A stretch of 64,000 bases of DNA from Sphingopyxis sp. Root154. Lineage in GTDB: Bacteria > Pseudomonadota > Alphaproteobacteria > Sphingomonadales > Sphingomonadaceae. Both the position numbers and the translations under genes were made by a program. Below, piece after piece: positions 1-64,000 of the stretch. The stretch spans positions 1,406,651-1,470,650 of the forward strand of contig NZ_LMGI01000002.1 of NCBI RefSeq assembly GCF_001427105.1. The letters are read 5' to 3'. Numbering within the stretch: the first letter of the stretch is position 1; the number at the start of each line of letters is the position of its first letter. The notes under the pieces are model-generated. The model saw nothing but the letters and a program-made list of their open reading frames with translations. It ran no database searches and was not told where the DNA came from.

Positions 1-309
1 GAGCCGGTCGAAGCGCGACTGATGGACCATCAGCGTCACATCGCCGCGGCGGGCGCCCGGGCCCTCAAGCGGCGCACGAAGCCAAAGGCTGCCCTGCTGA
101 TAGTCCGTGGGCGAGCCGCTGCACGAAAAGCGAAGCGTGGGCAGGCTGCTGTCGCGCGCTACGGTTCCGCTCTGCGCATGGCAAAGGTCGCGATCGACGT
201 CGAGCGTAACCGCCGCCGCCGGCCCCGCCCAGAGCGCGAGCACGAAGGCGGCAAAGCCAAGCCCCAGCCGGCCGCACAGGTGCGCCAGAAGATATGCCGC
301 CGCGATCAT
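1..309 (-). CDS. N-terminal fragment of an exported protein (runs off left edge)
   Basis: Only the first 103 residues are visible; the frame is open to base 1. The ATG at 309 is preceded closely by a G-rich ribosome binding site. Residues about 14-32 are hydrophobic and end in a GPAAA stretch, so a signal peptide or signal anchor with cleavage near residue 33 is likely. The rest contains two cysteines (CHAQ and CSGS regions) and no motif I can place. It could be the periplasmic sensor end of a membrane signalling protein such as a diguanylate cyclase, but that is a weak inference. It is transcribed in the same direction as the DUF1905 gene and comM upstream. Confidence 0.6.
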   Translation of the reverse strand, partial: MIAAAYLLAHLCGRLGLGFAAFVLALWAGPAAAVTLDVDRDLCHAQSGTVARDSSLPTLRFSCSGSPTDYQQGSLWLRAPLEGPGARRGDVTLMVHQSRFDRL

Positions 310-377
310 CCCTACCCCATCGCATCAATATGTTCGGAAATGTTTACCACCATCGGGGGAGCCTCGCGAGCCTAGGG

Positions 378-677
378 TCAGGCCCCAAGGCGGCCGACGC
401 GCATCCGGACCATGATCCGATCACCGAGGCCCACGGCTTCGGATCGCTGGACCGCGACCTTTATCGGTAGCAGATAGGTCCCCTCGCGCGGGAAAAGCGA
501 GGTAGCGAATGCCGTTTCTCCCACCCTTGCCGCCACGGGGACGACGCCCCAGCCATAGCTCTCGGTCATTGCGGCGTGGCGGATGGCACCGACATGTTCG
601 TCCGGAACCGGCGCAAAAAGAAAGGGGGCCGGCCCGCGCCATTCGATGATCTCCGCCTCGAAAACGACCTCCTCCAT
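378..677 (-). CDS. DUF1905 domain protein
   Basis: A 99-residue protein that looks like a complete DUF1905 small beta-barrel domain: FEAEIIEWRGPAPFLFAPVP near the start and LPIKVAVQRSEAVGLGDRI near the end. The function of the family is unknown. A TTG three bases upstream could also be used, but the ATG at 677 overlaps the comM stop as TGATG, so translational coupling to comM is likely. No signal peptide or membrane segment is visible. Confidence 0.8.
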   Translation of the reverse strand: MEEVVFEAEIIEWRGPAPFLFAPVPDEHVGAIRHAAMTESYGWGVVPVAARVGETAFATSLFPREGTYLLPIKVAVQRSEAVGLGDRIMVRMRVGRLGA

Positions 678-2185
678 CAATTTCTCGGTGCCTGCCGCCG
701 ATAGCTGAGCGCTTCGGCGATGTGGATGCGCCCGACATCTTCGCTGCCCGCCAGATCGGCGATCGTTCGCGCGACGCGCAGGATTCGCGTATAACCGCGC
801 GCCGACAGCCGCATCGCTTCAGCCGCCTGCGCGAGCAGTTTACGTCCCGCTTCGTCGGGGGTCGCGACGGCTTCGAGCAGCTCGCCGTCGATCTCGGCAT
901 TGGTTCGCGCCTTGTGCGTTGCATAGCGTACGGTCTGCGCCGCGCGCGCGGCCGCCACGCGCGCCGCGACCTCGGCACTGCCCTCGGCGGGCGGCGGCAG
1001 GACGAGGTCGGCGGCGCTCACCGCCTGCACCTCGACATGCAGATCGATGCGGTCGAGCAGCGGCCCCGATAGTTTCGCCTGATAATCGGCGGCGCAGCGC
1101 GGCGCTCGGCTGCACGCGAGCGCGGGATCGCCGAGATGGCCGCAGCGGCACGGGTTCATCGCCGCGACCAGCTGGACGCGCGCCGGGAAGGTGACATGCG
1201 CGTTGGCGCGCGCAACGCTGACTTCGCCCGTCTCGAGCGGCTGGCGCAGCGAATCGAGCACGCCGCGCTGGAATTCGGGCAATTCGTCGAGGAACAGCAC
1301 GCCCAGATGCGCGAGGCTGACCTCGCCCGGCCGCACGCGCAGCCCGCCACCGACGAGCGCGGGCATCGATGCCGAATGATGCGGGCTGCGAAACGGCCGC
1401 GCGCGGATCAGGCGTCCGCCCTCGAGGTTCCCGGCGACCGACGCGATCATCGACACTTCGAGCGCCTCGGCGGGCGTAAGGTCGGGCAGGATGCCGGGCA
1501 TGCACGCCGCCATCAGCGACTTGCCCGCACCCGGCGGTCCCGACATCATCAGGTTGTGCGCGCCGGCAGCGGCGATTTCGAGCGCGCGCTTGGCGGTCTC
1601 CTGCCCCTTCACCTGGCGCAGGTCGGCGGTGCGCACCGGCGCTTCGACCTCGCCCGGCACCGGCGCCGCGAGCAGGGCATTGCCCCGGAAATGGTTGAGC
1701 AGCGACAGGAGGTCGGGCGCGCCAAGCACCTCGACATTGCCCGCCCACGCCGCCTCGGGCCCCTGCACCGCAGGGCAGATCAGCCCGAGCCCGGCGCTGC
1801 CCGCATGGATCGCGGCGAGGAGCACGCCGGGCGACGCCGCCACGCGCCCGTCGAGCCCGAGTTCGCCGACGACCACATAAGAGGCGAGCGTCTCGGCATC
1901 GATGACGCCCATCGCGCCGAGCAGCGCGAGCGCGATCGGCAGGTCGTAGTGCGAGCCTTCTTTCGGCAGGTCGGCGGGCGACAGGTTGACGGTGATGACC
2001 TTGGGCGGGAGCGACAGGCCGATCGCGGCGATCGCGGCGCGGACGCGCTCGCGGCTTTCGCCCACCGCCTTGTCGGGCAGGCCGACGACGACGAAGCGCG
2101 GGACGCCGGGGGTGATCTGGCACTGCACCTCGACCCCGCGCGCGTCGATGCCGAGATACGCAACAGTAGAAACGACTGCGACCAT
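677..2185 (-). CDS. comM: YifB/ComM family Mg-chelatase-like AAA+ ATPase
   Basis: A 502-residue protein with the full YifB/ComM layout: an N-terminal ChlI-type domain (residues 20-140), then an AAA+ domain with Walker A GPPGAGKS at about 216-223 and Walker B VLFLDE at about 296-301, a Cys-rich loop beginning NPCRCGHLGD near 340, and a C-terminal Mg-chelatase lid. The family drives branch migration during recombination and natural transformation. The frame extends up to 2326, but the ATG at 2185 sits behind a run of six G and starts the conserved sequence MVAVVSTVAYLGIDA, so this start is chosen. It is divergent from tetR and coupled to the DUF1905 gene downstream. Confidence 0.92.
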   Translation of the reverse strand: MVAVVSTVAYLGIDARGVEVQCQITPGVPRFVVVGLPDKAVGESRERVRAAIAAIGLSLPPKVITVNLSPADLPKEGSHYDLPIALALLGAMGVIDAETLASYVVVGELGLDGRVAASPGVLLAAIHAGSAGLGLICPAVQGPEAAWAGNVEVLGAPDLLSLLNHFRGNALLAAPVPGEVEAPVRTADLRQVKGQETAKRALEIAAAGAHNLMMSGPPGAGKSLMAACMPGILPDLTPAEALEVSMIASVAGNLEGGRLIRARPFRSPHHSASMPALVGGGLRVRPGEVSLAHLGVLFLDELPEFQRGVLDSLRQPLETGEVSVARANAHVTFPARVQLVAAMNPCRCGHLGDPALACSRAPRCAADYQAKLSGPLLDRIDLHVEVQAVSAADLVLPPPAEGSAEVAARVAAARAAQTVRYATHKARTNAEIDGELLEAVATPDEAGRKLLAQAAEAMRLSARGYTRILRVARTIADLAGSEDVGRIHIAEALSYRRQAPRN

Positions 2186-2311
2186 ATTCCCCCCGGAACA
2201 GCACCGGTGTGCCCCCTTTGTTCCGAAGCCATGTTTAGGCGAAGTGGCGGGAAGGTCGAGTCTTTTTGCAACTTCTCGATCATCGCGCACATCGCCGATG
2301 TTTATGCCCAT

Positions 2312-2340
2312 TTGACAACATACCAACTAGTCGGTATGTA
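2312..2340 (+). promoter_or_regulatory. Sigma-70-type promoter of tetR and the detox array
   Basis: A perfect -35 TTGACA (2312-2317), a 17-bp spacer and a -10 TATGTA (2335-2340). The predicted transcription start (2346-2348) falls on or next to the tetR ATG at 2348, so the message would be leaderless. The spacer holds a TetR-type palindrome. Confidence 0.75.
2318..2339. promoter_or_regulatory. TetR-type operator palindrome in the tetR promoter
   Basis: A 22-bp inverted repeat, ACATACC-N8-GGTATGT, with a near-palindromic centre (AACTAGTC). It fills the space between -35 and -10, so a bound repressor would block RNA polymerase. Its shape matches operators of autoregulated TetR-family repressors; the likely ligand is the protein encoded 8 bases further on. 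Binding is inferred from sequence only. Confidence 0.72.
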
Positions 2341-2347
2341 GATTCGC

Positions 2348-3037
2348 ATGACGACGAATCAGCCCCCCTCGATCCCCGCAGCCGCCGCCCGCGATGTCCC
2401 CCTGGCGGGCGGCGGCACCCCCGGGGTCCGCGCTCCCCGCGGCAGTGCGCGCGCCAAGCTGATCGCCGCGGCGCATGCCACGGTGCGCAAGCAGGGTTAT
2501 GCGGCGACGACGGTCGATCAGATTTGCGCGGCGGCGGGCGTGACCAAGGGCGCCTTTTTCCATCATTTCGCATCGAAGGAAGAGCTGGCGATAGCGGCGG
2601 CCGAGGGCTGGACCGAACGCGCGCGGCCGATGTTCGAACGCGCGCCGCATGTCAGCCTCGAGGACCCGCTCGACCGCCTGCTCGGCCATATCGATTTCCG
2701 CCTGTCGATGCTCGACGGCCCCACGGAAGATTATACCTGCTTCGTCGGCACGATGGTGCAGGAAGCCTATGCGACGAACGACCGCATCCGCGCGGCGTGC
2801 GAGGCGAGCATCAACGCCTATTGCCAGGCGCTCGCGCCCGACATCCAGGCGGCGATGGACGTTTATGGCGTGCCCGAGGACGTCACCGCGATCGGCCTCG
2901 CCCAGCATGTTCAGTCGGTGCTGCAGGGCGCCTTCGTTCTGGCGAAAACGACGAACGACCCGGCGATTGCCCGCGGCACCGTCACCCATTTGAAGCGTTA
3001 TGTCCGGATGCTGTTCGGCGCGGGAAGCGCGCCATGA
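2348..3037 (+). CDS. TetR/AcrR family transcriptional regulator
   Basis: A 229-residue regulator with a TetR_N helix-turn-helix at about residues 35-82 (ARAKLIAAAHATVRKQGYAA, then TVDQICAAAGVTKGAFFHHF) and a C-terminal ligand domain resembling TetR_C groups of AcrR-like repressors. The first 30 residues are a Pro/Ala/Gly-rich extension. The ATG at 2348 is the only usable start before the DNA-binding core, because an in-frame TAG lies at 2339-2341. The gene stands first in a long co-directional array of VOC and GST genes, with a 72-base gap to the next, so it probably represses itself and the array until an electrophile or similar inducer binds. Confidence 0.9.
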   Translation: MTTNQPPSIPAAAARDVPLAGGGTPGVRAPRGSARAKLIAAAHATVRKQGYAATTVDQICAAAGVTKGAFFHHFASKEELAIAAAEGWTERARPMFERAPHVSLEDPLDRLLGHIDFRLSMLDGPTEDYTCFVGTMVQEAYATNDRIRAACEASINAYCQALAPDIQAAMDVYGVPEDVTAIGLAQHVQSVLQGAFVLAKTTNDPAIARGTVTHLKRYVRMLFGAGSAP

Positions 3038-3109
3038 TGCGACGGGTAATTGCCGCCGCGCACCGCGCACGCTGACATCAACGAACCAATACCCCCAAGG
3101 AGAGAAGAG

Positions 3110-3544
3110 ATGCCCAAGATGATCTTCGTCAACCTGCCGGTCGCAGATCTCGCCAGGTCGAGGGCCTTCTACGAAGCAATCGGCTTCACCAACGAGCCCC
3201 GCTTCAGCGACCACACCGGCGCCGCCATGATGTGGTCGGACACGATCGTCGTGATGATCCTGACCCACGACAAATGGAAAGGCTTCACCGACCGCCCCAT
3301 CCCGCCCGCGACGTCGAGCGAGGTGTCGCTGGCGCTGGCGCTCGACAGCCGCGAAGCGGTCGACGCGATGATCGAAGCGGGCGCGGCGCACGGCGGCACC
3401 GCCGACGTCAACCCGGTGCAGGATTATGGCTTCATGTATGGCCGCGACCTGCTCGACCCCGACGGCCATGTCTGGGCCCCCTTCTGGATGGAGCCCGCGG
3501 TCGCCAATGGCGAGCAACCGATGCCCGCAGTCGCCGCCGAGTAG
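3110..3544 (+). CDS. VOC family (glyoxalase-fold) protein
   Basis: A 144-residue single-domain protein of the vicinal oxygen chelate superfamily. It opens with MPKMIFVNLPVADLARSRAF and ends with LDPDGHVWAPFWMEP, both typical of the glyoxalase/bleomycin-resistance fold. The reaction is unknown. The start at 3110 follows AAGGAGAGAAGAG, which overrides the longer open frame beginning at 3050. It is a close paralogue of the next gene, pointing to a local duplication. Confidence 0.88.
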   Translation: MPKMIFVNLPVADLARSRAFYEAIGFTNEPRFSDHTGAAMMWSDTIVVMILTHDKWKGFTDRPIPPATSSEVSLALALDSREAVDAMIEAGAAHGGTADVNPVQDYGFMYGRDLLDPDGHVWAPFWMEPAVANGEQPMPAVAAE

Positions 3545-3629
3545 AACGGCGGTGAAGCGGACGACCCGCCGATCGCCGGCGCCGCAAACCAACCCGAATA
3601 AACACCCCCCCAAAAAAGGAGAGAAGACG

Positions 3630-4067
3630 ATGCCCCAGATGATTTTCGTGAACCTGCCGGTCACCGACCTCGACAAGTCGAAAGCCTTTTACGAGGCGGT
3701 TGGCGCGGCGAACAACCCCGCCTTCACCGACGACACCGCCGCCTGCATGGTGGTCGAGGAAGGGTCGATCCACGTCATGCTGCTGACGCATGAAAAATGG
3801 GCGACCTTCACGTCGAAGAAAATCCCCGACGCGCACACGACCGCACAGGTCCTGCTCTGCGTGTCGGCCGACAGCCGCGACGCGGTCGACGGACAGGTCG
3901 ACAAGGCGGTCAAGGCGGGCGGCAAGGCCGACCCGACCCCGACGCAGGACTTCGGCGGCTTTATGTACGGCCGCAGCTTCGAGGATCCCGACGGCCATAT
4001 CTGGGAAGTGATGTGGATGGACCCGACCGCGATCCCCGCCGGCGAACCCGCCGAAACGGCCGCCTGA
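3630..4067 (+). CDS. VOC family (glyoxalase-fold) protein, paralogue of preceding gene
   Basis: A 145-residue protein that lines up with the preceding VOC gene over its whole length (MPQMIFVNLPVTDLDKSKAF at the start, EDPDGHIWEVMWMDP at the end). The ribosome binding site AAGGAGAGAAGACG is almost the same as that of its neighbour. Proteins of this subgroup are often annotated as glyoxalase-like or extradiol-dioxygenase-like with no proven substrate. No signal peptide. Confidence 0.88.
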   Translation: MPQMIFVNLPVTDLDKSKAFYEAVGAANNPAFTDDTAACMVVEEGSIHVMLLTHEKWATFTSKKIPDAHTTAQVLLCVSADSRDAVDGQVDKAVKAGGKADPTPTQDFGGFMYGRSFEDPDGHIWEVMWMDPTAIPAGEPAETAA

Positions 4068-4090
4068 CGAGCATAGGGAGGAGGAAGAGG

Positions 4091-4507
4091 ATGACCGATA
4101 ATATCCCCACCAAGGGCCAGTTGATTGCCGGCCGCGTTTTGAGCGGCCTTGTGATCCTCTTCCTGCTCTTCGACGCCGGGCTGAAGCTGGTGTCGCCCGA
4201 AACGGCGATCAAATATAGCCCGCCCGGCCTCGGATGGCCGCTCGAGATCGGCACGATGTATCTGCTTGGGCTCCTGCTGCTGATCCCGACCCTGCTCTAT
4301 ATCTGGCCGCGCACCGCGATCCTCGGCGCGATCCTGATCACCGGCTATCTCGGCGGCGCGATCGGCACGCATGTGCGCATCAATAGCCCGCTGTTCAGCC
4401 ACAGCCTGTTCGGCGTCTACCTGGGCTTGATGCTGTGGGGCGGCCTGTGGCTGCGCGATCCGCGCCTCCGCGCGCTGATCCCGCTCAGGGCAGGAGCGAG
4501 CGCATGA
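4091..4507 (+). CDS. DoxX-like four-helix membrane protein
   Basis: A 138-residue protein with four hydrophobic segments (about residues 12-32, 52-72, 78-95 and 107-122). The stretch VILFLLFDAGLKLVSPETAI, the central LEIGTMYLLGLLLLIPTLLY and GAILITGYLGGAIGTHVR are typical of DoxX-like proteins. These inner-membrane proteins are linked to redox and thiol stress in some bacteria, but no role can be assigned here. It overlaps the next gene as ATGA. Confidence 0.82.
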   Translation: MTDNIPTKGQLIAGRVLSGLVILFLLFDAGLKLVSPETAIKYSPPGLGWPLEIGTMYLLGLLLLIPTLLYIWPRTAILGAILITGYLGGAIGTHVRINSPLFSHSLFGVYLGLMLWGGLWLRDPRLRALIPLRAGASA

Positions 4508-4722
4508 GCTTTCAGGCCTATATCGACAATGTCGAAACCAAGACCGGCAAATCGGCCGGCGCGCTGAAGGCCATCGCGATCGAAAAAGGCCTCGCCGACG
4601 AAAGCGGCCTCGCCCCGGGGATCAAGGCGGGTGCGATCATCGACTGGCTGAAGGCCGATTACCACCTCGGCCATGGCCACGCGATGTCGATCGTCGCCTG
4701 GATCAAAGGCAAACGGTCCTAG
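4504..4722 (+). CDS. DUF4287 domain protein
   Basis: A 72-residue protein that is a complete DUF4287 domain: MSFQAYIDNVETKTGKSAGA at the start and WLKADYHLGHGHAMSIVAWI near the end. The start codon overlaps the preceding stop (ATGA), so it is probably translated by coupling. The family is small, cytoplasmic and of unknown function, and is often found near glyoxalase-like and START-domain genes. Confidence 0.8.
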   Translation: MSFQAYIDNVETKTGKSAGALKAIAIEKGLADESGLAPGIKAGAIIDWLKADYHLGHGHAMSIVAWIKGKRS

Positions 4723-4753
4723 CCTCCGTCTTTAGAACAAGAGGAATAGTCGA

Positions 4754-5725
4754 ATGACAAACCACTCCTCCAGTTGGAGCTTCGTGCCCGTCTTCGCGCT
4801 GCTCGCCGCCGCGAGTGCCGCCGCGGCCTTGCCGCAGCCGGCGCACGCCGCGCCGCCCGCAGCCGCCCCCGCAGCCGCCAAGGCCGCAGCACCGGTTACG
4901 GTCCGGAATGGCGACGTCGATGTGAACGGCACGCGCATCCATTACCAGCTGCACGGCGATCTCACGCCCGGCAAGAACCCGCTGCTCGTGCTCCACGGAG
5001 CGTTCATGTTCGCCGACGCGATGAAGCCGCTGATCACCCCCCTGGCCGCGACGCGCCCGGTGATCGCGATCGACGCGCGCGGCCATGGCCGGTCGGGCGG
5101 GGTCGACGGCAAGCTCAGCTATGACCTGATGGCCGAAGACGCCGCCGCCGTGCTCGCCAAGCTCGGCGTGAAACAGGCCGACGTGCTCGGCTATTCGATG
5201 GGCGCGTCGACCGCGATCGCGCTTGCGGTGCGCCACCCCGCACGCATCGGCAAGCAGGTGGTCCTGTCGGGAACCTCGCGACTCGACGGCTGGTATCCCG
5301 AAGTGCTGGCCGGCATCGCAGAGCTGACCGCGGCGACCTTCGCCGGCAGCCCGATCGAGACGGGTTACAAGAGCCTGTCGCCGACGCCCGAGAAATTTCC
5401 GAGACTGGTCGAGAATATCAAGACGCTCGACGCCACGCCCTTCGCCTATTCCGACGAACAGCTTCGCGCGATCCCAGGCAAGACGATGGTGATCATCGGC
5501 GACGCCGACGGCGTCAGGCTCGATCACGCGATCCAGCTGTTCAAGCTGCGCGGCGGCGGCGACATCGCCGCGGCGACGCAGGGTTTCATGACCGAAGCCC
5601 CGAAGGCGCGGCTCGCGATCCTGCCCGCGACATCGCACATCGGGATCATGAGCGAAGTGCCCGCGATCGTCGCGATGGTCGTGCCCTTCCTCGACGACAA
5701 GGCCCCGCCACCGCCCGCGTTCTGA
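4754..5725 (+). CDS. Exported alpha/beta hydrolase
   Basis: A 323-residue hydrolase. Residues 1-32 form a signal peptide ending AHA, followed by a low-complexity Ala/Pro linker to about 48. The fold then shows the oxyanion strip LVLHGAF (81-84), the DARGHGRS strand and the nucleophile elbow GYSMG with Ser148; a candidate acid lies in IIGDADG and the histidine in ATSHIGIM. It is therefore likely a periplasmic esterase, lactonase or related enzyme. The ATG follows GAGGAAT. It is the only clearly exported soluble protein in the array. Confidence 0.87.
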   Translation: MTNHSSSWSFVPVFALLAAASAAAALPQPAHAAPPAAAPAAAKAAAPVTVRNGDVDVNGTRIHYQLHGDLTPGKNPLLVLHGAFMFADAMKPLITPLAATRPVIAIDARGHGRSGGVDGKLSYDLMAEDAAAVLAKLGVKQADVLGYSMGASTAIALAVRHPARIGKQVVLSGTSRLDGWYPEVLAGIAELTAATFAGSPIETGYKSLSPTPEKFPRLVENIKTLDATPFAYSDEQLRAIPGKTMVIIGDADGVRLDHAIQLFKLRGGGDIAAATQGFMTEAPKARLAILPATSHIGIMSEVPAIVAMVVPFLDDKAPPPPAF

Positions 5726-5767
5726 CCCCGTTTTCCTCGCCATCGAATAACCGAGAGGAGTTTCATC

Positions 5768-6442
5768 ATGCCCGTCGATCCGAATGCGACGATCGAAATC
5801 ACCGGCTATCAATGGGTGCCACCCTTCGCCGAGGGGCGCATCAAGGACCTGCGCATTCGCTGGGCGCTGGAAGAGATCGGCCGCCCCTATCGCGAGCGCC
5901 TGATCGGCGGAATCTTTGAGGAGAAGCCACCGGAATATCTGGCGGACCAACCCTTCGGACAGGTTCCGGCGTTCAAGGAAGGGGACGTGGCGCTGTTCGA
6001 ATCGGGTGCAATTCTGCTCCACATCGGCGAGCAGGACGAACGCCTGTTGCCGCGCGGCGCGGCAGCGCGTGGGCGCGGCATCAGCTGGATGATCGCCGCG
6101 CTGAACAGCGTCGAGCCGATGTTGCAGGTACTGGTTATTTTGAGCGTCGCGGGAGCGAATCACGACTGGCAGGAAGCCGCAAAGGACGCTGCGCGACCGT
6201 TCGCCGAGAAGCGGCTGGCGCAACTGTCGCGCGCGCTTGGCGATCGCCTGTGGCTGGACGACAGCTTCACCATCGGCGACCTGGTCATGATCGACGTTCT
6301 GCGCGCCGTGCCGACGCCAATGCTCGCCGCACATCCCAACCTCGCCGCCTATATCGAGCGCGGCACACAGCGGCCCGCATTCGGACGGGCGCTTGAGGCG
6401 CAGCTCGCCTCTTACGGAAAGCATGCGACGCAAGACGCGTGA
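5768..6442 (+). CDS. Glutathione S-transferase family protein
   Basis: A 224-residue cytosolic GST. The N-terminal thioredoxin-like domain contains the glutathione-site pattern FGQVPAFKEGDVALFESGAI (cis-Pro and the Glu-Ser pair), followed by an all-helical C-terminal domain with FTIGDLVMIDVLR. The sequence before the first beta strand is about 15 residues longer than usual. It is paralogous to the next gene. The start follows GAGAGGAGTTTCATC. It probably conjugates or reduces an electrophile; the substrate is unknown. Confidence 0.87.
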   Translation: MPVDPNATIEITGYQWVPPFAEGRIKDLRIRWALEEIGRPYRERLIGGIFEEKPPEYLADQPFGQVPAFKEGDVALFESGAILLHIGEQDERLLPRGAAARGRGISWMIAALNSVEPMLQVLVILSVAGANHDWQEAAKDAARPFAEKRLAQLSRALGDRLWLDDSFTIGDLVMIDVLRAVPTPMLAAHPNLAAYIERGTQRPAFGRALEAQLASYGKHATQDA

Positions 6443-6473
6443 TTTCTGCCATCTGTTCGAAAGGAGAGTCATC

Positions 6474-7145
6474 ATGTCCGTGAACCAGAACGCCAAGCTC
6501 GAGATAACCGCCTTCGACTGGGTCCCCGATTTCGCGCGCGGCTATGTCCGCGACCTGCGCCCGCGCTGGGCGTGCGAGGAAATCGGCCTCGATTATGCCG
6601 AGCATCTGATCAGCGCGATCAACCGCCCCGCCGACCATTTCCTGTTCCAGCCATGGGGGCAGGTTCCTGTGCTCAACGACGGCGGCATCCGCCTGTTCGA
6701 AAGCGGCGCGATCCTGCTCCACCTCGCCGAAAAGGACGCGCGGCTGATGCCCCGCGATCCGCAAGCGCGCGCCAACACGCTCGCCTGGCTGTTCGCCGCC
6801 TATAACAGCGTCGAACCGATGCTGTTCGAGCTGGGCAATGTCGACATTTTCTCGACCGAAGAGGAATGGGCGAAGCTGCGCCGCCCGAGCCTGATCGAAT
6901 TCATCCAGGGCCGGCTCGGCCGCCTGAACGACGCGATTGGCGACAAACAATATCTCACGGGCGAATTCAGCGTCGCCGACATCGCGATGGCGACCGTGCT
7001 GCGCGAAGGCGTCGAGGCCGGGCTGATCGCCGAACAGCCGCGACTGCAGGCATATCTCGACCGCTGCCTCGCGCGGCCGGCGTTCCAGCGCGCGATGGAC
7101 GCGCAGCTCGCCGCGTTCAGCGAAGAGAATGGCCCGCCCGCCTGA
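6474..7145 (+). CDS. Glutathione S-transferase family protein, tandem paralogue
   Basis: A 223-residue GST with the same N-terminal extension and layout as the previous gene (EITAFDWVPDFARGYVRDLR against EITGYQWVPPFAEGRIKDLR). The glutathione site reads WGQVPVLNDGGIRLFESGAI and the C-terminal domain carries FSVADIAMATVLREG. The start at 6474 follows AAGGAGAGTCATC; the longer open frame lacks such a site. The pair is a tandem duplication that has clearly diverged. Confidence 0.87.
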   Translation: MSVNQNAKLEITAFDWVPDFARGYVRDLRPRWACEEIGLDYAEHLISAINRPADHFLFQPWGQVPVLNDGGIRLFESGAILLHLAEKDARLMPRDPQARANTLAWLFAAYNSVEPMLFELGNVDIFSTEEEWAKLRRPSLIEFIQGRLGRLNDAIGDKQYLTGEFSVADIAMATVLREGVEAGLIAEQPRLQAYLDRCLARPAFQRAMDAQLAAFSEENGPPA

Positions 7146-7182
7146 CAACCCGCCCTCTCAACCCCTCCCCAGGAGAGAGACC

Positions 7183-7740
7183 ATGACAGCTCCGCTGTTT
7201 GCGCAAATATCGGTGTCGCTCGACGGCTTCATCGAAGACCCTGACAAGAATATCGACTGGATGACCGAGGATGCATCGGTCGACGCGCTGCACACGCGCA
7301 CGCTGGATGAAATCGGCGGCATGATCTTTGGCCGCATGGCGCATGCCATGATCGCCGATTTCTGGATCGATGCGGCGGGGCAAACCGGCCTGCCGTCCGA
7401 TCTGGCACAGCAGACCGAACGGATGACCGCGCTGCCCAAATATGTGCTGACACACGGCAGCGATGTTGGCGGCTGGACGCAAAGCCACGCGATCACGCTG
7501 GGCGATGTGGCGCGCCTCAAGGCCAAAGCGACGAAGCCGATTGCCGTCTTCGCGGGGGCGGGCGCGATCCAGTCCGTGCTGGGCTCCGGGTTGATCGAGG
7601 AGCTGCGGCTGATCCGTTACCCCGTCGTACTCGGCGGCGGCACACCGCTGTTCGCGGCCGACGGCAAGCGGCGCCAACTGGTGCCGTTGGGTCAGGAGAA
7701 ATTTGCATCGGGGGCCACACTGGAGCGTTTCAGAATCTGA
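7183..7740 (+). CDS. Dihydrofolate reductase-like (RibD C-terminal) family protein
   Basis: A 185-residue protein of the RibD_C / DHFR-like fold: QISVSLDGFIEDPDKNIDW at the start, GRMAHAMI in the middle and FAGAGAIQSVLGSGLIEELR with YPVVLGGGTPLF near the end, the usual NADPH-fold signatures of this group. It is a stand-alone domain of the YyaP/YwjB type, whose members are rarely characterised, and is not expected to be the housekeeping DHFR. Ribosome binding site AGGAGAGAGACC. Confidence 0.85.
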   Translation: MTAPLFAQISVSLDGFIEDPDKNIDWMTEDASVDALHTRTLDEIGGMIFGRMAHAMIADFWIDAAGQTGLPSDLAQQTERMTALPKYVLTHGSDVGGWTQSHAITLGDVARLKAKATKPIAVFAGAGAIQSVLGSGLIEELRLIRYPVVLGGGTPLFAADGKRRQLVPLGQEKFASGATLERFRI

Positions 7741-7775
7741 AGGGACGCCCCGAACCCAAATGAAGGAGAGAGAAG

Positions 7776-8495
7776 ATGACCTATGTAGAAGGATTTGTCC
7801 TTGCGGTCCCCACCGCGAACAAGGAAGCGTACCGCAAGCATGCCGCCGATGCTGCGCCCCTGTTCAAGGAATTCGGTGTCGCGCGCATGGTCGAATGTTG
7901 GGGTGACGACGTCCCCGACGGCAAGGTGAACGACTTCAAGGGCGCGGTGCAGGCGAAGCCCGACGAGACCGTCGTGTTCAGCTGGTTCGAATATCCCGAC
8001 AAGGCGACGCGCGACGCTGCGAACGAAAAGATGATGAGCGACCCGCGCATGGCGCAGATGGGCGGCGAGATGCCGTTCGACGGCAAGCGCATGATCATCG
8101 GCGGATTCGATTCGATCGTCGACGACCGTGCCGAAGGCAAGACCGGCTACGCCGACGGCTATATCGTACCCGTCCCCGAAGCCAACAAGGAAGCGTACCG
8201 CGAGCTGGCGCAGAAGATGTCGGGCGTGTTCCTCGATTATGGCGCGACGCGCGTCGTCGAGGCGTGGGCCGACGATGTCCCCGACGGCAAGGTCACCGAC
8301 TATGCCCGCGCAGCGCACAAGAAGGACGGCGAGACCGTCGTCTACAGCTGGGTCGAATGGCCGAGCAAGGAAGCGCGCACCAAGGGATGGGAAACGATGA
8401 TGGCCGACGAGCGGATGAAAGCGAGTTCCGAGAACACCCCGTTCGACGGCGCGCGCATGATCTATGGCGGTTTCGCGCCGATCGTCGAAGCCTGA
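7776..8495 (+). CDS. Fused tandem DUF1428 protein
   Basis: A 239-residue protein made of two copies of DUF1428 (about 1-117 and 124-239), a domain normally found as one protein of about 117 residues. Both halves share the pattern G-(F/Y)-(V/I)-x-(A/P)-VP-x-ANKEAYR, a central DDVPDGKV and a closing PFDG-(K/A)-RM-I-(I/Y)-GGF. The two halves have diverged but keep the same core residues, so this is an internal duplication that would make a covalent dimer. DUF1428 has a dimeric alpha/beta-barrel fold; the activity is unknown. Start follows AAGGAGAGAGAAG. Confidence 0.88.
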   Translation: MTYVEGFVLAVPTANKEAYRKHAADAAPLFKEFGVARMVECWGDDVPDGKVNDFKGAVQAKPDETVVFSWFEYPDKATRDAANEKMMSDPRMAQMGGEMPFDGKRMIIGGFDSIVDDRAEGKTGYADGYIVPVPEANKEAYRELAQKMSGVFLDYGATRVVEAWADDVPDGKVTDYARAAHKKDGETVVYSWVEWPSKEARTKGWETMMADERMKASSENTPFDGARMIYGGFAPIVEA

Positions 8496-8600
8496 TCGCG
8501 CTGACGGAGGTGCTGACGGCGTACCGTCGCAGCCCCTCCGCCACCGCCTGTGGCTCCCCAATGGCTTCGCCGCAGGGGGATCGAGAGGAAGGATCGAACG

Positions 8601-9239
8601 ATGATAAAACTTTACGGAACGCCCCCCACCCGCGCGCTGCGCGCGATGTGGCTCTTGAACGAGCTCGACCTCGCCCACGAAATTGTCTCGATCGACCTCG
8701 GCGCCGGCGAGCAGCTGACGCCCGAATTTCTGGCACTCAATCCGGCCGCGAAACTGCCGGTTCTGGTCGACGGCGACCTGGTGGTGAGCGAATCGGCGGC
8801 TATCCAGCTCTATCTGGCCGATAAATATGGCGACCGCTTTCCCGGCCGCGGCCTGATCCCCGATACGGCCGAAGAGCGCGGCCAGATGTATCGCTGGCTG
8901 TTTTTCCTGATGACCGAGATCGAGGCGCCGCTGTGGCGGATCGCTTTGCACAGCTTCCTCTATGCGTCCGACGAGCAATCGGCCGCGGAAATCGCGCTGG
9001 CGAGGCGCGATTGCAAACGGATGATCGCGGTCTTCGAACAGCATATGCAGCGGCGCAATTTTGTCGTCGGCGAGCAGGTGACGGTGGCCGATTTCAACGC
9101 CGCCTACACGCTCGATTGGGCCAAGCTCGAGGACATGCTGGACGATGCCCCCGCGCTCAGCGCCTATCTGGAATCGATGTACGCGCGGCCCAAGGCACCG
9201 GTGACCATCGCCGAAGCCATGGCGGAGCTGGAAGCATGA
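8601..9239 (+). CDS. Glutathione S-transferase family protein
   Basis: A 212-residue GST with a standard N-terminus (MIKLYGTPPTRALRAMWLL), glutathione-site region NPAAKLPVLVDGDLVVSESA and C-terminal VTVADFNAAYTLDWA. It is more typical of the broad GST family than the preceding pair and has no N-terminal extension. The start follows GAGAGGAAGGATCGAACG. Its stop codon overlaps the start of the next gene (ATGA). Confidence 0.87.
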   Translation: MIKLYGTPPTRALRAMWLLNELDLAHEIVSIDLGAGEQLTPEFLALNPAAKLPVLVDGDLVVSESAAIQLYLADKYGDRFPGRGLIPDTAEERGQMYRWLFFLMTEIEAPLWRIALHSFLYASDEQSAAEIALARRDCKRMIAVFEQHMQRRNFVVGEQVTVADFNAAYTLDWAKLEDMLDDAPALSAYLESMYARPKAPVTIAEAMAELEA

Positions 9240-9787
9240 CCCGCAGCGAGCCGGGCATGACGCGCACGGCCTCGTGCCAGTGCGGCGCGGTGAGGCTGGA
9301 ACTCAGCGGCCAGCCGATCGTCGCGGCGACCTGTTATTGCCATAGCTGCCAGCAAGCGGGGCGGGGCTTCGAAGCCTTGCCCGGCGCGCCGGGAGTCGTC
9401 GGTCCCGATGGCGGGACGCCCTATGTGCTGATGCGCAAGGACCGGCTGCAATGGCTGTCGGGATCAGACCAGCTGGAGGAGCATCGGATCGAACCCGATT
9501 CGCCGACGCGGCGGTTCGTCGCGCGCTGCTGCAACGCGCCGATCGCGCTCGAATTCACCAAGGGCCATTGGCTGAGCGTCTATTCGGCGCGCATTCCTGA
9601 GGCCGAGCGCCCGGCGGCCGAGATGCGGACGATCGTGGGCGACCGACCCGACGGGGTCGAGCTGCCGGACGACATCCCCAATTATGCCACGCCGACGGGC
9701 AAGTTCATGTGGCGACTGCTGAAAGCCTGGGCCGCGATGGGTTTCCGCGCCCCGCCGCTCGAAGCGACGAAGGGATATGCGCGATGA
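9236..9787 (+). CDS. GFA/CENP-V-like zinc-binding protein
   Basis: A 183-residue protein with the N-terminal zinc-site cysteines of the glutathione-dependent formaldehyde-activating (GFA) fold: ASCQCGAV (Cys14, Cys16) and CYCHSC (Cys33, Cys35, Cys38), plus a later ARCCNAP. The C-terminal half matches a branch of the family often given a separate DUF number, so formaldehyde chemistry should not be assumed. A second ATG at 9257 would remove seven residues. It is coupled to genes on both sides by ATGA overlaps. Confidence 0.8.
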   Translation: MTRSEPGMTRTASCQCGAVRLELSGQPIVAATCYCHSCQQAGRGFEALPGAPGVVGPDGGTPYVLMRKDRLQWLSGSDQLEEHRIEPDSPTRRFVARCCNAPIALEFTKGHWLSVYSARIPEAERPAAEMRTIVGDRPDGVELPDDIPNYATPTGKFMWRLLKAWAAMGFRAPPLEATKGYAR

Positions 9788-10083
9788 GCAAAAATATCGA
9801 ACGCACCGAGATGCGCAGCATAACCAGTCCCGATTTCGCGATGCAGGTCGACAAGGCGAAATATGGCGCGATGAAGGAGGCGCTGCTCGCGGCGGTGCCG
9901 AAAACCGTGCCGGGGCTGACCGTCGCCGAGGTCAAGGAACGCGTGCTCCCGCTGCTCCCCGACCACCTGTTCCCCGGCGGCGCCAAGGCGGGCTGGTGGC
10001 TGAAGGGCGTCCAGCTTGATCTTGAGGCCCGTGGGCTGATCGCGCGCGAAAATGTGAAGCCGCTGCGGCTGCACCGGCTATAA
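9784..10083 (+). CDS. Small conserved protein (DUF6958-like)
   Basis: A 99-residue soluble protein with a helix-rich pattern (DKAKYGAMKEALLAAVP, LTVAEVKERVLPLLPDHLFP, WWLKGVQLDLEARGLIAREN). The C-terminal half looks like a winged-helix fold with the ending LRLH, reminiscent of small conserved proteins called DUF6958; this match is from memory and tentative. It overlaps the GFA-like gene as ATGA. No membrane segment or signal. Confidence 0.7.
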   Translation: MSKNIERTEMRSITSPDFAMQVDKAKYGAMKEALLAAVPKTVPGLTVAEVKERVLPLLPDHLFPGGAKAGWWLKGVQLDLEARGLIARENVKPLRLHRL

Positions 10084-10106
10084 GCGAACTCAGGAGGAAG
10101 CAGGCC

Positions 10107-10823
10107 ATGCAACATCTGTCCTTCCCGAACGAGAGCGAAGCCTATCGCGCCGCGCGCGCCGAACTGCTCGCCGACGAAATCGCGCTGCGCCGCCAGATCG
10201 AGGCGGTCGCCGCCAAGCGCCGCGCGCTGCCGCCGGGCGGCGCGGTACCCGAGGATTATAGCTTCGAGCGCATCGGCGCTTTCCAGCGTCCCGAGCGGGT
10301 CAGATTGTCCGAGCTGTTCGAGGGCAAGCCGAGCATCATCCTGCAAAGCTTCATGTTCGGGGCCGAACGCGACAAGCCGTGCGACGGCTGCACGCATATG
10401 CTCGACGCGATCGACGGCAGCGCCCGACACGTCGGGCAGCGCGCGCCGCTCTATATCGTCGCCAAGTCGCCGATCGCGCGGCTCGAAGCCTGGGCGAAGG
10501 AGCGGCGCTGGCCGCACCTGATCTTCCTGTCCGACGTCGATGGGCGCTATTCGGCCGATTATTTCGGCGACACGTCGAAGCTGACCGACGCCAAGCGCGC
10601 CGAGCATGGGATGAAGCCCGGCGAGAATTGGGACGAGACGATCTTCAACGTGTTCCGCAAGGACGGGACCAGGATTCGCCACGTCTGGGCGAGCGAGATG
10701 GCCTATGCGCCCGAGGATCCCGGCCAGCACCACCGCGCGGGCGACCTCGTCGATCCCTTGTGGGGCCTGCTCGACATGACGCCCGAGGGGCGTGGCGACT
10801 GGTTCCCCAGCCTGACCTACTAA
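10107..10823 (+). CDS. DUF899 thioredoxin-like protein
   Basis: A 238-residue protein of the DUF899 family, which has a thioredoxin-like fold. It shows the family features: an N-terminal helix (AYRAARAELLADEIALRRQ), FMFGAERDKPCDGCTHMLD with a Cys-x-x-Cys pair (92 and 95), FLSDVDGRYSADY, and a C-terminal WGLLDMTPEGRGDWFP. The cysteine pair suggests a redox role. Start follows AGGAGGAAGCAGGCC. Confidence 0.86.
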   Translation: MQHLSFPNESEAYRAARAELLADEIALRRQIEAVAAKRRALPPGGAVPEDYSFERIGAFQRPERVRLSELFEGKPSIILQSFMFGAERDKPCDGCTHMLDAIDGSARHVGQRAPLYIVAKSPIARLEAWAKERRWPHLIFLSDVDGRYSADYFGDTSKLTDAKRAEHGMKPGENWDETIFNVFRKDGTRIRHVWASEMAYAPEDPGQHHRAGDLVDPLWGLLDMTPEGRGDWFPSLTY

Positions 10824-10847
10824 ACCGAAGCATCGAGGAGAGAGACG

Positions 10848-11642
10848 ATGACCAAGGCAGCCAATTTCATCTGGTACGAATTGATGACCCCCGATCCCGC
10901 GGGCGCGGCGTCCTTTTACGGCGCCGTCGTCGGCTGGACCATCGCGGCGCATAACGACGCCGCGGCCGGCGGCATCGATTATCGCATGATCGGGCGCAGC
11001 GACGGCGGCAACGCGGGCGGGGTGCTCGCGCTGAGTGCCGACATGCTCGCGGGCGGCGCACGGCCGGGCTGGCTCGGTTATCTGGAGGTCGCCGACGTCG
11101 ATGCGAGCATCGATGCGATCAAGGCCGATGGCGGCGCGGTGCATATGCCCGCGACCGACCTGCCCGTCGGCCGCATCGCGATGGTCAGCGACCCGCAGGG
11201 CGCGCATTTCTATATCATGGACCCGATCCCGCCCGAGGGTGCCGTTCCGGGGGAAAGCGGCGTGTTTTCGGTCACCGAAGCGCAGCATGTGCGCTGGAAC
11301 GAACTCGCGACCAGCGACTCCGACGCCGCGATCGCCTTCTACAAAAAGCATTTCGGCTGGGGGCAGGAGGGCGAGATGGATATGGGCCCGATCGGCGCCT
11401 ACCGCTTCGTCCAGCGCGGCGAAGTGATGATCGGCGCGGTGATGCCTTTGATGGAGGGCTATCCGGTGCCGGTGTGGAATTTCTACATTGGTGTCGACGA
11501 CATCGACCGCGCGCACGCCGCGGTGACCGCGAACGGCGGCACGATCACCAGCGAGCCGATGGAAATCCCAGGCGGCGAATATGCGATGAACGCGATCGAC
11601 CCGCAGGGCGCGCCCGTCGGCTTCGTCGGCCCGCGCAAATAG
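10848..11642 (+). CDS. Two-domain VOC family protein
   Basis: A 264-residue protein with two VOC modules (about 5-125 and 140-262). Each begins with a WYEL/WNEL-type strand: FIWYELMTPDPAGAASFYG and VRWNELATSDSDAAIAFYKK, and each ends with DPQGA. This layout matches the CFP30B/hydroxylase-like group of two-domain VOC proteins, where the domains pair inside one chain. The substrate is unknown. Ribosome binding site GAGGAGAGAGACG. Confidence 0.88.
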   Translation: MTKAANFIWYELMTPDPAGAASFYGAVVGWTIAAHNDAAAGGIDYRMIGRSDGGNAGGVLALSADMLAGGARPGWLGYLEVADVDASIDAIKADGGAVHMPATDLPVGRIAMVSDPQGAHFYIMDPIPPEGAVPGESGVFSVTEAQHVRWNELATSDSDAAIAFYKKHFGWGQEGEMDMGPIGAYRFVQRGEVMIGAVMPLMEGYPVPVWNFYIGVDDIDRAHAAVTANGGTITSEPMEIPGGEYAMNAIDPQGAPVGFVGPRK

Positions 11643-11658
11643 GCAAAGGAGAGAGAGG

Positions 11659-12072
11659 GTGGAAAACCAGGGCCCGACGACGGGACTGACCCCGCATATC
11701 GCCATCGCCGACAAGCGCGCGAGCGAGGCGATCGATTTCTACATCAAGGCGTTCGGCGCGACCGAGAATGTGCGCATGCCCGCGGACGACGGCGTGCGGC
11801 TGATGCACGCGCATCTGACGATCAACGGCGCGTCGCTGATGATGCACGACGAATTTCCCGAATATGTCAGCGAACCCTCGGGCAAGCCCGATGGCGTGAC
11901 CTTGCACCTGCACGTCGACGACGCCGACGCCTGGTTCGACCGCGCGGTCGCCGCGGGCGCGACGGTGGTGATGCCACTCGACAATATGTTCTGGGGAGAC
12001 CGCTACGGCCAAATCAAGGATCCGTTCGGCCATCTATGGTCGATCGGCGCGCCGATCAAAGGAGAGAAGTGA
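11659..12072 (+). CDS. VOC family protein, PhnB-like
   Basis: A 137-residue PhnB-like VOC protein: LTPHIAIADKRASEAIDFYI, then LTINGASLMMHDEFPEY and the closing WGDRYGQIKDPFGHLWSIG, a hallmark of this subgroup. It starts with GTG behind AAGGAGAGAGAG. Its stop codon overlaps the next start (TGATG). PhnB itself has no settled function. Confidence 0.87.
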   Translation: MENQGPTTGLTPHIAIADKRASEAIDFYIKAFGATENVRMPADDGVRLMHAHLTINGASLMMHDEFPEYVSEPSGKPDGVTLHLHVDDADAWFDRAVAAGATVVMPLDNMFWGDRYGQIKDPFGHLWSIGAPIKGEK

Positions 12073-12584
12073 TGACGAACCAACCGACAAGCCAACCCGT
12101 GACCCTCTGCCTCTGGTACGACAAGGATGCCGAGGAAGCCGCGACCTTCTATGCCGCGACCTTCCCCGACAGCAAAGTCGGGTCCGTCCACAAGGCGCCG
12201 GGCGACAATCCGAGCGGCAAGGAAGGCGACGTGCTGACGGTCGACTTCACCGTGCTTGGCATTCCGTGCGTCGGGCTCAACGGCGGCCCCGCCTTCAAGC
12301 ATAGCGAGGCCTTTTCCTTTCAGGTCCATACCGACACGCAGGAGGAAACCGACCGTTACTGGAACGCGATCGTCGGCAACGGCGGACAGGAAAGCATGTG
12401 CGGCTGGTGCAAGGACAAATGGGGCCTCAACTGGCAGATCACCCCGCGCGTGCTAACCGACGCAGCGATGGGCGGCGACCCCGCAGCCGCCAAACGCGCG
12501 TTCGAGGCGATGATGACGATGAAGAAGATCGACATCGCGAAGATCGAGGCCGCGGTGCGGGGTGAAGCCGTTGGCGCGGCGTAG
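12072..12584 (+). CDS. VOC family protein (3-demethylubiquinone-9 methyltransferase-type fold)
   Basis: A 170-residue protein of the PhnB/3-demethylubiquinone-type VOC group: VTLCLWYDKDAEEAATFYAA, VGLNGGPAFKHSEAFSFQV and CKDKWGLNWQITPRVL are its diagnostic stretches. Despite the old family name it is not expected to be a methyltransferase. It follows AAAGGAGAGAAGTG and is coupled to the upstream VOC gene. Confidence 0.87.
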   Translation: MTNQPTSQPVTLCLWYDKDAEEAATFYAATFPDSKVGSVHKAPGDNPSGKEGDVLTVDFTVLGIPCVGLNGGPAFKHSEAFSFQVHTDTQEETDRYWNAIVGNGGQESMCGWCKDKWGLNWQITPRVLTDAAMGGDPAAAKRAFEAMMTMKKIDIAKIEAAVRGEAVGAA

Positions 12585-13023
12585 CCCGGCGCTCTTCGCG
12601 TGGCTGCTCTGCGGCACGCTCGACATCGTCTATGCGGCGGTGTCGAGCGTCGTGCAGGGGGGCACCGTCTCTTCGATGCTGCATGCCGTTGCCAGCGGCC
12701 CGTTCGGCGATGCCGCGCGCGGCTGGGGCATCGGCGGCGATATCGCGGGGCTGGCGACGCATTATGCGATCATGGGCGCGATGGTCACGGCGTGGTTCTT
12801 CGTCGCGCGGCGTTGGAATGCGCTGACGGCCTGGCCGTGGTGGCTCACGGGCACGCTCTACGGGCTGCTGCTCTATGTCATCATGAACGGGATCGTGCTG
12901 CCGCTGCGCTTCGGATTGCCCTTCCCGCCCGCCGACCTCGTCAAGGGCGCAATCGCGCTCTTCCCGCATATTTTCTTCGTCGGCTGGCCGCTCGCCTGGC
13001 TGACGCGCAAGGATAACAATTGA
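12562..13023 (+). CDS. Small four-helix membrane protein
   Basis: A 153-residue protein with four hydrophobic stretches (about 9-28, 65-85, 92-115 and 128-147). The GTG start lies 23 bases inside the preceding VOC gene; a TTG at 12571 would shorten it by three residues. FAWLLCGTLDIVYA and LATHYAIMGAMV recur in small inner-membrane proteins distantly like the YagU family. No function can be given. Its stop overlaps the next start (TGATG). Confidence 0.72.
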   Translation: MKPLARRSPALFAWLLCGTLDIVYAAVSSVVQGGTVSSMLHAVASGPFGDAARGWGIGGDIAGLATHYAIMGAMVTAWFFVARRWNALTAWPWWLTGTLYGLLLYVIMNGIVLPLRFGLPFPPADLVKGAIALFPHIFFVGWPLAWLTRKDNN

Positions 13024-13676
13024 TGCTGATTTATTATGGCCACCCTTTCTCCTCCTACACATGGAAGGCGCTGATCGCGCTCTACGAAAAGGGGATCGAT
13101 TTCGAGTATCGCTCGGTCGACCCGACGTTTCCGGAGCATATGCCCGAACTGCGGGCGCACTGGCCGGTCGGGCAGTTCCCACTCCTCGTCCACGACGGGG
13201 TGCCATACTTCGAATCGTCGATCATCATCGAATATCTCGACCGGCTGGTGTCCGAACCGCGCCTGATCCCGCAGGATTTCGACGCGGCGCTGAAAGTCCG
13301 GCTGCTCGACCGCGTCTTCGATAATCATGTCATGGGCCGGATGCAGGCGGTCGTGGCCGACGCGATACGCGGGCCCGAGAATCATGTGCCACTGATCGTC
13401 GATCAGTCGAAAGCCGCGCTCGAGACCATCTATGGCTGGCTCGACAAGGAGCTGGCGGGCGGCGGCTGGGCAACGCCCGACGGTTTCACCCTCGCCGATT
13501 GCGCCGCCGCGCCGTCGCTCTTTTACGCCGACTGGGTGCATGAAATCGACGGAAAATACGAGAATCTGCGCGCCTACCGCGCCCGCCTGCTCGCGCACCC
13601 GTCGGTGTCGCGCTGCGTCGAGGATGCCCGGCCCTACCGCCCCTACTTCCCGCTCGGTGCACCCGACCGCGACTGA
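13023..13676 (+). CDS. Glutathione S-transferase family protein
   Basis: A 217-residue GST with N-terminus MLIYYGHPFSSYTWKALIAL, glutathione-site region WPVGQFPLLVHDGVPYFESS and a C-terminal helical domain containing FTLADCAAAPSLFYADW. The Ser-Ser-Tyr-Thr start resembles beta- or zeta-related bacterial GSTs. It is the last gene of the co-directional detox array; the following gene has a different type of start region. Confidence 0.86.
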   Translation: MLIYYGHPFSSYTWKALIALYEKGIDFEYRSVDPTFPEHMPELRAHWPVGQFPLLVHDGVPYFESSIIIEYLDRLVSEPRLIPQDFDAALKVRLLDRVFDNHVMGRMQAVVADAIRGPENHVPLIVDQSKAALETIYGWLDKELAGGGWATPDGFTLADCAAAPSLFYADWVHEIDGKYENLRAYRARLLAHPSVSRCVEDARPYRPYFPLGAPDRD

Positions 13677-13761
13677 CGAAGGCCGTCCCATATCGGGGTT
13701 AACGCGGCGCTGACGCTGCCTGTTCGCCATTTGATAGGCGCGCACGCGCGAAGGCGGACGC

Positions 13762-14544
13762 ATGGTTTCGCCATCCGCCTTTCTGCGCACGCTCATTGTC
13801 GCCGCACTCGCGGCGGTGCTGGCGTTCGCGCCGGCGCAGGCGCAGCAGGTCGTGACGATCACCACGACGACGGTGACGTGGACCTATGACGATGCCGGCG
13901 ACGACGACGGCGCGGAGTATATCGACGAAGATGCCGCGCTGCTGGGGGACGAGGCGCTCACCGAAGATGCCGATTTCGCGGCGACGCGCCGTTATGCGCC
14001 CGCCGCCACGCTCGCGACGCTCGGCCACGCCAAGGCCAGCTTCGGTCCCTTCTCGGTGATCGACAGCGCGACCGTCCGCATGGCGGGCGACGTCACTTCG
14101 GCGACCCCGCGCCAGTTCGCGGCGATGCTCGCGGCCTTTCCTGGGCTCAAGCGGCTTGAGATGACCGACTGCCCCGGCAGCCTCGACGAGGAAGCCAATC
14201 TGATCCTCGCGCGGGCCATCCGCCGCGCCGGGATGGAAACCGTCGTTCCGGCGGGCGGCTCGATCCGCTCGGGCGCAGTCGAGCTGTGGCTCGCGGGCGT
14301 CACCCGCCGCGCCGCGCCCGACGCCGAATTCGGCGTCCATAGCTGGGCCGACGAATATGGCCGCGAGGCGAACGACTATCCCGCGAACGACCCGGTCCAC
14401 GCCGAATATCTGGGCTATTACCGCGAAATGGGGCTGAACGACGCCAAGGCGCGCGAATTTTACGCGCTGACCAACAGCACCCCGTTCGACAATGTCCGCT
14501 ATCTGACGCGCGACGATATGGCACGCTTCGTCACGCTCAACTGA
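13762..14544 (+). CDS. Secreted ClpP/crotonase-fold-like protein
   Basis: A 260-residue protein with a signal peptide (residues 1-27, ending AQA) and an acidic linker. The C-terminal 170 residues resemble the ClpP/serine-dehydrogenase-proteinase fold: LKRLEMTDCPGSLDEEANLI, a helix ARAIRRAGMETVVP, then IRSGAVELWLAG with a Ser in the position of the ClpP nucleophile, and EFGVHSW with the matching His. It is probably a periplasmic protein of the COG3904 type. Catalysis is inferred, not shown. It has its own short upstream gap of 85 bases. Confidence 0.7.
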   Translation: MVSPSAFLRTLIVAALAAVLAFAPAQAQQVVTITTTTVTWTYDDAGDDDGAEYIDEDAALLGDEALTEDADFAATRRYAPAATLATLGHAKASFGPFSVIDSATVRMAGDVTSATPRQFAAMLAAFPGLKRLEMTDCPGSLDEEANLILARAIRRAGMETVVPAGGSIRSGAVELWLAGVTRRAAPDAEFGVHSWADEYGREANDYPANDPVHAEYLGYYREMGLNDAKAREFYALTNSTPFDNVRYLTRDDMARFVTLN

Positions 14545-14608
14545 CGCGGCTTGGCGGCGGCGCTGCTTTAGCCTTGTAACACGCCGCCCCCTCCCCCACA
14601 TCGCCCCC

Positions 14609-14944
14609 ATGGCGAAACGCAGCCTCTACCAGCGATTGCGCACGAACCCACAGGTGCGAACAGGGCTGTTCGTCCTTGGCTTGCTGCTGATGATCGCCGC
14701 ACCGCTGCTCGGTCCGCTGCCGGGGCCCGGCTTTATCCTCCTCTTTCCCGCGGGACTGATGCTGGCTTTGCAGAACAGCGAGTGGGCGAAACGCGTCTAT
14801 GTCCGCTTCAAACGGCGCCACCCGCGCTATGCCGGCTGGACCGACCGCCTGATGCGGCGCAGCAGCGCGGCGCGGCGGCGCGAGCGCGACGCGCAAGAAG
14901 CGATCGATGGCGAAACGCCCGAAAACCGCGCCAATGGCAATTGA
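14609..14944 (+). CDS. PGPGW-type small membrane protein
   Basis: A 111-residue protein with one long or two short hydrophobic segments (about 18-36 and 41-58) around the motif GPLPGPGFILLFPAGLMLAL, the signature of the putative transmembrane PGPGW family. The C-terminal half is very basic and probably cytoplasmic. It lies directly upstream of the rpmH promoter, whose -35 overlaps its stop codon. Function unknown. Confidence 0.8.
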   Translation: MAKRSLYQRLRTNPQVRTGLFVLGLLLMIAAPLLGPLPGPGFILLFPAGLMLALQNSEWAKRVYVRFKRRHPRYAGWTDRLMRRSSAARRRERDAQEAIDGETPENRANGN

Positions 14945-14969
14945 CTTTCCGCCGACTCTCGCTTATCCG
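14941..14969 (+). promoter_or_regulatory. Candidate rpmH promoter
   Basis: -35 TTGACT (14941-14946), 17-bp spacer, -10 TATCCG (14964-14969). The -35 overlaps the stop codon of the PGPGW gene. The predicted start near 14976 would give an rpmH leader of about 70 bases that contains the hairpin at 14983-15008. Confidence 0.5.
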
Positions 14970-14982
14970 CGCCTCCATCAGT

Positions 14983-15008
14983 GGCCGCCCACGTTTGGCG
15001 GCCCTTTT
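14983..15008 (+). terminator. Terminator-like hairpin in the rpmH leader
   Basis: A perfect 7-bp stem GGCCGCC / GGCGGCC with a 7-base loop, followed by CTTTTCT. It could end transcription of the PGPGW gene or act as an attenuator in the leader of rpmH, because the best promoter lies upstream of it. Confidence 0.55.
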
Positions 15009-15045
15009 CTGTTAGAGCCTTTGACGAGAATTAGGGACAACCGCG

Positions 15046-15180
15046 ATGAAGCGTACCTTTCAACCGAGCAACCTCGTGCGCGCCCGTCGCCACGGTTTCC
15101 GCGCCCGCAAGGCGACGGTTGGCGGCCGCAAGATTCTCGCCAACCGCCGCGCCCAGGGCCGCAAGAAGCTGTCGGCCTGA
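15046..15180 (+). CDS. rpmH: 50S ribosomal protein L34
   Basis: A 44-residue, very basic protein with the complete L34 sequence pattern: [20 protein letters not shown], then [20 protein letters not shown] and a short SA tail. It is a component of the large ribosomal subunit. Length and order (rpmH then rnpA) match nearly all bacteria. Confidence 0.97.
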
Positions 15181-15209
15181 TCCAGGCCGGTGGCGCGCTG
15201 GCTCAGCCG

Positions 15210-15554
15210 GTGCGAACCCTTTCAAAACGTAGCGAATTCTTGGCCGCAAACCGCGGCCTTCGCTTTCCCATGCCCGGCTTTGTTCTGCTCGTCCGCCAGC
15301 GCGGCGACGGCGACGATTCGCTGGGCATTGGCTATACCGTCAGCAAGAAAGTCGGCAATTCAGTCACGCGCAACCGGATGAAGCGCCGGCTGCGCGAACT
15401 GTGCCGCGCCGCGCTCCCCGAATCGGGAATCGCCGGTGCCGACCATGTCCTGATCGGTCGGCCGGGTGGCAACGACATCCTCTTTGCCGAGCTTGGCGAG
15501 CATCTCGATTCGGCGCTCAAGCGCGCGGCGAAGAAGCTCGTGAAACCGGCATGA
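15210..15554 (+). CDS. rnpA: Ribonuclease P protein component
   Basis: A 114-residue basic protein with the RnpA core: RTLSKRSEFLAANRG at the start, GYTVSKKVGNSVTRNRMKRR (the RNR motif) and a C-terminal helix ALKRAAKKLVKPA. It helps the RNase P RNA process tRNA 5' ends. The GTG at 15210 is chosen because the conserved sequence begins directly after it; the frame is open far upstream, there is no strong ribosome binding site, and translation may depend on rpmH 29 bases before. The stop overlaps yidD (ATGA). Confidence 0.93.
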   Translation: MRTLSKRSEFLAANRGLRFPMPGFVLLVRQRGDGDDSLGIGYTVSKKVGNSVTRNRMKRRLRELCRAALPESGIAGADHVLIGRPGGNDILFAELGEHLDSALKRAAKKLVKPA

Positions 15555-15763
15555 TCGCGAAATTGCTCATCCTGATCGCGCGCGGGTGGCAAATCGGCCC
15601 TTCGCGCATCCTGCCGCCCACCTGCCGCTACGCGCCGTCGTGCAGTGCCTATGCGATCACCGCGCTCCAGCGCCATGGTGCGATCAAGGGTGGCTGGCTG
15701 GCGACAAAGCGGCTATTGCGCTGCCATCCTTGGGGGGGACACGGGTACGACCCGGTCCCGTAA
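15551..15763 (+). CDS. yidD: Membrane protein insertion efficiency factor YidD
   Basis: A 70-residue protein with the YidD signature: an N-terminal amphipathic helix (IAKLLILIARGWQ) and CRYAPSCSAYAITALQRHGA followed by KRLLRCHPWG. It assists YidC-dependent insertion of membrane proteins. The ATG overlaps the rnpA stop, so the two are translationally coupled, as in many bacteria. Confidence 0.95.
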   Translation: MIAKLLILIARGWQIGPSRILPPTCRYAPSCSAYAITALQRHGAIKGGWLATKRLLRCHPWGGHGYDPVP

Positions 15764-15805
15764 TCATTCCCGACATTCTTTAGAGACGAAGAGAGACCGA
15801 AGAGC

Positions 15806-17551
15806 GTGGACGACAAGCGTAACATGATCGCGGCAATTTTATTGTCGGTGGCCATCCTGATCGGCTGGAATTTCGTCTCCGAGAAATTCTTCCCCACGCC
15901 CGACAAGCCCGATGTGACCACGACGGTCGCCGGGCCGGGCGGCACCGCGCCCGCCGCGGCGCCGGGCCAACCCGCCGCGCTGCCCGCCCCGGGCGTGCCC
16001 GCTACGGCCGCGCCGCAAGCGATCCGCCCGATCGAAGCGGTGCTCGCCGACGGCAACCGCATTCCGATCGAAACTCCCGCGATCAAGGGGTCGATCAACC
16101 TCGTCGGCGCGCGCGTCGACGACATTACGCTCAGCAAATATCGCCAGACGATCAAAAAGGATTCGCCGCCGGTTCGCCTGTTTGCCCCCGCGGGCACCAA
16201 GGCCGCCTATTTCGCGAGCATCGGCTGGTCGGCGCAGGGCGTCGTCGTTCCGGGCCCGACCACGGTCTGGACCGCGACCGGGAGCAAATTGACCCCGACG
16301 ACGCCGGTCACGCTGAGCTGGGCCAACGGCGCCGGTCAGACCTTCCGCATCGAATATAGCATCGACGATGATTATCTGATCACCGCGAAGCAGACGATCG
16401 CCAACACCGGCGCCGCGCCAGTCGCGGTGCGCAGCGGCACCTATATCGACCGCACCGGCAAGCCGACCGACCCGCACGAGCAGGACAGCTGGACGATCCA
16501 TGTCGGCCCGACCGGCTATCTCGACGGCAAGTCGAACTTCACCAATTATGACGAACTCGAGGAGGCCGCGAACAACACCGTTTCCTACACCTCGGCAGGC
16601 TGGCTCGGCTTTACCGACAAATATTGGCTCGCCGCGGTCGTCCCCGCGAAGGGCGAGAAAGTCTCGGCCGCGTTCAATTCGCTGCCGGGGGGCGCGTTCC
16701 GCGCCGCCTTCGCCCGCGACCTTGTCGAGGTTGCGCCGGGCAAGCAGATTACGACGACCAGTCGCGTCTTCGCCGGTGCCAAGGAAGTCAGCACGCTCTC
16801 GCACTATCAGGACGATCAGGGCATCACCCGCCTGTCGAACGCGATCGACTGGGGCTGGTTCGAATTTTTCGAGGTGCCGATCTTCAAGCTGCTCGACTGG
16901 CTGTTCAAACAGGTCGGCAATTTCGGCGTCGCGATCATGGTCCTGACCTTGATCATCCGCGCGCTGATGTTCCCGATCGCGCAGCGCCAGTTCGGATCGA
17001 TGGCGCAAATGCGCCTCGTCCAGCCGAAGATGAAGGCGCTGCAGGAACGCTATAAGGACGACAAGCCCAAGATGCAGCAGGAGCTGATGAAGCTCTATAA
17101 GGACGAGAAGATCAATCCGCTCGCCGGCTGCCTGCCGATCCTGATCCAGATCCCGATCTTCTATGCGCTGTATAAAGTGCTGATGCTGACGATCGAAATG
17201 CGGCACCAGCCGTTCATCCTGTGGATCAAGGATTTGTCGGCGCCCGATCCGCTGCACATCCTCAATCTGTTCGGGCTGCTGCCCTTCACCCCGCCGTCGA
17301 TCCTCAGCATCGGCGTCCTCGCGGTGATCCTCGGCATCACGATGTTCCTGCAGTTCCGTCTGAATCCGCAGGCGACCGACCCCGTGCAGCAGCAGGTGTT
17401 CAAGATCATGCCGTGGCTGTTCATGTTCATCATGGCGCCGTTCGCGGCGGGCTTGCTGCTCTACTGGATCACCAACAACCTGCTGTCGATCGCGCAGCAG
17501 CAGTGGATGTATCGCAAGTTCCCGGCGCTGAAAGCGGCGGCAGCAAAGTGA
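15806..17551 (+). CDS. yidC: Membrane protein insertase YidC
   Basis: A 581-residue YidC of the long Gram-negative type: an N-terminal transmembrane helix (about 8-25), an Ala/Pro-rich linker, a large periplasmic domain (about 70-350) and the conserved Oxa1-like domain (about 360-575) with [25 protein letters not shown]-like [20 protein letters not shown] and [20 protein letters not shown]. It begins with GTG behind AGAGAGACCGAAGAGC. It inserts inner-membrane proteins with or without SecYEG and precedes engB with a 4-base overlap. Confidence 0.97.
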
Positions 17552-18207
17552 GCGAAGTCGAACTCGAACCCGGCGCCGATCCCGAACGGGCGGAGCGCGC
17601 GCGCAAGCTGTTTTCGGGACCGATCACGTTCCTGAAATCGGCGCCCGCGCTCGAACATCTGCCGCCGGCCAGCATGCCCGAGATCGCGTTCGCGGGGCGC
17701 TCGAACGTCGGCAAATCGTCGCTGCTCAACGCGCTGACGAACCGCAACAACCTCGCGCGCACCTCGGTGACGCCGGGGCGGACGCAGGAACTCAACTATT
17801 TCGACGTCGGCGAACCGCTGATCTTCCGGCTGGTCGACATGCCCGGTTACGGCTTTGCCAAGGCACCAAAGGATGTCGTCAGGAAATGGCGCTTCCTGAT
17901 CAACGATTACCTCCGCGGCCGCGCGGTATTGAAACGCACGCTGGTGCTGATCGACAGCCGCCACGGGATCAAGGAGGTCGACCGCGACGTGCTCGAAATG
18001 CTCGACACCGCGGCGGTCAGCTATCGTATCGTGCTGACCAAGGCCGACAAGATCAAGGCGACCGAGCTAGAAGCGGTGCAGGCCGCGACCGAAGCCGAGG
18101 CGCGCAAGCACCCCGCCGCGCATCCGCAAGTGATCGCGACGAGCAGCGAAAAGGGCATGGGCGTCGCCGAACTGCGCACCGCGGTGCTGGAAGCGGTCGA
18201 GAGTTGA
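17548..18207 (+). CDS. engB: Ribosome biogenesis GTP-binding protein YihA/YsxC
   Basis: A 219-residue TRAFAC GTPase: G1 GRSNVGKS (50-57), G2 Thr in the TSVTPGRTQ stretch, G3 DMPGYG, G4 TKADK and a G5-like TSSEKG near the C-terminus. The family acts in large-subunit assembly. The GTG start overlaps the yidC stop (GTGA), so it belongs to the rpmH-yidC chain. Confidence 0.95.
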
Positions 18208-18249
18208 CCTTTTCCTCCCTCCCCTTGAGGGTGGGGTCAAGGAGATCGC

Positions 18250-18921
18250 ATGAAACTGTTTCTCGGCAACAAGGCCTATTCGAGCTGGAGCCTGCGCGGC
18301 TGGCTGGCGGTCAAGCATAGCGGCCTGCCGTTCGAGGAAGTCACCGTCCCGCTTTACGACGAGGACTGGTCGAACCGGCGCGAGGGCGACGAGTTCGCGC
18401 CGTCGGGCGGCAAGGTGCCGATCCTGTGGGACGGCGACGATATCGTCGTGTGGGACAGCCTCGCGATCATCGACTATCTCAACGAAAAGACCGGCGGGAC
18501 GAAGGGTTTCTGGCCCGACGACATGGCGGCGCGCGCGATGGCACGGTCGATGGCGGCCGAAATGCATTCGAGCTTTGCCGCGCTCCGCCGCAACCACAGC
18601 ATGAATATTCGCCGCATCTATCCCCCCGCCGAGCTGCTGCCCGAAGTGCAGGCCGATGTCGTCCGCATCTTCCAGATCTGGGCCGAGGCGCGTGCGCGGT
18701 TCGGCGGCGAGGGCGATTTCCTCTTTGGCAGCTGGTCGGCCGCCGACATCATGTTCGCGCCGGTCGTGACGCGCTTTATCACCTACTCGATCCCGCTGCC
18801 GCGCTTCGCCGCCGCTTATGCGCAGGCGGTGATCAGCCATCCGTGCATGCAGGAATGGATCGGCGGCGCGCAGGCCGAGGACTGGATCATCGAGAAATTC
18901 GAGGGGCCGGTCGAGGGCTGA
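18250..18921 (+). CDS. Glutathione S-transferase family protein
   Basis: A 223-residue GST: MKLFLGNKAYSSWSLRGWLA at the start, a glutathione-site region GGKVPILWDGDDIVVWDSLA, and a C-terminal helical domain with SWSAADIMFAPVVTRF. The SSWS start suggests a Ser-type or Cys-less active site. The gene has its own AAGGAG site and is separate from the detox array at 3-13 kb. Confidence 0.87.
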   Translation: MKLFLGNKAYSSWSLRGWLAVKHSGLPFEEVTVPLYDEDWSNRREGDEFAPSGGKVPILWDGDDIVVWDSLAIIDYLNEKTGGTKGFWPDDMAARAMARSMAAEMHSSFAALRRNHSMNIRRIYPPAELLPEVQADVVRIFQIWAEARARFGGEGDFLFGSWSAADIMFAPVVTRFITYSIPLPRFAAAYAQAVISHPCMQEWIGGAQAEDWIIEKFEGPVEG

Positions 18922-18989
18922 GCCCAAGCTATCGCGGCGATGAACCGGCCGTTCAGGACGGGACCATGTCGGTCTGCTATTCCGGGCCT

Positions 18990-19637
18990 ATGCGCTACCC
19001 TGTCATCGCGGCGTTGATCGCCCTTGCCCTGCTACTCCCCGCCGCCAGCCCGGCTGCGGCGCAGCGCGGGGCGGACTGGGAGATTGGCCCGATCATCCGC
19101 GGCAAAAATTATTCGCAAGGCATGCCGCTGCATCCGCAGCCCACCCACACCGGCTGGCAATTCGACTTTCCCGTCGGCAGCGCCGCCGCCGGCCATGTCC
19201 ATTATGTCACCTTCCGCCCCGGCCCGATCTCGCCGCAAGCCCGCATCGTCGTGCGCTACCGCGTCGATGCACAGGCCGGCACGCGCTTCGTGCCGCAGGA
19301 AAGCCCCGATGTTCCCGCCACCGTGTCGCTCTATTTCCAGCGGCGCGGCGACAATTGGAGCGCGAAGGGCCGCTACGAAGATTTTCGCTGGTACGCCCCT
19401 GCCGCCACAGTGCGCGAAATCGCGCCGGGCGAGCATGAAATCATCGTCGGGCTCGACGATCCGAACTGGATTTCCGTCCTGGGCCGAACCGCCGGATCGA
19501 AGCCGGGCGCGAGCGAGGCCGCACTCGCTGATATCGAGCGTATCGGGCTGGTCTTCGGATCGCCGGCGGCGCGCGGTCACGGCGTCTATGCGACCGCCCC
19601 GGCACGCTTCACCTTGTTGAGCTTCCATATCCGTTAG
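18990..19637 (+). CDS. Secreted protein of unknown function
   Basis: A 215-residue protein with a clear signal peptide (MRYPVIAALIALALLLPAAS, cleavage after AAAQ or AAA near residue 25). The mature part is beta-rich and lacks cysteines, with WQFDFPVGSAAAGHVHYVTF and FRWYAPAATVREIAPGEHEI; it looks like a jelly-roll or carbohydrate-binding-type domain, which is inference only. An ATG at 18966 would add eight residues before the signal sequence. Its TAG overlaps the TAA of the facing cupin gene. Confidence 0.72.
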   Translation: MRYPVIAALIALALLLPAASPAAAQRGADWEIGPIIRGKNYSQGMPLHPQPTHTGWQFDFPVGSAAAGHVHYVTFRPGPISPQARIVVRYRVDAQAGTRFVPQESPDVPATVSLYFQRRGDNWSAKGRYEDFRWYAPAATVREIAPGEHEIIVGLDDPNWISVLGRTAGSKPGASEAALADIERIGLVFGSPAARGHGVYATAPARFTLLSFHIR

Positions 19638-20101
19638 GGGATGCGGCTCGTCGGATAGGGCGTGCCGTCCTTGTGGAAATAGCCGTCGGGCGTGAAGAGC
19701 ATATCGATGTCCGAATAGCCGCCGCCGGTGTCGTATTTCTTGCCGCCGCCCAGCGCGACGAAGACGCAGTCGGCATCCGATTCGTTGACCAGATGATGGC
19801 CGTTGGTGCTGCCCTTGGGCCACACCGCGATATCGCCCGCCCGCATCGGCCAGCGCCCGTCGTCCTCGATCAGCACTGCCTCGCCCGAGATCATCACCAG
19901 CATCTCGTCCTCGCCGTCGTGCCAATGGCGCTGCGACGACCAGGCGCCGGGTTTGAGCACGACATGGCTCGCGGCGAAATCGCTGAGTCCCGTGGCAGGG
20001 GCGAGACGGCGATACCAGCGGCCTTGCACGGGTTGGTTATAGGGCGCGGGATAGCCGGTCGTGTTGGTTTGCGGGATCGTATCGAGATCGAGCTTGGGCA
20101 T
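19634..20101 (-). CDS. Cupin domain protein
   Basis: A 155-residue single-domain cupin: W-(S)-SQRHWHDGEDEMLVMISGE carries the first cupin motif with its metal-binding His and Glu residues, and GDIAVWPKGSTNGHHLVNES the second. It probably binds a metal in a beta barrel and may be a small-molecule sensor or isomerase/oxygenase. The start at 20101 follows a GAGG site; a much longer open frame upstream is antisense to dapE and rejected. Its stop overlaps that of the convergent secreted-protein gene. Confidence 0.85.
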   Translation of the reverse strand: MPKLDLDTIPQTNTTGYPAPYNQPVQGRWYRRLAPATGLSDFAASHVVLKPGAWSSQRHWHDGEDEMLVMISGEAVLIEDDGRWPMRAGDIAVWPKGSTNGHHLVNESDADCVFVALGGGKKYDTGGGYSDIDMLFTPDGYFHKDGTPYPTSRIP

Positions 20102-20197
20102 GGCAGTCCTCGTAGCTTTGTTCCTTCTTTGTTTCGCACAAAGGCGGCGCGATGCAAAGCCTCGACTTGCCGCAGCGCAAGGGAGTAAGGGAGCGGC

Positions 20198-21331
20198 ATG
20201 ACCGAAACCGTGGACCCCGTAGAACTCGCCAAGGCGCTGATCGCCGCGCCGAGCGTCACCCCCGCCATGGGCGCCGTGTTCGACACGCTGGAGGCGGCGC
20301 TGACGCCGCTCGGCTTTACCGTCGAGCGGTTCATCGACGGGATCGAGCCCGACGGACCGGTCGAAAACCTGCTTGCGGTGCGGACGGGCAAGGGGCCGAA
20401 GCATTTCGGCTTTGCGGGGCATCTCGACGTCGTGCCGCCGGGTGTCGGCTGGACCGGCGATGCCTTCGCTCCCGAAGTACGCGGCGATCTGCTCTACGGC
20501 CGCGGCGCGGTCGACATGAAGGGCTCGATTGCCGCCTTTGTCGCCGCAGCGGCTGCCACTCCGGTCGAGGCAGGCACGATCAGCCTGATCATCACCGGCG
20601 ACGAGGAAGGCCCCGCGATCTTCGGCACCCGCGCGCTGATGGAACATATGGATGCGCGCGGCGTGCGTCCCGACATGATCGTCGTCGGCGAGCCGACCTC
20701 GGTGAACCGGCTCGGCGACATGGTGAAGATCGGCCGGCGCGGCTCGGTCAATATCTGGATCGACGTGCCGGGAACGCAGGGCCATGTCGCCTATCCGCAC
20801 CTCGCCGACAATCCGATCCCCAAGCTGGTCAAGATCTTGGCGGCGATCGACGCGGTGGTGCTCGACAGCGGCAACGACTGGTTCCAGCCGTCGAACATCG
20901 AATTTACCGATGTCGAGGTCGGCAATGGCGCGACCAACGTCATCCCCGCCTCCGCCCGCGCGCGGCTGTCGATCCGCTTCAACGACCAGCATAAGGGCGC
21001 CGACCTCGTCGCGCTGATCGAGCGCATCGCGCACGACGTCGAGCCGAATGCGAAAATACTGGGCAAGATTTCGGGCGAAGCCTTCCTCACCCCGCCGGGC
21101 GACCTGTCCGAACTGGTCGCCGAGGCGATCCATGCCGAGACCGATGTGCGCCCCGAAATGTCGACCACCGGCGGCACGTCGGACGCGCGCTTCCTCCATG
21201 CGCTCTGCCCGGTGGTCGAGTTCGGGCTGACCAATGCGACGATGCACAAGCTCGACGAGGCGGTCGCGGTGGCGGATCTCCACACGCTGACCGCCATTTA
21301 TCGCGGCATCTTGATGCGCGCTTTCCTCTAG
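20198..21331 (+). CDS. dapE: Succinyl-diaminopimelate desuccinylase
   Basis: A 377-residue M20-family enzyme that hydrolyses N-succinyl-LL-diaminopimelate in lysine and peptidoglycan-precursor synthesis. The two-zinc site is intact: AGHLDVVPPG (His75, Asp77), GRGAVDMKGS (Asp106), ITGDEEG (Glu136, Glu137), an EPT Glu, and His in TNATMHKLDE near the end. TGGTSDARF is the substrate-binding signature. It stands alone and converges on smr with a 9-base gap. Confidence 0.95.
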   Translation: MTETVDPVELAKALIAAPSVTPAMGAVFDTLEAALTPLGFTVERFIDGIEPDGPVENLLAVRTGKGPKHFGFAGHLDVVPPGVGWTGDAFAPEVRGDLLYGRGAVDMKGSIAAFVAAAAATPVEAGTISLIITGDEEGPAIFGTRALMEHMDARGVRPDMIVVGEPTSVNRLGDMVKIGRRGSVNIWIDVPGTQGHVAYPHLADNPIPKLVKILAAIDAVVLDSGNDWFQPSNIEFTDVEVGNGATNVIPASARARLSIRFNDQHKGADLVALIERIAHDVEPNAKILGKISGEAFLTPPGDLSELVAEAIHAETDVRPEMSTTGGTSDARFLHALCPVVEFGLTNATMHKLDEAVAVADLHTLTAIYRGILMRAFL

Positions 21332-21340
21332 TCTTCGCGC

Positions 21341-21916
21341 CTAATCTTCTCTGGCGCGCCGCAGGATGACATAGACCGCGCCCGCCCCGCCGTGGCTGAT
21401 ATGCGCGGGGCGAAGCGCGACGATCTGGTCGGCGTAGGGCGAGTAAGCGAGCCAGTCGGGCAGCGACGCGCGGATCGCGCCGCGCGGGCGCGGGTCGCCG
21501 TGCATCTGCGGCAGGCGGTCGGCGCCGGGACGCAGGCGTCCCGCGACCACGAGCAGCACGCGCGCGCCGCGCATCAGTCCGCGCCCGATCGCCTCGTCGA
21601 GCAACGCCTGCGCCGAGGCGAGCGTATGACCGTGAAGGTCGATGCTGAGGTCGGGGCGCACGAGCCCTTTGCGCAAGCGGCGGTCCCAATGGCCATCGAG
21701 CGTCGCGGCCTGGTGGGTGCGGCGCGGCGGCGGCAGTTTCGTCGCGGGGCGGGGCGCGGCAGCGGGGGCGGCGGTGGCGCGCGGGGTCGGCTTGGGGGGG
21801 CTGACGGTCGGCGGCGCTACCGGCGCGAGCGGCGCCTTCGCCTTGGCGAGCGGCTTTACGGTCGCCGCGACCTTTTTCCACAGCGCGCTTTCGTCGGGGG
21901 CGAGGCGCCGCGGCAC
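21341..21916 (-). CDS. Smr (small MutS-related) domain protein
   Basis: A 191-residue protein with a low-complexity Ala/Pro-rich middle (about 20-65) and a C-terminal Smr domain: LSIDLHGHTLASAQALLDEA with the DLHGHT motif, VLLVVAGRLRPGADRL and the closing GAGAVYVILRR. Smr domains are nucleases acting on branched DNA or on mRNA in ribosome rescue; here the role is open. The GTG start lies one base after the mltA stop, so it is probably coupled. Confidence 0.9.
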   Translation of the reverse strand: MPRRLAPDESALWKKVAATVKPLAKAKAPLAPVAPPTVSPPKPTPRATAAPAAAPRPATKLPPPRRTHQAATLDGHWDRRLRKGLVRPDLSIDLHGHTLASAQALLDEAIGRGLMRGARVLLVVAGRLRPGADRLPQMHGDPRPRGAIRASLPDWLAYSPYADQIVALRPAHISHGGAGAVYVILRRARED

Positions 21917-21917
21917 A

Positions 21918-23243
21918 TCAAGGCGCCGGGATCAGCCGTGCGATGCTGGCGCGCGGGAGCAGCAGCAGCGCCGAGCCGCGGCCCGCCATGCCGCCGGCGA
22001 TCGCGCGCGCATCGTCGCCCGCGCCCCAGAAGCTGTCGAAGCGGTTCGCACCCTTGATCGCGCCGCCGGTGTCCTGCGCGATCCACAGCCCATTGGGCTC
22101 GGCGCGGTCGAGCGAAAGGAAGACGGGCGCGCCGAGCGGCACATATTTGGGATCGGCGGCGACGCTCGCGCGGCCGGTAACGGGTACCCCGAGCGCGCCG
22201 AGCGGCCCGGGGCCGGTGAGTTCGCGGAAAAAGACCCAGCTCGGGTTCTCGTTCATGACCGCGGCGCCGCGCACCGGATCGGCGCGGAGGTAATCGAGGA
22301 TACCCTGCATCGACGCCTGCCCGCGCTGCAACTCGCCGCGGTCGAGCAAAAGCTTGCCGATGCCGACATAGCCGCGGCCGTTCTGCGTATCGTAGCCGAT
22401 GCGCATGATGCCGCCGTCGGGCAGGCGGAGCCTTCCCGAGCCCTGCACCTGCAGGAAGAAAAATTCGGCGGCGTCGGCGGCATAAGCGATTTCGAGTCCG
22501 CGCCCGTCGAGCGCCCCGCTCTCGATCGCAGCGCGGTCGTAATAGCGCGTGAAATTCGAGCCGTCGACGCGGCCGCGGATCTTGCGGCCCTTCAAATCGT
22601 CGGCGAACTGGCCGAGGTCGACTTCGACGAGATCGGCGGGGCGGCGATAGATGGGAACGTCATAGCCCGGCCGCTTTGTGCGCGAGCCCGCGATCTCGGG
22701 TTCATAATAGCCGGTGACGAAGGCGGTACCCGCGCCGACCTGCACGGTGCCGAAATACCGGGTGAAGAAGGCCGAAGCGTCGCTGTCCTTCCAGCTTTTC
22801 GCCGCGGTGCAGCTTTCGGTCCAGTCGGGACCCTGCGTGAGGCCGCTGCTATCGGTGCGGCGCTGGACCGAGGGGCAGCTGATTCGGAAGGCTGCGAGCG
22901 CCGCGGCCGCCTGCTGCGCGGTCACGCCGAGCGTCGAGAAATCGGCGCCAGCGACAACACCGCTGGCGGCGGCGGTCGTCGCATCGGCCGGGACGGGCGT
23001 TGCGGGAAGCGGCGCGCGCGGGGTTGCGGGGATCGGCTGGGCAGCGGCGCCGGCTCCTTCGGACGGGCGCGGCGTATAGGGGCGCGGCGTGCCAGCCGGG
23101 CGCGGCGGTGCAGGGGTGGTGGTGGCGGGACGGCCACTATCGGTCGTGGGAATCACCGACGCACAGCCCGGCAACAGGGGAATGGCGGCGAGCAGCGCGA
23201 ATCCGAACGATCGCGCGCGCGGCGCCCCCACCGTCAGGATCAC
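21918..23243 (-). CDS. mltA: MltA-type lytic murein transglycosylase
   Basis: A 441-residue lytic transglycosylase that cleaves peptidoglycan glycan strands. A hydrophobic leader ends LLPGC (Cys27), so it is probably a lipoprotein although Pro at -2 is unusual. A Pro/Ala-rich stretch follows to about residue 95; then the MltA core (GTAFVTGYYEPEIAGS, FFLQVQGSGRL) and the 3D domain with GLWIAQDTGGAIKGANRFD, which holds the catalytic Asp. The GTG at 23243 is chosen because it lies 4 bases after the upstream stop; the frame is open further. Confidence 0.92.
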   Translation of the reverse strand: MILTVGAPRARSFGFALLAAIPLLPGCASVIPTTDSGRPATTTPAPPRPAGTPRPYTPRPSEGAGAAAQPIPATPRAPLPATPVPADATTAAASGVVAGADFSTLGVTAQQAAAALAAFRISCPSVQRRTDSSGLTQGPDWTESCTAAKSWKDSDASAFFTRYFGTVQVGAGTAFVTGYYEPEIAGSRTKRPGYDVPIYRRPADLVEVDLGQFADDLKGRKIRGRVDGSNFTRYYDRAAIESGALDGRGLEIAYAADAAEFFFLQVQGSGRLRLPDGGIMRIGYDTQNGRGYVGIGKLLLDRGELQRGQASMQGILDYLRADPVRGAAVMNENPSWVFFRELTGPGPLGALGVPVTGRASVAADPKYVPLGAPVFLSLDRAEPNGLWIAQDTGGAIKGANRFDSFWGAGDDARAIAGGMAGRGSALLLLPRASIARLIPAP

Positions 23244-23247
23244 GGGG

Positions 23248-23910
23248 TCAGGCCGATTCGGCTTCGTCGAGCACCCAATTGGGGTCGTTGCTGCCGATCT
23301 GGCGGCGGAAGGTCCACAGATCGTCGGTCTGCGTCGCATCGCTCATCGAACCGGCGATCAGCTTGCCGTCGGCATCGCGGGTTACCGCGCTGATATCCGC
23401 CCGGTAGCGCACGGTGACGCGCGCCTCGCTGCGATTCAGTTCGACCGCGGTGATCTTCGCCGAATCAATGACCATCAGGCGGTTGTCGAGCGTCTCGCCA
23501 CGCGCTTCGCGCGCGGCGATCGCGTCGGCAAAAGCTTCGTAGCTGTCGTCGTCGCACAGGTCGCGAAGCGTGTCGCGGTCGCCCTTCCAATAGGCTTCGA
23601 GGATCATACGATACGCGGCTTCGGCGCCTTCCATGAAGCGGCCGGCGTCGAAATTGCGGTCGGAGGCCAGCAACTGACGGAGGCCGGCTTCGGCAGCGGG
23701 TTCGTAGACGAGACCCGAGGTGTCGGCCGACGCGGGCGCGGGCGCCTGCGACCCGTCATTCTCGTCGAGCCGAACCGTCGCCGAGGCAGTGCGCTCGCGC
23801 GGCAGCACAGGCTCCTGCTCATGCCCCGTGCGCTTGCCGAGCACCGAGTAGAGCCGCATGCCGAGGAAGGCGGCAATCATGGCGAGCAGGACGATGGAAA
23901 AAGCGGTCAC
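23248..23910 (-). CDS. Tim44/TimA-domain membrane-anchored protein
   Basis: A 220-residue protein with one N-terminal membrane helix (about 2-20), a linker, and a C-terminal Tim44-like domain: SDRNFDAGRFMEGAEAAYRM, then AYWKGDRDTLRDLCDDDSYE and DLWTFRRQIGSNDPNWVLDE. In Alphaproteobacteria such proteins are TimA relatives of mitochondrial Tim44. Starts at GTG 23910 or TTG 23916 cannot be told apart. It is divergent from secB and heads a smr-mltA-Tim44 operon on the minus strand. Confidence 0.88.
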   Translation of the reverse strand: MTAFSIVLLAMIAAFLGMRLYSVLGKRTGHEQEPVLPRERTASATVRLDENDGSQAPAPASADTSGLVYEPAAEAGLRQLLASDRNFDAGRFMEGAEAAYRMILEAYWKGDRDTLRDLCDDDSYEAFADAIAAREARGETLDNRLMVIDSAKITAVELNRSEARVTVRYRADISAVTRDADGKLIAGSMSDATQTDDLWTFRRQIGSNDPNWVLDEAESA

Positions 23911-24162
23911 GGGCAAAAGTCCAATGCGGGCAATGGAAACATAGTGGTTGTTACATAGGCGATACGCGCCATAGTTTCAAATGACCATGGCCGCTGCGGG
24001 TCCGCGGGTCAACGATTCGGCCTTAACTATACGATGGAATAGGGCGCCCATTGTGCTCGCCGCCGGGCGCTGCTAAGCGCCGCGGCAACCGTCCGCCGCG
24101 GTTCCGACACGGTCCGCGGATGCCGATATTGTTTCCATCTTTTCAGTGAAAGCTTCTTCATC

Positions 24163-24681
24163 ATGGCTGACGAGACCAGCGCCGACATCAACAATCCCGC
24201 CCTGCAGCCCAATGGCGAAGACACGAGTCCGGCGATCGGCCTGATCTCGCAATATGTGAAGGATCTGTCGTTCGAAAATCCGAACGCCCCCGCGGTTTAT
24301 CAGTGGCAGGACGCGCCGCAGGTCGATGTGCAGTTCAACATCGCCGCCGACAGCGTCGGTGACAATCTGTACGAAGTGACGCTGAAGATCGACGTGACGT
24401 CGAAGACCGATCAGGGCACCAGCTTCGTCATCGACCTGAAATACGCCGGCCTGTTCGGCGTCCGCAACGTCCCCGACGACCAGCTTCAGCCCTTTTTCCT
24501 CGCCGAAGCGCCGCGAATCCTGTTCCCCTTCGCGCGCCGTGTCGTTGCCGATGCGGTCCGCGACGGCGGTTTCCCGCCGCTCCTGCTCGAACCGATCGAT
24601 TTCCACGGCCTGTTCATGCAGCAGGTCCAGCAGGTCGAAGCCGAGCAGGCGGGCGACGTCGCGCCGGTCGGCCAGGCTTAA
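24163..24681 (+). CDS. secB: Protein-export chaperone SecB
   Basis: A 172-residue SecB, the tetrameric chaperone that delivers unfolded precursors to SecA. Conserved stretches are ISQYVKDLSFENPNAP, FVIDLKYAGLFGVRNV, LFPFARRVVADAVRDGGFPP and LLEPIDFHGLFMQQ. Its divergent Tim44-domain neighbour is a typical alphaproteobacterial arrangement. Confidence 0.96.
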   Translation: MADETSADINNPALQPNGEDTSPAIGLISQYVKDLSFENPNAPAVYQWQDAPQVDVQFNIAADSVGDNLYEVTLKIDVTSKTDQGTSFVIDLKYAGLFGVRNVPDDQLQPFFLAEAPRILFPFARRVVADAVRDGGFPPLLLEPIDFHGLFMQQVQQVEAEQAGDVAPVGQA

Positions 24682-24705
24682 CCCCCATTCGGGCGGGCTG
24701 ACGGG

Positions 24706-26298
24706 TTGAGCAGCCTCATCAAAAACGTCGGGACGATCGGCGGGCTGACGATGGTCAGCCGGATCTTCGGTTTCGCCCGCGACATGCTGCTCGCCCGCGT
24801 GCTGGGCGCCGGCCTCGCCGCCGATGCCTTCCAGCTCGCCTTCACGCTGCCCAACACCTTTCGCCGCCTGTTCGCCGAGGGCGCCTTCTCGGTCGCCTTC
24901 GTCCCGACATACAGCCGCGCGCTGCACGGGGAAGGCGGCGAAGCGGCGGCGGCGAAATTCGCCGATGACGTGCTCTCGGTCTTCCTCTGGATATTGCTCG
25001 CCTTCTCGGCCGTCATGATGATCGCGATGCCGGGGATCGTGTGGCTGCTCGCGCGCGATTTCCAGGAGGTGCCGGGCAAGTTCGAATTCGCGGTGTTTCT
25101 GAGCCGCGTGACCTTCCCCTATCTGGCGCTTGTCAGCCTTGTCGCGATGCTGTCGGGGCTGCTCAACGCCCGGTCACGCTTTGCGCCGGGCGCCTTTGCT
25201 CCGGTGCTGCTCAATATCGTGCTGATCGGCGGCATCATCACCGGATGGTGGCTGCGCGGCCCGGGAGGCGACGACCGGATCGTCGCCGAAGCGCTATGCG
25301 TCGCGGTGAGTATCGCGGGCGTCGTCCAGCTCGCCTATATGTGGTGGGCGGTGCGCCGCGCCGGGCTGAAGCTCCACTGGCACATGCCCCGGCTCACGCC
25401 CGAGGTGAAAAAGCTCGGCATGCTGATCCTGCCCGCGACCTTCGGCGCGGGCATTTATCAGATCAGCCAGTTCGTCGACACCTTCTTCGCGACCTCGCTG
25501 GCGCAAGGCTCGCTGACGCTGCTGAAGCTTGCCGACCGGCTCAATCAGCTGCCGCTCGGTATCGTCGGCATCGCGCTGGGCACCGCGATCCTGCCGATGC
25601 TGTCGCGCCACATCCACAGCGGCGACGCCGCCGAGGCGCAGCGATTGCAGGGCAATGCGTTCGAGATTGCGACCCTGCTGACGCTGCCCGCTGCCGCCGC
25701 GCTCGCGATCTGTGCCCCCGCCTTCGTCACCGCTTTCTTCGTCGGTGGCCGGTTCACCGATGCCGACGGCGCGATCATGGCGCAGATCGTCGCCGCGCTC
25801 GTCGCAGGGCTTCCCGCCTATGTCATCGTCAAGATATTGAACCCGGGATTCTTCGCGCGCGAGGATATGCGCACGCCGGTGTGGACCGCGCTCGCGGCGC
25901 TGATCGTCAATATCGCGATCAACCTCTATGTCGTCGAGCGCTACGGCATCGTCGGGCTCGCGGGCGCGACCGCGGCCTCAGCCTCGCTCAACTGCCTGCT
26001 GCTCTACATCGTGCTCCACCGCCGCGGCTGGTTCCATTTCACCGCGAAGCTCGCGGGGCGCATCGCGCGCCAGTTGACCGCGGTCGCGGCGATGTCGGCG
26101 CTGCTGTGGTGGATGATGCCGCTGATGGCGCCCTATTATGGCGGCAATGTTTTCGAGCGTATCTGGTCGCTCGCCGCACTCTGTGGTGCAGGCGGCGCGG
26201 TGTTTTTCGCCGTCGCCTTCCTCGTCGGCGCGCTTGACAAGGATCTGGTCGCCATGCTCACGCGGCGGCGCGCCAAACCGGCGATTGAACAGGAGTAA
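24706..26298 (+). CDS. murJ: Lipid II flippase MurJ
   Basis: A 530-residue integral membrane protein of the MurJ/MviN family with about 14 helices. Diagnostic stretches are MVSRIFGFARDMLLARVLGA, ADAFQLAFTLPNTFRRLFAE and AFVPTYSRAL at the N-terminus. It flips lipid II across the inner membrane. The likely start is TTG at 24706 behind GGGCTGACGGG. trpS follows after three bases, so they are co-transcribed. Confidence 0.95.
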   Translation: MSSLIKNVGTIGGLTMVSRIFGFARDMLLARVLGAGLAADAFQLAFTLPNTFRRLFAEGAFSVAFVPTYSRALHGEGGEAAAAKFADDVLSVFLWILLAFSAVMMIAMPGIVWLLARDFQEVPGKFEFAVFLSRVTFPYLALVSLVAMLSGLLNARSRFAPGAFAPVLLNIVLIGGIITGWWLRGPGGDDRIVAEALCVAVSIAGVVQLAYMWWAVRRAGLKLHWHMPRLTPEVKKLGMLILPATFGAGIYQISQFVDTFFATSLAQGSLTLLKLADRLNQLPLGIVGIALGTAILPMLSRHIHSGDAAEAQRLQGNAFEIATLLTLPAAAALAICAPAFVTAFFVGGRFTDADGAIMAQIVAALVAGLPAYVIVKILNPGFFAREDMRTPVWTALAALIVNIAINLYVVERYGIVGLAGATAASASLNCLLLYIVLHRRGWFHFTAKLAGRIARQLTAVAAMSALLWWMMPLMAPYYGGNVFERIWSLAALCGAGGAVFFAVAFLVGALDKDLVAMLTRRRAKPAIEQE

Positions 26299-26301
26299 GA
26301 C

Positions 26302-27300
26302 ATGCGGACGCTATCGGGCATCCAGCCCACCGGAAATTTGCATCTCGGCAATTATCTGGGCGCGATCCGCAACTGGGTGCGCATGCAGGACGAAATGCCG
26401 GGCGAAAAGCTTTATTTCCTCGCCGACCTGCACGCGATCACCGTGTATAACGACCCCGCCGAGCTGACCGCGAACACGCGCGAGATGGCGGCGGCGTTGC
26501 TCGCCGCGGGGATCGACCCGACGAAATCGATTCTGTTCAACCAGGCACGCGTTCCCGCGCACGCCGAGCTGGCGTGGCTCTTGTTCTGTACCGCGCGCAT
26601 CGGCTGGCTGAACCGCATGACGCAGTTCAAGGAAAAGTCGGGCAAGAACCGCGAGGGCGCGAGCGTCGGCCTGTTCGCCTATCCGGTGCTGCAGGCGGCC
26701 GACGTGCTGATCTATCAGACGACGCACGTTCCCGTCGGCGACGACCAGAAACAGCATCTCGAACTCGCGCGCGACATCGCGACCAAGTTCAACCTCGACA
26801 CGGCGACCGAGACCTTCACCCTGCCCGAACCGACGATCCCCGCCGCCGCGGCGCGGATCATGAGCCTGCGCGACGGGTCGGCAAAAATGTCGAAATCGGA
26901 CCCGAGCGATGCGAGCCGTATCAATCTGGTCGACGATGCCGACACGATCATGGCGAAGATCCGCAAGGCCAAGACCGACGCCGAGCCCCTTCCGTCGGAG
27001 ACCGCAGGGCTCGAGGGCCGTGCCGAGGCGAAGAATCTCGTGTCGATCTACGCCGCGATGGCCGACGAAAGCGTCGATCAGGTGCTCGCGCGCTTTGCCG
27101 GACAGGGCTTCGGCGCGTTCAAGCCCGCGCTCGGCGAACTGCTCGTCGAAACGCTGCGCCCGATCGCGACGCGGCTGAACGAACTCAAGTCCGATCCGGC
27201 GGCGATCGACGCCGCTCTCGAGGCCGGTGCGGCCCGCGCATCGGCGCTCGCCAAGCCGACGCTCGACGCCGCTTATGCCGCGCTGGGGCTGTGCCGCTGA
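26302..27300 (+). CDS. trpS: Tryptophanyl-tRNA synthetase
   Basis: A 332-residue class I synthetase of usual length. The HIGH-type motif reads HLGNY (14-18) in [15 protein letters not shown] and the KMSKS motif is exact (195-199). The AQ-(A)-(D) region [12 protein letters not shown] and the GDDQKQHLE stretch match bacterial TrpRS. It charges tRNA-Trp. Start ATG behind CAGGAGTAAGAC. Confidence 0.96.
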
Positions 27301-27472
27301 CACCGCGCTGTTTCGCGGGCGAAATTTCTTGTTTTTGCGGCGCGCGTCCCCATATCGGGACGTGGAACCGCCGCGCGATGAAACGAGTTCAACCAAGGTT
27401 AAGTCGCGTCGGCGTAGTCTATGGTACGAGAGCGCGGCCTATATGCGCTTCCCGAATTACGGAGCCAAGACG

Positions 27473-28174
27473 ATGAGCAAAATGAATCTTAGGCGACTGG
27501 GCCTTGCCGCCATGACCGGCGCGGCGCTGGCGCTCGCCGGTTGCGCGACGCCGTTCAAGGCCGATGTCGCGCGCTTCCAGACCCAGCTTCCCGCGCCGCA
27601 GGGCCAGAGTTTCGTCGTCGAAGCAAGCAACCCCGCGCTGCAGGGTGGCATCGAGTTCGGCCATTATGCCAATCTGGTGGCCGGCGAACTGACGCGCTAC
27701 GGCTATCGCCCCGCGGCGAATGGCGAACGCGCAGACCTCGTCGTGCGTATGGACTATGGCGTCGATAAGGGGCGCGAGCGCGTCGTGTCGAGCCCCGGCT
27801 TCGGCGATCCCTGGTACGGCGGGTACGGCGGCTATTACGGCCGCGGCTTCTATCGCCCGGTGATCGTCAGCGGCCGCGGCGGGCGCCGCTATGTCTATGG
27901 CTATCGCGACCCGTTCCTGTGGGGCGGCGGTTTCGGACCCGGCTGGGGCGGCACCGACGTCAGCAGCTATACCGTCTATACCAGCGGCCTGAACCTCCAG
28001 ATCAACCGCGCCGCCGACGGCTCTCGCCTGTTCGAGGGCCATGCCGAGGCGCAGTCGCGCGACAATAATCTGCAGGCGATCGTCCCGAACCTCGTCGAGG
28101 CGATGTTCACCGGCTTCCCCGGCAATTCGGGCGAGCGGGTGCGGATTACGGTGGCGCCGCCCGAAAAGGGCTGA
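27473..28174 (+). CDS. DUF4136 lipoprotein
   Basis: A 233-residue predicted lipoprotein. Residues 1-23 form a signal peptide with lipobox LALAGC. The mature chain has a DUF4136-like pattern: VARFQTQLPAPQGQSFVVEA at the start, a Gly/Tyr-rich middle (YGGYGGYYGRGFYRP) and AIVPNLVEAMFTGFPGNSGE at the end. Probably outer-membrane associated. The ATG follows GGAGCCAAGACG. A strong terminator lies 26 bases downstream. Confidence 0.85.
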   Translation: MSKMNLRRLGLAAMTGAALALAGCATPFKADVARFQTQLPAPQGQSFVVEASNPALQGGIEFGHYANLVAGELTRYGYRPAANGERADLVVRMDYGVDKGRERVVSSPGFGDPWYGGYGGYYGRGFYRPVIVSGRGGRRYVYGYRDPFLWGGGFGPGWGGTDVSSYTVYTSGLNLQINRAADGSRLFEGHAEAQSRDNNLQAIVPNLVEAMFTGFPGNSGERVRITVAPPEKG

Positions 28175-28200
28175 TCCGCCTTCCGAGCCAAAAACAAAAG

Positions 28201-28232
28201 GCCCGCCATCCGGAAGGACGGCGGGCGTTTTT
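28201..28232 (+). terminator. Rho-independent terminator after DUF4136 lipoprotein gene
   Basis: Stem GCCCGCC (28201-28207) / GGCGGGC (28220-28226) with a 12-base loop, followed by GTTTTT. A run of A in front may let it act on the other strand as well, though dnaA ends well away from it. Confidence 0.85.
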
Positions 28233-28286
28233 GATTTCGGGCGAGAGCAATGCCGACTTTCGACCGGTAGGCACCCTATCAATCAT

Positions 28287-28360
28287 CGTCATCCCGGACT
28301 TGATCCGGGGCCTGCCTTCCAGAAGGAAAAGGCGGGTTCCGGATCAAGCCCGGGATGACG
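28287..28360. repeat. REP-like long inverted repeat
   Basis: Two 22-base arms (28287-28308 and 28339-28360) are inverted copies with one mismatch, separated by 30 bases. The arms carry CGTCATCCCGG and TTGATCCGG, sequences I recognise as the ends of a dispersed intergenic repeat common in sphingomonads. It may form a hairpin RNA beyond the terminator. It lies in the gap between the lipoprotein gene and dnaA, which is otherwise without genes. Confidence 0.75.
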
Positions 28361-28424
28361 GAAATGGGTGATTGAAAGGCAGCTCCCACCCCGAAGCAGA
28401 CCTTCAAACAGCGGCCTGCGACGA

Positions 28425-28468
28425 TGTGGATAACCCCGGGAATAAGCCAGGGATAAGTCTGTGGATCA
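28425..28468. other. Pair of DnaA-box-like sites downstream of dnaA
   Basis: TGTGGATAA at 28425-28433 is a perfect 9-base DnaA box on the minus strand. TGTGGATCA at 28460-28468 differs by one base and overlaps the dnaA stop codon. Between them are further GGATAA-like sequences. They could be part of an origin, a titration site or an element controlling dnaA. Confidence 0.45.
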
Positions 28469-29830
28469 GCTGTTGAGACTGCGCCGGATCGCCGCGATCT
28501 CGGCGTCGAGTTCGCTGTCGGCGACGCGTAGCGCCTCGACCGTGCGCACCGCATGGATCACCGTCGAATGGTCGCGTCCACCGAAGCGCCGCCCGATTTC
28601 GGGGTAGGAGCGCGGGGTGAGTTCCTTCGCGAGGTACATCGCGACTTGGCGCGGGCGGGCAACCGCGCGAACGCGGCGCTTCGACGACATTTCCGACTTG
28701 TCGAGCCGGTAGTGCGCGCAGACCGCGCGCTGGATCTCGTCGATCGTGATCCGCGGGCGCGCGGTTCGGACATTTTCGGCCAGCCGGTCTTCGGCGAGCG
28801 CGATGTCGACGGTCGTGCCAGTGAGCGCGGCATAGGCAAGCAGCTTGTTGAGCGCGCCTTCGAGTTCGCGAATGTTGCGCGTGAAATGCTTGACCAGATA
28901 GGCGACGACATTGTCGGGCACGTCGACCATCGGCATCGCGGTCAGCCGCTGGCGGATGATGCGTTCGCGCAGGTCGTCCTCAGGCGCCTCGATATCCGCA
29001 ACAAGGCCACCCGAGAGACGCGACAGGAGGCGCGCCTCGACGCCGTCCAGCATCGCCGGCGGGCGGTCGGCAGTGACGACGAGGCGCTTGCCCGCGGTCA
29101 TCAGGTCGTCGATCGTGTGGAGCAGTTCTTCCTGCGTCGAATTCTTGCCGATCACGAACTGAAGGTCGTCGAGCAGCAGCAGGTCGGCGGCGCGCAGCCG
29201 CGCCTTGAACGCCATCATATCACCGCCGCGCATCGCGCCGACGAATTCGAGCATGAATTTTTCCGCCGACATCAGGATGATGTTCGCGGTCGGGTGGGCC
29301 GCGGCATAATCCTGCGCCATCGCCTGGAGCAGGTGCGTCTTGCCCTGCCCGGTGCCCGAACAAAGATAGAGCGGATTGAACTGCGGCGCCTCGACCATCG
29401 CCATGCGGCGCGCGGCGTTGGCCGCCAGAATGTTGCTGCGCGCGACCACGAAGCGGTCGAACGACAGGCGCGGGTCGAAGCCTAGCAGCGCGGGATTGGC
29501 GGCGGGTGTCGGCGCCGGGGCATCGAAGCTCGGCAGCGGCGAGGCAGCGAGGACCGTAGCGCGATCGTCGGCGGCGGCGCCGCCACGCACCGTGACGCCG
29601 CGCACCGCGGGCAGTTGCTGCCGCCATGCGAGTTCGAGCCGGTCGCCGAAACGCTCGTTGATCCAGTTCGCCGAAAAGCGGCTGACAGTTTCGAGCGTCA
29701 CCACGCCCGACAGCGTGCAATAGTCAGCGAAGCGCACGGGCTTCAGCCAATGATCAAACGTCCGCACGCCAAGGTCGCGGCGCAGCCCTTCGGCGACGCG
29801 CGGCCAGAGCGTTGCAGCATCGCCGCTCAT
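28466..29830 (-). CDS. dnaA: Chromosomal replication initiator protein DnaA
   Basis: A 454-residue initiator with all four domains: N-terminal DnaB-binding domain (1-85), short linker, AAA+ domain with Walker A GTGQGKT (159-165) and Walker B LLLLDD (217-222), and C-terminal DNA-binding domain with the signature GGRDHSTVIHA (417-427). The start at 29830 is chosen because GGGCGGAG lies just before it and the conserved N-terminus begins there; the open frame continues to 29965. A long, AT-rich, GANTC-rich leader lies upstream. The neighbouring rpsT-mutM order is common in Alphaproteobacteria. Confidence 0.96.
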   Translation of the reverse strand: MSGDAATLWPRVAEGLRRDLGVRTFDHWLKPVRFADYCTLSGVVTLETVSRFSANWINERFGDRLELAWRQQLPAVRGVTVRGGAAADDRATVLAASPLPSFDAPAPTPAANPALLGFDPRLSFDRFVVARSNILAANAARRMAMVEAPQFNPLYLCSGTGQGKTHLLQAMAQDYAAAHPTANIILMSAEKFMLEFVGAMRGGDMMAFKARLRAADLLLLDDLQFVIGKNSTQEELLHTIDDLMTAGKRLVVTADRPPAMLDGVEARLLSRLSGGLVADIEAPEDDLRERIIRQRLTAMPMVDVPDNVVAYLVKHFTRNIRELEGALNKLLAYAALTGTTVDIALAEDRLAENVRTARPRITIDEIQRAVCAHYRLDKSEMSSKRRVRAVARPRQVAMYLAKELTPRSYPEIGRRFGGRDHSTVIHAVRTVEALRVADSELDAEIAAIRRSLNS

Positions 29831-30269
29831 TGCTCCGCCCTTTGCGTCATATCCATGCCGATTGCTGCTTTCTATCACGCCGTGCCGCCCCCTCAGGTCC
29901 CCGCGCGTCGCACGATCGGGCGGCCGACCACGCGCCGATTCGTCGCCTGCGCGGGGCGCAGACATACTATCCGGGGCAGACAGCCCGAGAAGATGCGAAT
30001 CATGTCGATGTGGCGGCCGCCGGCGAAGGCCGACGACGCACCCTGTCTAGTCAGGCCGCGCCGAGTCGATCAAGGGTGCGGCATGTAAAAATACTGAAAT
30101 AAAAATCTTGACTCACTAGGGGAGCCGGAATCGCGCCAGAACGGCATTTTGTGACTATTTTTCAATAGTTTAAATATGACATTCCAATGACCAAACAACG
30201 AATCGCCGTAAATCCGTCACTTACCGCGCTGCAACACTATTGCCATCGCGTTGTCACAATATCCGACGC
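29831..30269. promoter_or_regulatory. dnaA upstream region with GANTC cluster
   Basis: A gene-free stretch of about 440 bases between dnaA and the rpsT terminator. Its distal part (about 30080-30250) is AT-rich against the rest of the window. Five GANTC sites lie at 29997, 30063, 30110, 30128 and 30200, the recognition sequence of the CcrM methylase of Alphaproteobacteria. No DnaA box and no convincing small gene were found. Confidence 0.5.
30045..30073 (-). promoter_or_regulatory. Candidate dnaA promoter
   Basis: On the minus strand: -35 TTGATC (30068-30073), 17-bp spacer, -10 CTAGAC (30045-30050). A GANTC site (30063-30067) lies in the spacer against the -35. The leader to the dnaA ATG would be about 210 bases. 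Both hexamers are only moderate matches. Confidence 0.3.
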
Positions 30270-30310
30270 AAAAAAGGACCCGCGGGCATGAAGCCAGCGG
30301 GTCCTTTTTG
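30270..30310 (-). terminator. Rho-independent terminator of rpsT
   Basis: A strong hairpin with arms AAAAGGACCCGC (30272-30283) and GCGGGTCCTTTT (30297-30308) and a 13-base loop. The A run on one side and T run on the other mean it could act in both directions; it lies 23 bases after the rpsT stop. Confidence 0.9.
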
Positions 30311-30332
30311 TTCCCTTTCGGGACGAAGCGAA

Positions 30333-30596
30333 TCAGGCGATGGCGTTCACGCTCTTGGTCAGGCGCGAGAACTTGCGCGCCACGGTGTTCTTGTGGAGCA
30401 CACCCTTGGCAACGCCGCGCGCCATTTCAGGCTGCGCCGCCTTCAGTGCGGTTGCAGCGGCGTCCTTGTCGCCGGCGGCGACGGCGTTCTCGACCTTCTT
30501 CACCAGCGTGCGAATGCGCGAAACGCGATTCTTGTTCACGACGGTGCGTGCGGTGTTGCGGCGGATGCGCTTTTTTGCCTGCGGCGTATTGGCCAT
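30333..30596 (-). CDS. rpsT: 30S ribosomal protein S20
   Basis: An 87-residue basic protein with the complete S20 pattern: [20 protein letters not shown], then [13 protein letters not shown] and [20 protein letters not shown]. It binds 16S rRNA in the small subunit. The start is the usual MANTPQAKK. It has its own promoter and strong terminator, so it is a single-gene unit. Confidence 0.97.
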
Positions 30597-30732
30597 AAAT
30601 TCCTCTAGTCTCTCAAACGGTCTACATGGTCGGAGCACAGCCTCAGCGGAGCAGCCGAATCGCGCGAATTGCAGCGAATCAATGTCCGGATGCGGCCGGT
30701 TCCGGACGACCGGACCCTGCTCGAAGGGTGCG

Positions 30733-30761
30733 CGCATAGCGGTGACCGGCGATTTGGTCAA
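30733..30761 (-). promoter_or_regulatory. rpsT promoter
   Basis: Minus strand: -35 TTGACC (30756-30761), 17-bp spacer, -10 TATGCG (30733-30738). The predicted start near 30726 gives a leader of about 130 bases that carries two GANTC sites (30657 and 30676). A long leader fits the known translational self-control of S20 in other bacteria. Confidence 0.6.
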
Positions 30762-30785
30762 TGGGTTTGCGGGCAATTACCCGCA

Positions 30786-31595
30786 TTATCGTTGGCATTT
30801 CGGGCAATAGAAGGTCGACCGGCCCGATTGCACGATCCGCGCGATCGTCCCGCCGCATTCGCACGCCTCGCCCTCGCGTCCATAGACGCGCCAGTCCTTG
30901 GCGAAATAGCCGAGGTCGCCCTCGGGGCTGAGGAAATCGCGCAAGGTCGATCCGCCCGCTGCGATCGCCGCGATCAGCACATCCTTGATCGCGGGCACCA
31001 GCACCGCGAGCTTCGCCTTCGATACGTCGGCCGCCGGCTTGGTCGGCGCGATGCGCGCCATGTTGAGCGCCTCGCAGACATAGATATTGCCGAGCCCCGC
31101 AACGATCGTCTGGTCGAGCAGCATCGCCTTGATCGGCGCGCGCCGTCCGGCGAGCGCCTTGGCGAGATAGGCGGCGTCGAAAGCTTCGGACAAGGGCTCG
31201 GGACCGAGCGTTACGAAGGCGGGAAACAAGGTCAGCGGATCGCCGCTCACCAGATCGACCGACCCGAAGCGCCGCGGATCATGCAGGAATAGCCGGTGGC
31301 CCGCGGTTTCGAGCAGCAGATGGTCGTGCTTGCCCGCCTCGCCGCCCTCGGTCCGCCAGCGCCCCGACATGCCGAGGTGGAAGATCATATGATCGTCGCG
31401 GTCGGTCGAGATCACGCCATATTTGGCGCGGCGCGACAGGCCCGTGACCGTTGCCCCGGTCAGCCGCTGCGCAAGGTCGGCGGGAAAGGGGCGGCGCAGG
31501 TCGGGACGGAAGGTGGTGACCGCCGTCAGCCTTTGCCCCTCGAGGAAAGGCGCGAGGCCGCGGACGGTGGTTTCGACTTCGGGGAGTTCGGGCAT
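30786..31595 (-). CDS. mutM: Formamidopyrimidine-DNA glycosylase
   Basis: A 269-residue Fpg that removes oxidised purines such as 8-oxoguanine. It has the required N-terminus MPELPEVE (Pro2 as catalytic imine former, Glu3), the central LLDQTIVAGLGNIY, the conserved Lys in the helix-two-turn-helix part, and a C-terminal four-cysteine zinc finger with CECGGTI and FYCPKCQR. The start at 31595 is fixed by that catalytic N-terminus although the frame is open to 31634. It is divergent from ubiE. Confidence 0.97.
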   Translation of the reverse strand: MPELPEVETTVRGLAPFLEGQRLTAVTTFRPDLRRPFPADLAQRLTGATVTGLSRRAKYGVISTDRDDHMIFHLGMSGRWRTEGGEAGKHDHLLLETAGHRLFLHDPRRFGSVDLVSGDPLTLFPAFVTLGPEPLSEAFDAAYLAKALAGRRAPIKAMLLDQTIVAGLGNIYVCEALNMARIAPTKPAADVSKAKLAVLVPAIKDVLIAAIAAGGSTLRDFLSPEGDLGYFAKDWRVYGREGEACECGGTIARIVQSGRSTFYCPKCQR

Positions 31596-31687
31596 ATCGT
31601 GCATCGGGCTACGCGCCATTTGCGCGGGCGGCAAGGCCCCGCTAAAGGCCGTTCGACTTTACCTCTCCCCGCAAAGGCGCGCGCTCC

Positions 31688-32425
31688 ATGGCCACTCCCG
31701 ACACCGTCAGCTTCGGCTATGAACAGGTCCCCGCGGGCGACAAGACCGCAATGGTCGGCGAGGTGTTCAGCCGCGTCGCGCGCAAGTACGACATCATGAA
31801 CGATGCGATGTCGGGTGGCATGCACCGCCTCTGGAAAGACCGCTTCGTCCGCCGCGTCAAGCCGCGCGAGGGGGAGAAGATCCTCGACATGGCGGGCGGC
31901 ACCGGCGACATCGCCTTTCGCATGGAGCGGTTCGGCGCGAGCATCACGGTCGCCGACATCAACCCCGACATGCTGGGCGTCGGCGTCGAGCGCGCCGCCG
32001 AGCGCGGCATCGACAGCCTCGTCTGGTCCGAGCAGAATGCCGAAAAGCTGAGCTTTCCCGACCAGTTTTTCGACGCCTATACGATCGCGTTCGGCATCCG
32101 CAACGTCACCGACATCCCGGCCGCGCTGAGCGAAGCGCACCGCGTGCTGCGCTATGGCGGGCGTTTTTTCTGCCTCGAATTTTCGACCAACGAATGGCCG
32201 GGTTTCGCGCAAGCCTATGACGCCTACTCGCACCACCTCGTCCCCAAGCTCGGCAAGCTGATCGCCGACGACGAGGACAGCTATCGTTACCTGATCGAAT
32301 CGATCCGCCGCTTCCCGCCGATGCCCAAATTCGCACAGATGATCCGCGACGCGGGCTTCACCGCGGTGAAGGTCGAGCCGATCCTCGGCGGTCTGGTCGC
32401 GATCCACAGCGGGTGGAAAGCTTGA
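31688..32425 (+). CDS. ubiE: Ubiquinone/menaquinone C-methyltransferase UbiE
   Basis: A 245-residue class I methyltransferase: VFSRVARKYDIMNDAMSGGM at the start, SAM-binding LDMAGGTGDIAFRM, and FGIRNVTDIPAALSEAHRVL, all diagnostic for UbiE/Coq5. It methylates the ring carbon in ubiquinone synthesis. The stop overlaps the ubiB TTG start. Confidence 0.96.
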   Translation: MATPDTVSFGYEQVPAGDKTAMVGEVFSRVARKYDIMNDAMSGGMHRLWKDRFVRRVKPREGEKILDMAGGTGDIAFRMERFGASITVADINPDMLGVGVERAAERGIDSLVWSEQNAEKLSFPDQFFDAYTIAFGIRNVTDIPAALSEAHRVLRYGGRFFCLEFSTNEWPGFAQAYDAYSHHLVPKLGKLIADDEDSYRYLIESIRRFPPMPKFAQMIRDAGFTAVKVEPILGGLVAIHSGWKA

Positions 32426-33966
32426 CCCGACCTATCACCCATATCGTGCGCCTGCTGAAGTGGGGGCGTATCCTCGCGCGCCACGGGGCGCTGCGCGGCA
32501 TCGAGAGTGCACCGCAGACCCCGCCCGGGGTGAAGCGGCTGTGCCGGATCGCGCGGCTGGGCACGATCCAGCCGAAAATTCCCGATTATGCCGCCGCATT
32601 CCAGGCGATCGGCCCGGCAGCGGTCAAGCTCGGACAGACGCTCGCAACGCGCCCAGACCTCGTCGGCGAAGAGGCCGCACGCAACCTGCTGAGCCTGCAG
32701 GACGCGCTCGCCCCCGTCGCGTTCGAGCGCATCAGGCAGGAAATCGAGGCGACCTTCGAGGTTCCGCTCGAAAGCCTCTACGCCGAATTCGACCCCGAAC
32801 CCGTCGGCTCGGCCTCGATTGCGCAGGTCCACCGCGCGGTGACGACCGAGGGCCGCAAGGTCGCGGTCAAGGTCCGCCGCCCCGGCATCGACAAGCAATT
32901 CGCGCGCGACATCGACACTTATGAATGGGCGGCTGCGCATCTCGAGGCGCTCGGCGGCGAAGCGACGCGGCTGCGCCCGCGCGAAGTAATCGCCAATTTC
33001 CGCCGCTGGACGCTGCGCGAACTCGACCTCCGCCGTGAAGCTGCCTCGGCGTCCGAACTCGCCGACGCGATGGTCGGCGTGCCGACCTATCAGGTGCCCG
33101 CGATCGACTGGGACCGCACCGCGAGTCGGGTGATGACGCTCGACTGGATCGACGGCATCAAGATTTCGCATCGCGAGCAGCTCATCGCCGCCGGGCACGA
33201 CATGGAAAAATTGTCGGCGAACCTCGTCAACGCCTTCCTGCGCCAGGCGATCGCCGAGGGCTTCTTCCACGCCGACATGCACCAGGGCAATTTATTCGTG
33301 AAGGCCGACGGCACGATCGCCGCGGTGGACTTTGGCATCATGGGGCGGATCAACCGCCAGGCGCGCTACTGGCTCGCCGAGATTCTCTATGGCCTGACCA
33401 CGGGCAACTACCGCCGCGTCGCCGAAATCCATTTCGAGGCCCAGTACGTCCCCGATTATCACAACGTCGAGGAGTTCGCGACGGCGCTCCGCGCGGTCGG
33501 CGAGCCCATGCGCGGCAAGCCCGTGAGCGAGCTGAGCGTCGGGCAGATGCTCGACGGGCTGTTCGCGATCACGCGCGATTTCGACATGCAGACGCAGCCG
33601 CACCTGCTGCTGCTGCAAAAGACGATGGTGATGGTCGAGGGCGTCGCGACGATGCTCAACCCCAAGATCAATATGTGGAACGTCTCGGGCCCGTTCGTCA
33701 GCGAATGGATTCGCGACGAGCTTGGTCCTGAGGCGGCGCTGGCCGATGGCATCCGCGAGCAGGGCAAGACGCTGGCGCTGATCCCCGACATCATCCGCCG
33801 CCTCGACGCGCAATTGCCGAAGAAAGGCGCCGCGCCGCCCGCGCCGCCGCTGCCCGACATCGCGCTGATGTGGGACGTGGGCGAGAAAATGCGCTGGTGG
33901 CGCTATGCGCTGACCGCGCTCGTCGGCGCCGCGGCGGGCGCCGGCATCCTGAACTGGCTGGGCTGA
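32422..33966 (+). CDS. ubiB: Ubiquinone biosynthesis protein UbiB (ABC1/ADCK kinase-like)
   Basis: A 514-residue member of the UbiB/Coq8 family with an unusual protein-kinase-like fold: N-terminal KxGQ motif in AAVKLGQTLATRPDLV, the Ala-rich nucleotide loop in PVGSASIAQVHRA, VAVKVRRPG, and the catalytic-type stretch FHADMHQGNLFV followed by VDFGIMG. Two hydrophobic helices close the chain (about 495-514), anchoring it to the membrane. The TTG at 32422 overlaps the ubiE stop (TTGA); a GTG at 32413 is less likely. Confidence 0.95.
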   Translation: MTRPITHIVRLLKWGRILARHGALRGIESAPQTPPGVKRLCRIARLGTIQPKIPDYAAAFQAIGPAAVKLGQTLATRPDLVGEEAARNLLSLQDALAPVAFERIRQEIEATFEVPLESLYAEFDPEPVGSASIAQVHRAVTTEGRKVAVKVRRPGIDKQFARDIDTYEWAAAHLEALGGEATRLRPREVIANFRRWTLRELDLRREAASASELADAMVGVPTYQVPAIDWDRTASRVMTLDWIDGIKISHREQLIAAGHDMEKLSANLVNAFLRQAIAEGFFHADMHQGNLFVKADGTIAAVDFGIMGRINRQARYWLAEILYGLTTGNYRRVAEIHFEAQYVPDYHNVEEFATALRAVGEPMRGKPVSELSVGQMLDGLFAITRDFDMQTQPHLLLLQKTMVMVEGVATMLNPKINMWNVSGPFVSEWIRDELGPEAALADGIREQGKTLALIPDIIRRLDAQLPKKGAAPPAPPLPDIALMWDVGEKMRWWRYALTALVGAAAGAGILNWLG

Positions 33967-34075
33967 CCATCGCCCGACGGGCCTCCGGCGCGTGGTTACC
34001 GGACATTTACCTTAAATCGTTAAGCGCAGACCTCGACCAACCCCGGACGTGAAATCCGGACAGAACCGAGGTTTC

Positions 34076-35200
34076 ATGCGTCACGACATCCTGATTGCCG
34101 ACGATATCCTGCCGGTCGACAGCCTGCCTCTCGAGGTGGCGGTCGTGGTGCCGACGCTTAACGAAGCCGCCAATGTCGAGAAATTGATCGAAAAACTGTC
34201 GGTCGTGCTCGCCGGTCGCGGCTGGGAAGTCGTCTTCGTCGACGATAATTCGCCCGACGGGACGAGCGCGCTGGTGCGCCGCATCGGCCGCGGATCGCGG
34301 CATGTGCGCATCGTCCAGCGCGTCGGCCGCCGCGGCCTGTCGTCGGCGGTGGTCGAGGGCATATTGGCGACCGCCGCGCCGGTCATCGCTGTGATGGACG
34401 GCGACCTCCAGCATAGCGAGGACGCGCTGCCGCAGCTTATCGACGCGATCGCGGGCGGCGCCGATATCGCGGTCGGCACGCGCTATGTCGCGGGCGGCGG
34501 GATCGGCGACTGGAACAAGGATCGCGCGCGGATGAGCCGGCTCGCCACCCGCGCCGGGCAGATCGCGCTCGGCACCGACGTGTCCGATCCGATGAGCGGC
34601 TTTTTCGCGGTTCGCCGCGATGCCTTTGAACGCGCGCTACCGCGCCTCTCTGCCGTCGGGTTCAAGATATTGATCGACATATTGGCGTCGAGCCCGGCGC
34701 CACTGAAAGTCGCCGAAATCCCCTATCAGTTTCGCACCCGCGAAGCCGGCGAAAGCAAGATCGGCGCGCGCGTCATCGCCGAATATGCCGAACTGATCGC
34801 CGACAAGACGATCGGCCGCTTCGTACCCGTTCGCCTGCTCAAATTCCTGATGGTCGGCGGGCTCGGCGTGTTCGTCCACCTTGCCGTGCTGCGCACGATC
34901 CTCGGCACCGGCAGCGCCTTTGTCACCGCGCAGACCAGCGCGGTCGTGACGGCGATCGCCTTCAACTTCTTCCTCAACAACAGCTTCACCTACGCCGACC
35001 GCAAGCTGAAGGGCTGGCGCCTCGTCGGCGGCCTTGCCAGCTTCTATGCGATTTCGGCGCTCGGCGCGGTCGCCAATATCGGTATCGGCACGTGGATGGC
35101 CGGGCATGACGAGCGCTGGTGGGTGGCGGGGGTTGCGGGCGTGCTGGTCGGTGCGATCTGGAACTTCGCCATGTCGTCGGCGCTCACATGGCGCAAATGA
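34076..35200 (+). CDS. GT2 glycosyltransferase with GtrA membrane domain
   Basis: A 374-residue fusion. Residues about 20-235 are a family 2 glycosyltransferase of the dolichol-phosphate-mannose-synthase type: VAVVVPTLNEAANVEKLI, VVFVDDNSPDGT, a DGDLQHS metal site and GVGFKILIDIL-like AVGFKILIDILA. Residues about 255-370 form a four-helix GtrA domain (FLMVGGLGVFVHLAVLRTIL, then AFNFFLNNSFTYADRKLKG). Such proteins make polyprenol-phosphate sugars for envelope glycans. Start chosen at ATG 34076 after ACCGAGG; GTG at 34049 is possible. Overlaps the next gene as ATGA. Confidence 0.88.
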   Translation: MRHDILIADDILPVDSLPLEVAVVVPTLNEAANVEKLIEKLSVVLAGRGWEVVFVDDNSPDGTSALVRRIGRGSRHVRIVQRVGRRGLSSAVVEGILATAAPVIAVMDGDLQHSEDALPQLIDAIAGGADIAVGTRYVAGGGIGDWNKDRARMSRLATRAGQIALGTDVSDPMSGFFAVRRDAFERALPRLSAVGFKILIDILASSPAPLKVAEIPYQFRTREAGESKIGARVIAEYAELIADKTIGRFVPVRLLKFLMVGGLGVFVHLAVLRTILGTGSAFVTAQTSAVVTAIAFNFFLNNSFTYADRKLKGWRLVGGLASFYAISALGAVANIGIGTWMAGHDERWWVAGVAGVLVGAIWNFAMSSALTWRK

Positions 35201-36300
35201 CGACCGCAACTACGGGCTGGAACCGCTTCGCCGGGGTTTCGCGTCCGGTTGCGGCGGCGATACTGGGTCTGCTGGCGGCGCTGATGATCTGGGGCCTGCA
35301 GCCCGGCGCGGACCGCGCGCATGTCGCAGTCGCGAGCCCCACGTCGATCCCGTTCGACGGCCTCACCGGCGATCACGCGCTATATGCCCGCATCGCGCAG
35401 CGGGTTGCGACCGGCGAATCCTATTATGCCGTCGCCGCCGAAGAACATCGCAGCGGCAACTATCCGCTACGCCCCTTCGTTGCCGTCCGCTTGCCCACGC
35501 TCGCCCATATCGTCGCCGCGCTCGGCGAACAGAAGGCGATGCTTCTCTTCCTTGTCATCGGCGGCGCTGCGATCCTTGCTTGGTATCGGCGGCTCCGGAC
35601 TGAGCCCGGCCTGCCCCGTTATGCCGCGGTTGGCGCCTTGTTCGTCGCCGCGAACCTGACGCAGCTTGCGGCTCGCGAATGGCTCTACATCCATGAGGCG
35701 GCCGCAGGCGTGCTCGTGACGCTCGCGCTCGCACTGTATCGCCCGGCGCGTCCGTGGTGGACCATGGCGATCGTCGTCGCCGCGCTCGCGATCCGCGAGA
35801 CGGTGCTTCCGGTCGCGATGCTGTTCGGGCTGTTCGCGCTGATCGACCGCGACTGGCGCGCGGCGGCGGGCTGGCTGGCGATCGGACTATGCTTCGCGGC
35901 GGGCCTTGGCGCGCATATCACGGCGCTGGCGACGGTCACGACCCCCGCCGACGCGGCGAGCCAGGGCTGGCACGGACAGGGCGGCTGGATCGCCTATCTG
36001 TCGTTCGTCCAGGCCTCGTCGCTGCTGCGCTTCTTCGCGGGATGGGTCGGCGCGCTGCTCGTCGCGCTCGCGCTGCTCGGCTGGGCGGCATGGCGCTCGC
36101 GGCTCGGGCTTGCCGTGCTGCTGATCCAGCTCGGCTATGCGGCGCTGCTGATGCTCTTTGCGCGGCCCGCCAATTTCTATTGGGCGATGCTCGTCACGCC
36201 GACATTGTTCATCGGCCTCGCCTTCACACCCGCCACACTCACGGAATTGATGCGATCGTTGCGACGGCCGCGCCCGGCGATTCCCGCTGCGGCCCAATAA
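35197..36300 (+). CDS. Polytopic membrane protein, possible glycosyltransferase partner
   Basis: A 367-residue protein with about nine hydrophobic segments. A loop after the first helix (residues about 48-90) contains FDGLTGDHALYARIAQRVAT and SYYAVAAEEHRSGNYPLRPF, a layout seen in membrane glycosyltransferases that use polyprenol-phosphate sugars, though no exact family is recognised. The ATG at 35197 overlaps the stop of the GT2-GtrA gene, so the two probably act together; the upstream enzyme could make the lipid-linked sugar this protein transfers. Confidence 0.7.
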   Translation: MTTATTGWNRFAGVSRPVAAAILGLLAALMIWGLQPGADRAHVAVASPTSIPFDGLTGDHALYARIAQRVATGESYYAVAAEEHRSGNYPLRPFVAVRLPTLAHIVAALGEQKAMLLFLVIGGAAILAWYRRLRTEPGLPRYAAVGALFVAANLTQLAAREWLYIHEAAAGVLVTLALALYRPARPWWTMAIVVAALAIRETVLPVAMLFGLFALIDRDWRAAAGWLAIGLCFAAGLGAHITALATVTTPADAASQGWHGQGGWIAYLSFVQASSLLRFFAGWVGALLVALALLGWAAWRSRLGLAVLLIQLGYAALLMLFARPANFYWAMLVTPTLFIGLAFTPATLTELMRSLRRPRPAIPAAAQ

Positions 36301-36357
36301 GGCGTCCGCTTGAACTGAAGCGCGGAAGCGCATAACTGATGCGCGAAGGAGACGGCG

Positions 36358-36411
36358 ATGAATCAAATCCAGTCGATCGCCGCCCGCCCGGGGCAGGCCA
36401 GCCACCGCTGA
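36358..36411 (+). CDS. Possible 17-residue leader ORF of coaBC
   Basis: An ATG at 36358 with a strong ribosome binding site (GAAGGAGACGGCG) opens a 17-codon frame reading MNQIQSIAARPGQASHR. Its TGA overlaps the coaBC ATG as TGATG, while coaBC itself lacks a good site. This arrangement would couple coaBC translation to the leader. It is not known whether the peptide itself matters. Confidence 0.4.
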   Translation: MNQIQSIAARPGQASHR

Positions 36412-37802
36412 TGCCCTCGCCGCGCATCCTCCTGATCATCGGCGGCGGTATCGCCGCCTATAAATCGATCGAACTCGTCCGCCTGCTCCGCAAGGCCGGC
36501 TATGTCGTGCGCTGCGTTATCACGCGCGCTGGCGAACAGTTCGTGACGCCGCTGACGCTCGCGGCGCTTTCCGAGAACAAGGTCTACACCAACCTCTTCG
36601 ACCTCAAGGACGAGGTCGAGATGGGGCATATCCAGCTCAGCCGCGAAGCCGACCTGGTCGTCGTCGCACCCGCGACCGCCGACCTGCTTGCGAAGATGGC
36701 AGCGGGCATCGCCGACGACCTCGCGACCACTTTGCTGCTCGCGACCGACAAGCCGGTGCTTGCCGCGCCCGCGATGAATGTGCGCATGTGGCTGCACGCC
36801 GCGACGCGGCGCAATATCGCGACCTTGCGCGGCGATGGCGTGACCGTGATGGAGCCCGACGAGGGCGAGATGGCATGCGGCGAATATGGCCCGGGCCGCC
36901 TGCCCGAGCCGGCCGCGATCAGGCAGGCGATCGACGCGGCGCTTTCTTCTCCCCTCCCGCTTGCGGGAGGGGGCGGTCAGGGTCACGTGCCTCTGACCAC
37001 GGGAAGGCCTGTTGCGTCGTCAAACTTACCATTGGACGACACTCGCTCATCCGCCGACATGCCCTCCCCTAACCCCTCCCGCCAGCGGGAGGGGGACTTG
37101 AGCGGTCAGCCCGACTTCGCCGATGAAAATCACCGTCCGCTCTATGGCCGGCGCATCCTGATCACAGCAGGACCGACGCACGAGCCGATCGACCCGGTGC
37201 GCTATATCGCCAACCGATCGAGCGGGAAGCAGGGCTTTGCCATCGCCGCCGCGGCAGCCGAAGCCGGCGCCGAGGTGCTGCTGATTGCGGGGCCGGTGCC
37301 GCTGCCGACCCCGCCGGGCGTGATCCGGGTCGATGTCGAGACCGCCGTCGAGATGGCGGCCGAAGTCGAGCGGGGCCTCCCCGTCGACGCCGCGATCATG
37401 GTCGCCGCGGTCGCCGACTGGCGCGCCGCCGACACCGCGCCGCAAAAGATCAAAAAGGATGGCAGCGGGGCGGTTCCGCCGCTCGCGCTCGCTGAAAACC
37501 CCGACATCCTCGCCGGCCTCGCCAAATCGCCCGAGCGCCCGAAATTGCTCATCGGCTTTGCGGCCGAAACCAACGACGTGATCTCGCATGCCGAGGCCAA
37601 GCTCGCGCGCAAGGGATGCGACTGGATCGTCGCCAATGATGTTTCGGCCGACCCGATGGGCGGCGAAAGCAACCGGGTGCATATCGTTAGCAAAGGCGGC
37701 GTAGACAGCTGGGACCGGCTACCCAAACAGGCCGTCGCCCGCAAATTGATGGAAAAGATCGCCGATGAACTCGACACCCGCGCACCCCTTGAAAGAGATT
37801 GA
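36411..37802 (+). CDS. coaBC: Bifunctional phosphopantothenoylcysteine decarboxylase / synthetase with inserted repeat
   Basis: A 463-residue two-domain enzyme of coenzyme A synthesis. CoaC (1-178) has [20 protein letters not shown], active-site His73, the PAMN motif (120-123) and MACGEYGPG (Cys156). CoaB (about 245-463) has [20 protein letters not shown] followed by RSSGKQG. Between them residues about 179-231 form a Pro/Ser/Gly-rich stretch encoded by a palindrome-bounded repeat (36951-37095), which explains a length above the usual ~400. Both catalytic domains look intact, so the enzyme is probably functional. The start lacks a good site and overlaps a leader ORF. dut overlaps its end by 38 bases. 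Confidence 0.93.
36951..37095. repeat. Palindrome-bounded repeat element, copy A (in frame inside coaBC)
   Basis: Bounded by two perfect hairpins: CCCCTCCCGC-TT-GCGGGAGGGG (36951-36972) and CCCCTCCCGC-CA-GCGGGAGGGG (37073-37094). Inside lie two more inverted repeats, GGTCAG (36975-36980) with CTGACC (36993-36998) and GTCGTC (37016-37021) with GACGAC (37035-37040). The whole is read through without a stop in the coaBC frame. Its right end (CGACATGCC then the hairpin) matches copy C. Confidence 0.85.
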
Positions 37803-38313
37803 GATCGCCATCCAGCGGCTGCCCAACGGTGGCGGCCTGCCCCTGCCCGCCTATGCCAGCGATGGCGCGGCGGGAATGGACGTCGTCGCCGCCGAGACGC
37901 TGACATTGCGCCCCGGCGCGCGCCACGCGGTCGCGACCGGCTTCGCGATGGCGATCCCGGCGGGTTATGAGGTGCAGGTCCGCCCGCGCTCGGGCCTCGC
38001 ACTCAAACATGGCGTCACCTGCCTCAACACGCCCGGGACGATCGACAGCGACTATCGCGGCGAAGTGAAGGTGATCCTCGCGAACCTCGGCGACGAGGCG
38101 TTCGAGATCAAACGCGGCGACCGCATTGCGCAGCTCGTCCCCGCACCCGTCCAGCGCGCGGCCTTCGCCGAAGTCGAGACACTCGACGCGACGGCGCGCG
38201 GCGCGGGCGGTTTCGGATCGACCGGGGTCGAGAGCGATGCGGTCGACGAAACCGCGGACACCGCGGGCCTCGCGTCGCTGTCGGGCATCCAGCTGCGGCG
38301 GCCGGTCGAATAG
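37765..38313 (+). CDS. dut: Deoxyuridine 5'-triphosphate nucleotidohydrolase
   Basis: A 182-residue trimeric-type dUTPase with all five motifs: [33 protein letters not shown] (catalytic Asp), GDRIAQLV and the C-terminal [10 protein letters not shown]. It removes dUTP and supplies dUMP. About 30 residues follow motif V, rich in Asp/Glu/Thr then ending LRRPVE, which is longer than the usual ~150-residue family length. The start lies 38 bases inside coaBC. Confidence 0.94.
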
Positions 38314-38314
38314 A

Positions 38315-39064
38315 TTGCTGAGCGACGCCGAACTCGACCGCTATGCCCGCCAGATCATCCTGCCGGCCTTTGGCGGCGCGGGACAGGCGAAGCTGAAGGG
38401 CGCGCATGTCGCGATTATCGGCGCGGGCGGGATCGGCTGTCCGGCGATCACCTATCTGGCGGCGGCGGGCATCGGCAAGCTGACGATCATCGACCATGAC
38501 GTAATCGAGCTCAGCAACCTGCAGAGGCAGCCGCTGTTCACCGATGCCGATATCGGCGCGCTGAAGGCCGAGGTCGCGGCGGGAGCGGCGCGGCGGATCA
38601 ACCCCCACGTCGAAGTGGTCGCGGTCGCCGAACGGATCGACGAGAGCAATGCCGAGGCACTGCTGGCGGGTGCAAGCCTGATCCTCGACGGTTGCGACAA
38701 TTTCGATACGCGGCTGGCCGTCAACCGCTCGGCAGTCGCCTTGCAGATTCCGCTGCTCAGCGCCGCGATCGGGGCGTTCGAGGGACAGGTCGCGCTCTAC
38801 GAAGGCTGGCGTGTGGATGGCGCCTGCTATGCGTGCCTTGTCGGCTCCGACCCCGACCGGCCGGGCATCAATTGCGCCGAAACCGGCGTGATGGGCGCGC
38901 TCGCGGGCATGATTGGGACGATGGCGGCGCTGGAGACAGTGCGCGCGCTCACCGGCCTCGGGTCTTCCTTGACCGGCCGGCTCGCGATCGTCGATATGCT
39001 GGATCGCCGCTGGCGCGAGGTCGGCGTACCGAAGGATCCGCTATGTCCGGTCTGCCGAGCCTGA
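38315..39064 (+). CDS. MoeB/ThiF/HesA-family adenylyltransferase
   Basis: A 249-residue E1-like enzyme: SDAELDRYARQIILPAFGGA at the start, nucleotide-binding VAIIGAGGIGCPA, DVIELSNLQRQ and DGCDNFDTRLAVN. Cysteine pairs CYAC and CPVC fit the structural zinc of MoeB. It should adenylate the C-terminal Gly-Gly of a small sulphur carrier (MoaD or ThiS type), but no such carrier is nearby. The TTG at 38315 lies one base after the dut stop. The next gene overlaps it by 22 bases. Confidence 0.88.
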   Translation: MLSDAELDRYARQIILPAFGGAGQAKLKGAHVAIIGAGGIGCPAITYLAAAGIGKLTIIDHDVIELSNLQRQPLFTDADIGALKAEVAAGAARRINPHVEVVAVAERIDESNAEALLAGASLILDGCDNFDTRLAVNRSAVALQIPLLSAAIGAFEGQVALYEGWRVDGACYACLVGSDPDRPGINCAETGVMGALAGMIGTMAALETVRALTGLGSSLTGRLAIVDMLDRRWREVGVPKDPLCPVCRA

Positions 39065-39417
39065 ACATCATCGTCGCGGTCGCCGAGGGGCGGCGGCTCT
39101 ACGCCGCGCTCGAAGCGGGGATGGCGGCGGCGGCGCTGGGCCGGCCCGTGCGCATCTTCCTGCAGGGCGAGGCCGCGGCGCTGCTGCGCGACCCGGTGTC
39201 CTTTTCGGGCGACGAGGCACGCCGCGCCGCGGGACAACCCGATCTTGCCTGGCTGGTCGAAGAAGCGATCGCGATGGAGATCGCCCTTTTCGTCTGCCAG
39301 TCGGGCATCGCGCTCGTCGGCATCGCGGCGACCGAACTGGTGCCGCATGTTCGCGCCGCGGGGCTGGTCAGCTTTCTCGCCGAGGTCGGCGCCGAGGACC
39401 GGCTGATCGTCTATTGA
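39043..39417 (+). CDS. DsrE-family-like small protein
   Basis: A 124-residue protein with the DsrE/F-like Rossmann-type pattern: LNIIVAVAEGRRLYAALEAG, PVRIFLQGEAAALL, ALFVCQSGIALVGI (single Cys in the position common to sulfurtransferase-like DsrE proteins) and LVSFLAEVGAEDRLIVY. It overlaps the MoeB-like gene, which suggests a shared sulphur-related task; this is inference. No partner DsrF or DsrH gene is seen. Confidence 0.78.
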   Translation: MSGLPSLNIIVAVAEGRRLYAALEAGMAAAALGRPVRIFLQGEAAALLRDPVSFSGDEARRAAGQPDLAWLVEEAIAMEIALFVCQSGIALVGIAATELVPHVRAAGLVSFLAEVGAEDRLIVY

Positions 39418-39423
39418 AAGGCT

Positions 39424-39555
39424 CCCCTCCCGCCTGCGGGAGGGGTTGGGGGTGGGCGTGAGCGCAGCGAACTCCCGAGATATCGCAGGCCCATCCCGCT
39501 GCCACTAGCGAACAAGTTCGCAAAGTTTCGCTGCCCCTCCCGCGAGCGGGAAGGG
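39424..39555. repeat. Palindrome-bounded repeat element, copy B (intergenic)
   Basis: Left hairpin CCCCTCCCGC-CT-GCGGGAGGGG (39424-39445) and right hairpin CCCCTCCCGC-GA-GCGGGAAGGG (39534-39555). An internal inverted repeat GCGAAC / GTTCGC lies at 39508-39521. It fills nearly the whole gap between the convergent DsrE-like and methyltransferase genes and may serve as a shared terminator. Confidence 0.82.
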
Positions 39556-39563
39556 AGATTTCG

Positions 39564-40289
39564 TCACGGGTTATCGCAGACCTTGATCGCATCGGGGTCG
39601 GGGCGCCTGCCCTCGGGCTCGAAGCGCGCGAGATAGCCGCCGGCATGCTGTTTGTCGTCGTAGGAGACGAGCTTGTAGCCCACCGCCTCGAACTCGCAGA
39701 CGAGCAGGCGGAAGGGCGTGCCGTGCTGCGCGATCGGCCGGTCACCGTCGACGACAAGCACCTGTCCGCCCTTGCGCAGCGCCGGGCGCAGTCGCCACAG
39801 GAACGCGTAAGGCTCGCCGATCTCGTGATACATATGGACCATGAAGACGCGGTCGAAACTGGCCGCGGGCAAACGCGGATCGTCGACCGCGCCGAGTTTC
39901 AGCGAGACATTGTCGAGCCGCTCGCGCGCGACGCGGTCGGCCAGCCGTTCGATCACCTCGGGAATGATATCCTGCGCGAGCACGCGGCCGCCGACGCCGA
40001 CGCGCTGCGCCAGGCGCACCGTATAATAGCCGTCGCCCGCGCCGATATCGGCAACGGTCATGCCGGGCCGCACGTCGGCCGAGTTCATGACATCCTCGGC
40101 TTCGTTGACGCGGTCGCGCGCTTCCTCGGTCGACCATTTGGTCGAGACCGTCGGCGCGACCGGCCGGTCGGCGGGCGGAAACTCGCGCGCGGTCTCGGCG
40201 CGGTCGCTGCCATCATCCCACGGCGCGTCATCGCAGCTGCCGAGCAGCGGCAACATCGCCAGCGCGGCAAGAGCGGCGACGCGCTTCAT
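39564..40289 (-). CDS. Lipoprotein-type class I SAM methyltransferase
   Basis: A 241-residue protein with a lipoprotein signal sequence ([19 protein letters not shown], Cys19) followed by a class I methyltransferase domain: VRPGMTVADIGAGDGYYTVR (SAM motif I), VLAQDIIPEV, DRVFMVHMYHEIGEP and LRKGGQVLVVDGDRP. An enzyme needing cytosolic SAM placed behind an export signal is odd; similar exported methyltransferase-like proteins occur in related bacteria. The ATG overlaps the prfB stop (TGATG), so it is co-translated with prfB. Confidence 0.85.
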   Translation of the reverse strand: MKRVAALAALAMLPLLGSCDDAPWDDGSDRAETAREFPPADRPVAPTVSTKWSTEEARDRVNEAEDVMNSADVRPGMTVADIGAGDGYYTVRLAQRVGVGGRVLAQDIIPEVIERLADRVARERLDNVSLKLGAVDDPRLPAASFDRVFMVHMYHEIGEPYAFLWRLRPALRKGGQVLVVDGDRPIAQHGTPFRLLVCEFEAVGYKLVSYDDKQHAGGYLARFEPEGRRPDPDAIKVCDNP

Positions 40290-41416
40290 CAGTCGATATC
40301 TTCCACTTCGACCTTTTCGCCCGTCACCTTCTGCGACAGCGCCGCCGCCATGAAGGGGTCGAGCGCACCGTCGAGCACGTCGGACGGCGCGGTCGAGGTT
40401 ACGCCGGTGCGCAGGTCCTTCACCAGCTGGTACGGCTGGAGAACATAGGAGCGGATCTGGTGGCCCCAGCCGATCTCGGTCTTCGCCTGATATTCGCCCG
40501 ACGCCGCGGCTTCGCGCTTTTGCAGCTCGGCTTCGTACATCCGCGCCTTCAGCATTCCCATCGCGGTCGCACGGTTCTTGTGCTGCGAGCGGTCGTTCTG
40601 GCTGGCGACGACGATCCCGGTCGGGATGTGCGTGATACGGACCGCCGAATCGGTCGTGTTGACGTGCTGCCCGCCCGCGCCCGAGGCGCGATAGGTATCG
40701 ATCTTGAGGTCGCCTTCGTTGATCTCGATATCGATATTGTCGTCGATCACCGGATAGACCCAGACCGACGAGAAGCTGGTGTGGCGGCGCGCCGAACTGT
40801 CATAGGGCGAAATGCGGACGAGGCGGTGGACGCCGCTTTCGGTCTTGGCATAGCCATAGGCATTTTCGCCCTTCACCAGCATCGTCGCCGATTTGATGCC
40901 CGCCTGTTCGCCCGCCTGATATTCGACCAGCTCGACCTTCAGCCCGCGCTTTTCGGCCCAGCGGCTGTACATGCGCTGGAGCATTTCGGCCCAGTCCTGG
41001 CTTTCGGTGCCGCCGGCGCCCGCGTGAACTTCGATATAGGCATCGTTCGCGTCGGCCTCGCCCGCAAGCAAGGCTTTGATCTTGTCCTCTTCGGCGCGCG
41101 CCGCGAGCACGCCAAGCGACGCCACGGCCTCATCGACCATCGCCTCGTCGCCTTCCATCTCGGCCAGCTCGATCAGCTCGGCGGTGTCGGCGCATTCGGT
41201 TTCGATCGCGCGCGTCGCATTGATCGCTTCGTCGAGCCGGCGGCGTTCGCGCATGACCTCCTGCGCGGCCTTGGCGTCATTCCACAACGTCGGGTCTTCG
41301 ACCTTCGCATTGAGTTCGTCGAGCCGCCGCACCGCGCGGTCCCAGTCGAGGAAACGGCGCAGCAGCGCCAGCGCGGCGCCAATCTTGTCGATATGATCCT
41401 GCGCTTCGGCGCGCAT
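40289..41416 (-). CDS. prfB: Peptide chain release factor 2
   Basis: A 375-residue RF2 that recognises UAA and UGA. The GGQ motif lies in [18 protein letters not shown]. The codon-reading tripeptide is SPY ([14 protein letters not shown]) where E. coli has SPF. The frame is continuous through FLDWDRAV, so the programmed +1 frameshift of many bacterial prfB genes is absent. The start follows CAGGAGCAAGGAC. The N-terminal domain is of usual length. Confidence 0.96.
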
Positions 41417-41488
41417 GTCCTTGCTCCTGAAATATGTTGATCCCGCCCTTACGGCCTGATGAGCCGCAGGGGAAGGAGGTGCGCGGCG

Positions 41489-44008
41489 TCAGATAATGCC
41501 GCCGCGGTCGTCGAGGAAGTCGCTGTCGGTGCGGCCGGTCGATCCCTTTTGCGACGCGCCGCCGGTCGCCCGCCGCTGCGTCTTGATCGGCTTGATTTCC
41601 TCTTCGCGGATCGTCCGCCGCGGTTCGCTTTCGGGCTTGAAGGCTTCCCAGATGATCGACGCCTTGGGGTCGGTCCCCGGCCAGCTGCCATAGACACGGC
41701 GGCCCGACTGGCGGTCGATGCGCACCATCCGCACGCCCTTCGGCGCCGAGAAGGGAATCGGCTGGCGATCGGCGAGCGCGGCGAGCGCGAAATCCTTGAA
41801 GATCGGCGCGGCATAGCTTCCGCCCTGCGCGTAGCCGCCCATGCTGCGCGGCTGGTCGAAGCCGATATACATGCCCGCGATCACGTCGGGCGTGCCGCCG
41901 ACGAACCACACATCGTTCGGCCCCGTGGTCGTACCGGTCTTGCCGAACAGCGGCACGCCCAAGTCACGCAGCCGCACCGCGGTGCCGCGCTGGACGACGC
42001 CTTCGAGCATATGGACAACCTGATAGGCGGTGATCGGGTCCATCAGCTGCTTGCCCGACCTGGCGAAACGCGGCATCGGCCGGCCGTCCCAATCCTTCTT
42101 GTTGCAGCCCTCGCACGGTTTCCAGTTCGCCGGGAAGATCACCTTGCCGCGGCGATCCTGCGCATAGTCGATCACGCGCGGCTTCAGCGCGCGGCCGTGG
42201 TTGGCGAGCATCGCGTACGCATTGGTGATCTTTTCGACCGTCGTCGTTCCGGCGCCGAGCGCGGTCGAGAGATAGGGTTCGTGCTTGCCGATGCCCATCG
42301 TCTGGATCGTTTCGACCACCGGCTCCATGCCGACCTGGCTCGCGGTGCGCACCGTCATCAGGTTGCGCGACTGTTCGAGACCCCAGCGCATCGTATGCTC
42401 GCCCGAGCCGCCGCCGCCGCCGAAGTTGCGGAAGCATTTGTTGCCGAGGCTGGCGCCCTGATAAACGCAGAAGGGCCCGTCGACGATCATCGTCGCGGGG
42501 GTCATGCCATTGTCCAGCGCGGCGGCGTAGACGAACGGCTTGATCGTCGAACCCGGCTGGCGCTCGGCCTGCGTCGCGCGGTTGAACGGCGACAGGCGGA
42601 CGTCGAAGCCGCCCTGCATCGCATAAATGCGGCCCGAATGCGGGCTTTCGACGACCATACCGCCCGACACTTCGGGGATGTTGCGCAGCGCGTAGCCGCT
42701 TCCGCCGGTCGATTTGACGGCAATCAGGTCACCGGCGCGCATCGCCGAAAAGGCACTGCCGCCGGTTTTGCGATAACCCATCGTCGCGGCGCTCGCGGGC
42801 AGCGTCCCCGTATCGCCATTCGAAAAGCCGATGCGCGCCGCACCGGGCGATTTCGAGAGCACAGCGGCGACGCGCCAATTGTCGTAATCGATGCCGATGA
42901 AGCTCGACGCCAGGCGGCTCTGCCACTGATCGTCGGCCTCGATCGTCGCGATCGGTCCCGACCAGCCCTTGCCGGCGTCGTACCGCTGCAGCCCCTTGCG
43001 CAGCGCCATCGTCGCGCCCTGCTGCATCTTGCCGTCATAGGGCGTGCGCACCCAGAGGCCGCCGGCATAGACGCTGTGCGGCCCCTTGTCGGCGGTTTCG
43101 CCGAACTGGGCGATCAGCTGGCGCCGCACCTCTTCCATATAATAGCCGCCGACCTGCGCGATCGCGGTGTTGCCCGTGTTGGTGAGGCCGAGCGGCATCG
43201 CGCGCGCCGCATCGCGCTGCGCTGTGCTGATCCAGCCATTATCCTGCATCGACCCGAGCACGAAATTGCGCCGCGCGATCGCCTCGCGTTCGAAACGCGC
43301 ACGGCCGTATTTTTCGGGCGCTTTGGGCAGAATCGCGAGGAAGGCCATTTCGTGGAGCTGGAGCTGGTCGACATCCTTGTCGAAATAGGCGCGGCTCGCC
43401 GCCTGCACGCCAAAGCTGCGGCGGCCGAGCGGGATTTCGTTGAGATACAGCTCGAGGATCTGTTCCTTGGTCAGCGCATCCTCGATGCGCATCGCGAGGA
43501 TCGCCTCGCGCACCTTGCGGCGATAGCTGAGCTCGTTCGTGAGCAGCAGGTTCTTCGCGACCTGCTGGGTGATCGTCGAGGCGCCGATGGGGCGGCCGCT
43601 GTTCGTCAGGTTGGTGATGATCGCCGAGGCGATCCCCGGATAGTCGATGCCGCCATGACTGAAGAAAGTCTTGTCCTCGGCCGCGAGGAAGGAGCGCACG
43701 AGCAGCTGCGGATACTCGCTATACTCGAGCTGGACGCGGCGTTCGCGGGCATAGCTGTGCACCGGTTTGCCCTCACCGTCGCGGACCATCGTCGGCAGCG
43801 GCGGTTCATAGTCGCGCAGCTGGTCGACCGACGGCAGGTCGCGCGCGAAAACCACCCAGATCAGCGCGAGGAAGAGAACACCCGCGAGTGCGAGGTAACC
43901 GAGCCAGCGGAACCAGCGCCGCGTCCACATATCGCTCAGCCATGCGATGACGGCATTGCTGTCGCGGCGCAGGCGCAAGCGGAAATCGGGCGGACTGTCA
44001 GCGGCCAT
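41489..44008 (-). CDS. mrcA: Class A penicillin-binding protein 1A
   Basis: An 839-residue bifunctional peptidoglycan synthase. One membrane helix (about 36-54); glycosyltransferase domain with catalytic Glu111 in AAEDKTFFSHGG and GASTITQQVAKNL; an OB-like insert; and a transpeptidase domain with GSTIKPF (Ser about 487), EQSRNLMT and GKTGTT (about 689). A CEGCNKK loop and a charged tail follow. It builds the cell wall in the periplasm. It is transcribed towards prfB with a 72-base gap. Confidence 0.95.
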   Translation of the reverse strand: MAADSPPDFRLRLRRDSNAVIAWLSDMWTRRWFRWLGYLALAGVLFLALIWVVFARDLPSVDQLRDYEPPLPTMVRDGEGKPVHSYARERRVQLEYSEYPQLLVRSFLAAEDKTFFSHGGIDYPGIASAIITNLTNSGRPIGASTITQQVAKNLLLTNELSYRRKVREAILAMRIEDALTKEQILELYLNEIPLGRRSFGVQAASRAYFDKDVDQLQLHEMAFLAILPKAPEKYGRARFEREAIARRNFVLGSMQDNGWISTAQRDAARAMPLGLTNTGNTAIAQVGGYYMEEVRRQLIAQFGETADKGPHSVYAGGLWVRTPYDGKMQQGATMALRKGLQRYDAGKGWSGPIATIEADDQWQSRLASSFIGIDYDNWRVAAVLSKSPGAARIGFSNGDTGTLPASAATMGYRKTGGSAFSAMRAGDLIAVKSTGGSGYALRNIPEVSGGMVVESPHSGRIYAMQGGFDVRLSPFNRATQAERQPGSTIKPFVYAAALDNGMTPATMIVDGPFCVYQGASLGNKCFRNFGGGGGSGEHTMRWGLEQSRNLMTVRTASQVGMEPVVETIQTMGIGKHEPYLSTALGAGTTTVEKITNAYAMLANHGRALKPRVIDYAQDRRGKVIFPANWKPCEGCNKKDWDGRPMPRFARSGKQLMDPITAYQVVHMLEGVVQRGTAVRLRDLGVPLFGKTGTTTGPNDVWFVGGTPDVIAGMYIGFDQPRSMGGYAQGGSYAAPIFKDFALAALADRQPIPFSAPKGVRMVRIDRQSGRRVYGSWPGTDPKASIIWEAFKPESEPRRTIREEEIKPIKTQRRATGGASQKGSTGRTDSDFLDDRGGII

Positions 44009-44075
44009 ATGTCCCCGCCTCTAAAGCCTGAACCGACGAAAGGGAAGCGTGCTTGCGGCGAGGTGCGTTTCTACT

Positions 44076-44160
44076 CCCCTCCCGCTTACGGGAGGGGTCG
44101 GGGGAAGGCTTGTTTCCTCAGCCATATCCGCGACATGCCGTCCGCTAAGCGGGAGGGGGA
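44076..44160. repeat. Palindrome-bounded repeat element, copy C (end of tetR)
   Basis: Left hairpin CCCCTCCCGC-TT-(A)CGGGAGGGG (44076-44097, one mismatch). The right end, CCGC-TAA-GCGGGAGGGGG (44143-44160), has lost most of one arm. The stretch CGACATGCC before it also occurs in copy A. It lies between mrcA and the tetR gene and supplies the last codons and stop of the latter. Confidence 0.72.
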
Positions 44161-44774
44161 TCTAAAAAGTCGAGCAGCGCCGAGCGGAGCATAGCGGCCA
44201 CTTCGCCGTGCACCGCGCCCGCCGAAACGCGGTCTTCCTCATACAGCATTTCGTCGGCGGCGAAGCCGAGTTCGACCGCCAGCCGCAGCCGCGACCAGAG
44301 CATTTTGCGGTCGATGCCAGGAAGGTACGGCCAACAGGCATCGGTCAGACGGTCGGTCACATGACGATGCGATTCGAGCCGGACGTGCACCAGTTGCGGC
44401 GACGCGTGCAGCGCGCGCAAGATCCACACCGCCCCCGGTTCGGCGCGCGTCACCGCGGCATTTTCGGCCAGAAGGTCGCCGATATGATCCGCCATGCCTA
44501 CGATCCCGCCGGGCGCATGCCGCGCTATCCAGTTTTCGAGCACCGCGTTCTGGCGCTCCATCAGCCGCCGCCCGAGCGCCTCTATCACCGCATATTTGTC
44601 GTCGAAATAGCGATAGAGAGCGGGCGGGGTCAGCCCGGCGCGGGCCGCGATCATGTTCGTCGAAATCCGCTCGAGCCCGACCTCGGCGAGCAATTCGCCC
44701 GCGACGTCGAGCAGCAACCCCTGCGTCTGCCGCGCACGGTCCTGTTTGGGCCGCTGCCGGGCGCCAGCGGTCAC
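44145..44774 (-). CDS. TetR family transcriptional regulator
   Basis: A 209-residue TetR protein with HTH at about 15-60 (ARQTQGLLLDVAGELLAEVG, then STNMIAARAGLTPPALYRYF). The ligand domain is not assignable. The GTG start overlaps the stop of the PLP-enzyme gene (GTGA), so it is the last gene of a three-gene operon and may regulate the palindrome at 47209-47232. Its last residues (DPPPA) and stop codon are encoded by a repeat element, so the original C-terminus may have been altered. Confidence 0.88.
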   Translation of the reverse strand: MTAGARQRPKQDRARQTQGLLLDVAGELLAEVGLERISTNMIAARAGLTPPALYRYFDDKYAVIEALGRRLMERQNAVLENWIARHAPGGIVGMADHIGDLLAENAAVTRAEPGAVWILRALHASPQLVHVRLESHRHVTDRLTDACWPYLPGIDRKMLWSRLRLAVELGFAADEMLYEEDRVSAGAVHGEVAAMLRSALLDFLDPPPA

Positions 44775-45916
44775 CGCGCGCGGCCGCGCGCGCTGACGGG
44801 CCAGATGTCGATGAGCGTGTCGCCCGCGACGATATGGTAGAAATCATAGAGGTTCACCGTCGGGTCGCAGTGCGGCACGGTCAGGCTGACCGGATCGCCG
44901 GGCGCAAGCTGCGTCCCGATCCCGGGCGCAACCAGCGCGGCATGCTCGTCGCCCATGAAGGCGAAAAAGGCGGTTTCGGGCGCCCCGCGCTGCACCACCG
45001 CGACGCCGCCGTCGGTCGACAGCGATTTATATCCGGCGTCGATCGTGACGAGCCCGCTATGATTGGCGCTGACGACGCGCGCATCGACCGACAGCGAAAC
45101 CTCGAACGGCGGCGCGGCGCCATCGGCGATGTCGCAGTCGAGATATTGCTTGTCCATGAAGACATAGCTGCCCGCCTGCAATTCGGTGAAAACGCCGAGA
45201 TCGAGGTCGATCCGGTGCGTGCCGGTGCCCGACCCGGTGACGATAGAGGGCGCGAAATCCGCTTCGGTCAGAGCGGCGATGACCTGTTGCAGATAGGCGG
45301 TGCGTTCGACGATCGCGGCGCGGCGGTCGGCATAGCTTTCGATATGCTGCTGCGACCCGCAGTAAAATTGCACGCCGCGATATTCGAGGTTGGGCGATGC
45401 GGCGATGGTCCTCACCAAGGCCACGGCTGCTTCGGCTGACGCCACGCCGGTGCGCGCGATACCGGGATCGATGTCGATGATCACGTCGAGCTTTGTTCCG
45501 GCTGCCGCCAGCGCCGCGTCGATGCGCTCCGCAACGCCCGGATGGTCGACCACCGCCATCAACCCGTCGGCGGTCTCCGCGAGCTTCGCCAGCCGCTCAA
45601 TCGCGGCGGGTGCGGCGACGGGCGAGGTGATGAGGATGCCCGTAACGCCGCCCTCGGCGAGCACCTCGGCCTCGCCGATCTTGGCGCAGCAGACGCCGAC
45701 CGCGCCCGCCGCTTGCTGGCGCCGCGCGATATCGACACTCTTGTGCGTCTTGGCATGCGGGCGGAGCGCGACGCCGTGATGTGCCGTGAGCGCCGCCATC
45801 GCCAGAATATTGCGGTCGAGCGCGTCGACATCGAGCACCAGCACGGGCGTGTTGAGGTCGGCGCGCGACCCCTGCTGGCCGATCAGATGGTCGTGCAATT
45901 CACGGTCGGTCGTCAT
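44771..45916 (-). CDS. DSD1-type PLP enzyme (D-threonine aldolase / D-serine dehydratase-like)
   Basis: A 381-residue fold-type III PLP enzyme. The PLP lysine lies in ALRPHAKTHKS (Lys56); VCCAKIGEAEVLAEGG, QFYCGSQQH and VTGSGTGTH follow the alanine-racemase-like barrel, and the C-terminal PHCDPTVNLYDFY holds the His and Cys that bind zinc in D-serine dehydratases or a divalent metal in D-threonine aldolases. It probably cleaves or dehydrates a D-beta-hydroxy amino acid. It overlaps both neighbours (ATGA, GTGA), so it is tightly linked to the FAD oxidase. Confidence 0.88.
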   Translation of the reverse strand: MTTDRELHDHLIGQQGSRADLNTPVLVLDVDALDRNILAMAALTAHHGVALRPHAKTHKSVDIARRQQAAGAVGVCCAKIGEAEVLAEGGVTGILITSPVAAPAAIERLAKLAETADGLMAVVDHPGVAERIDAALAAAGTKLDVIIDIDPGIARTGVASAEAAVALVRTIAASPNLEYRGVQFYCGSQQHIESYADRRAAIVERTAYLQQVIAALTEADFAPSIVTGSGTGTHRIDLDLGVFTELQAGSYVFMDKQYLDCDIADGAAPPFEVSLSVDARVVSANHSGLVTIDAGYKSLSTDGGVAVVQRGAPETAFFAFMGDEHAALVAPGIGTQLAPGDPVSLTVPHCDPTVNLYDFYHIVAGDTLIDIWPVSARGRAR

Positions 45917-47166
45917 GCGAACAAGGTCTCCAGATGCGGGTTGAGGAATTTGCCGTGCGGATCGGCGGCGCGGCGCACCGCTGTATAGCGTCCAGCCATC
46001 GGGTAAAGCGCGGCAACGTCGGTGCGGCTCAGCGTGTGACGTTTGGCCCAGTGCGGTCGCCCGCCGGCACCGCGAAAGATCGCCTCGGCCTCGGCGAACA
46101 GCGCCGCCCAGGGCATCTTCGCATATTGGTGCATCGAGATCGCAGCGACGGGCCCGGCGTTCATCGGGCTCATCCAGATATCGTCGGCGGCGACGGTGCG
46201 ATATTCGAAGGGAAAGGTGACGGGAACCCGTTTCTTGCGGATCCAGCCGACGATCTCGTCCAGCGTATCGAGCCCGGCAGCACGCGGCATTTCATATTCC
46301 ATTTCCTCGAACCGCAGCGTCCGGTCGGAGGGAAAGATGGCATGCGCGGGACCGCGGCGGCGGCCCGAAATGCCGCTTTTCATCATCAGGCGCTGCAAAA
46401 AGGGCGTCAGGAACGGCAGGCGCGCCGAAATGTCGAGGATGCGGCGGAAGGTCGCCTCCTCCATGTCGGTCGTGCTTGGCGGCGGGTCGCACGGATCGCA
46501 GGGGTCGAGCGTTTTCAGGATCACATGGTCGCTGTGCGGGAAGAACCAGAATTCGATATGGCGGTGCTGCTGCGCGAGGTCATCATAGCTTTCGCGGATT
46601 TCGGCCCAGCGGCGCTTTTCGATGCGTTCGGCGAGGTGAAAGGCGGGGACGACCGCGACCTCGATCTCGGTCGCGACGCCGAACAGCCCGAGCGACAGGC
46701 GCTGTGCCTGATAGAGATCGGCGTTGGTCGCGCTATCGCACCAATGCGCCTCGCCATCGGCGCCAACGAGCCGGAAACCGCGCGCGAAGGTCGAGAGCGA
46801 GCCGAGGTCGACGCCCGTGCCATGCGTCCCCGTCGCCATCGCGCCCGCCAGCGACTGCGGATTGACGTCGCCCTGGTTGGCGAGCGCGAGCCCCTCCTCC
46901 CAGAGCGCCGCGGTCAGCCGGCGAATACTCCAGCCCGCGGGGATGCGCGCGGTCCGGCGGTCGGTGGCGATGTGGATCGCGCCCGCCATATCGTCGAGGC
47001 TGATGATGAGCTCGCCCGATTCGCAGAGCGGCATGAAGCTGTGTCCCGCGCCGGTGATGCGCAACTTGTTCGCGCTGCGGACGAGTGCCGCGAGTTCATC
47101 CTCGCTTTGCGGGCGCGCGACCTGTCCGCTCGCGGTGACGCTGCCCGACCAGTTGCTCCACACCAT
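45913..47166 (-). CDS. FAD-linked oxidase of the D-arabinono-1,4-lactone oxidase family
   Basis: A 417-residue VAO-family flavoenzyme. The FAD-binding half shows ITGAGHSF, whose His42 fits covalent FAD attachment, and QGDVNPQSLAGAMATGTHGT; the C-terminal half ends in the ALO signature HWAKRH (372-377) and DPHGKFLNP. Relatives oxidise sugar-1,4-lactones or polyols such as alditols. Its pairing with a PLP aldolase-like enzyme hints at catabolism of a hydroxylated amino acid or amino sugar. It is first in the operon; the ATG follows GGGAGAGAAGC. Confidence 0.88.
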   Translation of the reverse strand: MVWSNWSGSVTASGQVARPQSEDELAALVRSANKLRITGAGHSFMPLCESGELIISLDDMAGAIHIATDRRTARIPAGWSIRRLTAALWEEGLALANQGDVNPQSLAGAMATGTHGTGVDLGSLSTFARGFRLVGADGEAHWCDSATNADLYQAQRLSLGLFGVATEIEVAVVPAFHLAERIEKRRWAEIRESYDDLAQQHRHIEFWFFPHSDHVILKTLDPCDPCDPPPSTTDMEEATFRRILDISARLPFLTPFLQRLMMKSGISGRRRGPAHAIFPSDRTLRFEEMEYEMPRAAGLDTLDEIVGWIRKKRVPVTFPFEYRTVAADDIWMSPMNAGPVAAISMHQYAKMPWAALFAEAEAIFRGAGGRPHWAKRHTLSRTDVAALYPMAGRYTAVRRAADPHGKFLNPHLETLFA

Positions 47167-47208
47167 GCTTCTCTCCCGCAGCGAGAGCGCCGAAGCTGTG
47201 CGCGGCAG

Positions 47209-47232
47209 AAAAGTTAGTCAAGACTAACTTTT
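47209..47232. promoter_or_regulatory. 24-bp palindrome upstream of the FAD oxidase operon
   Basis: A perfect inverted repeat, AAAAGTTAGTC-AA-GACTAACTTTT, 42 bases before the operon's first ATG. It contains TTGACT on the minus strand (47216-47221), a possible -35, but no good -10 at 17-18 bp. It is the natural candidate operator for the TetR protein encoded at the operon's end. Confidence 0.68.
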
Positions 47233-47245
47233 AAGCTCGTTATTT

Positions 47246-47306
47246 CCCCGGAAGCGGGAACCCAGCAGCAACGTCCGACCAGGTTCCCGCTTTCGCGGGA
47301 ATGACG
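47246..47306. repeat. Short inverted-repeat element
   Basis: Arms CGGAAGCGGGAACC (47249-47262) and GGTTCCCGCTTTCG (47282-47295) with one mismatch; GCGGGAATGACG follows. I recognise this as another dispersed intergenic repeat type of sphingomonads, different from the copies A-C family and from that at 28287. It lies between the amidase end and the palindrome. Confidence 0.65.
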
Positions 47307-47327
47307 AAGGGTTGAATAAGGTCGCGC

Positions 47328-48272
47328 CTAACGCGCCGCGATCCGCCGCGCGAAATGGATCTGCACCGCGTCGCGCACCCCGCGCGCAACCTTTTTCTGG
47401 CCCGCGGACGAGGCGAGGAATTCGCCATCCTCCTTGTTCGAGATGAAACCCGTTTCGAACAGGACCGACGGGGTGTCGGGCGCCTTCAGCACGATAAACG
47501 AGGCGAAGCGGTGCGCGGTGGTGCGGAATTTGACGTCGTCCGACGCCTCGCGCTGAAGGAGCCGCGCGAAGTCCGATGCGACATTCATCGTTTCGCGCTG
47601 GGTGAGGTCGAGCAGGATCGCCGACACATCGCCGCTGTGCGCGCCAAGATCGACGCCGTTGATGACATTCGCCTTGTTCTCGCGCGCGGCAAGCCGTGCC
47701 GCCTCGCGGTCGGAGGCGACCTCGGACAGCGTGTAGATCGACGCGCCGCTCGCCTGCTGATTCTCAGCGGCATCGGCGTGGACCGAGATGAACAGGTCGG
47801 CCTTCAGCCGCCGCGCGATGCCATAGCGCTCCTCGAGCACCAGGAAACGGTCGTCCGAGCGCGTGAGCGCGACACGCACCCGGCCCGAGGCGAGCAGGTC
47901 GTCGCGGATTGCGCGGGTAAGCGCGAGCGTGATGTCCTTCTCGCGCTTGCCGCTGTGTGGTGAAATCGCGCCGGGGTCGTGCCCGCCATGGCCGGCATCG
48001 ATCACGACGAGCGGCAGGCGGCTGTTCGCCGGCCCCTCGATGCGCGGCAGCGCCACCGAAGGCTTTGGTTTTCCAATCGGAACGGTCACGCTGTAGCGTT
48101 TTTCGGGCCGTTTGGCGCGAAATCCCGCGGAGGGCGGCAATTGCGGGCGCGAGCCGCGTAATGCGCGTTCGAACCGATTCACCGAATCGCCGATCGGGAT
48201 CGTGGCCACCTGCCCCATCAGCGCCGATGCCGGGGTCGCAATCATGCCAAACAGGACGAGCAGCAGGCTCAT
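47328..48272 (-). CDS. N-acetylmuramoyl-L-alanine amidase (Amidase_3)
   Basis: A 314-residue AmiC-type zinc amidase. The N-terminus is a signal peptide (1-19). The catalytic domain (about 85-312) shows VVIDAGHGGHDPG (His95), EKDITL (Glu111), DLFISVHADA with the second zinc His, and LFETGFISNKED with the catalytic Glu. It splits the peptide stem from muramic acid, usually in daughter-cell separation. A short linker replaces the AMIN domain. It is divergent from rne. Confidence 0.92.
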   Translation of the reverse strand: MSLLLVLFGMIATPASALMGQVATIPIGDSVNRFERALRGSRPQLPPSAGFRAKRPEKRYSVTVPIGKPKPSVALPRIEGPANSRLPLVVIDAGHGGHDPGAISPHSGKREKDITLALTRAIRDDLLASGRVRVALTRSDDRFLVLEERYGIARRLKADLFISVHADAAENQQASGASIYTLSEVASDREAARLAARENKANVINGVDLGAHSGDVSAILLDLTQRETMNVASDFARLLQREASDDVKFRTTAHRFASFIVLKAPDTPSVLFETGFISNKEDGEFLASSAGQKKVARGVRDAVQIHFARRIAAR

Positions 48273-48918
48273 GACGCGTCTATGCGGCCCGAGGCGCGCG
48301 ATGGTCCAGCGCTTATTCGAAACATGACGCCCCCCGGCCGCCGAACATGGTGAAAGAATCGTTAGTCGTGGCGCGTGAAAGGCAGGTTAACTGCCGGATA
48401 ATCATATTCGATGCGACGTGCATATTTGCAACACGTCGGTGCCATCCTATCTTTGTACGGTGGTTGTGGTTGCCGTCGGCACATGCCGATGCTAGCACGC
48501 CCTCACTGACGGTGTCGTTCCCGGTGCCGTCCGGCCTTTTGAGGGGAGGGCCTGCTCCGCGAATATGCGGATCATGGCCGCCTTGGCGCCGGACATGCGG
48601 GGAAGGGCGACCTGCCGCCAGTCCACCCGGTTGACCGGACAGTCGGGGCGTGCGCATCACGCCCGCCCTGCCCGCCCGCTCATCCCGTAACAGGTTGATG
48701 CCGCATGAGGCTTGCCATGCCCTCTTCAGATCCCGACGCGGGCGCTTTCGCCCCGGCCGTCGCCGGATTTGAAGACCGCATGCGCGTCCAGGACCGGACG
48801 CAGGCTCCTTTCGGCAATAACGTCTTTTTTCTTTTCACCCGTATCCGCCGCGGCCCGCCCTCGGGCAGGTTCGCGGGATTTTTTGATGGCGCGCTAAGGC
48901 GCGCTTGGAGTGTATCTA
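48273..48918. promoter_or_regulatory. Long intergenic region between amidase and rne (rne leader)
   Basis: 646 bases without a convincing gene. It holds a candidate rne promoter (48426-48453), a GGCAG-GTTAA-CTGCC palindrome (48381-48395), a GC-rich hairpin followed by ATTTTTT at about 48858-48885, and the GCGCGCTAAGGCGCGC hairpin just before the rne ribosome binding site. One open frame (from 48705) crosses the rne start and has no family features. A structured leader fits RNase E, which controls its own message in other bacteria. Confidence 0.5.
48426..48453 (+). promoter_or_regulatory. Candidate rne promoter
   Basis: -35 TTGCAA (48426-48431), 16-bp spacer, -10 TATCTT (48448-48453). The predicted start near 48460 would give a leader of about 460 bases. 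Confidence 0.35.
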
Positions 48919-51618
48919 ATGACCACGCGCATGTTGATCGACGCGCGGCACCGGGAAGAAACCCGGGTCGCCGTCACCAAGGGAAACCGAATCGAGGAGT
49001 TTGATTTCGAGTCCGCCGAGCACAAGCAGCTCAAGGGCAATATCTATCTGGCCAAGGTTACCCGCGTCGAACCGTCGCTTCAGGCGGCGTTCGTCGAATA
49101 TGGCGGCAATCGCCACGGCTTCCTCGCCTTCAGCGAAATCCACCCCGACTATTACCAGATTCCGAAGGAAGACCGCGACGCGCTGCTGCGCGAAGAGGCC
49201 GAGCACGCCGCCGCCGCCGCTCAGCGCGCCGAGGAAGACCTCGACGAGCTCGAAGGCGATGTCGCCGACGTCGAATATCACGACGAGGACGAGAATGGCG
49301 ACAGCCGCGCCGATCGCGACGACCGCGATGATGACCGGGACGATCATGACGATCGCCACGACGACCATGATGATCGCGACGACAATGGCGATGCCGAAAA
49401 TGGCGACGCCGAAGACGGCGCCGAAGGCTCCGAAGAAGGCAAGGATGGCCGCGGCGACCGCCGCGGCCGTGGTCGCGGACGCGGCAACAACAATCGCAAG
49501 GGTGGCCGCGGACGCAGCCGCCGCAATGACGACGAAGACAGCGAAAACCGCATGTCGCTGCGCCGCCGCTACAAGATCCAGGACGTCATCCGTCGCCGTC
49601 AGGTGATGCTGGTCCAGGTCGTCAAGGAAGAACGCGGCAACAAGGGCGCCGCGCTCACCACCTATCTGTCGCTCGCCGGCCGCTATTGCGTGCTGATGCC
49701 GAACACGATGCACGGCGGCGGGATCAGCCGCAAGATTTCGAACGGCGCCGATCGCCGCAAGCTGAAGGCGATGATCGACGAACTCGCGCTGCCGCCGACG
49801 ATGGGCTGCATCGTCCGCACCGCGGGGATGAGCCGCACGAAGGTCGAGATCAAGCGCGACTTCGACTATCTCGCGCGCCTGTGGGACGAGATTCGCGAAA
49901 ACACGCTGGGATCGAGCGCGCCGGCGCTGATCCATTCGGACAGCGACCTGGTGAAGCGTGCGATCCGCGATATCTATCACAAGGATATCGAGGAAGTGCT
50001 CGTCGAAGGCGACGAGGGCTACAAGGCGGCGAAGCAGTTCATGAAGCTGCTGATGCCGAGCCACGCGCGGCGCGTGAAGCAATATGCCGACCCCGTGTCG
50101 CTCTATCAGCGCTATGGCGTCGAGGATCAGCTCGCCGGGATGCTCAATCCTGTCGTCCAGCTGAAATCGGGCGGTTATCTGGTGATCAACCCGACCGAGG
50201 CTTTGGTATCGATCGACATCAACTCGGGCCGCTCGACGCGCGAGCATAATATCGAGCAGACCGCGGTCAGCACCAACCTTGAGGCCGCAGCTGAAATCGC
50301 ACGCCAGCTCCGCCTGCGCGACATGGCCGGGCTGGTCGTGATCGACTTCATCGACATGGATCATGGCTCGAACGTCCGTAAGGTCGAGCGCGCGATGAAG
50401 GATGCGCTGAAGAACGACCGCGCACGCATCCAGGTCGGCCGCATCTCGGGCTTTGGCCTGATGGAGATGAGCCGCCAGCGGCTGCGCACCGGCGTGCTCG
50501 AAGCCTCGACGCGTCCGTGCCCGCATTGCGAAGGCACCGGCCTCGTCCGCACCGCCTCGTCGGCGGGCCTCAGCGCGCTGCGCCTGATCGAAGAGGAAGC
50601 CGCACGCGGCAAGGGCAACAAGATCACCCTGCGCGCGAGCCAGGAAGCGACCTTCTATCTGCTCAACGAAAAGCGCCGCGAACTGCGCGAGATCGAAGAG
50701 CTGTACGGCGTCACCGTCGAAATCCTGCCCGACGGCGAGACCGAGGGCGCGCGCATGGCGGTCGAGGTCAGCGGCCCGCCGCCGATCGCGCGCCGCAGCT
50801 TCGCCCCGATCGCCCCGATCGAGGACGATGACGACGACGATTATCCCGAGGACGAGGAAGAAGAAGCCGAAGAAGAGGCCGCCGAAGAGCGTCCGGCGCG
50901 TTCGCGTGACCGCGAGGAAGGCGCGCGCGACCGCGAGGAAGGCGATGCCGACGGCGAAGGCCGCAAGCGCCGCCGTCGCCGTCGTCGTGGCCGCCGTGGC
51001 CGCCGCGACGAAGAAGGCAATGAAATCGCCGAAGGCGGCGAAGGCGGCGACGATCGCGATGGCGACAGCGCCGAGGCCGACGAAATCGAAGCCGTCGAGG
51101 CCGCTCCCGAGGCGGACGCCGAGGAAGCCGAAGCCAAGCCGCGCCGCCGCCGTGGCGGACGCGGCCGCAAGAAGGCTGATGCGACCGACGGTGCAGACGA
51201 GGCCGCAGCCGAAGCTGAAGTGGCACCGGTAGAGGTGGTCGAAGCCGCCGAACCGGTTGCCGAAGAAGCCCCGGCCGCCGAGGAAAAGCCCAAGCGCAAA
51301 CGCGCGCCGCGCAAGACCAAAGCCGCTTTGGCCGCCGAAGCCGAGGCTGCGGAAGCCAGCGAGGCACCGGTCGTCGAAGCAGTCGCCGCCGAAGCTCCGG
51401 CTGAAGCAGAAGCAGCAGCCGAAGCCGAAGCCGAACCCGCCAAGCCCGCGCCCAAAAAGCGTGCGAGCCGCGCGAAAAAGGCGGTCGCCGCGGAGGCAGC
51501 AGCCGAACCCGCGACCGCGGGCGAAGTCGAACCGGTTGCGGCCGATGCCGACGGCGAGGGCGAAGGCCCTGACGGCGAACCGCGCCGCGGCTGGTGGCAG
51601 CGCACGTTCGGCAATTGA
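48919..51618 (+). CDS. rne: Ribonuclease E/G family endoribonuclease
   Basis: An 899-residue RNase E. The catalytic half begins MTTRMLIDARHREETRVAVT; the S1 domain is split by a charged, low-complexity insert (about 95-205) full of Asp, His and Arg, then resumes at QVVKEERGNKGAALTTYLSL. The DNase-I-like catalytic part contains VVIDFIDMDHGSNVRKVE, and the zinc link CPHCEGTG starts at residue 534. From about 620 on the chain is a long Glu/Ala/Arg-rich tail ending RRGWWQRTFGN, the scaffold region for other proteins. It initiates mRNA decay and processes rRNA. ATG 48919 follows CTTGGAG. Confidence 0.95.
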   Translation: MTTRMLIDARHREETRVAVTKGNRIEEFDFESAEHKQLKGNIYLAKVTRVEPSLQAAFVEYGGNRHGFLAFSEIHPDYYQIPKEDRDALLREEAEHAAAAAQRAEEDLDELEGDVADVEYHDEDENGDSRADRDDRDDDRDDHDDRHDDHDDRDDNGDAENGDAEDGAEGSEEGKDGRGDRRGRGRGRGNNNRKGGRGRSRRNDDEDSENRMSLRRRYKIQDVIRRRQVMLVQVVKEERGNKGAALTTYLSLAGRYCVLMPNTMHGGGISRKISNGADRRKLKAMIDELALPPTMGCIVRTAGMSRTKVEIKRDFDYLARLWDEIRENTLGSSAPALIHSDSDLVKRAIRDIYHKDIEEVLVEGDEGYKAAKQFMKLLMPSHARRVKQYADPVSLYQRYGVEDQLAGMLNPVVQLKSGGYLVINPTEALVSIDINSGRSTREHNIEQTAVSTNLEAAAEIARQLRLRDMAGLVVIDFIDMDHGSNVRKVERAMKDALKNDRARIQVGRISGFGLMEMSRQRLRTGVLEASTRPCPHCEGTGLVRTASSAGLSALRLIEEEAARGKGNKITLRASQEATFYLLNEKRRELREIEELYGVTVEILPDGETEGARMAVEVSGPPPIARRSFAPIAPIEDDDDDDYPEDEEEEAEEEAAEERPARSRDREEGARDREEGDADGEGRKRRRRRRRGRRGRRDEEGNEIAEGGEGGDDRDGDSAEADEIEAVEAAPEADAEEAEAKPRRRRGGRGRKKADATDGADEAAAEAEVAPVEVVEAAEPVAEEAPAAEEKPKRKRAPRKTKAALAAEAEAAEASEAPVVEAVAAEAPAEAEAAAEAEAEPAKPAPKKRASRAKKAVAAEAAAEPATAGEVEPVAADADGEGEGPDGEPRRGWWQRTFGN

Positions 51619-51762
51619 TCGTCCAGGCCGATCGGGTGGCAACTGATCAAGGCCGATTGATCGCATAAGCACGCTTCGCACCTTGCGTCCGCGCGACCTG
51701 ACCCCCAATAAGCCCCAATGGCTTCACTCGGGGTTCAGGCGCGCGGCGCAAGAGAGGCGGGG

Positions 51763-53166
51763 ATGACCGCTTTCCCGCCGCAGCCCGCGTTCGGGGCGCA
51801 AAGACTGCGCTCCCTTTTCCGTATCGCGCTGACATTGCTTGCGATGTTCGCCATCGCGCTGCGCCCGGCGGCGGCGCAGTCGATCCTGCGCGACGCCGAA
51901 ACCGAAGCGCTGTTCCAGGATATGATGGACCCGTTGCTCGTCGCGGCAGGGCTGAAACCCGGGCAGGTGCGCGTCCATCTGCTCGGCGACCGGAGCATCA
52001 ACGCCTTCGTCGCGGGAAGCCAGGACATCTATGTCTTCAGCGGGCTGATCGAGGCCGCCGACAGCGCCGAAGAGGTGCAGGGCGTGCTCGCGCACGAACT
52101 CGGCCACGTCATGGGCGGCCACGCGATCCGCGTCAACGAAGGCGCCAAGACCGCGACGGGCATCTCGCTCCTCAGCCTGCTGCTCGGCGCCGCGGCGATC
52201 GCGGCGGGCGCCGGCGAAGCCGGCATGGGTGTCATGATGGCGGGCCAGCAGGCCGCCCTCGGCAAATTTCTCGCTTTCAGCCGCGTCCAGGAATCGACCG
52301 CCGACGCTGCGGGCGCACAATATCTGTCGACGGCCGGGATTAGCGGCCGCGGCAGCCTCGCCTTTTTCAAGAAACTGCAAAATCTCGAGTTCCGCTACGG
52401 GGTCAAGCAGGACGACGATCAGGCCTATGGCCGGACGCACCCGATGTCGGGCGATCGCATCCAGACGCTGCGCGAAGTCTATGTCATCGATCCCGCATGG
52501 GAAAAGCCCGCCGACCCGAAAATCGAGGCGCGCTTCCAGCGCATCAAGGCGAAGCTGTCGGGCTATATGGCCGAACCCGAACGGACGCTGCGCAAATTCC
52601 CCGAAAGCAATTCGACCATCCCCGCGCGCTATGCCCGTGCCTATGCCTGGCACAAAAGCGCCTATCCGCAGAAGGCATTGACCGAAGTCGAAGGCCTGCT
52701 CGCGACGAGCCCGAACGATCCCTATTTCCTCGAACTCGAGGGTCAGGTCCTGCTCGAATCGGGGCGCCCCAAGGAAGCCATCCCCGCGCTGCGCAAGGCG
52801 GTCAGCCTGTCGCGGTCGCAGCCATTGATCAGCGCGACGCTGGGCCATGCGTTGATCGCGACCGAGGATCCGGCGAATTATGCCGAGGCCGAAGAGGTGC
52901 TGAAAACCGCCGTCGCGCTCGACAATCAGAACCCGTTCGCCTGGTATCAGCTCGGCATCGTCTATGCGAACAAGGGCGATCAGGCGCGCGCGGCGCTCGC
53001 CTCGGCGGAACGCTACAGTCTTGAGGGTGGACAGTCGGGGCTCGCGCTGCGTAATGCCGAAATGGCGATGCAGGGCTTGCCCCAGGGCTCGCCCGACTGG
53101 ATCCGTGCACAGGATATTTCACTGGTCGCTCGCGCCGAGGTGGAACGCGAGCGCAAACGGCGTTAG
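51763..53166 (+). CDS. M48 family metalloprotease with TPR-like C-terminal half
   Basis: A 467-residue exported protein (signal peptide 1-38, ending AAA) of the BepA-like group. The zinc protease domain has HELGH (111-115) and the downstream Glu in QESTADAAGAQYL. The C-terminal half (about 285-460) is helical with TPR-like repeats (LLATSPNDPYFLELEGQVLL, then GRPKEAIPALRKAVSL). In other bacteria such enzymes check the assembly of outer-membrane proteins. Start at ATG 51763 after AGAGGCGGGG; a GTG or ATG further up is possible. Confidence 0.9.
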   Translation: MTAFPPQPAFGAQRLRSLFRIALTLLAMFAIALRPAAAQSILRDAETEALFQDMMDPLLVAAGLKPGQVRVHLLGDRSINAFVAGSQDIYVFSGLIEAADSAEEVQGVLAHELGHVMGGHAIRVNEGAKTATGISLLSLLLGAAAIAAGAGEAGMGVMMAGQQAALGKFLAFSRVQESTADAAGAQYLSTAGISGRGSLAFFKKLQNLEFRYGVKQDDDQAYGRTHPMSGDRIQTLREVYVIDPAWEKPADPKIEARFQRIKAKLSGYMAEPERTLRKFPESNSTIPARYARAYAWHKSAYPQKALTEVEGLLATSPNDPYFLELEGQVLLESGRPKEAIPALRKAVSLSRSQPLISATLGHALIATEDPANYAEAEEVLKTAVALDNQNPFAWYQLGIVYANKGDQARAALASAERYSLEGGQSGLALRNAEMAMQGLPQGSPDWIRAQDISLVARAEVERERKRR

Positions 53167-53222
53167 ATTCAATCGGGACAAGCGGGGACCGCATCGCCAA
53201 CGATGATGCGCAAGGGCAACAA

Positions 53223-54830
53223 GTGACTGACAGAAAAGACGATTATTACCAGCCGTGGCTGCGCGACCCCGCGCCGACGCCGAGTGGCGGCGCGCCGGCG
53301 CAGGGTGAAGGATTGGCGAAGCCAAAGGACGAGCCCCCCGTCGGCATCGACCTGACACGATACAGCGCCCCCGAAAAGCCGCGCGATCCGCTGGTGAAGC
53401 CCGAGGCGATCAAGGCCGGGGCGGCGAACCTGTGGGATCGCATCCGGGGCGGCGCCGAAGCCTTTGCCGACTGGACGATCCGCATCGGCGACCGCGCCGA
53501 CATTCCCGCGCGCGTCGAAGCGATGGAAATCCCGCGCCGCTCGCGCGAATTCGCGGCGAAGACCGGCGCCCTCACCGCGCGCGCCGCGCGGGCGGCGGGG
53601 CGCGGATCGGCGCAGGCCGGACGCGCCGCAGCGAAGGCGACCGGCGAGGCGTGGGAGAAGATGGCGCTCGGCGACAAGGCCCGGAAGCTGTCGAGCGAGG
53701 CCGGGCGCGGGCTCGGCGAAGTCGCCGGCAAGACCAAGGCGGGCGTCGTCGACATCGCCAAGGCGGGCGGCGATAGCCTTCGCGAGCAGCTTGGCGATGC
53801 CGCGAACAAGCTGCGCCCCGCACCACGCGAGGAACTGGCGCCGCCGCCCTCGGGGCTCGAACAATTGCTCGCGCGTGAAGAAGCTGCAGCCGCGCAGGCG
53901 AACGCGCCCGCCGCGCCCGACCTCCCGCTCTTTGCGGGTGACGCTGCGATTCCGGCTGTAGCAAAGCCGGCGCCGGCTGATTCGGCGAGCGCGATGGAAG
54001 GCGACGATCGCTCGCCGATTGCGCAGCCGGTGAAAAAAACCACGAATGCCAAGGCGATGCCGGCGCAGCGCTTGCCGCAGGTGAAGGGGACGGGAATGGA
54101 CGGCGTTGCGACGCGCACATGGGGCCTCGCGCTTGGCGGCATTTTGCTGCTCGCGCTCGTCTTCTGGCTCGGCGGCCGCTTCGGCGGCGGGATGAGCAAG
54201 GCCGAGGTCGAGACGATCGTCGCCGATTATATCAAGGCGAACCCGCAGATCATTCCCGAGGCGCTCGAAGCGCAGCGTAATGGCGAGATCGCCAAGGCGA
54301 TCGACGCGATCCGCCCCGCGCTCGAAAAACCCTATGCGGGGGCATGGGCGGGCAATGCCGACGGCGATGTGACGCTGGTGGTGTTCACCGACTATGCGTG
54401 CGGTTTCTGCCGCGCGAGCGTACCCGACGTCGACCGCCTGATCCGCGAGGACAAGCGCGTGAAAGTCGTGTTCCGCGAACTGCCCATCATCGCGCCGCAA
54501 AGCCGCGATGCGGCGCTGATGGCGCTCGCCGCCGCGCGGCAGGGCAAATATGACGCCTTCCACCATGCGATGTTCGCGGCGGGCTCGCTCGACAAGGCGG
54601 CGATCGCCGCGGCTGCCGAAAAGGTCGGCGTCGTCACCGACGGCACCGCCGATGCGACCGCGAACGAGGCGCTGTTCCAGCGCGAACTCGACAGCAATCT
54701 CGCGATCGCGACCCAGCTGCAGCTGAACGCCACCCCGACGTGGATCGTCGGCAACCAGCTGTTCCAGGGGCAGATCGGTTATGACGGGTTGAAGCAGGCG
54801 GTGGCGAAAGCACGGGCAGCGAAAAGCTGA
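53223..54830 (+). CDS. Membrane-anchored DsbA-like thioredoxin with long cytoplasmic N-terminus
   Basis: A 535-residue protein. Residues 1-298 are polar, with an Ala/Arg/Lys-rich helical part (about 100-190) and no signal sequence; one membrane helix follows (about 299-317, WGLALGGILLLALVFWLGG). The periplasmic part holds a helix MSKAEVETIVADYIKANPQI and a DsbA/thioredoxin domain with VVFTDYACGFCRASVPDVDR (active site Cys-Gly-Phe-Cys, about 392-395) and cis-Pro in LNATPTWIVG. It probably oxidises or reduces thiols outside the membrane. Start is GTG at 53223. Confidence 0.85.
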   Translation: MTDRKDDYYQPWLRDPAPTPSGGAPAQGEGLAKPKDEPPVGIDLTRYSAPEKPRDPLVKPEAIKAGAANLWDRIRGGAEAFADWTIRIGDRADIPARVEAMEIPRRSREFAAKTGALTARAARAAGRGSAQAGRAAAKATGEAWEKMALGDKARKLSSEAGRGLGEVAGKTKAGVVDIAKAGGDSLREQLGDAANKLRPAPREELAPPPSGLEQLLAREEAAAAQANAPAAPDLPLFAGDAAIPAVAKPAPADSASAMEGDDRSPIAQPVKKTTNAKAMPAQRLPQVKGTGMDGVATRTWGLALGGILLLALVFWLGGRFGGGMSKAEVETIVADYIKANPQIIPEALEAQRNGEIAKAIDAIRPALEKPYAGAWAGNADGDVTLVVFTDYACGFCRASVPDVDRLIREDKRVKVVFRELPIIAPQSRDAALMALAAARQGKYDAFHHAMFAAGSLDKAAIAAAAEKVGVVTDGTADATANEALFQRELDSNLAIATQLQLNATPTWIVGNQLFQGQIGYDGLKQAVAKARAAKS

Positions 54831-54841
54831 AGGGGGCAACC

Positions 54842-56656
54842 ATGGCGACCGTCTCCCACGATGAAGCGCTCGCCAACGCCCGCCGCCTGCTGAGCGGCCA
54901 ACCCGCCGCCGCGCTGGCGCAGGCGCATGCGATCATCGAAGCCGTCCCGACCTCGGCGGCGGCGCACCGCCTCGCCGCGCATGCCCTCCGCGCACTGAAC
55001 CGCGAGGCGGAAGCACAGGCGGCGTCGCTCGCGGCCGTCGGCGCAACGATCCACGACGAAGCGATGGTCGATGCGGCGCTCGCGCTCGCCGAGGACCGGC
55101 TGCCCGACGCCGAAGCCGCGCTACGCCAGCGCCTCCGTGAAGATGCGACCGATGTCGCGGCGATCCGCATGCTGGCCGAGGTCGCGGGACGCATCGGACG
55201 TTATGACGACGCCGAAAAGCTGCTGTCGCGCGCGCTGGAGCTTGCGCCGGGTTTCGGCGCCGCGCGCGCCAATCTCGCGACGGTCTATTACAAGCAGAAC
55301 CGTTTTGCAGACGCCGCCGAAACGCTCGATGCCGTCCTCGGCGACGATCCCGACAATCCCGCGCATGCGAATTTGCGCGCCGCCGCGCTCGGCCGTATCG
55401 GCGGCTATGACGAGGCGCTCGCGCTTTACGAAGAGCTCACGCGCCGTTTCCCCGATCATGCCAAGCTGTGGATGAGCTATGGGCATCTGCTCAAGACCGT
55501 CGGGCGGCAGGACGACAGCATCGCCGCCTATCGCCGAGCGCTCGCCGCCGATCCGGGGCTCGGTGAAATCTGGTGGAGCCTCGCTAACCTCAAGACGATC
55601 CGCTTCGACGTGGAGGACCGTGCGGCAATGGAAGCGGCGCTGGTCGCCGCCGAGCCCGATCGCGACGCGCGCGCCGACGACCGGCTGCACCTGCATTTCG
55701 CGCTCGGCAAAGCCTATGACGACGCCGCCGAACATGAGTCCGCATTTCGCCATTATGCCGCGGGCAACGCGATCCGCTCCGCCCAGCTTGGCTATCGCGC
55801 CGTCGAAACGAGCGCCGCGGTCGATGCGATCATCGCCGCCTGCACGCCCGAGTTTTTCGCTTCGCGCGCGGGCGCGGGCGATCCCGCGCCCGATCCGATC
55901 TTCATCCTCGGCATGCCGCGCGCCGGATCGACGCTGATCGAGCAGATCCTTGCGAGCCATTCGGCGATCGAAGGCACGATGGAACTGCCCGACATCCCCG
56001 CGCTAGCGCTCGGCCTCGGCCGCGAAAGGCATGATGACGGGCGCCGCTGGATCGAGGCGCTGACCGATACGCCCCCCGAACAGCTCGCCGAACTGGGCGC
56101 GGCCTTCCTTCAGCGCACCGCGGTGCAGCGCAAGACCGGCAAGCCCTTCTATATCGACAAGCTGCCGAACAACTGGCTCTACACCGCCTTCATCCGCCTG
56201 ATCCTGCCCAATGCGAAGATCATCGACGCGCGGCGGCATCCGCTCGACTGCTGCTTTTCGAACTTCCGCCAGCATTATGCGAAGGGTCAGGCATTCAGTT
56301 ACGGCCTCGCCGACGTCGGCGACTATTATCGCGACTATGCCCGCCTGATGGCGCATATCGACGCGGTGCAGCCGGGCCGCGTCCACCGCGTGATCCACGA
56401 GGCGCTGCTCGACGACCCCGAGGCCGAGGTGCGCGCGATGCTCGCCTTTCTGGACCAGTCCTTCGAGGAGGCCTGCATGACATTCCACATCAACGCGCGC
56501 GCGGTGCGCACGGCGTCGAGCGAACAGGTGCGGAGACCAATCAATCGCGACGGCGTCGGGCAATGGCTACCCTATGAAAAATGGCTCGATCCGCTGAAGC
56601 AGGCACTCGGCCCCGTCCTCGGCGCATATCCGGCCATTCCCGCCGATTTCAGCTGA
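54842..56656 (+). CDS. TPR protein with C-terminal sulfotransferase domain
   Basis: A 604-residue protein. Residues about 1-270 are TPR repeats (AVARPNDP-like units such as RALELAPGFGAARANLATVY and LWMSYGHLLKTVGRQDDSIA). Residues about 345-600 are a sulfotransferase domain: FILGMPRAGSTLIEQILASH is the 5'-phosphosulphate-binding loop of PAPS-dependent enzymes and KIIDARRHPLDCCFSNFRQH the 3'-phosphate region. Such fusions are common in Alphaproteobacteria, with substrates unknown. It starts 12 bases after the DsbA-like gene. Confidence 0.9.
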   Translation: MATVSHDEALANARRLLSGQPAAALAQAHAIIEAVPTSAAAHRLAAHALRALNREAEAQAASLAAVGATIHDEAMVDAALALAEDRLPDAEAALRQRLREDATDVAAIRMLAEVAGRIGRYDDAEKLLSRALELAPGFGAARANLATVYYKQNRFADAAETLDAVLGDDPDNPAHANLRAAALGRIGGYDEALALYEELTRRFPDHAKLWMSYGHLLKTVGRQDDSIAAYRRALAADPGLGEIWWSLANLKTIRFDVEDRAAMEAALVAAEPDRDARADDRLHLHFALGKAYDDAAEHESAFRHYAAGNAIRSAQLGYRAVETSAAVDAIIAACTPEFFASRAGAGDPAPDPIFILGMPRAGSTLIEQILASHSAIEGTMELPDIPALALGLGRERHDDGRRWIEALTDTPPEQLAELGAAFLQRTAVQRKTGKPFYIDKLPNNWLYTAFIRLILPNAKIIDARRHPLDCCFSNFRQHYAKGQAFSYGLADVGDYYRDYARLMAHIDAVQPGRVHRVIHEALLDDPEAEVRAMLAFLDQSFEEACMTFHINARAVRTASSEQVRRPINRDGVGQWLPYEKWLDPLKQALGPVLGAYPAIPADFS

Positions 56657-56768
56657 TAGCCGCACGACAAAACGTTGCCTTTGAGCAACAGCGAACGACA
56701 TTTTCGACCAATGACCGCACCGCCCCGCCAACAATGCTTGCGCTTGCGCGGCACTGCGTCATGCTCCG

Positions 56769-56787
56769 TCACATGGCTGTCATGTGA
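56769..56787 (+). promoter_or_regulatory. Small inverted repeat just before the TonB-receptor ribosome binding site
   Basis: TCACATG (56769-56775) and CATGTGA (56781-56787) are perfect inverted copies with a 5-base spacer. The right arm ends directly at the GAGGGGG ribosome binding site, so a hairpin or a bound regulator could influence translation. No conclusion about function. Confidence 0.3.
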
Positions 56788-56797
56788 GGGGGATTCC

Positions 56798-59230
56798 ATG
56801 CGGAAACTATCGGCAGTATTGACCAAAAGCGGCGCGTTCCTGCTCGGCAGCACGATCTTGTGCACATCGGGAACCGCGCTGGCCCAGCAAACCAACACCG
56901 ACGACGATCGCGACATCGTCGTCACCGCATCGAAGCGCGAAGAAAATCTGCAGGATGTGCCGCTGGCGATCACCGCGATCGGCACCGAGCGGCTCGACGA
57001 GCTGCAGGTCAAGGAATTCCAGGACGTCGTTAAATTCCTGCCGTCGGTGACGATCCAGACGCTCGCGCCGGGGTTCAGCCAGGTCTATTTCCGCGGCGTC
57101 GCGTCGGGCGAGAATGCCAACCATTCGACCTCGCTGCCGACCGTCGGCACTTACTTGGACGAAATGCCGATCACGACCATCCAGGGCGCGCTCGACATCC
57201 ACACCTATGACTTTGCACGCGTCGAGGCGCTCGCGGGGCCGCAGGGCACGCTCTATGGCGCGAGCTCGATGGCGGGCACGATCAAGCTCGTCACCAACAA
57301 GCCCGACACCAGCAGCACCTATGGCTCGGTGGGGCTCGAACTCAACAGCGTGACGCGCGGCGGCATCGGCGGCGTTGCCGAGGGCTTCATCAACGCCCGG
57401 ATCAGCGATCGCGCGGCGCTGCGCCTCGTCGGCTGGTATCGGCACGACGCGGGCTATATCGATAATATCGCGGGGACGCGCGTCTATCCGATCAGTCAGA
57501 ACACCGATACCGACGGCGACGGCGAAAATGATACGGTCATCAACCTGCCCGGCGACGACATCAGCCAGAACAACGCCGATCTGGTCGAAAAGGATTATAA
57601 CACCGTCGACACCTATGGCGCGCGCCTCGCGCTCGGCATCGAACTCGACGACGACTGGACGCTCCGCCCGACGCTGATGGGCCAGATCCAGAAAGCGAAC
57701 GGCAGCTTTGCGCAGGAACGCTCGTCCGCGGTGACGCGCAGCCTTCAGACGGTGCAATATAATCCCGAACGCAGCGACGACAAATGGATCCAGGCCGCGC
57801 TGACGATCGAGGGCAAGATCGGCAATTGGGACCTCACCGTCACCGGCGGGCATTTGCGCCGCAAGACGCTGACCGACAGCGACTATTCGGATTACGCCTA
57901 TTTCTACGACGCGCTTTTTGGCTCGGCGGTCTATCTGTATGACAATGCCGGCGACCAGATCAGCCCGAACCAGTATATCCAGGGCATCGATCGCTATCGC
58001 CGTAACTTCGGCGAAATCCGCGTCGCCTCGCCTGCCGACGCGCGCATCCGCTTCATCGGCGGGCTGTTCTATCAGCGCCAGGCGCACAATATCGAGCAGC
58101 ATTATATTATCGACAATCTGTCCGACGACCTGCAGGTGCCGGGCACCGTCGACAATATCTGGCTGACCAAGCAGCTGCGCGTCGACCGCGACTATGCCGC
58201 CTTCGGCGAACTGAGCTTCGATATCACCGACAAACTGACGCTGACCGGCGGCGGCCGCCTGTACAAGTTCGACAACAGCCTCGTCGGCTTCTTCGGCTAC
58301 AGCAACCCCGGTTACAGCAGCAATCCGGTCTATGCGTGCCAGGGGCCGGCGGTTGTCGACGGATCGCCGTGCACCAACCTCGACAAACGGACGAAGAAGA
58401 CCGACTTCATCCACAAGCTGAACCTGACTTACAAGTTCACCGACGATGTGATGATGTATGCGACCTGGTCGCGCGGCTTTCGTCCCGGCGGGATCAACCG
58501 GCGCGGCTCGCTGCCGCCCTATGGTTCGGATACGCTCGACAATTATGAACTGGGGTGGAAGACCAGCTTTGGTCCGGTTCGTTTCAACGGCGCGGTGTAT
58601 CAGCAGGACTGGAAGAATATCCAGCTCTCCTTCCTCGGTGCCAACGGGCTCAGCGAAGTCCGCAACGCGGGCATCGCGCGGATCCGCGGGATCGAGGCCG
58701 ACGTCAGCTATCGTTCGGGGGGTTTCTCGCTCGGCATGGGCGGCAGCTATAACGACGCGACGATCCGCCGCGATTTCTGTGCAATCGCCAACGCCGATTT
58801 CGACTGCACGACACCCGACAACAGCCTGCTCGCTCCGTCGGGCTCGCGCCTGCCGGTCACCGCGAAATTCAAGGGCAACGCCGTCGCGCGCTATGAATTC
58901 CCGATCAGCGGCCTCGATGGCCACGTCCAGTTCGCGGTCAACCATATCGGTAAAAGGCGCTCCGACCTTCGCACGCTGGAAAATGACATCGTCGGCGATT
59001 TCAAAGCCTATACGACCGCCGATTTCAGCATCGGCGTGAAGGGCGAAGGCTGGGATGCCGAATTGTTCGCGACGAACCTGTTCGACAGCCGCGGCGTAAT
59101 CAACAGCGCGGTCCAGTGCGGCGAAACGGTCTGCGGCGACGGCGATGGCGTTACGCCGGGCGGCGGAGTCTTCTATGACAATGTCATCCGCCCCCGCCTT
59201 ATCGGGATCAAGGTGAGCAAGGATTTCTGA
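56798..59230 (+). CDS. TonB-dependent outer-membrane receptor
   Basis: An 810-residue receptor. Signal peptide 1-30 (ending ALAQ), then DIVVTASKREENLQDVPLAI, a form of the TonB box and plug start typical of sphingomonad receptors, a plug domain to about 170 (ALAGPQGTLYGASSMAGTIK) and a 22-strand barrel ending FYDNVIRPRLIGIKVSKDF with a terminal Phe. It imports an unidentified ligand with energy from TonB-ExbBD. Start ATG 56798 follows GAGGGGG. The neighbours (APC permease, oxidative genes on the facing strand) suggest an organic substrate rather than a siderophore. Confidence 0.93.
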   Translation: MRKLSAVLTKSGAFLLGSTILCTSGTALAQQTNTDDDRDIVVTASKREENLQDVPLAITAIGTERLDELQVKEFQDVVKFLPSVTIQTLAPGFSQVYFRGVASGENANHSTSLPTVGTYLDEMPITTIQGALDIHTYDFARVEALAGPQGTLYGASSMAGTIKLVTNKPDTSSTYGSVGLELNSVTRGGIGGVAEGFINARISDRAALRLVGWYRHDAGYIDNIAGTRVYPISQNTDTDGDGENDTVINLPGDDISQNNADLVEKDYNTVDTYGARLALGIELDDDWTLRPTLMGQIQKANGSFAQERSSAVTRSLQTVQYNPERSDDKWIQAALTIEGKIGNWDLTVTGGHLRRKTLTDSDYSDYAYFYDALFGSAVYLYDNAGDQISPNQYIQGIDRYRRNFGEIRVASPADARIRFIGGLFYQRQAHNIEQHYIIDNLSDDLQVPGTVDNIWLTKQLRVDRDYAAFGELSFDITDKLTLTGGGRLYKFDNSLVGFFGYSNPGYSSNPVYACQGPAVVDGSPCTNLDKRTKKTDFIHKLNLTYKFTDDVMMYATWSRGFRPGGINRRGSLPPYGSDTLDNYELGWKTSFGPVRFNGAVYQQDWKNIQLSFLGANGLSEVRNAGIARIRGIEADVSYRSGGFSLGMGGSYNDATIRRDFCAIANADFDCTTPDNSLLAPSGSRLPVTAKFKGNAVARYEFPISGLDGHVQFAVNHIGKRRSDLRTLENDIVGDFKAYTTADFSIGVKGEGWDAELFATNLFDSRGVINSAVQCGETVCGDGDGVTPGGGVFYDNVIRPRLIGIKVSKDF

Positions 59231-59234
59231 TCGG

Positions 59235-60581
59235 GTGACCGATTTGCAAACCGACAGCGAAAGGCCGGGCCAAAAGCTCGGCCTTTTGATGTGCATCGCG
59301 CTCGGCATGGGCAATATGATCGGGTCGGGCGTGTTCCTGCTCCCGCGCGATCTCGCTCCATTGGGCTGGAATGCTGTCATCGGCTGGGGGGTGTCGATCG
59401 CCGGCACTTTGTGCCTCGCAATCGTCTTTGCGCGCCTCGCCAAACGCCTGCCTGAAGGCTGCGCGGCCTTCACCTATGGCGCCGCGGCCTTCGGGCCCGG
59501 CACGGGCTTTATCGTCGCGTGGAGTTATTGGATCAGCTGCTGGACCGTCGTCGCGACGCTGGCGGTTGCGGCCATCAGCAACATGTCGATCCTCATGCCC
59601 TGGCTCGGCGAAAAAGACGCGGCCCCGGCGTGGATCGCGATCGGTTGCATCTGGTTCTTCACGCTGGTGAACCTTGCCGGCGTGCGCCGAGCCGGCGGCG
59701 CGCAATTGCTGACGCTCGGGCTCAAGCTGATCCCCGTGATCGGCGCGGTGCTCGTCGGGATATGGGCGCTCGGCACCGGCGCGGCGCCGCCGCCGACGAT
59801 GGCGGGCACCGAACCTGTCAGCCTGTCGGGCGTCAGTTCGGCAGCGACCCTCACATTGTTCGCGCTGCTTGGCTTCGAAAGCGCCTGCGTCGTCAGCGAC
59901 CGCGTCAAGGACCCCGAGCGCACGATCCCGCGCGCGACGGTGATCGCGGCAGCGGCGGTCGGGCTCCTCTATCTTCTGTCGTGCACAACGGTGACGCTGC
60001 TGGTGCCAATCGAAACGCTGCACCAGTCGAACGCCGCCTACGCGACCTTTTTCTCGCGGCTCGTCAGTCCGGCGGCGGGCGATGTCGTCGCGCTGTTCGC
60101 GGCGATCGCGGCGCTCGGCGCGCTCAACGGCTTCGTGCTGCTGCAGGGCGACATTCCGCGCGACCTCGCGCACCGGCGCCTGCTCCCGCAGGCGTTCGCG
60201 CGCGACAATAAATTCGCATCGCCATGGATCACCCAGCTCGTGTCGAGCGGGCTCGCGAGCGTCATCGTCTACGCCAATTATTCGCGCGGCCTCGCCGATC
60301 TCTTCGCTTTCATGGTCAAGGTCACGACCTCGACCGCGATCATCCTCTATATCGTCGGCGCCGCCGCCGCCTTCTGGCTCGAACGACGCGGCGCGATCAA
60401 GATGTCGACGGGTTTTGCCGCCGCGACGATCATCGGCTTCTTTTACAGCGCCTGGGCCTTTTACGGCGCCGGGCTGGAGGCGAGCCTGTGGAGCCTCGTG
60501 ATGACCGCCGCAGGCTTGCCGATCTACTTTCTCATGTGGCGTTCAGCGCCAGCGCGGGGCGAACCAGCCCCGGTCGCGTAG
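59235..60581 (+). CDS. APC superfamily amino-acid/polyamine permease
   Basis: A 448-residue membrane protein with about 12 helices. It begins with the APC hallmark MCIALGMGNMIGSGVFLLPR in the first helix and shows WSYWISCWTVVATLAVAA and ALLGFESACVVSDRVKDPER (helix 6 loop), close to the AdiC/arginine-agmatine antiporter layout. The substrate is unknown. The GTG start lies 4 bases after the receptor stop, so the two are co-transcribed. Its last 39 bases overlap the end of the facing gene. Confidence 0.9.
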   Translation: MTDLQTDSERPGQKLGLLMCIALGMGNMIGSGVFLLPRDLAPLGWNAVIGWGVSIAGTLCLAIVFARLAKRLPEGCAAFTYGAAAFGPGTGFIVAWSYWISCWTVVATLAVAAISNMSILMPWLGEKDAAPAWIAIGCIWFFTLVNLAGVRRAGGAQLLTLGLKLIPVIGAVLVGIWALGTGAAPPPTMAGTEPVSLSGVSSAATLTLFALLGFESACVVSDRVKDPERTIPRATVIAAAAVGLLYLLSCTTVTLLVPIETLHQSNAAYATFFSRLVSPAAGDVVALFAAIAALGALNGFVLLQGDIPRDLAHRRLLPQAFARDNKFASPWITQLVSSGLASVIVYANYSRGLADLFAFMVKVTTSTAIILYIVGAAAAFWLERRGAIKMSTGFAAATIIGFFYSAWAFYGAGLEASLWSLVMTAAGLPIYFLMWRSAPARGEPAPVA

Positions 60582-62147
60582 GATCACCTGCGCCGCATTA
60601 TGCCCCGGCGCGCCGGTGACGCCGCCGCCCGGGTGTGTGCCCGCGCCGCACATATAAAGGCCCCTGAGCGGCCCGCGATAGGCGCCATTGCCGAGCACCG
60701 GGCGCGCTGACCACAGCTGATCGAGGCTCATATTACCGTGCATGATGTCGCCGCCGACGAGCCCGAACTTGCGTTCGAGCCCCTTGGGGCTGAGAATCTG
60801 GCGCCCGACGATCGAGGCGCGGAAGCCGGGGGCATGCGCCTCGACCGTGTCGATGATCGTATCGGCCGCCTTGCCCTCCTCGGCGTCCCAGTCGCGTCCG
60901 CCCGGCAGCTCGGGCGCGAATTGCTGGCAGAACAGGCTCGCGACATGCTGGCCCGGAGGGGCGAGGCTGTCGTCGACGGTCGAGGGGATGAGCATTTCGA
61001 CGATCGGCTTTTTCGACCAGCCATGCTCCTTCGCGTCGAGAAACGCCTTGTCCATATAGTCGAGCGTCGGGGCGAGGATGATCCCCGACTGGTGATGCTC
61101 GCCGGGTTCGGGGAGGCAGGTGAATTTCGGCAGCTCGCTGAGCGCGACATTCATGCGGAAGGTGCCGCTGCCCGCCTTGAACGCCTTGATCCGGCGGCGG
61201 AATTCGGGGGCGATATCGCCTTCGTCGAACATCCGTTCGTAAAGCAGCTTGGGACCGACATTGGCGATCACGCGCGCCGCGGCGATTTCCTCGCCGCTGA
61301 CCAGCTTGACCCCGACCGCCTTGCCGCCGTCGACGAGCACACGCGAGACGGGCGCTTCGAGGCTGATCTCGACACCCAACTGCGTGCAAACCTTCGCCAT
61401 CATCTGCGTGATCGCGCCCATGCCGCCGACGCTGTGGCCCCACGCACCCTTTTTGCCATTCACCTCGCCGAAGACATGGTGGAGGAGAACATAGGCGCTG
61501 CCCGGCGTATCGGGGCTCGCATAATTTCCGACCACCGCGTCGAAGCCGAAGGCGGCCTTGACCGCTTCGCTTTCGAACCAGCTGTCGAGGAAGGTGCGCG
61601 CCGACTTGGTGAAGAGTTCGAGCACGTCGCGCTGCTGCGACAGGCTGAGTTTGGTGAGGCCGCGCCCCTGCCGCGCCGCATCGAGCAGCGTCTTGAAGCC
61701 GTCGCCGACGTTGGGCGGCGATTTGAGCGCGAGATCGCGCAGCACGTCGGCCACACCCTCGAGCATGTCATAATATTCGGGAAGCCGCGCGGCGTCGTGC
61801 GCCGAAAAGCGCGCAAATTCCTTTTGCGTGCGTTCAAGCCCGCCACCGAGCTTCAAATAACCGCCATCTTCCTGCGGCAGGAAGTTGCTGATCGGCCGCT
61901 CGATCACGCGATAGCCATGATCGGCGAGCTTCATGTCGGCGATCACCCTGGGCTGCAGCAGGCTGACCGTGTAGCTCGCGACCGAATTGCGGAAACCCGG
62001 CGCGAATTCCTCGGTCACCGCGGCGCCCCCGACGACATCGCGCGCCTCGACGATGCGCACCTTCAGCCCCGCCTTGGCGAGATAGAAGGCGCAGACGAGG
62101 CCGTTGTGGCCGGCGCCGATAATCAGCGCGTCATAGGCTTTGGTCAT
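60543..62147 (-). CDS. PYROXD2 / phytoene-desaturase-like FAD oxidoreductase
   Basis: A 534-residue NAD(P)/FAD protein: YDALIIGAGHNGLVCAFYLA dinucleotide fold, VEARDVVGGAAVTEEFAPGF, a long insert domain and the C-terminal YMCGAGTHPGGGVTGAPGHN that closes the FAD site. The layout matches the PYROXD2 (pyridine nucleotide-disulphide oxidoreductase domain 2) and phytoene desaturase group. The substrate is unknown. The ATG overlaps the stop of the FAD monooxygenase gene (ATGA); the 3' end runs 39 bases into the APC permease gene on the other strand. Confidence 0.88.
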   Translation of the reverse strand: MTKAYDALIIGAGHNGLVCAFYLAKAGLKVRIVEARDVVGGAAVTEEFAPGFRNSVASYTVSLLQPRVIADMKLADHGYRVIERPISNFLPQEDGGYLKLGGGLERTQKEFARFSAHDAARLPEYYDMLEGVADVLRDLALKSPPNVGDGFKTLLDAARQGRGLTKLSLSQQRDVLELFTKSARTFLDSWFESEAVKAAFGFDAVVGNYASPDTPGSAYVLLHHVFGEVNGKKGAWGHSVGGMGAITQMMAKVCTQLGVEISLEAPVSRVLVDGGKAVGVKLVSGEEIAAARVIANVGPKLLYERMFDEGDIAPEFRRRIKAFKAGSGTFRMNVALSELPKFTCLPEPGEHHQSGIILAPTLDYMDKAFLDAKEHGWSKKPIVEMLIPSTVDDSLAPPGQHVASLFCQQFAPELPGGRDWDAEEGKAADTIIDTVEAHAPGFRASIVGRQILSPKGLERKFGLVGGDIMHGNMSLDQLWSARPVLGNGAYRGPLRGLYMCGAGTHPGGGVTGAPGHNAAQVILRDRGWFAPRWR

Positions 62148-63358
62148 GAAAAGTCTTTCGCAAGCGGGGATTGGACATGCTGGCGGCCGAAGCCGAGGCC
62201 GAGAACCCGGCCGGGGATGCGGCGAAGCAGCGGGATGCGGTCGAGCAGGTGGACCGCGAGCGGGACGCGCGTGATTTCGCCGCGCAGCATCGGTTCGATG
62301 ATATTCTGATGCGCGAAGCGCTGAAGCCCCTGCATCCGCGTTGTAGGCTTCCAGCGCCGTTCCTGCACCTTCGCAAGCAGCGGATCGGGATCGGCGTCAG
62401 CGGCAAGGGGCGCGGCGAGGATATTTGCCGTCGCCACCGCATCCTGCACCGCGAGGTTGATCCCGACCCCGCCGACGGGCGACATCGCATGCGCGGCGTC
62501 GCCGATCGCGAGCAGACCGGGGCGCGACCAGCGTGTGAGACGATCAAGCGCAACCGTGAGCAGTTTCACGTCGTCGAAGCTCTGGAGCGCGTCGATCCCG
62601 GCGGCAAGACCGGGCGCGATTTCGACGATCTTGTCGCGAAACGCCGCAATGCCGCGCGCCTCGACCGGTGCGAAACCGCCTTTTTCGATGATCTGCGCGC
62701 ATTGCCAATAATCGCCGCGCGGGATCGCAACGACCATGCCGCCCTTGTCGATCGTGCCGAGCGCGACCTCGGACATGTTGACGCTCGCGGGAACGGGGAT
62801 GCGGAACCACAGCACGTCCATAGGCGCGCCCAGATCCTCAAGCGGCAATTCGGCGGCGTCGCGCAGCACCGAGCGGCGCCCGTCGGCGGCGATCACGAGC
62901 CGCGCGGGCAAAGTCTCATCGCTTGCGAGAGTCACGCCGCTAACCCGGTTCGCGGTGTCATAGGTGAGCCCGGTCGCCTCAGTCGACATGCGGAGGTCAA
63001 AGGTCGGATATTTCCGGCCCTGCCCCGCGATAAAATCGAGCAAGTCCCATTGCGGCATCATCGCGACAAAGCGCGCCGCGACGGGCAGATGCTTCATCGT
63101 CGCGATCGTATATTGCCCGCCGAGCAGGTTGAGCGTCATCGTGTCGATCGCCGCGTGCGGTTCTTTCAGCAGCTCTTCGAGCAACCCGATCTCGTTGAAC
63201 AGTTCGAGCGTCGAGGGATGCACCGTGTCGCCGCGGAAATCGCGGAGGAAATCGGCGTGCTTTTCGAGCACGGTGACGGGCACGCCGGCGCGCGCGAGCA
63301 ACAGCCCCGTGACCATGCCCGCGGGGCCGCCGCCGACGATGATGACTGGATCGCTCAT
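62144..63358 (-). CDS. FAD-dependent monooxygenase (PHBH-like)
   Basis: A 404-residue group A flavoprotein monooxygenase: IIVGGGPAGMVTGLLLARAG, VIAADGRRSVLRDAA (DG motif) and LLAIGDAAHAMSPVGGVGIN (GD motif). These enzymes hydroxylate aromatic or other activated rings with NAD(P)H and O2. It lies 24 bases downstream of the Rieske oxygenase gene and overlaps the next gene as ATGA, so the three form an operon. Confidence 0.9.
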   Translation of the reverse strand: MSDPVIIVGGGPAGMVTGLLLARAGVPVTVLEKHADFLRDFRGDTVHPSTLELFNEIGLLEELLKEPHAAIDTMTLNLLGGQYTIATMKHLPVAARFVAMMPQWDLLDFIAGQGRKYPTFDLRMSTEATGLTYDTANRVSGVTLASDETLPARLVIAADGRRSVLRDAAELPLEDLGAPMDVLWFRIPVPASVNMSEVALGTIDKGGMVVAIPRGDYWQCAQIIEKGGFAPVEARGIAAFRDKIVEIAPGLAAGIDALQSFDDVKLLTVALDRLTRWSRPGLLAIGDAAHAMSPVGGVGINLAVQDAVATANILAAPLAADADPDPLLAKVQERRWKPTTRMQGLQRFAHQNIIEPMLRGEITRVPLAVHLLDRIPLLRRIPGRVLGLGFGRQHVQSPLAKDFS

Positions 63359-63382
63359 ACTCCCTCCTCCCGCCTGTTGTTT

Positions 63383-64000
63383 TTAGCGGCTCCACCCCGG
63401 CGGCGGCGCATGTTCCTGCCGCGCTTCGGGGATCAGATCGCGCATCCGCGAACAGAAATGCTTGAGGCAGACTTCCTTGTCGCTGAGCGGCCCCATGGTG
63501 AAGCTTTTCGACGCCATTCCCTGCTGGACGCGGGTGATCAACTCAGTGTCCTCGGCATTGACCTGTCGGTTGATCCGCCAATTGAGATAGCGCGCAGCCT
63601 TCATCTCGCGGCGCTCATCGGGGAGCACATAGGAGATTTCGCGGATCAGGCAGGTCGTCGGCCCGGTCGGCAGCCACTGCATGAAATCGACCTGGTCGGG
63701 ATAGATGTCGAACGCGACGTTCGGCCAGAGCTTGAAATAGAGCCAGTGGCGCTGGTTGGCTTCGGGCAGATGCGGCACCGCGGGCAGCAGCCGCTGATAC
63801 ATGCGCTCGGACCAGTTCACCGACGGCCGGTCGATCAAATCGCCCCACATGCGGTCGACATTGTCCTCAGCCTCGACGCCATAGCTTTTACCGAACAGGC
63901 GCGTCAGGCCGGGGTGCGCGACGGGGATGTGGAGGCCGTCCGAATAATTGTCGCCGACATTCTTCCAGTTCACCTCCCGCGGGCGGAGCGTGACGCGGCC
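63383..64000 (-). CDS. Rieske non-heme iron oxygenase, alpha-subunit C-terminal part (runs off right edge)
   Basis: 205 residues of the catalytic half are visible; the frame continues past base 64000, so the GTG at 63973 is internal. VNWKNVGDNYSDGLHIPVAH holds the iron-binding pattern Asp-x2-His-x4-His (Asp21, His24 and His29 of the visible chain). The rest follows ring-hydroxylating oxygenase alpha subunits (WPNVAFDIYPDQVDFMQWLP). The Rieske [2Fe-2S] domain must lie beyond the edge. It would dihydroxylate or demethylate a substrate; which one is unknown. It is upstream of two flavoenzyme genes in the same operon. Confidence 0.87.
   Translation of the reverse strand, partial: GRVTLRPREVNWKNVGDNYSDGLHIPVAHPGLTRLFGKSYGVEAEDNVDRMWGDLIDRPSVNWSERMYQRLLPAVPHLPEANQRHWLYFKLWPNVAFDIYPDQVDFMQWLPTGPTTCLIREISYVLPDERREMKAARYLNWRINRQVNAEDTELITRVQQGMASKSFTMGPLSDKEVCLKHFCSRMRDLIPEARQEHAPPPGWSR

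Follow-up and report, generated by a model that had tools for sequence, protein, structure and literature searches.

A TetR-headed array of 18 co-directional genes in Sphingopyxis sp. Root154, probably a single stress operon

The window analyzed here, a stretch of 64 kb from Sphingopyxis sp. Root154, carries a tetR gene followed by 18 genes on the same strand, the last of which ends at position 13676 (Table 1). This array is real and is more than a chance assembly. It is probably a single autorepressed stress operon, thiol-gated and responding to electrophiles or reactive chlorine. Known systems of this kind are headed by NemR (nemRA-gloA) and AltR (alt clusters), thiol-gated TetR repressors that precede detoxification genes, and the array is best read as a large, modular system of the same kind as nemRA-gloA and the AltR/alt clusters.

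Table 1. Features of the tetR-headed array (positions in the 64-kb window).
Feature	Position	Strand	Remarks
Candidate -35 box TTGACA	2312..2317	+	adjoins operator
Candidate TetR operator, 22-bp palindrome ACATACCAACTAGTCGGTATGT	2318..2339	+	between TTGACA box and tetR start codon
tetR, NemR/AcuR-like repressor	2348..3037	+	PF00440 + PF16925
VOC protein 1 (VOC1)	3110..3544	+	PF00903/PF22677
VOC protein 2 (VOC2)	3630..4067	+	PF00903; closest solved 4gym, 132 bits
DoxX_2 protein	4091..4507	+	PF13564
DUF4287 protein	4504..4722	+	PF14117; ATGA overlap with DoxX
Alpha/beta hydrolase, N-terminus looks exported	4754..5725	+	PF12697
GST-a	5768..6442	+	PF02798
GST-b	6474..7145	+	PF02798; closest solved 2ycd and 3lq7, 173 bits
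RibD_C (DHFR-like) protein	7183..7740	+	PF01872
Tandem double DUF1428 (YbaA-like) protein	7776..8495	+	PF07237, two stretches; 2okq YbaA, 175 bits
GST-c	8601..9239	+	PF02798/PF00043
GFA-family protein	9236..9787	+	PF04828, residues 10-41 matched only
DUF6958 protein	9784..10083	+	PF22278
DUF899 protein	10107..10823	+	PF05988
Double-domain VOC protein (VOCd)	10848..11642	+	PF00903, two stretches; 3oxh Rv0577, 115 bits
YjdN-like VOC protein, GTG start	11659..12072	+	PF00903; NF007537 under its cut-off
PhnB-like/3-dmu-9_3-mt VOC protein	12072..12584	+	PF06983; 1u69, 267 bits
153-aa protein, membrane type by eye	12562..13023	+	no Pfam or NCBIfam match
GST-d, last gene of the array	13023..13676	+	PF13417

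A first-pass annotation had described an operator, tetR and at least 17 co-directional genes; all are present, and the genes after tetR number 18. Its list lacked the DUF6958 and 153-aa proteins. Profile searches agree with the family content it gave, the "DHFR-like" protein being a RibD_C protein: the array encodes five VOC-type proteins (one of them assigned to PF06983), four GSTs, a GFA-family protein, a RibD_C protein, a tandem double DUF1428 protein and a DUF899 protein, together with DUF4287, DUF6958 and DoxX_2 proteins, an exported-looking alpha/beta hydrolase and the membrane-type protein of 153 aa. The ATGA and TGATG overlaps that it had mentioned occur at five of the 18 junctions (three ATGA and two TGATG), in addition to one overlap of 23 nt, and gaps of 85 and 105 bp are found after VOC1 and before GST-c, respectively. 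Its claim of no clear terminator also holds: scanning positions 1500-15500 returned 17 sites over both strands (10.3 ± 3.5 in shuffles), and none of the six plus-strand sites is intergenic between 3037 and 13676. RNA folds of four array junctions gave z-scores from -1.36 to 1.17, so that neither a terminator nor an attenuator is claimed there.

With up to three mismatches allowed, the candidate operator ACATACCAACTAGTCGGTATGT occurs once in the window and in none of 100 shuffles. It was found in 69 of the 80 genomes of the genus, at one place each and 9-72 bp from the tetR orthologue, and an exact TTGACA adjoins it in 66 of 70 genus sequences; three tetR orthologues of the genus lack the pattern, one at a contig end and two with altered copies. 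As in NemR-type systems, a palindromic operator is thus predicted in the repressor's own promoter. This TTGACA promoter has no entry in the promoter scan, since no -10 element meets the scan rule and the -10 candidate is poor. No ribosome binding site was seen upstream of the tetR start, and its mRNA is perhaps leaderless. A multi-site regulon is not supported: none of the 69 matching genomes has a second operator place at one mismatch or less.

The first-pass annotation had suggested checking synteny in other genomes. Most examined Sphingopyxis genomes hold a version of the array, in which the order is largely fixed and the membership changes. Among 64 complete arrays of relatives (excluding contig-split arrays and the window itself), none of the 704 array matches is inverted; the gene order is kept in 56 and swapped in eight, four of these swaps being due to an extra DUF899-like match (42-44% identical). 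Content ranges from 4 to 16 matches per complete array, matches rather than genes being counted, so that a split gene counts twice. Gaps are short (728 of 768 at most 200 bp, median 38 bp), and 20 of the 27 exceeding 400 bp fall after GST-d. The most retained member is the PhnB-like VOC protein (77 of 80 genus genomes and all 64 complete arrays); a DUF1428 match is present in 76 of 80 genomes and the 153-aa protein in 41 of the 64 arrays, and RibD_C had no tblastn match at the other genus loci compared (0/64 complete arrays).

In most genus loci compared, the array sits between comM and hyp1-rpmH (the names comM, rpmH, rnpA, yidD and yidC were assigned by eye and not by family search). Three genomes have a comM-rpmH site without any array homologue, reading ORF 677-2326 as the comM frame, which was chosen by its conservation alone. 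At loci with a yidC match, no array homologue was found beyond yidC in 297 kb. One locus without a yidC match (L056) carries a 30% YjdN-like match on the opposite strand, past hyp1. A recent horizontal island was considered and rejected, since the GC content resembles that of the surroundings and the array occupies this same site in most of the loci.

At the sequence level, the conserved operator by the -35 box, the lack of inverted members, the short gaps and the three array-free sites give good support to the earlier proposal that tetR and the array are one unit. Alternatively, the array could be a gene neighbourhood in which tetR controls itself and the nearest genes and the distal genes have their own promoters, whatever the signal. 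The gaps after VOC1 and before GST-c would fit this arrangement, as would ten relatives with 62-269 bp between GST-b and DUF1428, several of them with hairpin-like repeats seen by eye. However, the scan of 14 kb, which covered sigma-70-like promoters, returned a single match, on the opposite strand, versus 1.7 expected; moreover, starts overlap, orientation never changes in the 64 arrays and this tetR is followed by the same genes at other loci as well. We therefore regard a mere neighbourhood as improbable, even if internal promoters of another type may exist in the array.

The first-pass annotation had also claimed nearly identical ribosome binding sites on most genes. This does not hold for most of them, AGGAGAGA being found upstream of seven of the 19 array starts (tetR included), or eight counting AGGAGAGT, but the clustering is strong: all seven plus-strand copies of AGGAGAGA in the 64-kb window fall inside the array (none on the minus strand), and six of the 30 genome-wide AGGAGAGA-N1-6-ATG sites lie in the array, which is 0.24% of the genome. 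Within the genus (matches aligned from residue 1), the motif is frequent before DUF1428 (66/68), PhnB (20/22), YjdN (17/20) and VOC2 (39/50), weaker before VOC1 (4/7), VOCd (25/46), GST-b (26/68), GST-d (0/60) and tetR (0/43), and absent before four flanking genes (0/245). Outside the genus (matches from residues 1-8 and >60 bits; L202 and L205 left out), GGAGAG precedes DUF1428 in 7/16 cases, PhnB in 0/6, VOCd in 1/14, VOC1 in 1/6, VOC2 in 1/6 and YjdN in 2/2. An ancestral translational signal was rejected, as AGGAGAGA is mostly absent outside the genus, even if some genes show it strongly within Sphingopyxis.

Two residues of the repressor, C131 and K200, are kept by all 97 orthologues and by all 50 named-contig sequences (L202 and L205 left out), whose genomes partly overlap with those of the 97. 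Three MAFFT modes, hhalign and the profile match to 4yze (3.8e-17) all align them with C106 and K175, the switch residues of E. coli NemR; of 94 usable TetR sequences, alignment A1 comprised 44. At matching positions, control TetR_C_13 proteins (n = 27, from 30 loci minus one without TetR ORF and two orthologues) have the Cys in 20 cases and the Lys in one. NemR is ranked second by Foldseek for the repressor model, and VIA-align superposes the two with a Z of 18.4 (188 residues, 2.9 Å). The model therefore has a TetR fold with a NemR-like C-terminal domain, although other TetRs score equally well or better (4l62, 2g7s and 3bru are >1 Z above NemR). Identity with NemR is about 16-25%, depending on the method. 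Two other NemR cysteines, Cys21 and Cys116, are reported to be essential for the electrophile response (PMC5297802, in the part available). Their positions are occupied by Val46 and Tyr141 in the repressor, which is therefore classed as NemR-like in its Cys-Lys pair and not as a NemR orthologue.

The profile alignment also places the pair in structures 3bru and 3knw, so that it is no specific mark of chlorine or electrophile sensing. The earlier suggestion of a putative electrophile or xenobiotic response has the NemR-type pair and the family content in its favor, but proteins other than NemR have the pair as well. The repressor matches 3bru, a TetR of Rhodobacter sphaeroides that we take to be AcuR of the acrylate response, at 9.1e-16, Cys and Lys occupying equal positions in both, and the Z of 3bru (19.8) exceeds that of NemR; the NCBIfam AcuR model also matches (3.5e-13), its 49.3 bits lying under the equivalog cut-off of 247. 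The repressor and AcuR belong to the same TetR branch. The same operon could be governed by an AcuR-type sensor whose TetR pocket binds a specific small metabolite, for example acrylate or another enoate like it, the array serving the metabolism of one compound class and not general electrophile stress. This seems unlikely, since no family match of the array suggests an acrylate pathway and the partners vary widely while the regulator is constant, a pattern more in keeping with general stress than with a single pathway.

In the array, as in E. coli nemRA-gloA with its NemR response to electrophiles and bleach, a TetR repressor gene precedes genes for detoxification (in E. coli, one of them encodes a glyoxalase), and the Cys106-Lys175 pair is shared. 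They differ in size (18 genes versus two) and in the cysteines discussed above, and neither an old yellow enzyme (NemA) nor a true GloA was assigned in the array by Pfam or NCBIfam (glyox_I 21.3 bits, cut-off 120). The inverted repeat upstream of E. coli nemR, taken as the NemR operator, holds ACCGACTGGT, which is also present in operators of array relatives; it does not occur letter for letter in the window, and operator spacing and symmetry differ from those of the array. The ECF41/ECF42 gene sets encode small soluble enzymes of comparable type (YCII, carboxymuconolactone decarboxylase), but these sets are described, in the accessible parts of PMC6180224 and PMC8999054, as controlled by a sigma factor and not by a TetR repressor.

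AltR is described in PMC13178969 as a NemR homologue of the TetR family that needs one key conserved cysteine and acts through an inverted repeat to repress its own gene along with ten others. The IR2 repeat of the alt region, given there as TTACCAAC-N6-GTTGGTAA, has the same TACCAAC half-site as the array operator with a wider spacing; the printed altR box, CAATCTAC-N6-GTAGATTG, differs from this operator by inspection. The comparison with the alt clusters covered regulator and operator. A cluster of the sphingomonad Novosphingobium sp. Chol11, compared in the available text of PMC12306174, restores thiosulfinate tolerance. The array could accordingly be a thiol-specific operon for thiosulfinates or disulfide stress, and not for carbonyls or chlorine. 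However, to judge from that text, alt clusters typically contain tandem genes related to thioredoxin, and neither VOC nor DoxX is mentioned there. Pfam gave no thioredoxin family name to any array protein, an absence tempered by DUF899, which is presumably thioredoxin-like. Such a specialization appears improbable to us. The first-pass annotation knew of no described system with this composition: no paper on the array was found among the matches listed, but its kind is known (NemR, AltR), and the composition itself is not fixed.

The regulator is also present in other alphaproteobacterial genera, in most cases together with this operator core. Its partners there are drawn from one common gene pool, and the locus is usually a different one. 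The survey covered 52 loci, leaving out the Sphingopyxis-labelled contigs L196 and L201 and counting in the genus loci L202 and L205. The candidate core is present at 21 of 24 other-genus tetR loci (the pattern is missing at three), and TTGAC adjoins it in 12 of 21 sequences. Within 6 kb downstream of these 24 tetR genes lie 88 array homologues, 87 of them on the same strand, versus two in the rest of the loci (237 kb). Partner genes differ widely between genomes and the regulator is constant. Relatives of the array in the class include AHSA1 genes, RibD_C genes and a weak YCII match under its cut-off. We tentatively propose, at somewhat less than even odds, that the TetR-operator pair is a "collection point" across Alphaproteobacteria, where a Cys-Lys-gated repressor recruits a changing set of reactive-metabolite enzymes, with fixed slots within Sphingopyxis. 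The set would comprise PhnB-type VOC, DUF1428/YbaA, double VOC, GST, RibD_C, AHSA1, DUF899, DUF4287 and DUF6958 proteins.

In the favored stress operon, a TetR dimer on the palindrome would block RNA polymerase until Cys131 reacts with an electrophile or a reactive chlorine species, perhaps forming a Cys131-Lys200 bond as in NemR. The modified repressor would leave the DNA, allowing one transcript of ~11.3 kb whose products may form a broad small-molecule detoxification set: GSTs would conjugate to glutathione, RibD_C would reduce, and reactive carbonyls would be the targets of the VOC, PhnB-like, GFA and DUF1428 proteins, through isomerisation, addition or binding. VOC, DUF1428 and PhnB-like genes have strong AGGAGAGA ribosome sites, a feature that would favor their products. 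The operon would have gained and lost members over evolution with its order mostly kept. We know of no tie of the DoxX, hydrolase, DUF4287 and DUF6958 families to electrophiles, which counts against this reading.

Many sequenced members of Sphingopyxis are reported as xenobiotic degraders (PMC6472365, in the part available). The array ties the uncharacterised DUF1428/YbaA, PhnB-type VOC, DUF899, DUF4287 and DUF6958 families to one operator and one likely signal; therefore, deleting tetR and applying a few inducers could be enough to place these families physiologically. If the "collection point" proposal is true, DUF1428 and PhnB-type VOC proteins would share a physiological role, the handling of metabolites damaged by electrophiles or chlorine. 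The complete arrays, mostly in one order and with 4 to 16 members, constitute a natural series on gene gain and loss in long operons. Overall, the array is likely to be an operon for chemical stress, in which several proteins annotated without function could be studied.

Every protein encoded by the array (tetR and the 18 genes that follow it) was assigned to a Pfam family, except the 153-aa protein MemP. Stop and start codons overlap at five of the 18 junctions and one junction shows a 23-nt overlap. A terminator scan found no terminator-like site on the plus strand between array genes, and the GC content of the array resembles that of its surroundings.

Features of the array and of its borders (names of flanking genes given by eye)
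Feature	Position	Strand	Remark
comM-like gene	one flank of the array	minus	
TTGACA box	2312-2317		
Candidate operator (22-bp palindrome)	2318-2339		directly 3' of the TTGACA box
tetR	2348-3037	plus	start 8 bases past the palindrome
18 genes after tetR	to 13676	plus	array end 13676
Stretch before DUF1428	7740-7776		
MemP gene	12562-13023	plus	
Gene of a 260-aa protein	13762-14544		no Pfam match
Two genes without name, then rpmH-rnpA-yidD-yidC	other flank of the array	plus	

The search of 80 genomes of the genus identified TetR orthologues (E <1e-70, the next match reaching only 4.8e-16) in 73, DUF1428 matches in 76 and matches to PhnB-type VOC proteins in 77. Among the 64 arrays of relatives that are complete on one contig, 56 share one common order and eight differ by a single swap, four of these swaps being accounted for by an extra DUF899-like hit; none of the 704 array hits is inverted. 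Each array has 4 to 16 hits (median 11), separated by gaps with a median of 38 bp (≤200 bp in 728 of 768). Since 20 of the 27 gaps larger than 400 bp fall after GST-d, this gene marks the 3' end of the array. In decreasing order of frequency, the members are PhnB-like VOC (n = 64), GST-b and DUF1428 (n = 63 each), double-domain VOC (n = 61), GST-d (n = 60), DUF4287 (n = 49), VOC2 (n = 47), MemP (n = 41), DoxX and YjdN-like VOC (n = 39 each), hydrolase (n = 33), GFA (n = 31), DUF899 (n = 28), DUF6958 (n = 22), VOC1 (n = 21), GST-c (n = 17) and GST-a (n = 13). RibD_C, found in none of them, is probably a gain in the lineage of the window.

In three genomes (G012, G058 and G079), the interval from comM to rpmH-yidC holds no homologue of the array; it contains just one of the two flanking genes without names (hyp1 or hyp2), 0.4–0.6 kb from comM. 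G058 carries a five-gene version of the array, including tetR, on a different contig, and G066 retains the YjdN-like VOC, PhnB-like VOC and GST-d genes beside a tetR remnant of 30 residues. Therefore, the array is a discrete stretch that may be absent, short or located elsewhere. The conserved 260-aa protein adjoins the array in most fetched loci of the genus; since it is retained at two of the three array-free sites, it is probably not an array member.

The stretch preceding DUF1428, in the window and in eight loci of relatives (L092, L095, L096 and L104-L108), contains a C-rich tract and AAGGAGAGA. In relatives it comes after GST-b, and its length is 62–269 bp in ten of them. In five draft genus assemblies (G022, G031, G034, G041 and G050), the contig ends 8–27 bp from the DUF1428 start, a recurrence that suggests sequencing drop-out.

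With at most one mismatch, the operator pattern occurs in 69 of the 80 genomes, in a single place in each and always (69/69) 9–72 bp from the tetR match; its reversed control gave no match in the same 80 genomes. An exact TTGACA is found beside the operator in 66 of 70 sequences of the genus; among 21 sequences of other genera, 12 have TTGAC there. The -10 candidate of this promoter is poor and the promoter is missing from the output of the promoter scan. No ribosome binding site of tetR was visible by eye in the window, which would fit a leaderless start. The TetR N-terminus (M-x-x-N/S-Q/R), which by eye looks conserved over several genera, would suit a leaderless mRNA.

Beyond the genus, TetR matches at 1e-40 or better were obtained in 29 of 298 genomes of the family, 23 of them outside the genus, and in 17 of 385 genomes of the class, counting that of the window. 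The ATACC-N8-GGTAT core lies directly upstream of tetR in 21 of the 24 loci fetched from the TetR-positive family genomes outside the genus. These loci include 88 homologues of array proteins within 6 kb downstream of tetR, 87 of them on the same strand, compared to two in their other 237 kb; 23 loci have at least one homologue and 16 at least three, mainly PhnB-like VOC (n = 17), double-domain VOC (n = 14) and DUF1428 (n = 14). A scan of named genomes (best 80 of at least 581 matches) detected the regulator in several genera, among them Sphingorhabdus, Hyphomonas, Henriciella, Paracoccus, Sneathiella, Roseitalea and Azospirillum. At 52 named-genome loci, partly from the same genomes as the 24 family loci, a laxer pattern detected the core in 39, and downstream array homologues number at least one in 45 and at least three in 17. 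Three of the seven loci devoid of homologues were checked by Pfam and gave matches to AHSA1, PhnB-like/glyoxalase, RibD_C or, weakly, YCII.

Three Sphingorhabdus-labelled contigs (L191, L192 and L194) carry a smaller array near comM; hyp1 precedes tetR instead of following the array, pointing to a rearranged site, and rpmH was seen after the array in L191 only. One contig (L220) labelled as a Klebsiella pneumoniae MAG holds an alphaproteobacterial-type tetR-DUF1428-VOC locus, and its label is probably wrong.

Cys60, Cys131 and Lys200 are invariant in the 97 TetR orthologues, as they are in all 50 sequences from named contigs, some of which belong to the same genomes. Three MAFFT modes, hhalign and an HMM match to 4yze all place Cys131 and Lys200 opposite Cys106 and Lys175 of NemR, the Escherichia coli repressor of nemRA-gloA. 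Passages on NemR in two reviews (PMC5297802, PMC7464077) describe a Cys106-Lys175 bond as its chlorine switch and tie Cys21 and Cys116 to electrophiles. A control set of 27 further TetR_C_13 proteins from the bacterial family has the Cys in 20 cases and the Lys in one. However, the pair should not be over-read, because it also occurs in the non-NemR structures 3bru and 3knw (it is absent from 3qbm and 3dpj) and because neither Cys21 nor Cys116 of NemR is conserved in this TetR. In the AlphaFold model of TetR (mean pLDDT 86.5), Cys131 lies directly ahead of a helix and Lys200 within the next-to-last helix. NemR ranks second by Foldseek against this model and sixth by VIA-align, behind 4l62, 2g7s and 3bru and tied with 3qbm and 3on4.

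The motif AGGAGAGA precedes seven of the 19 starts, and all seven plus-strand copies in the window are within the array, as are six of the 30 sites followed by ATG in the 4.73-Mb genome. Among counted hits of the genus, GGAGAG lies ahead of DUF1428 in 66 of 68 and of PhnB-like genes in 20 of 22, compared to none of 245 for four flanking genes and none of 60 for GST-d; it was mostly not seen outside the genus. We read AGGAGAGA/GGAGAG as a putative strong site common to VOC, DUF1428 and PhnB-like genes.

Gene order, operator position, conservation and sensor residues are established at the sequence level. TetR would repress the array, probably transcribed as a single unit, its thiols may gate this repression, and the products would act in detoxification; their closest solved relatives (4gym, 1u69, 3oxh, 2okq and 2ycd) inform on folds, not on reactions. 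Thiol-gated TetRs ahead of detoxification genes are already known, namely NemR and its homologue AltR from allicin tolerance clusters. No published account of the array was found among the best-matching literature, a coverage from which subscription papers are mostly absent. What seems new is the size of the array, its largely fixed slots with variable membership and its conservation throughout the genus, as well as the link, across genera, of this TetR regulator to DUF1428 and PhnB-type VOC genes.
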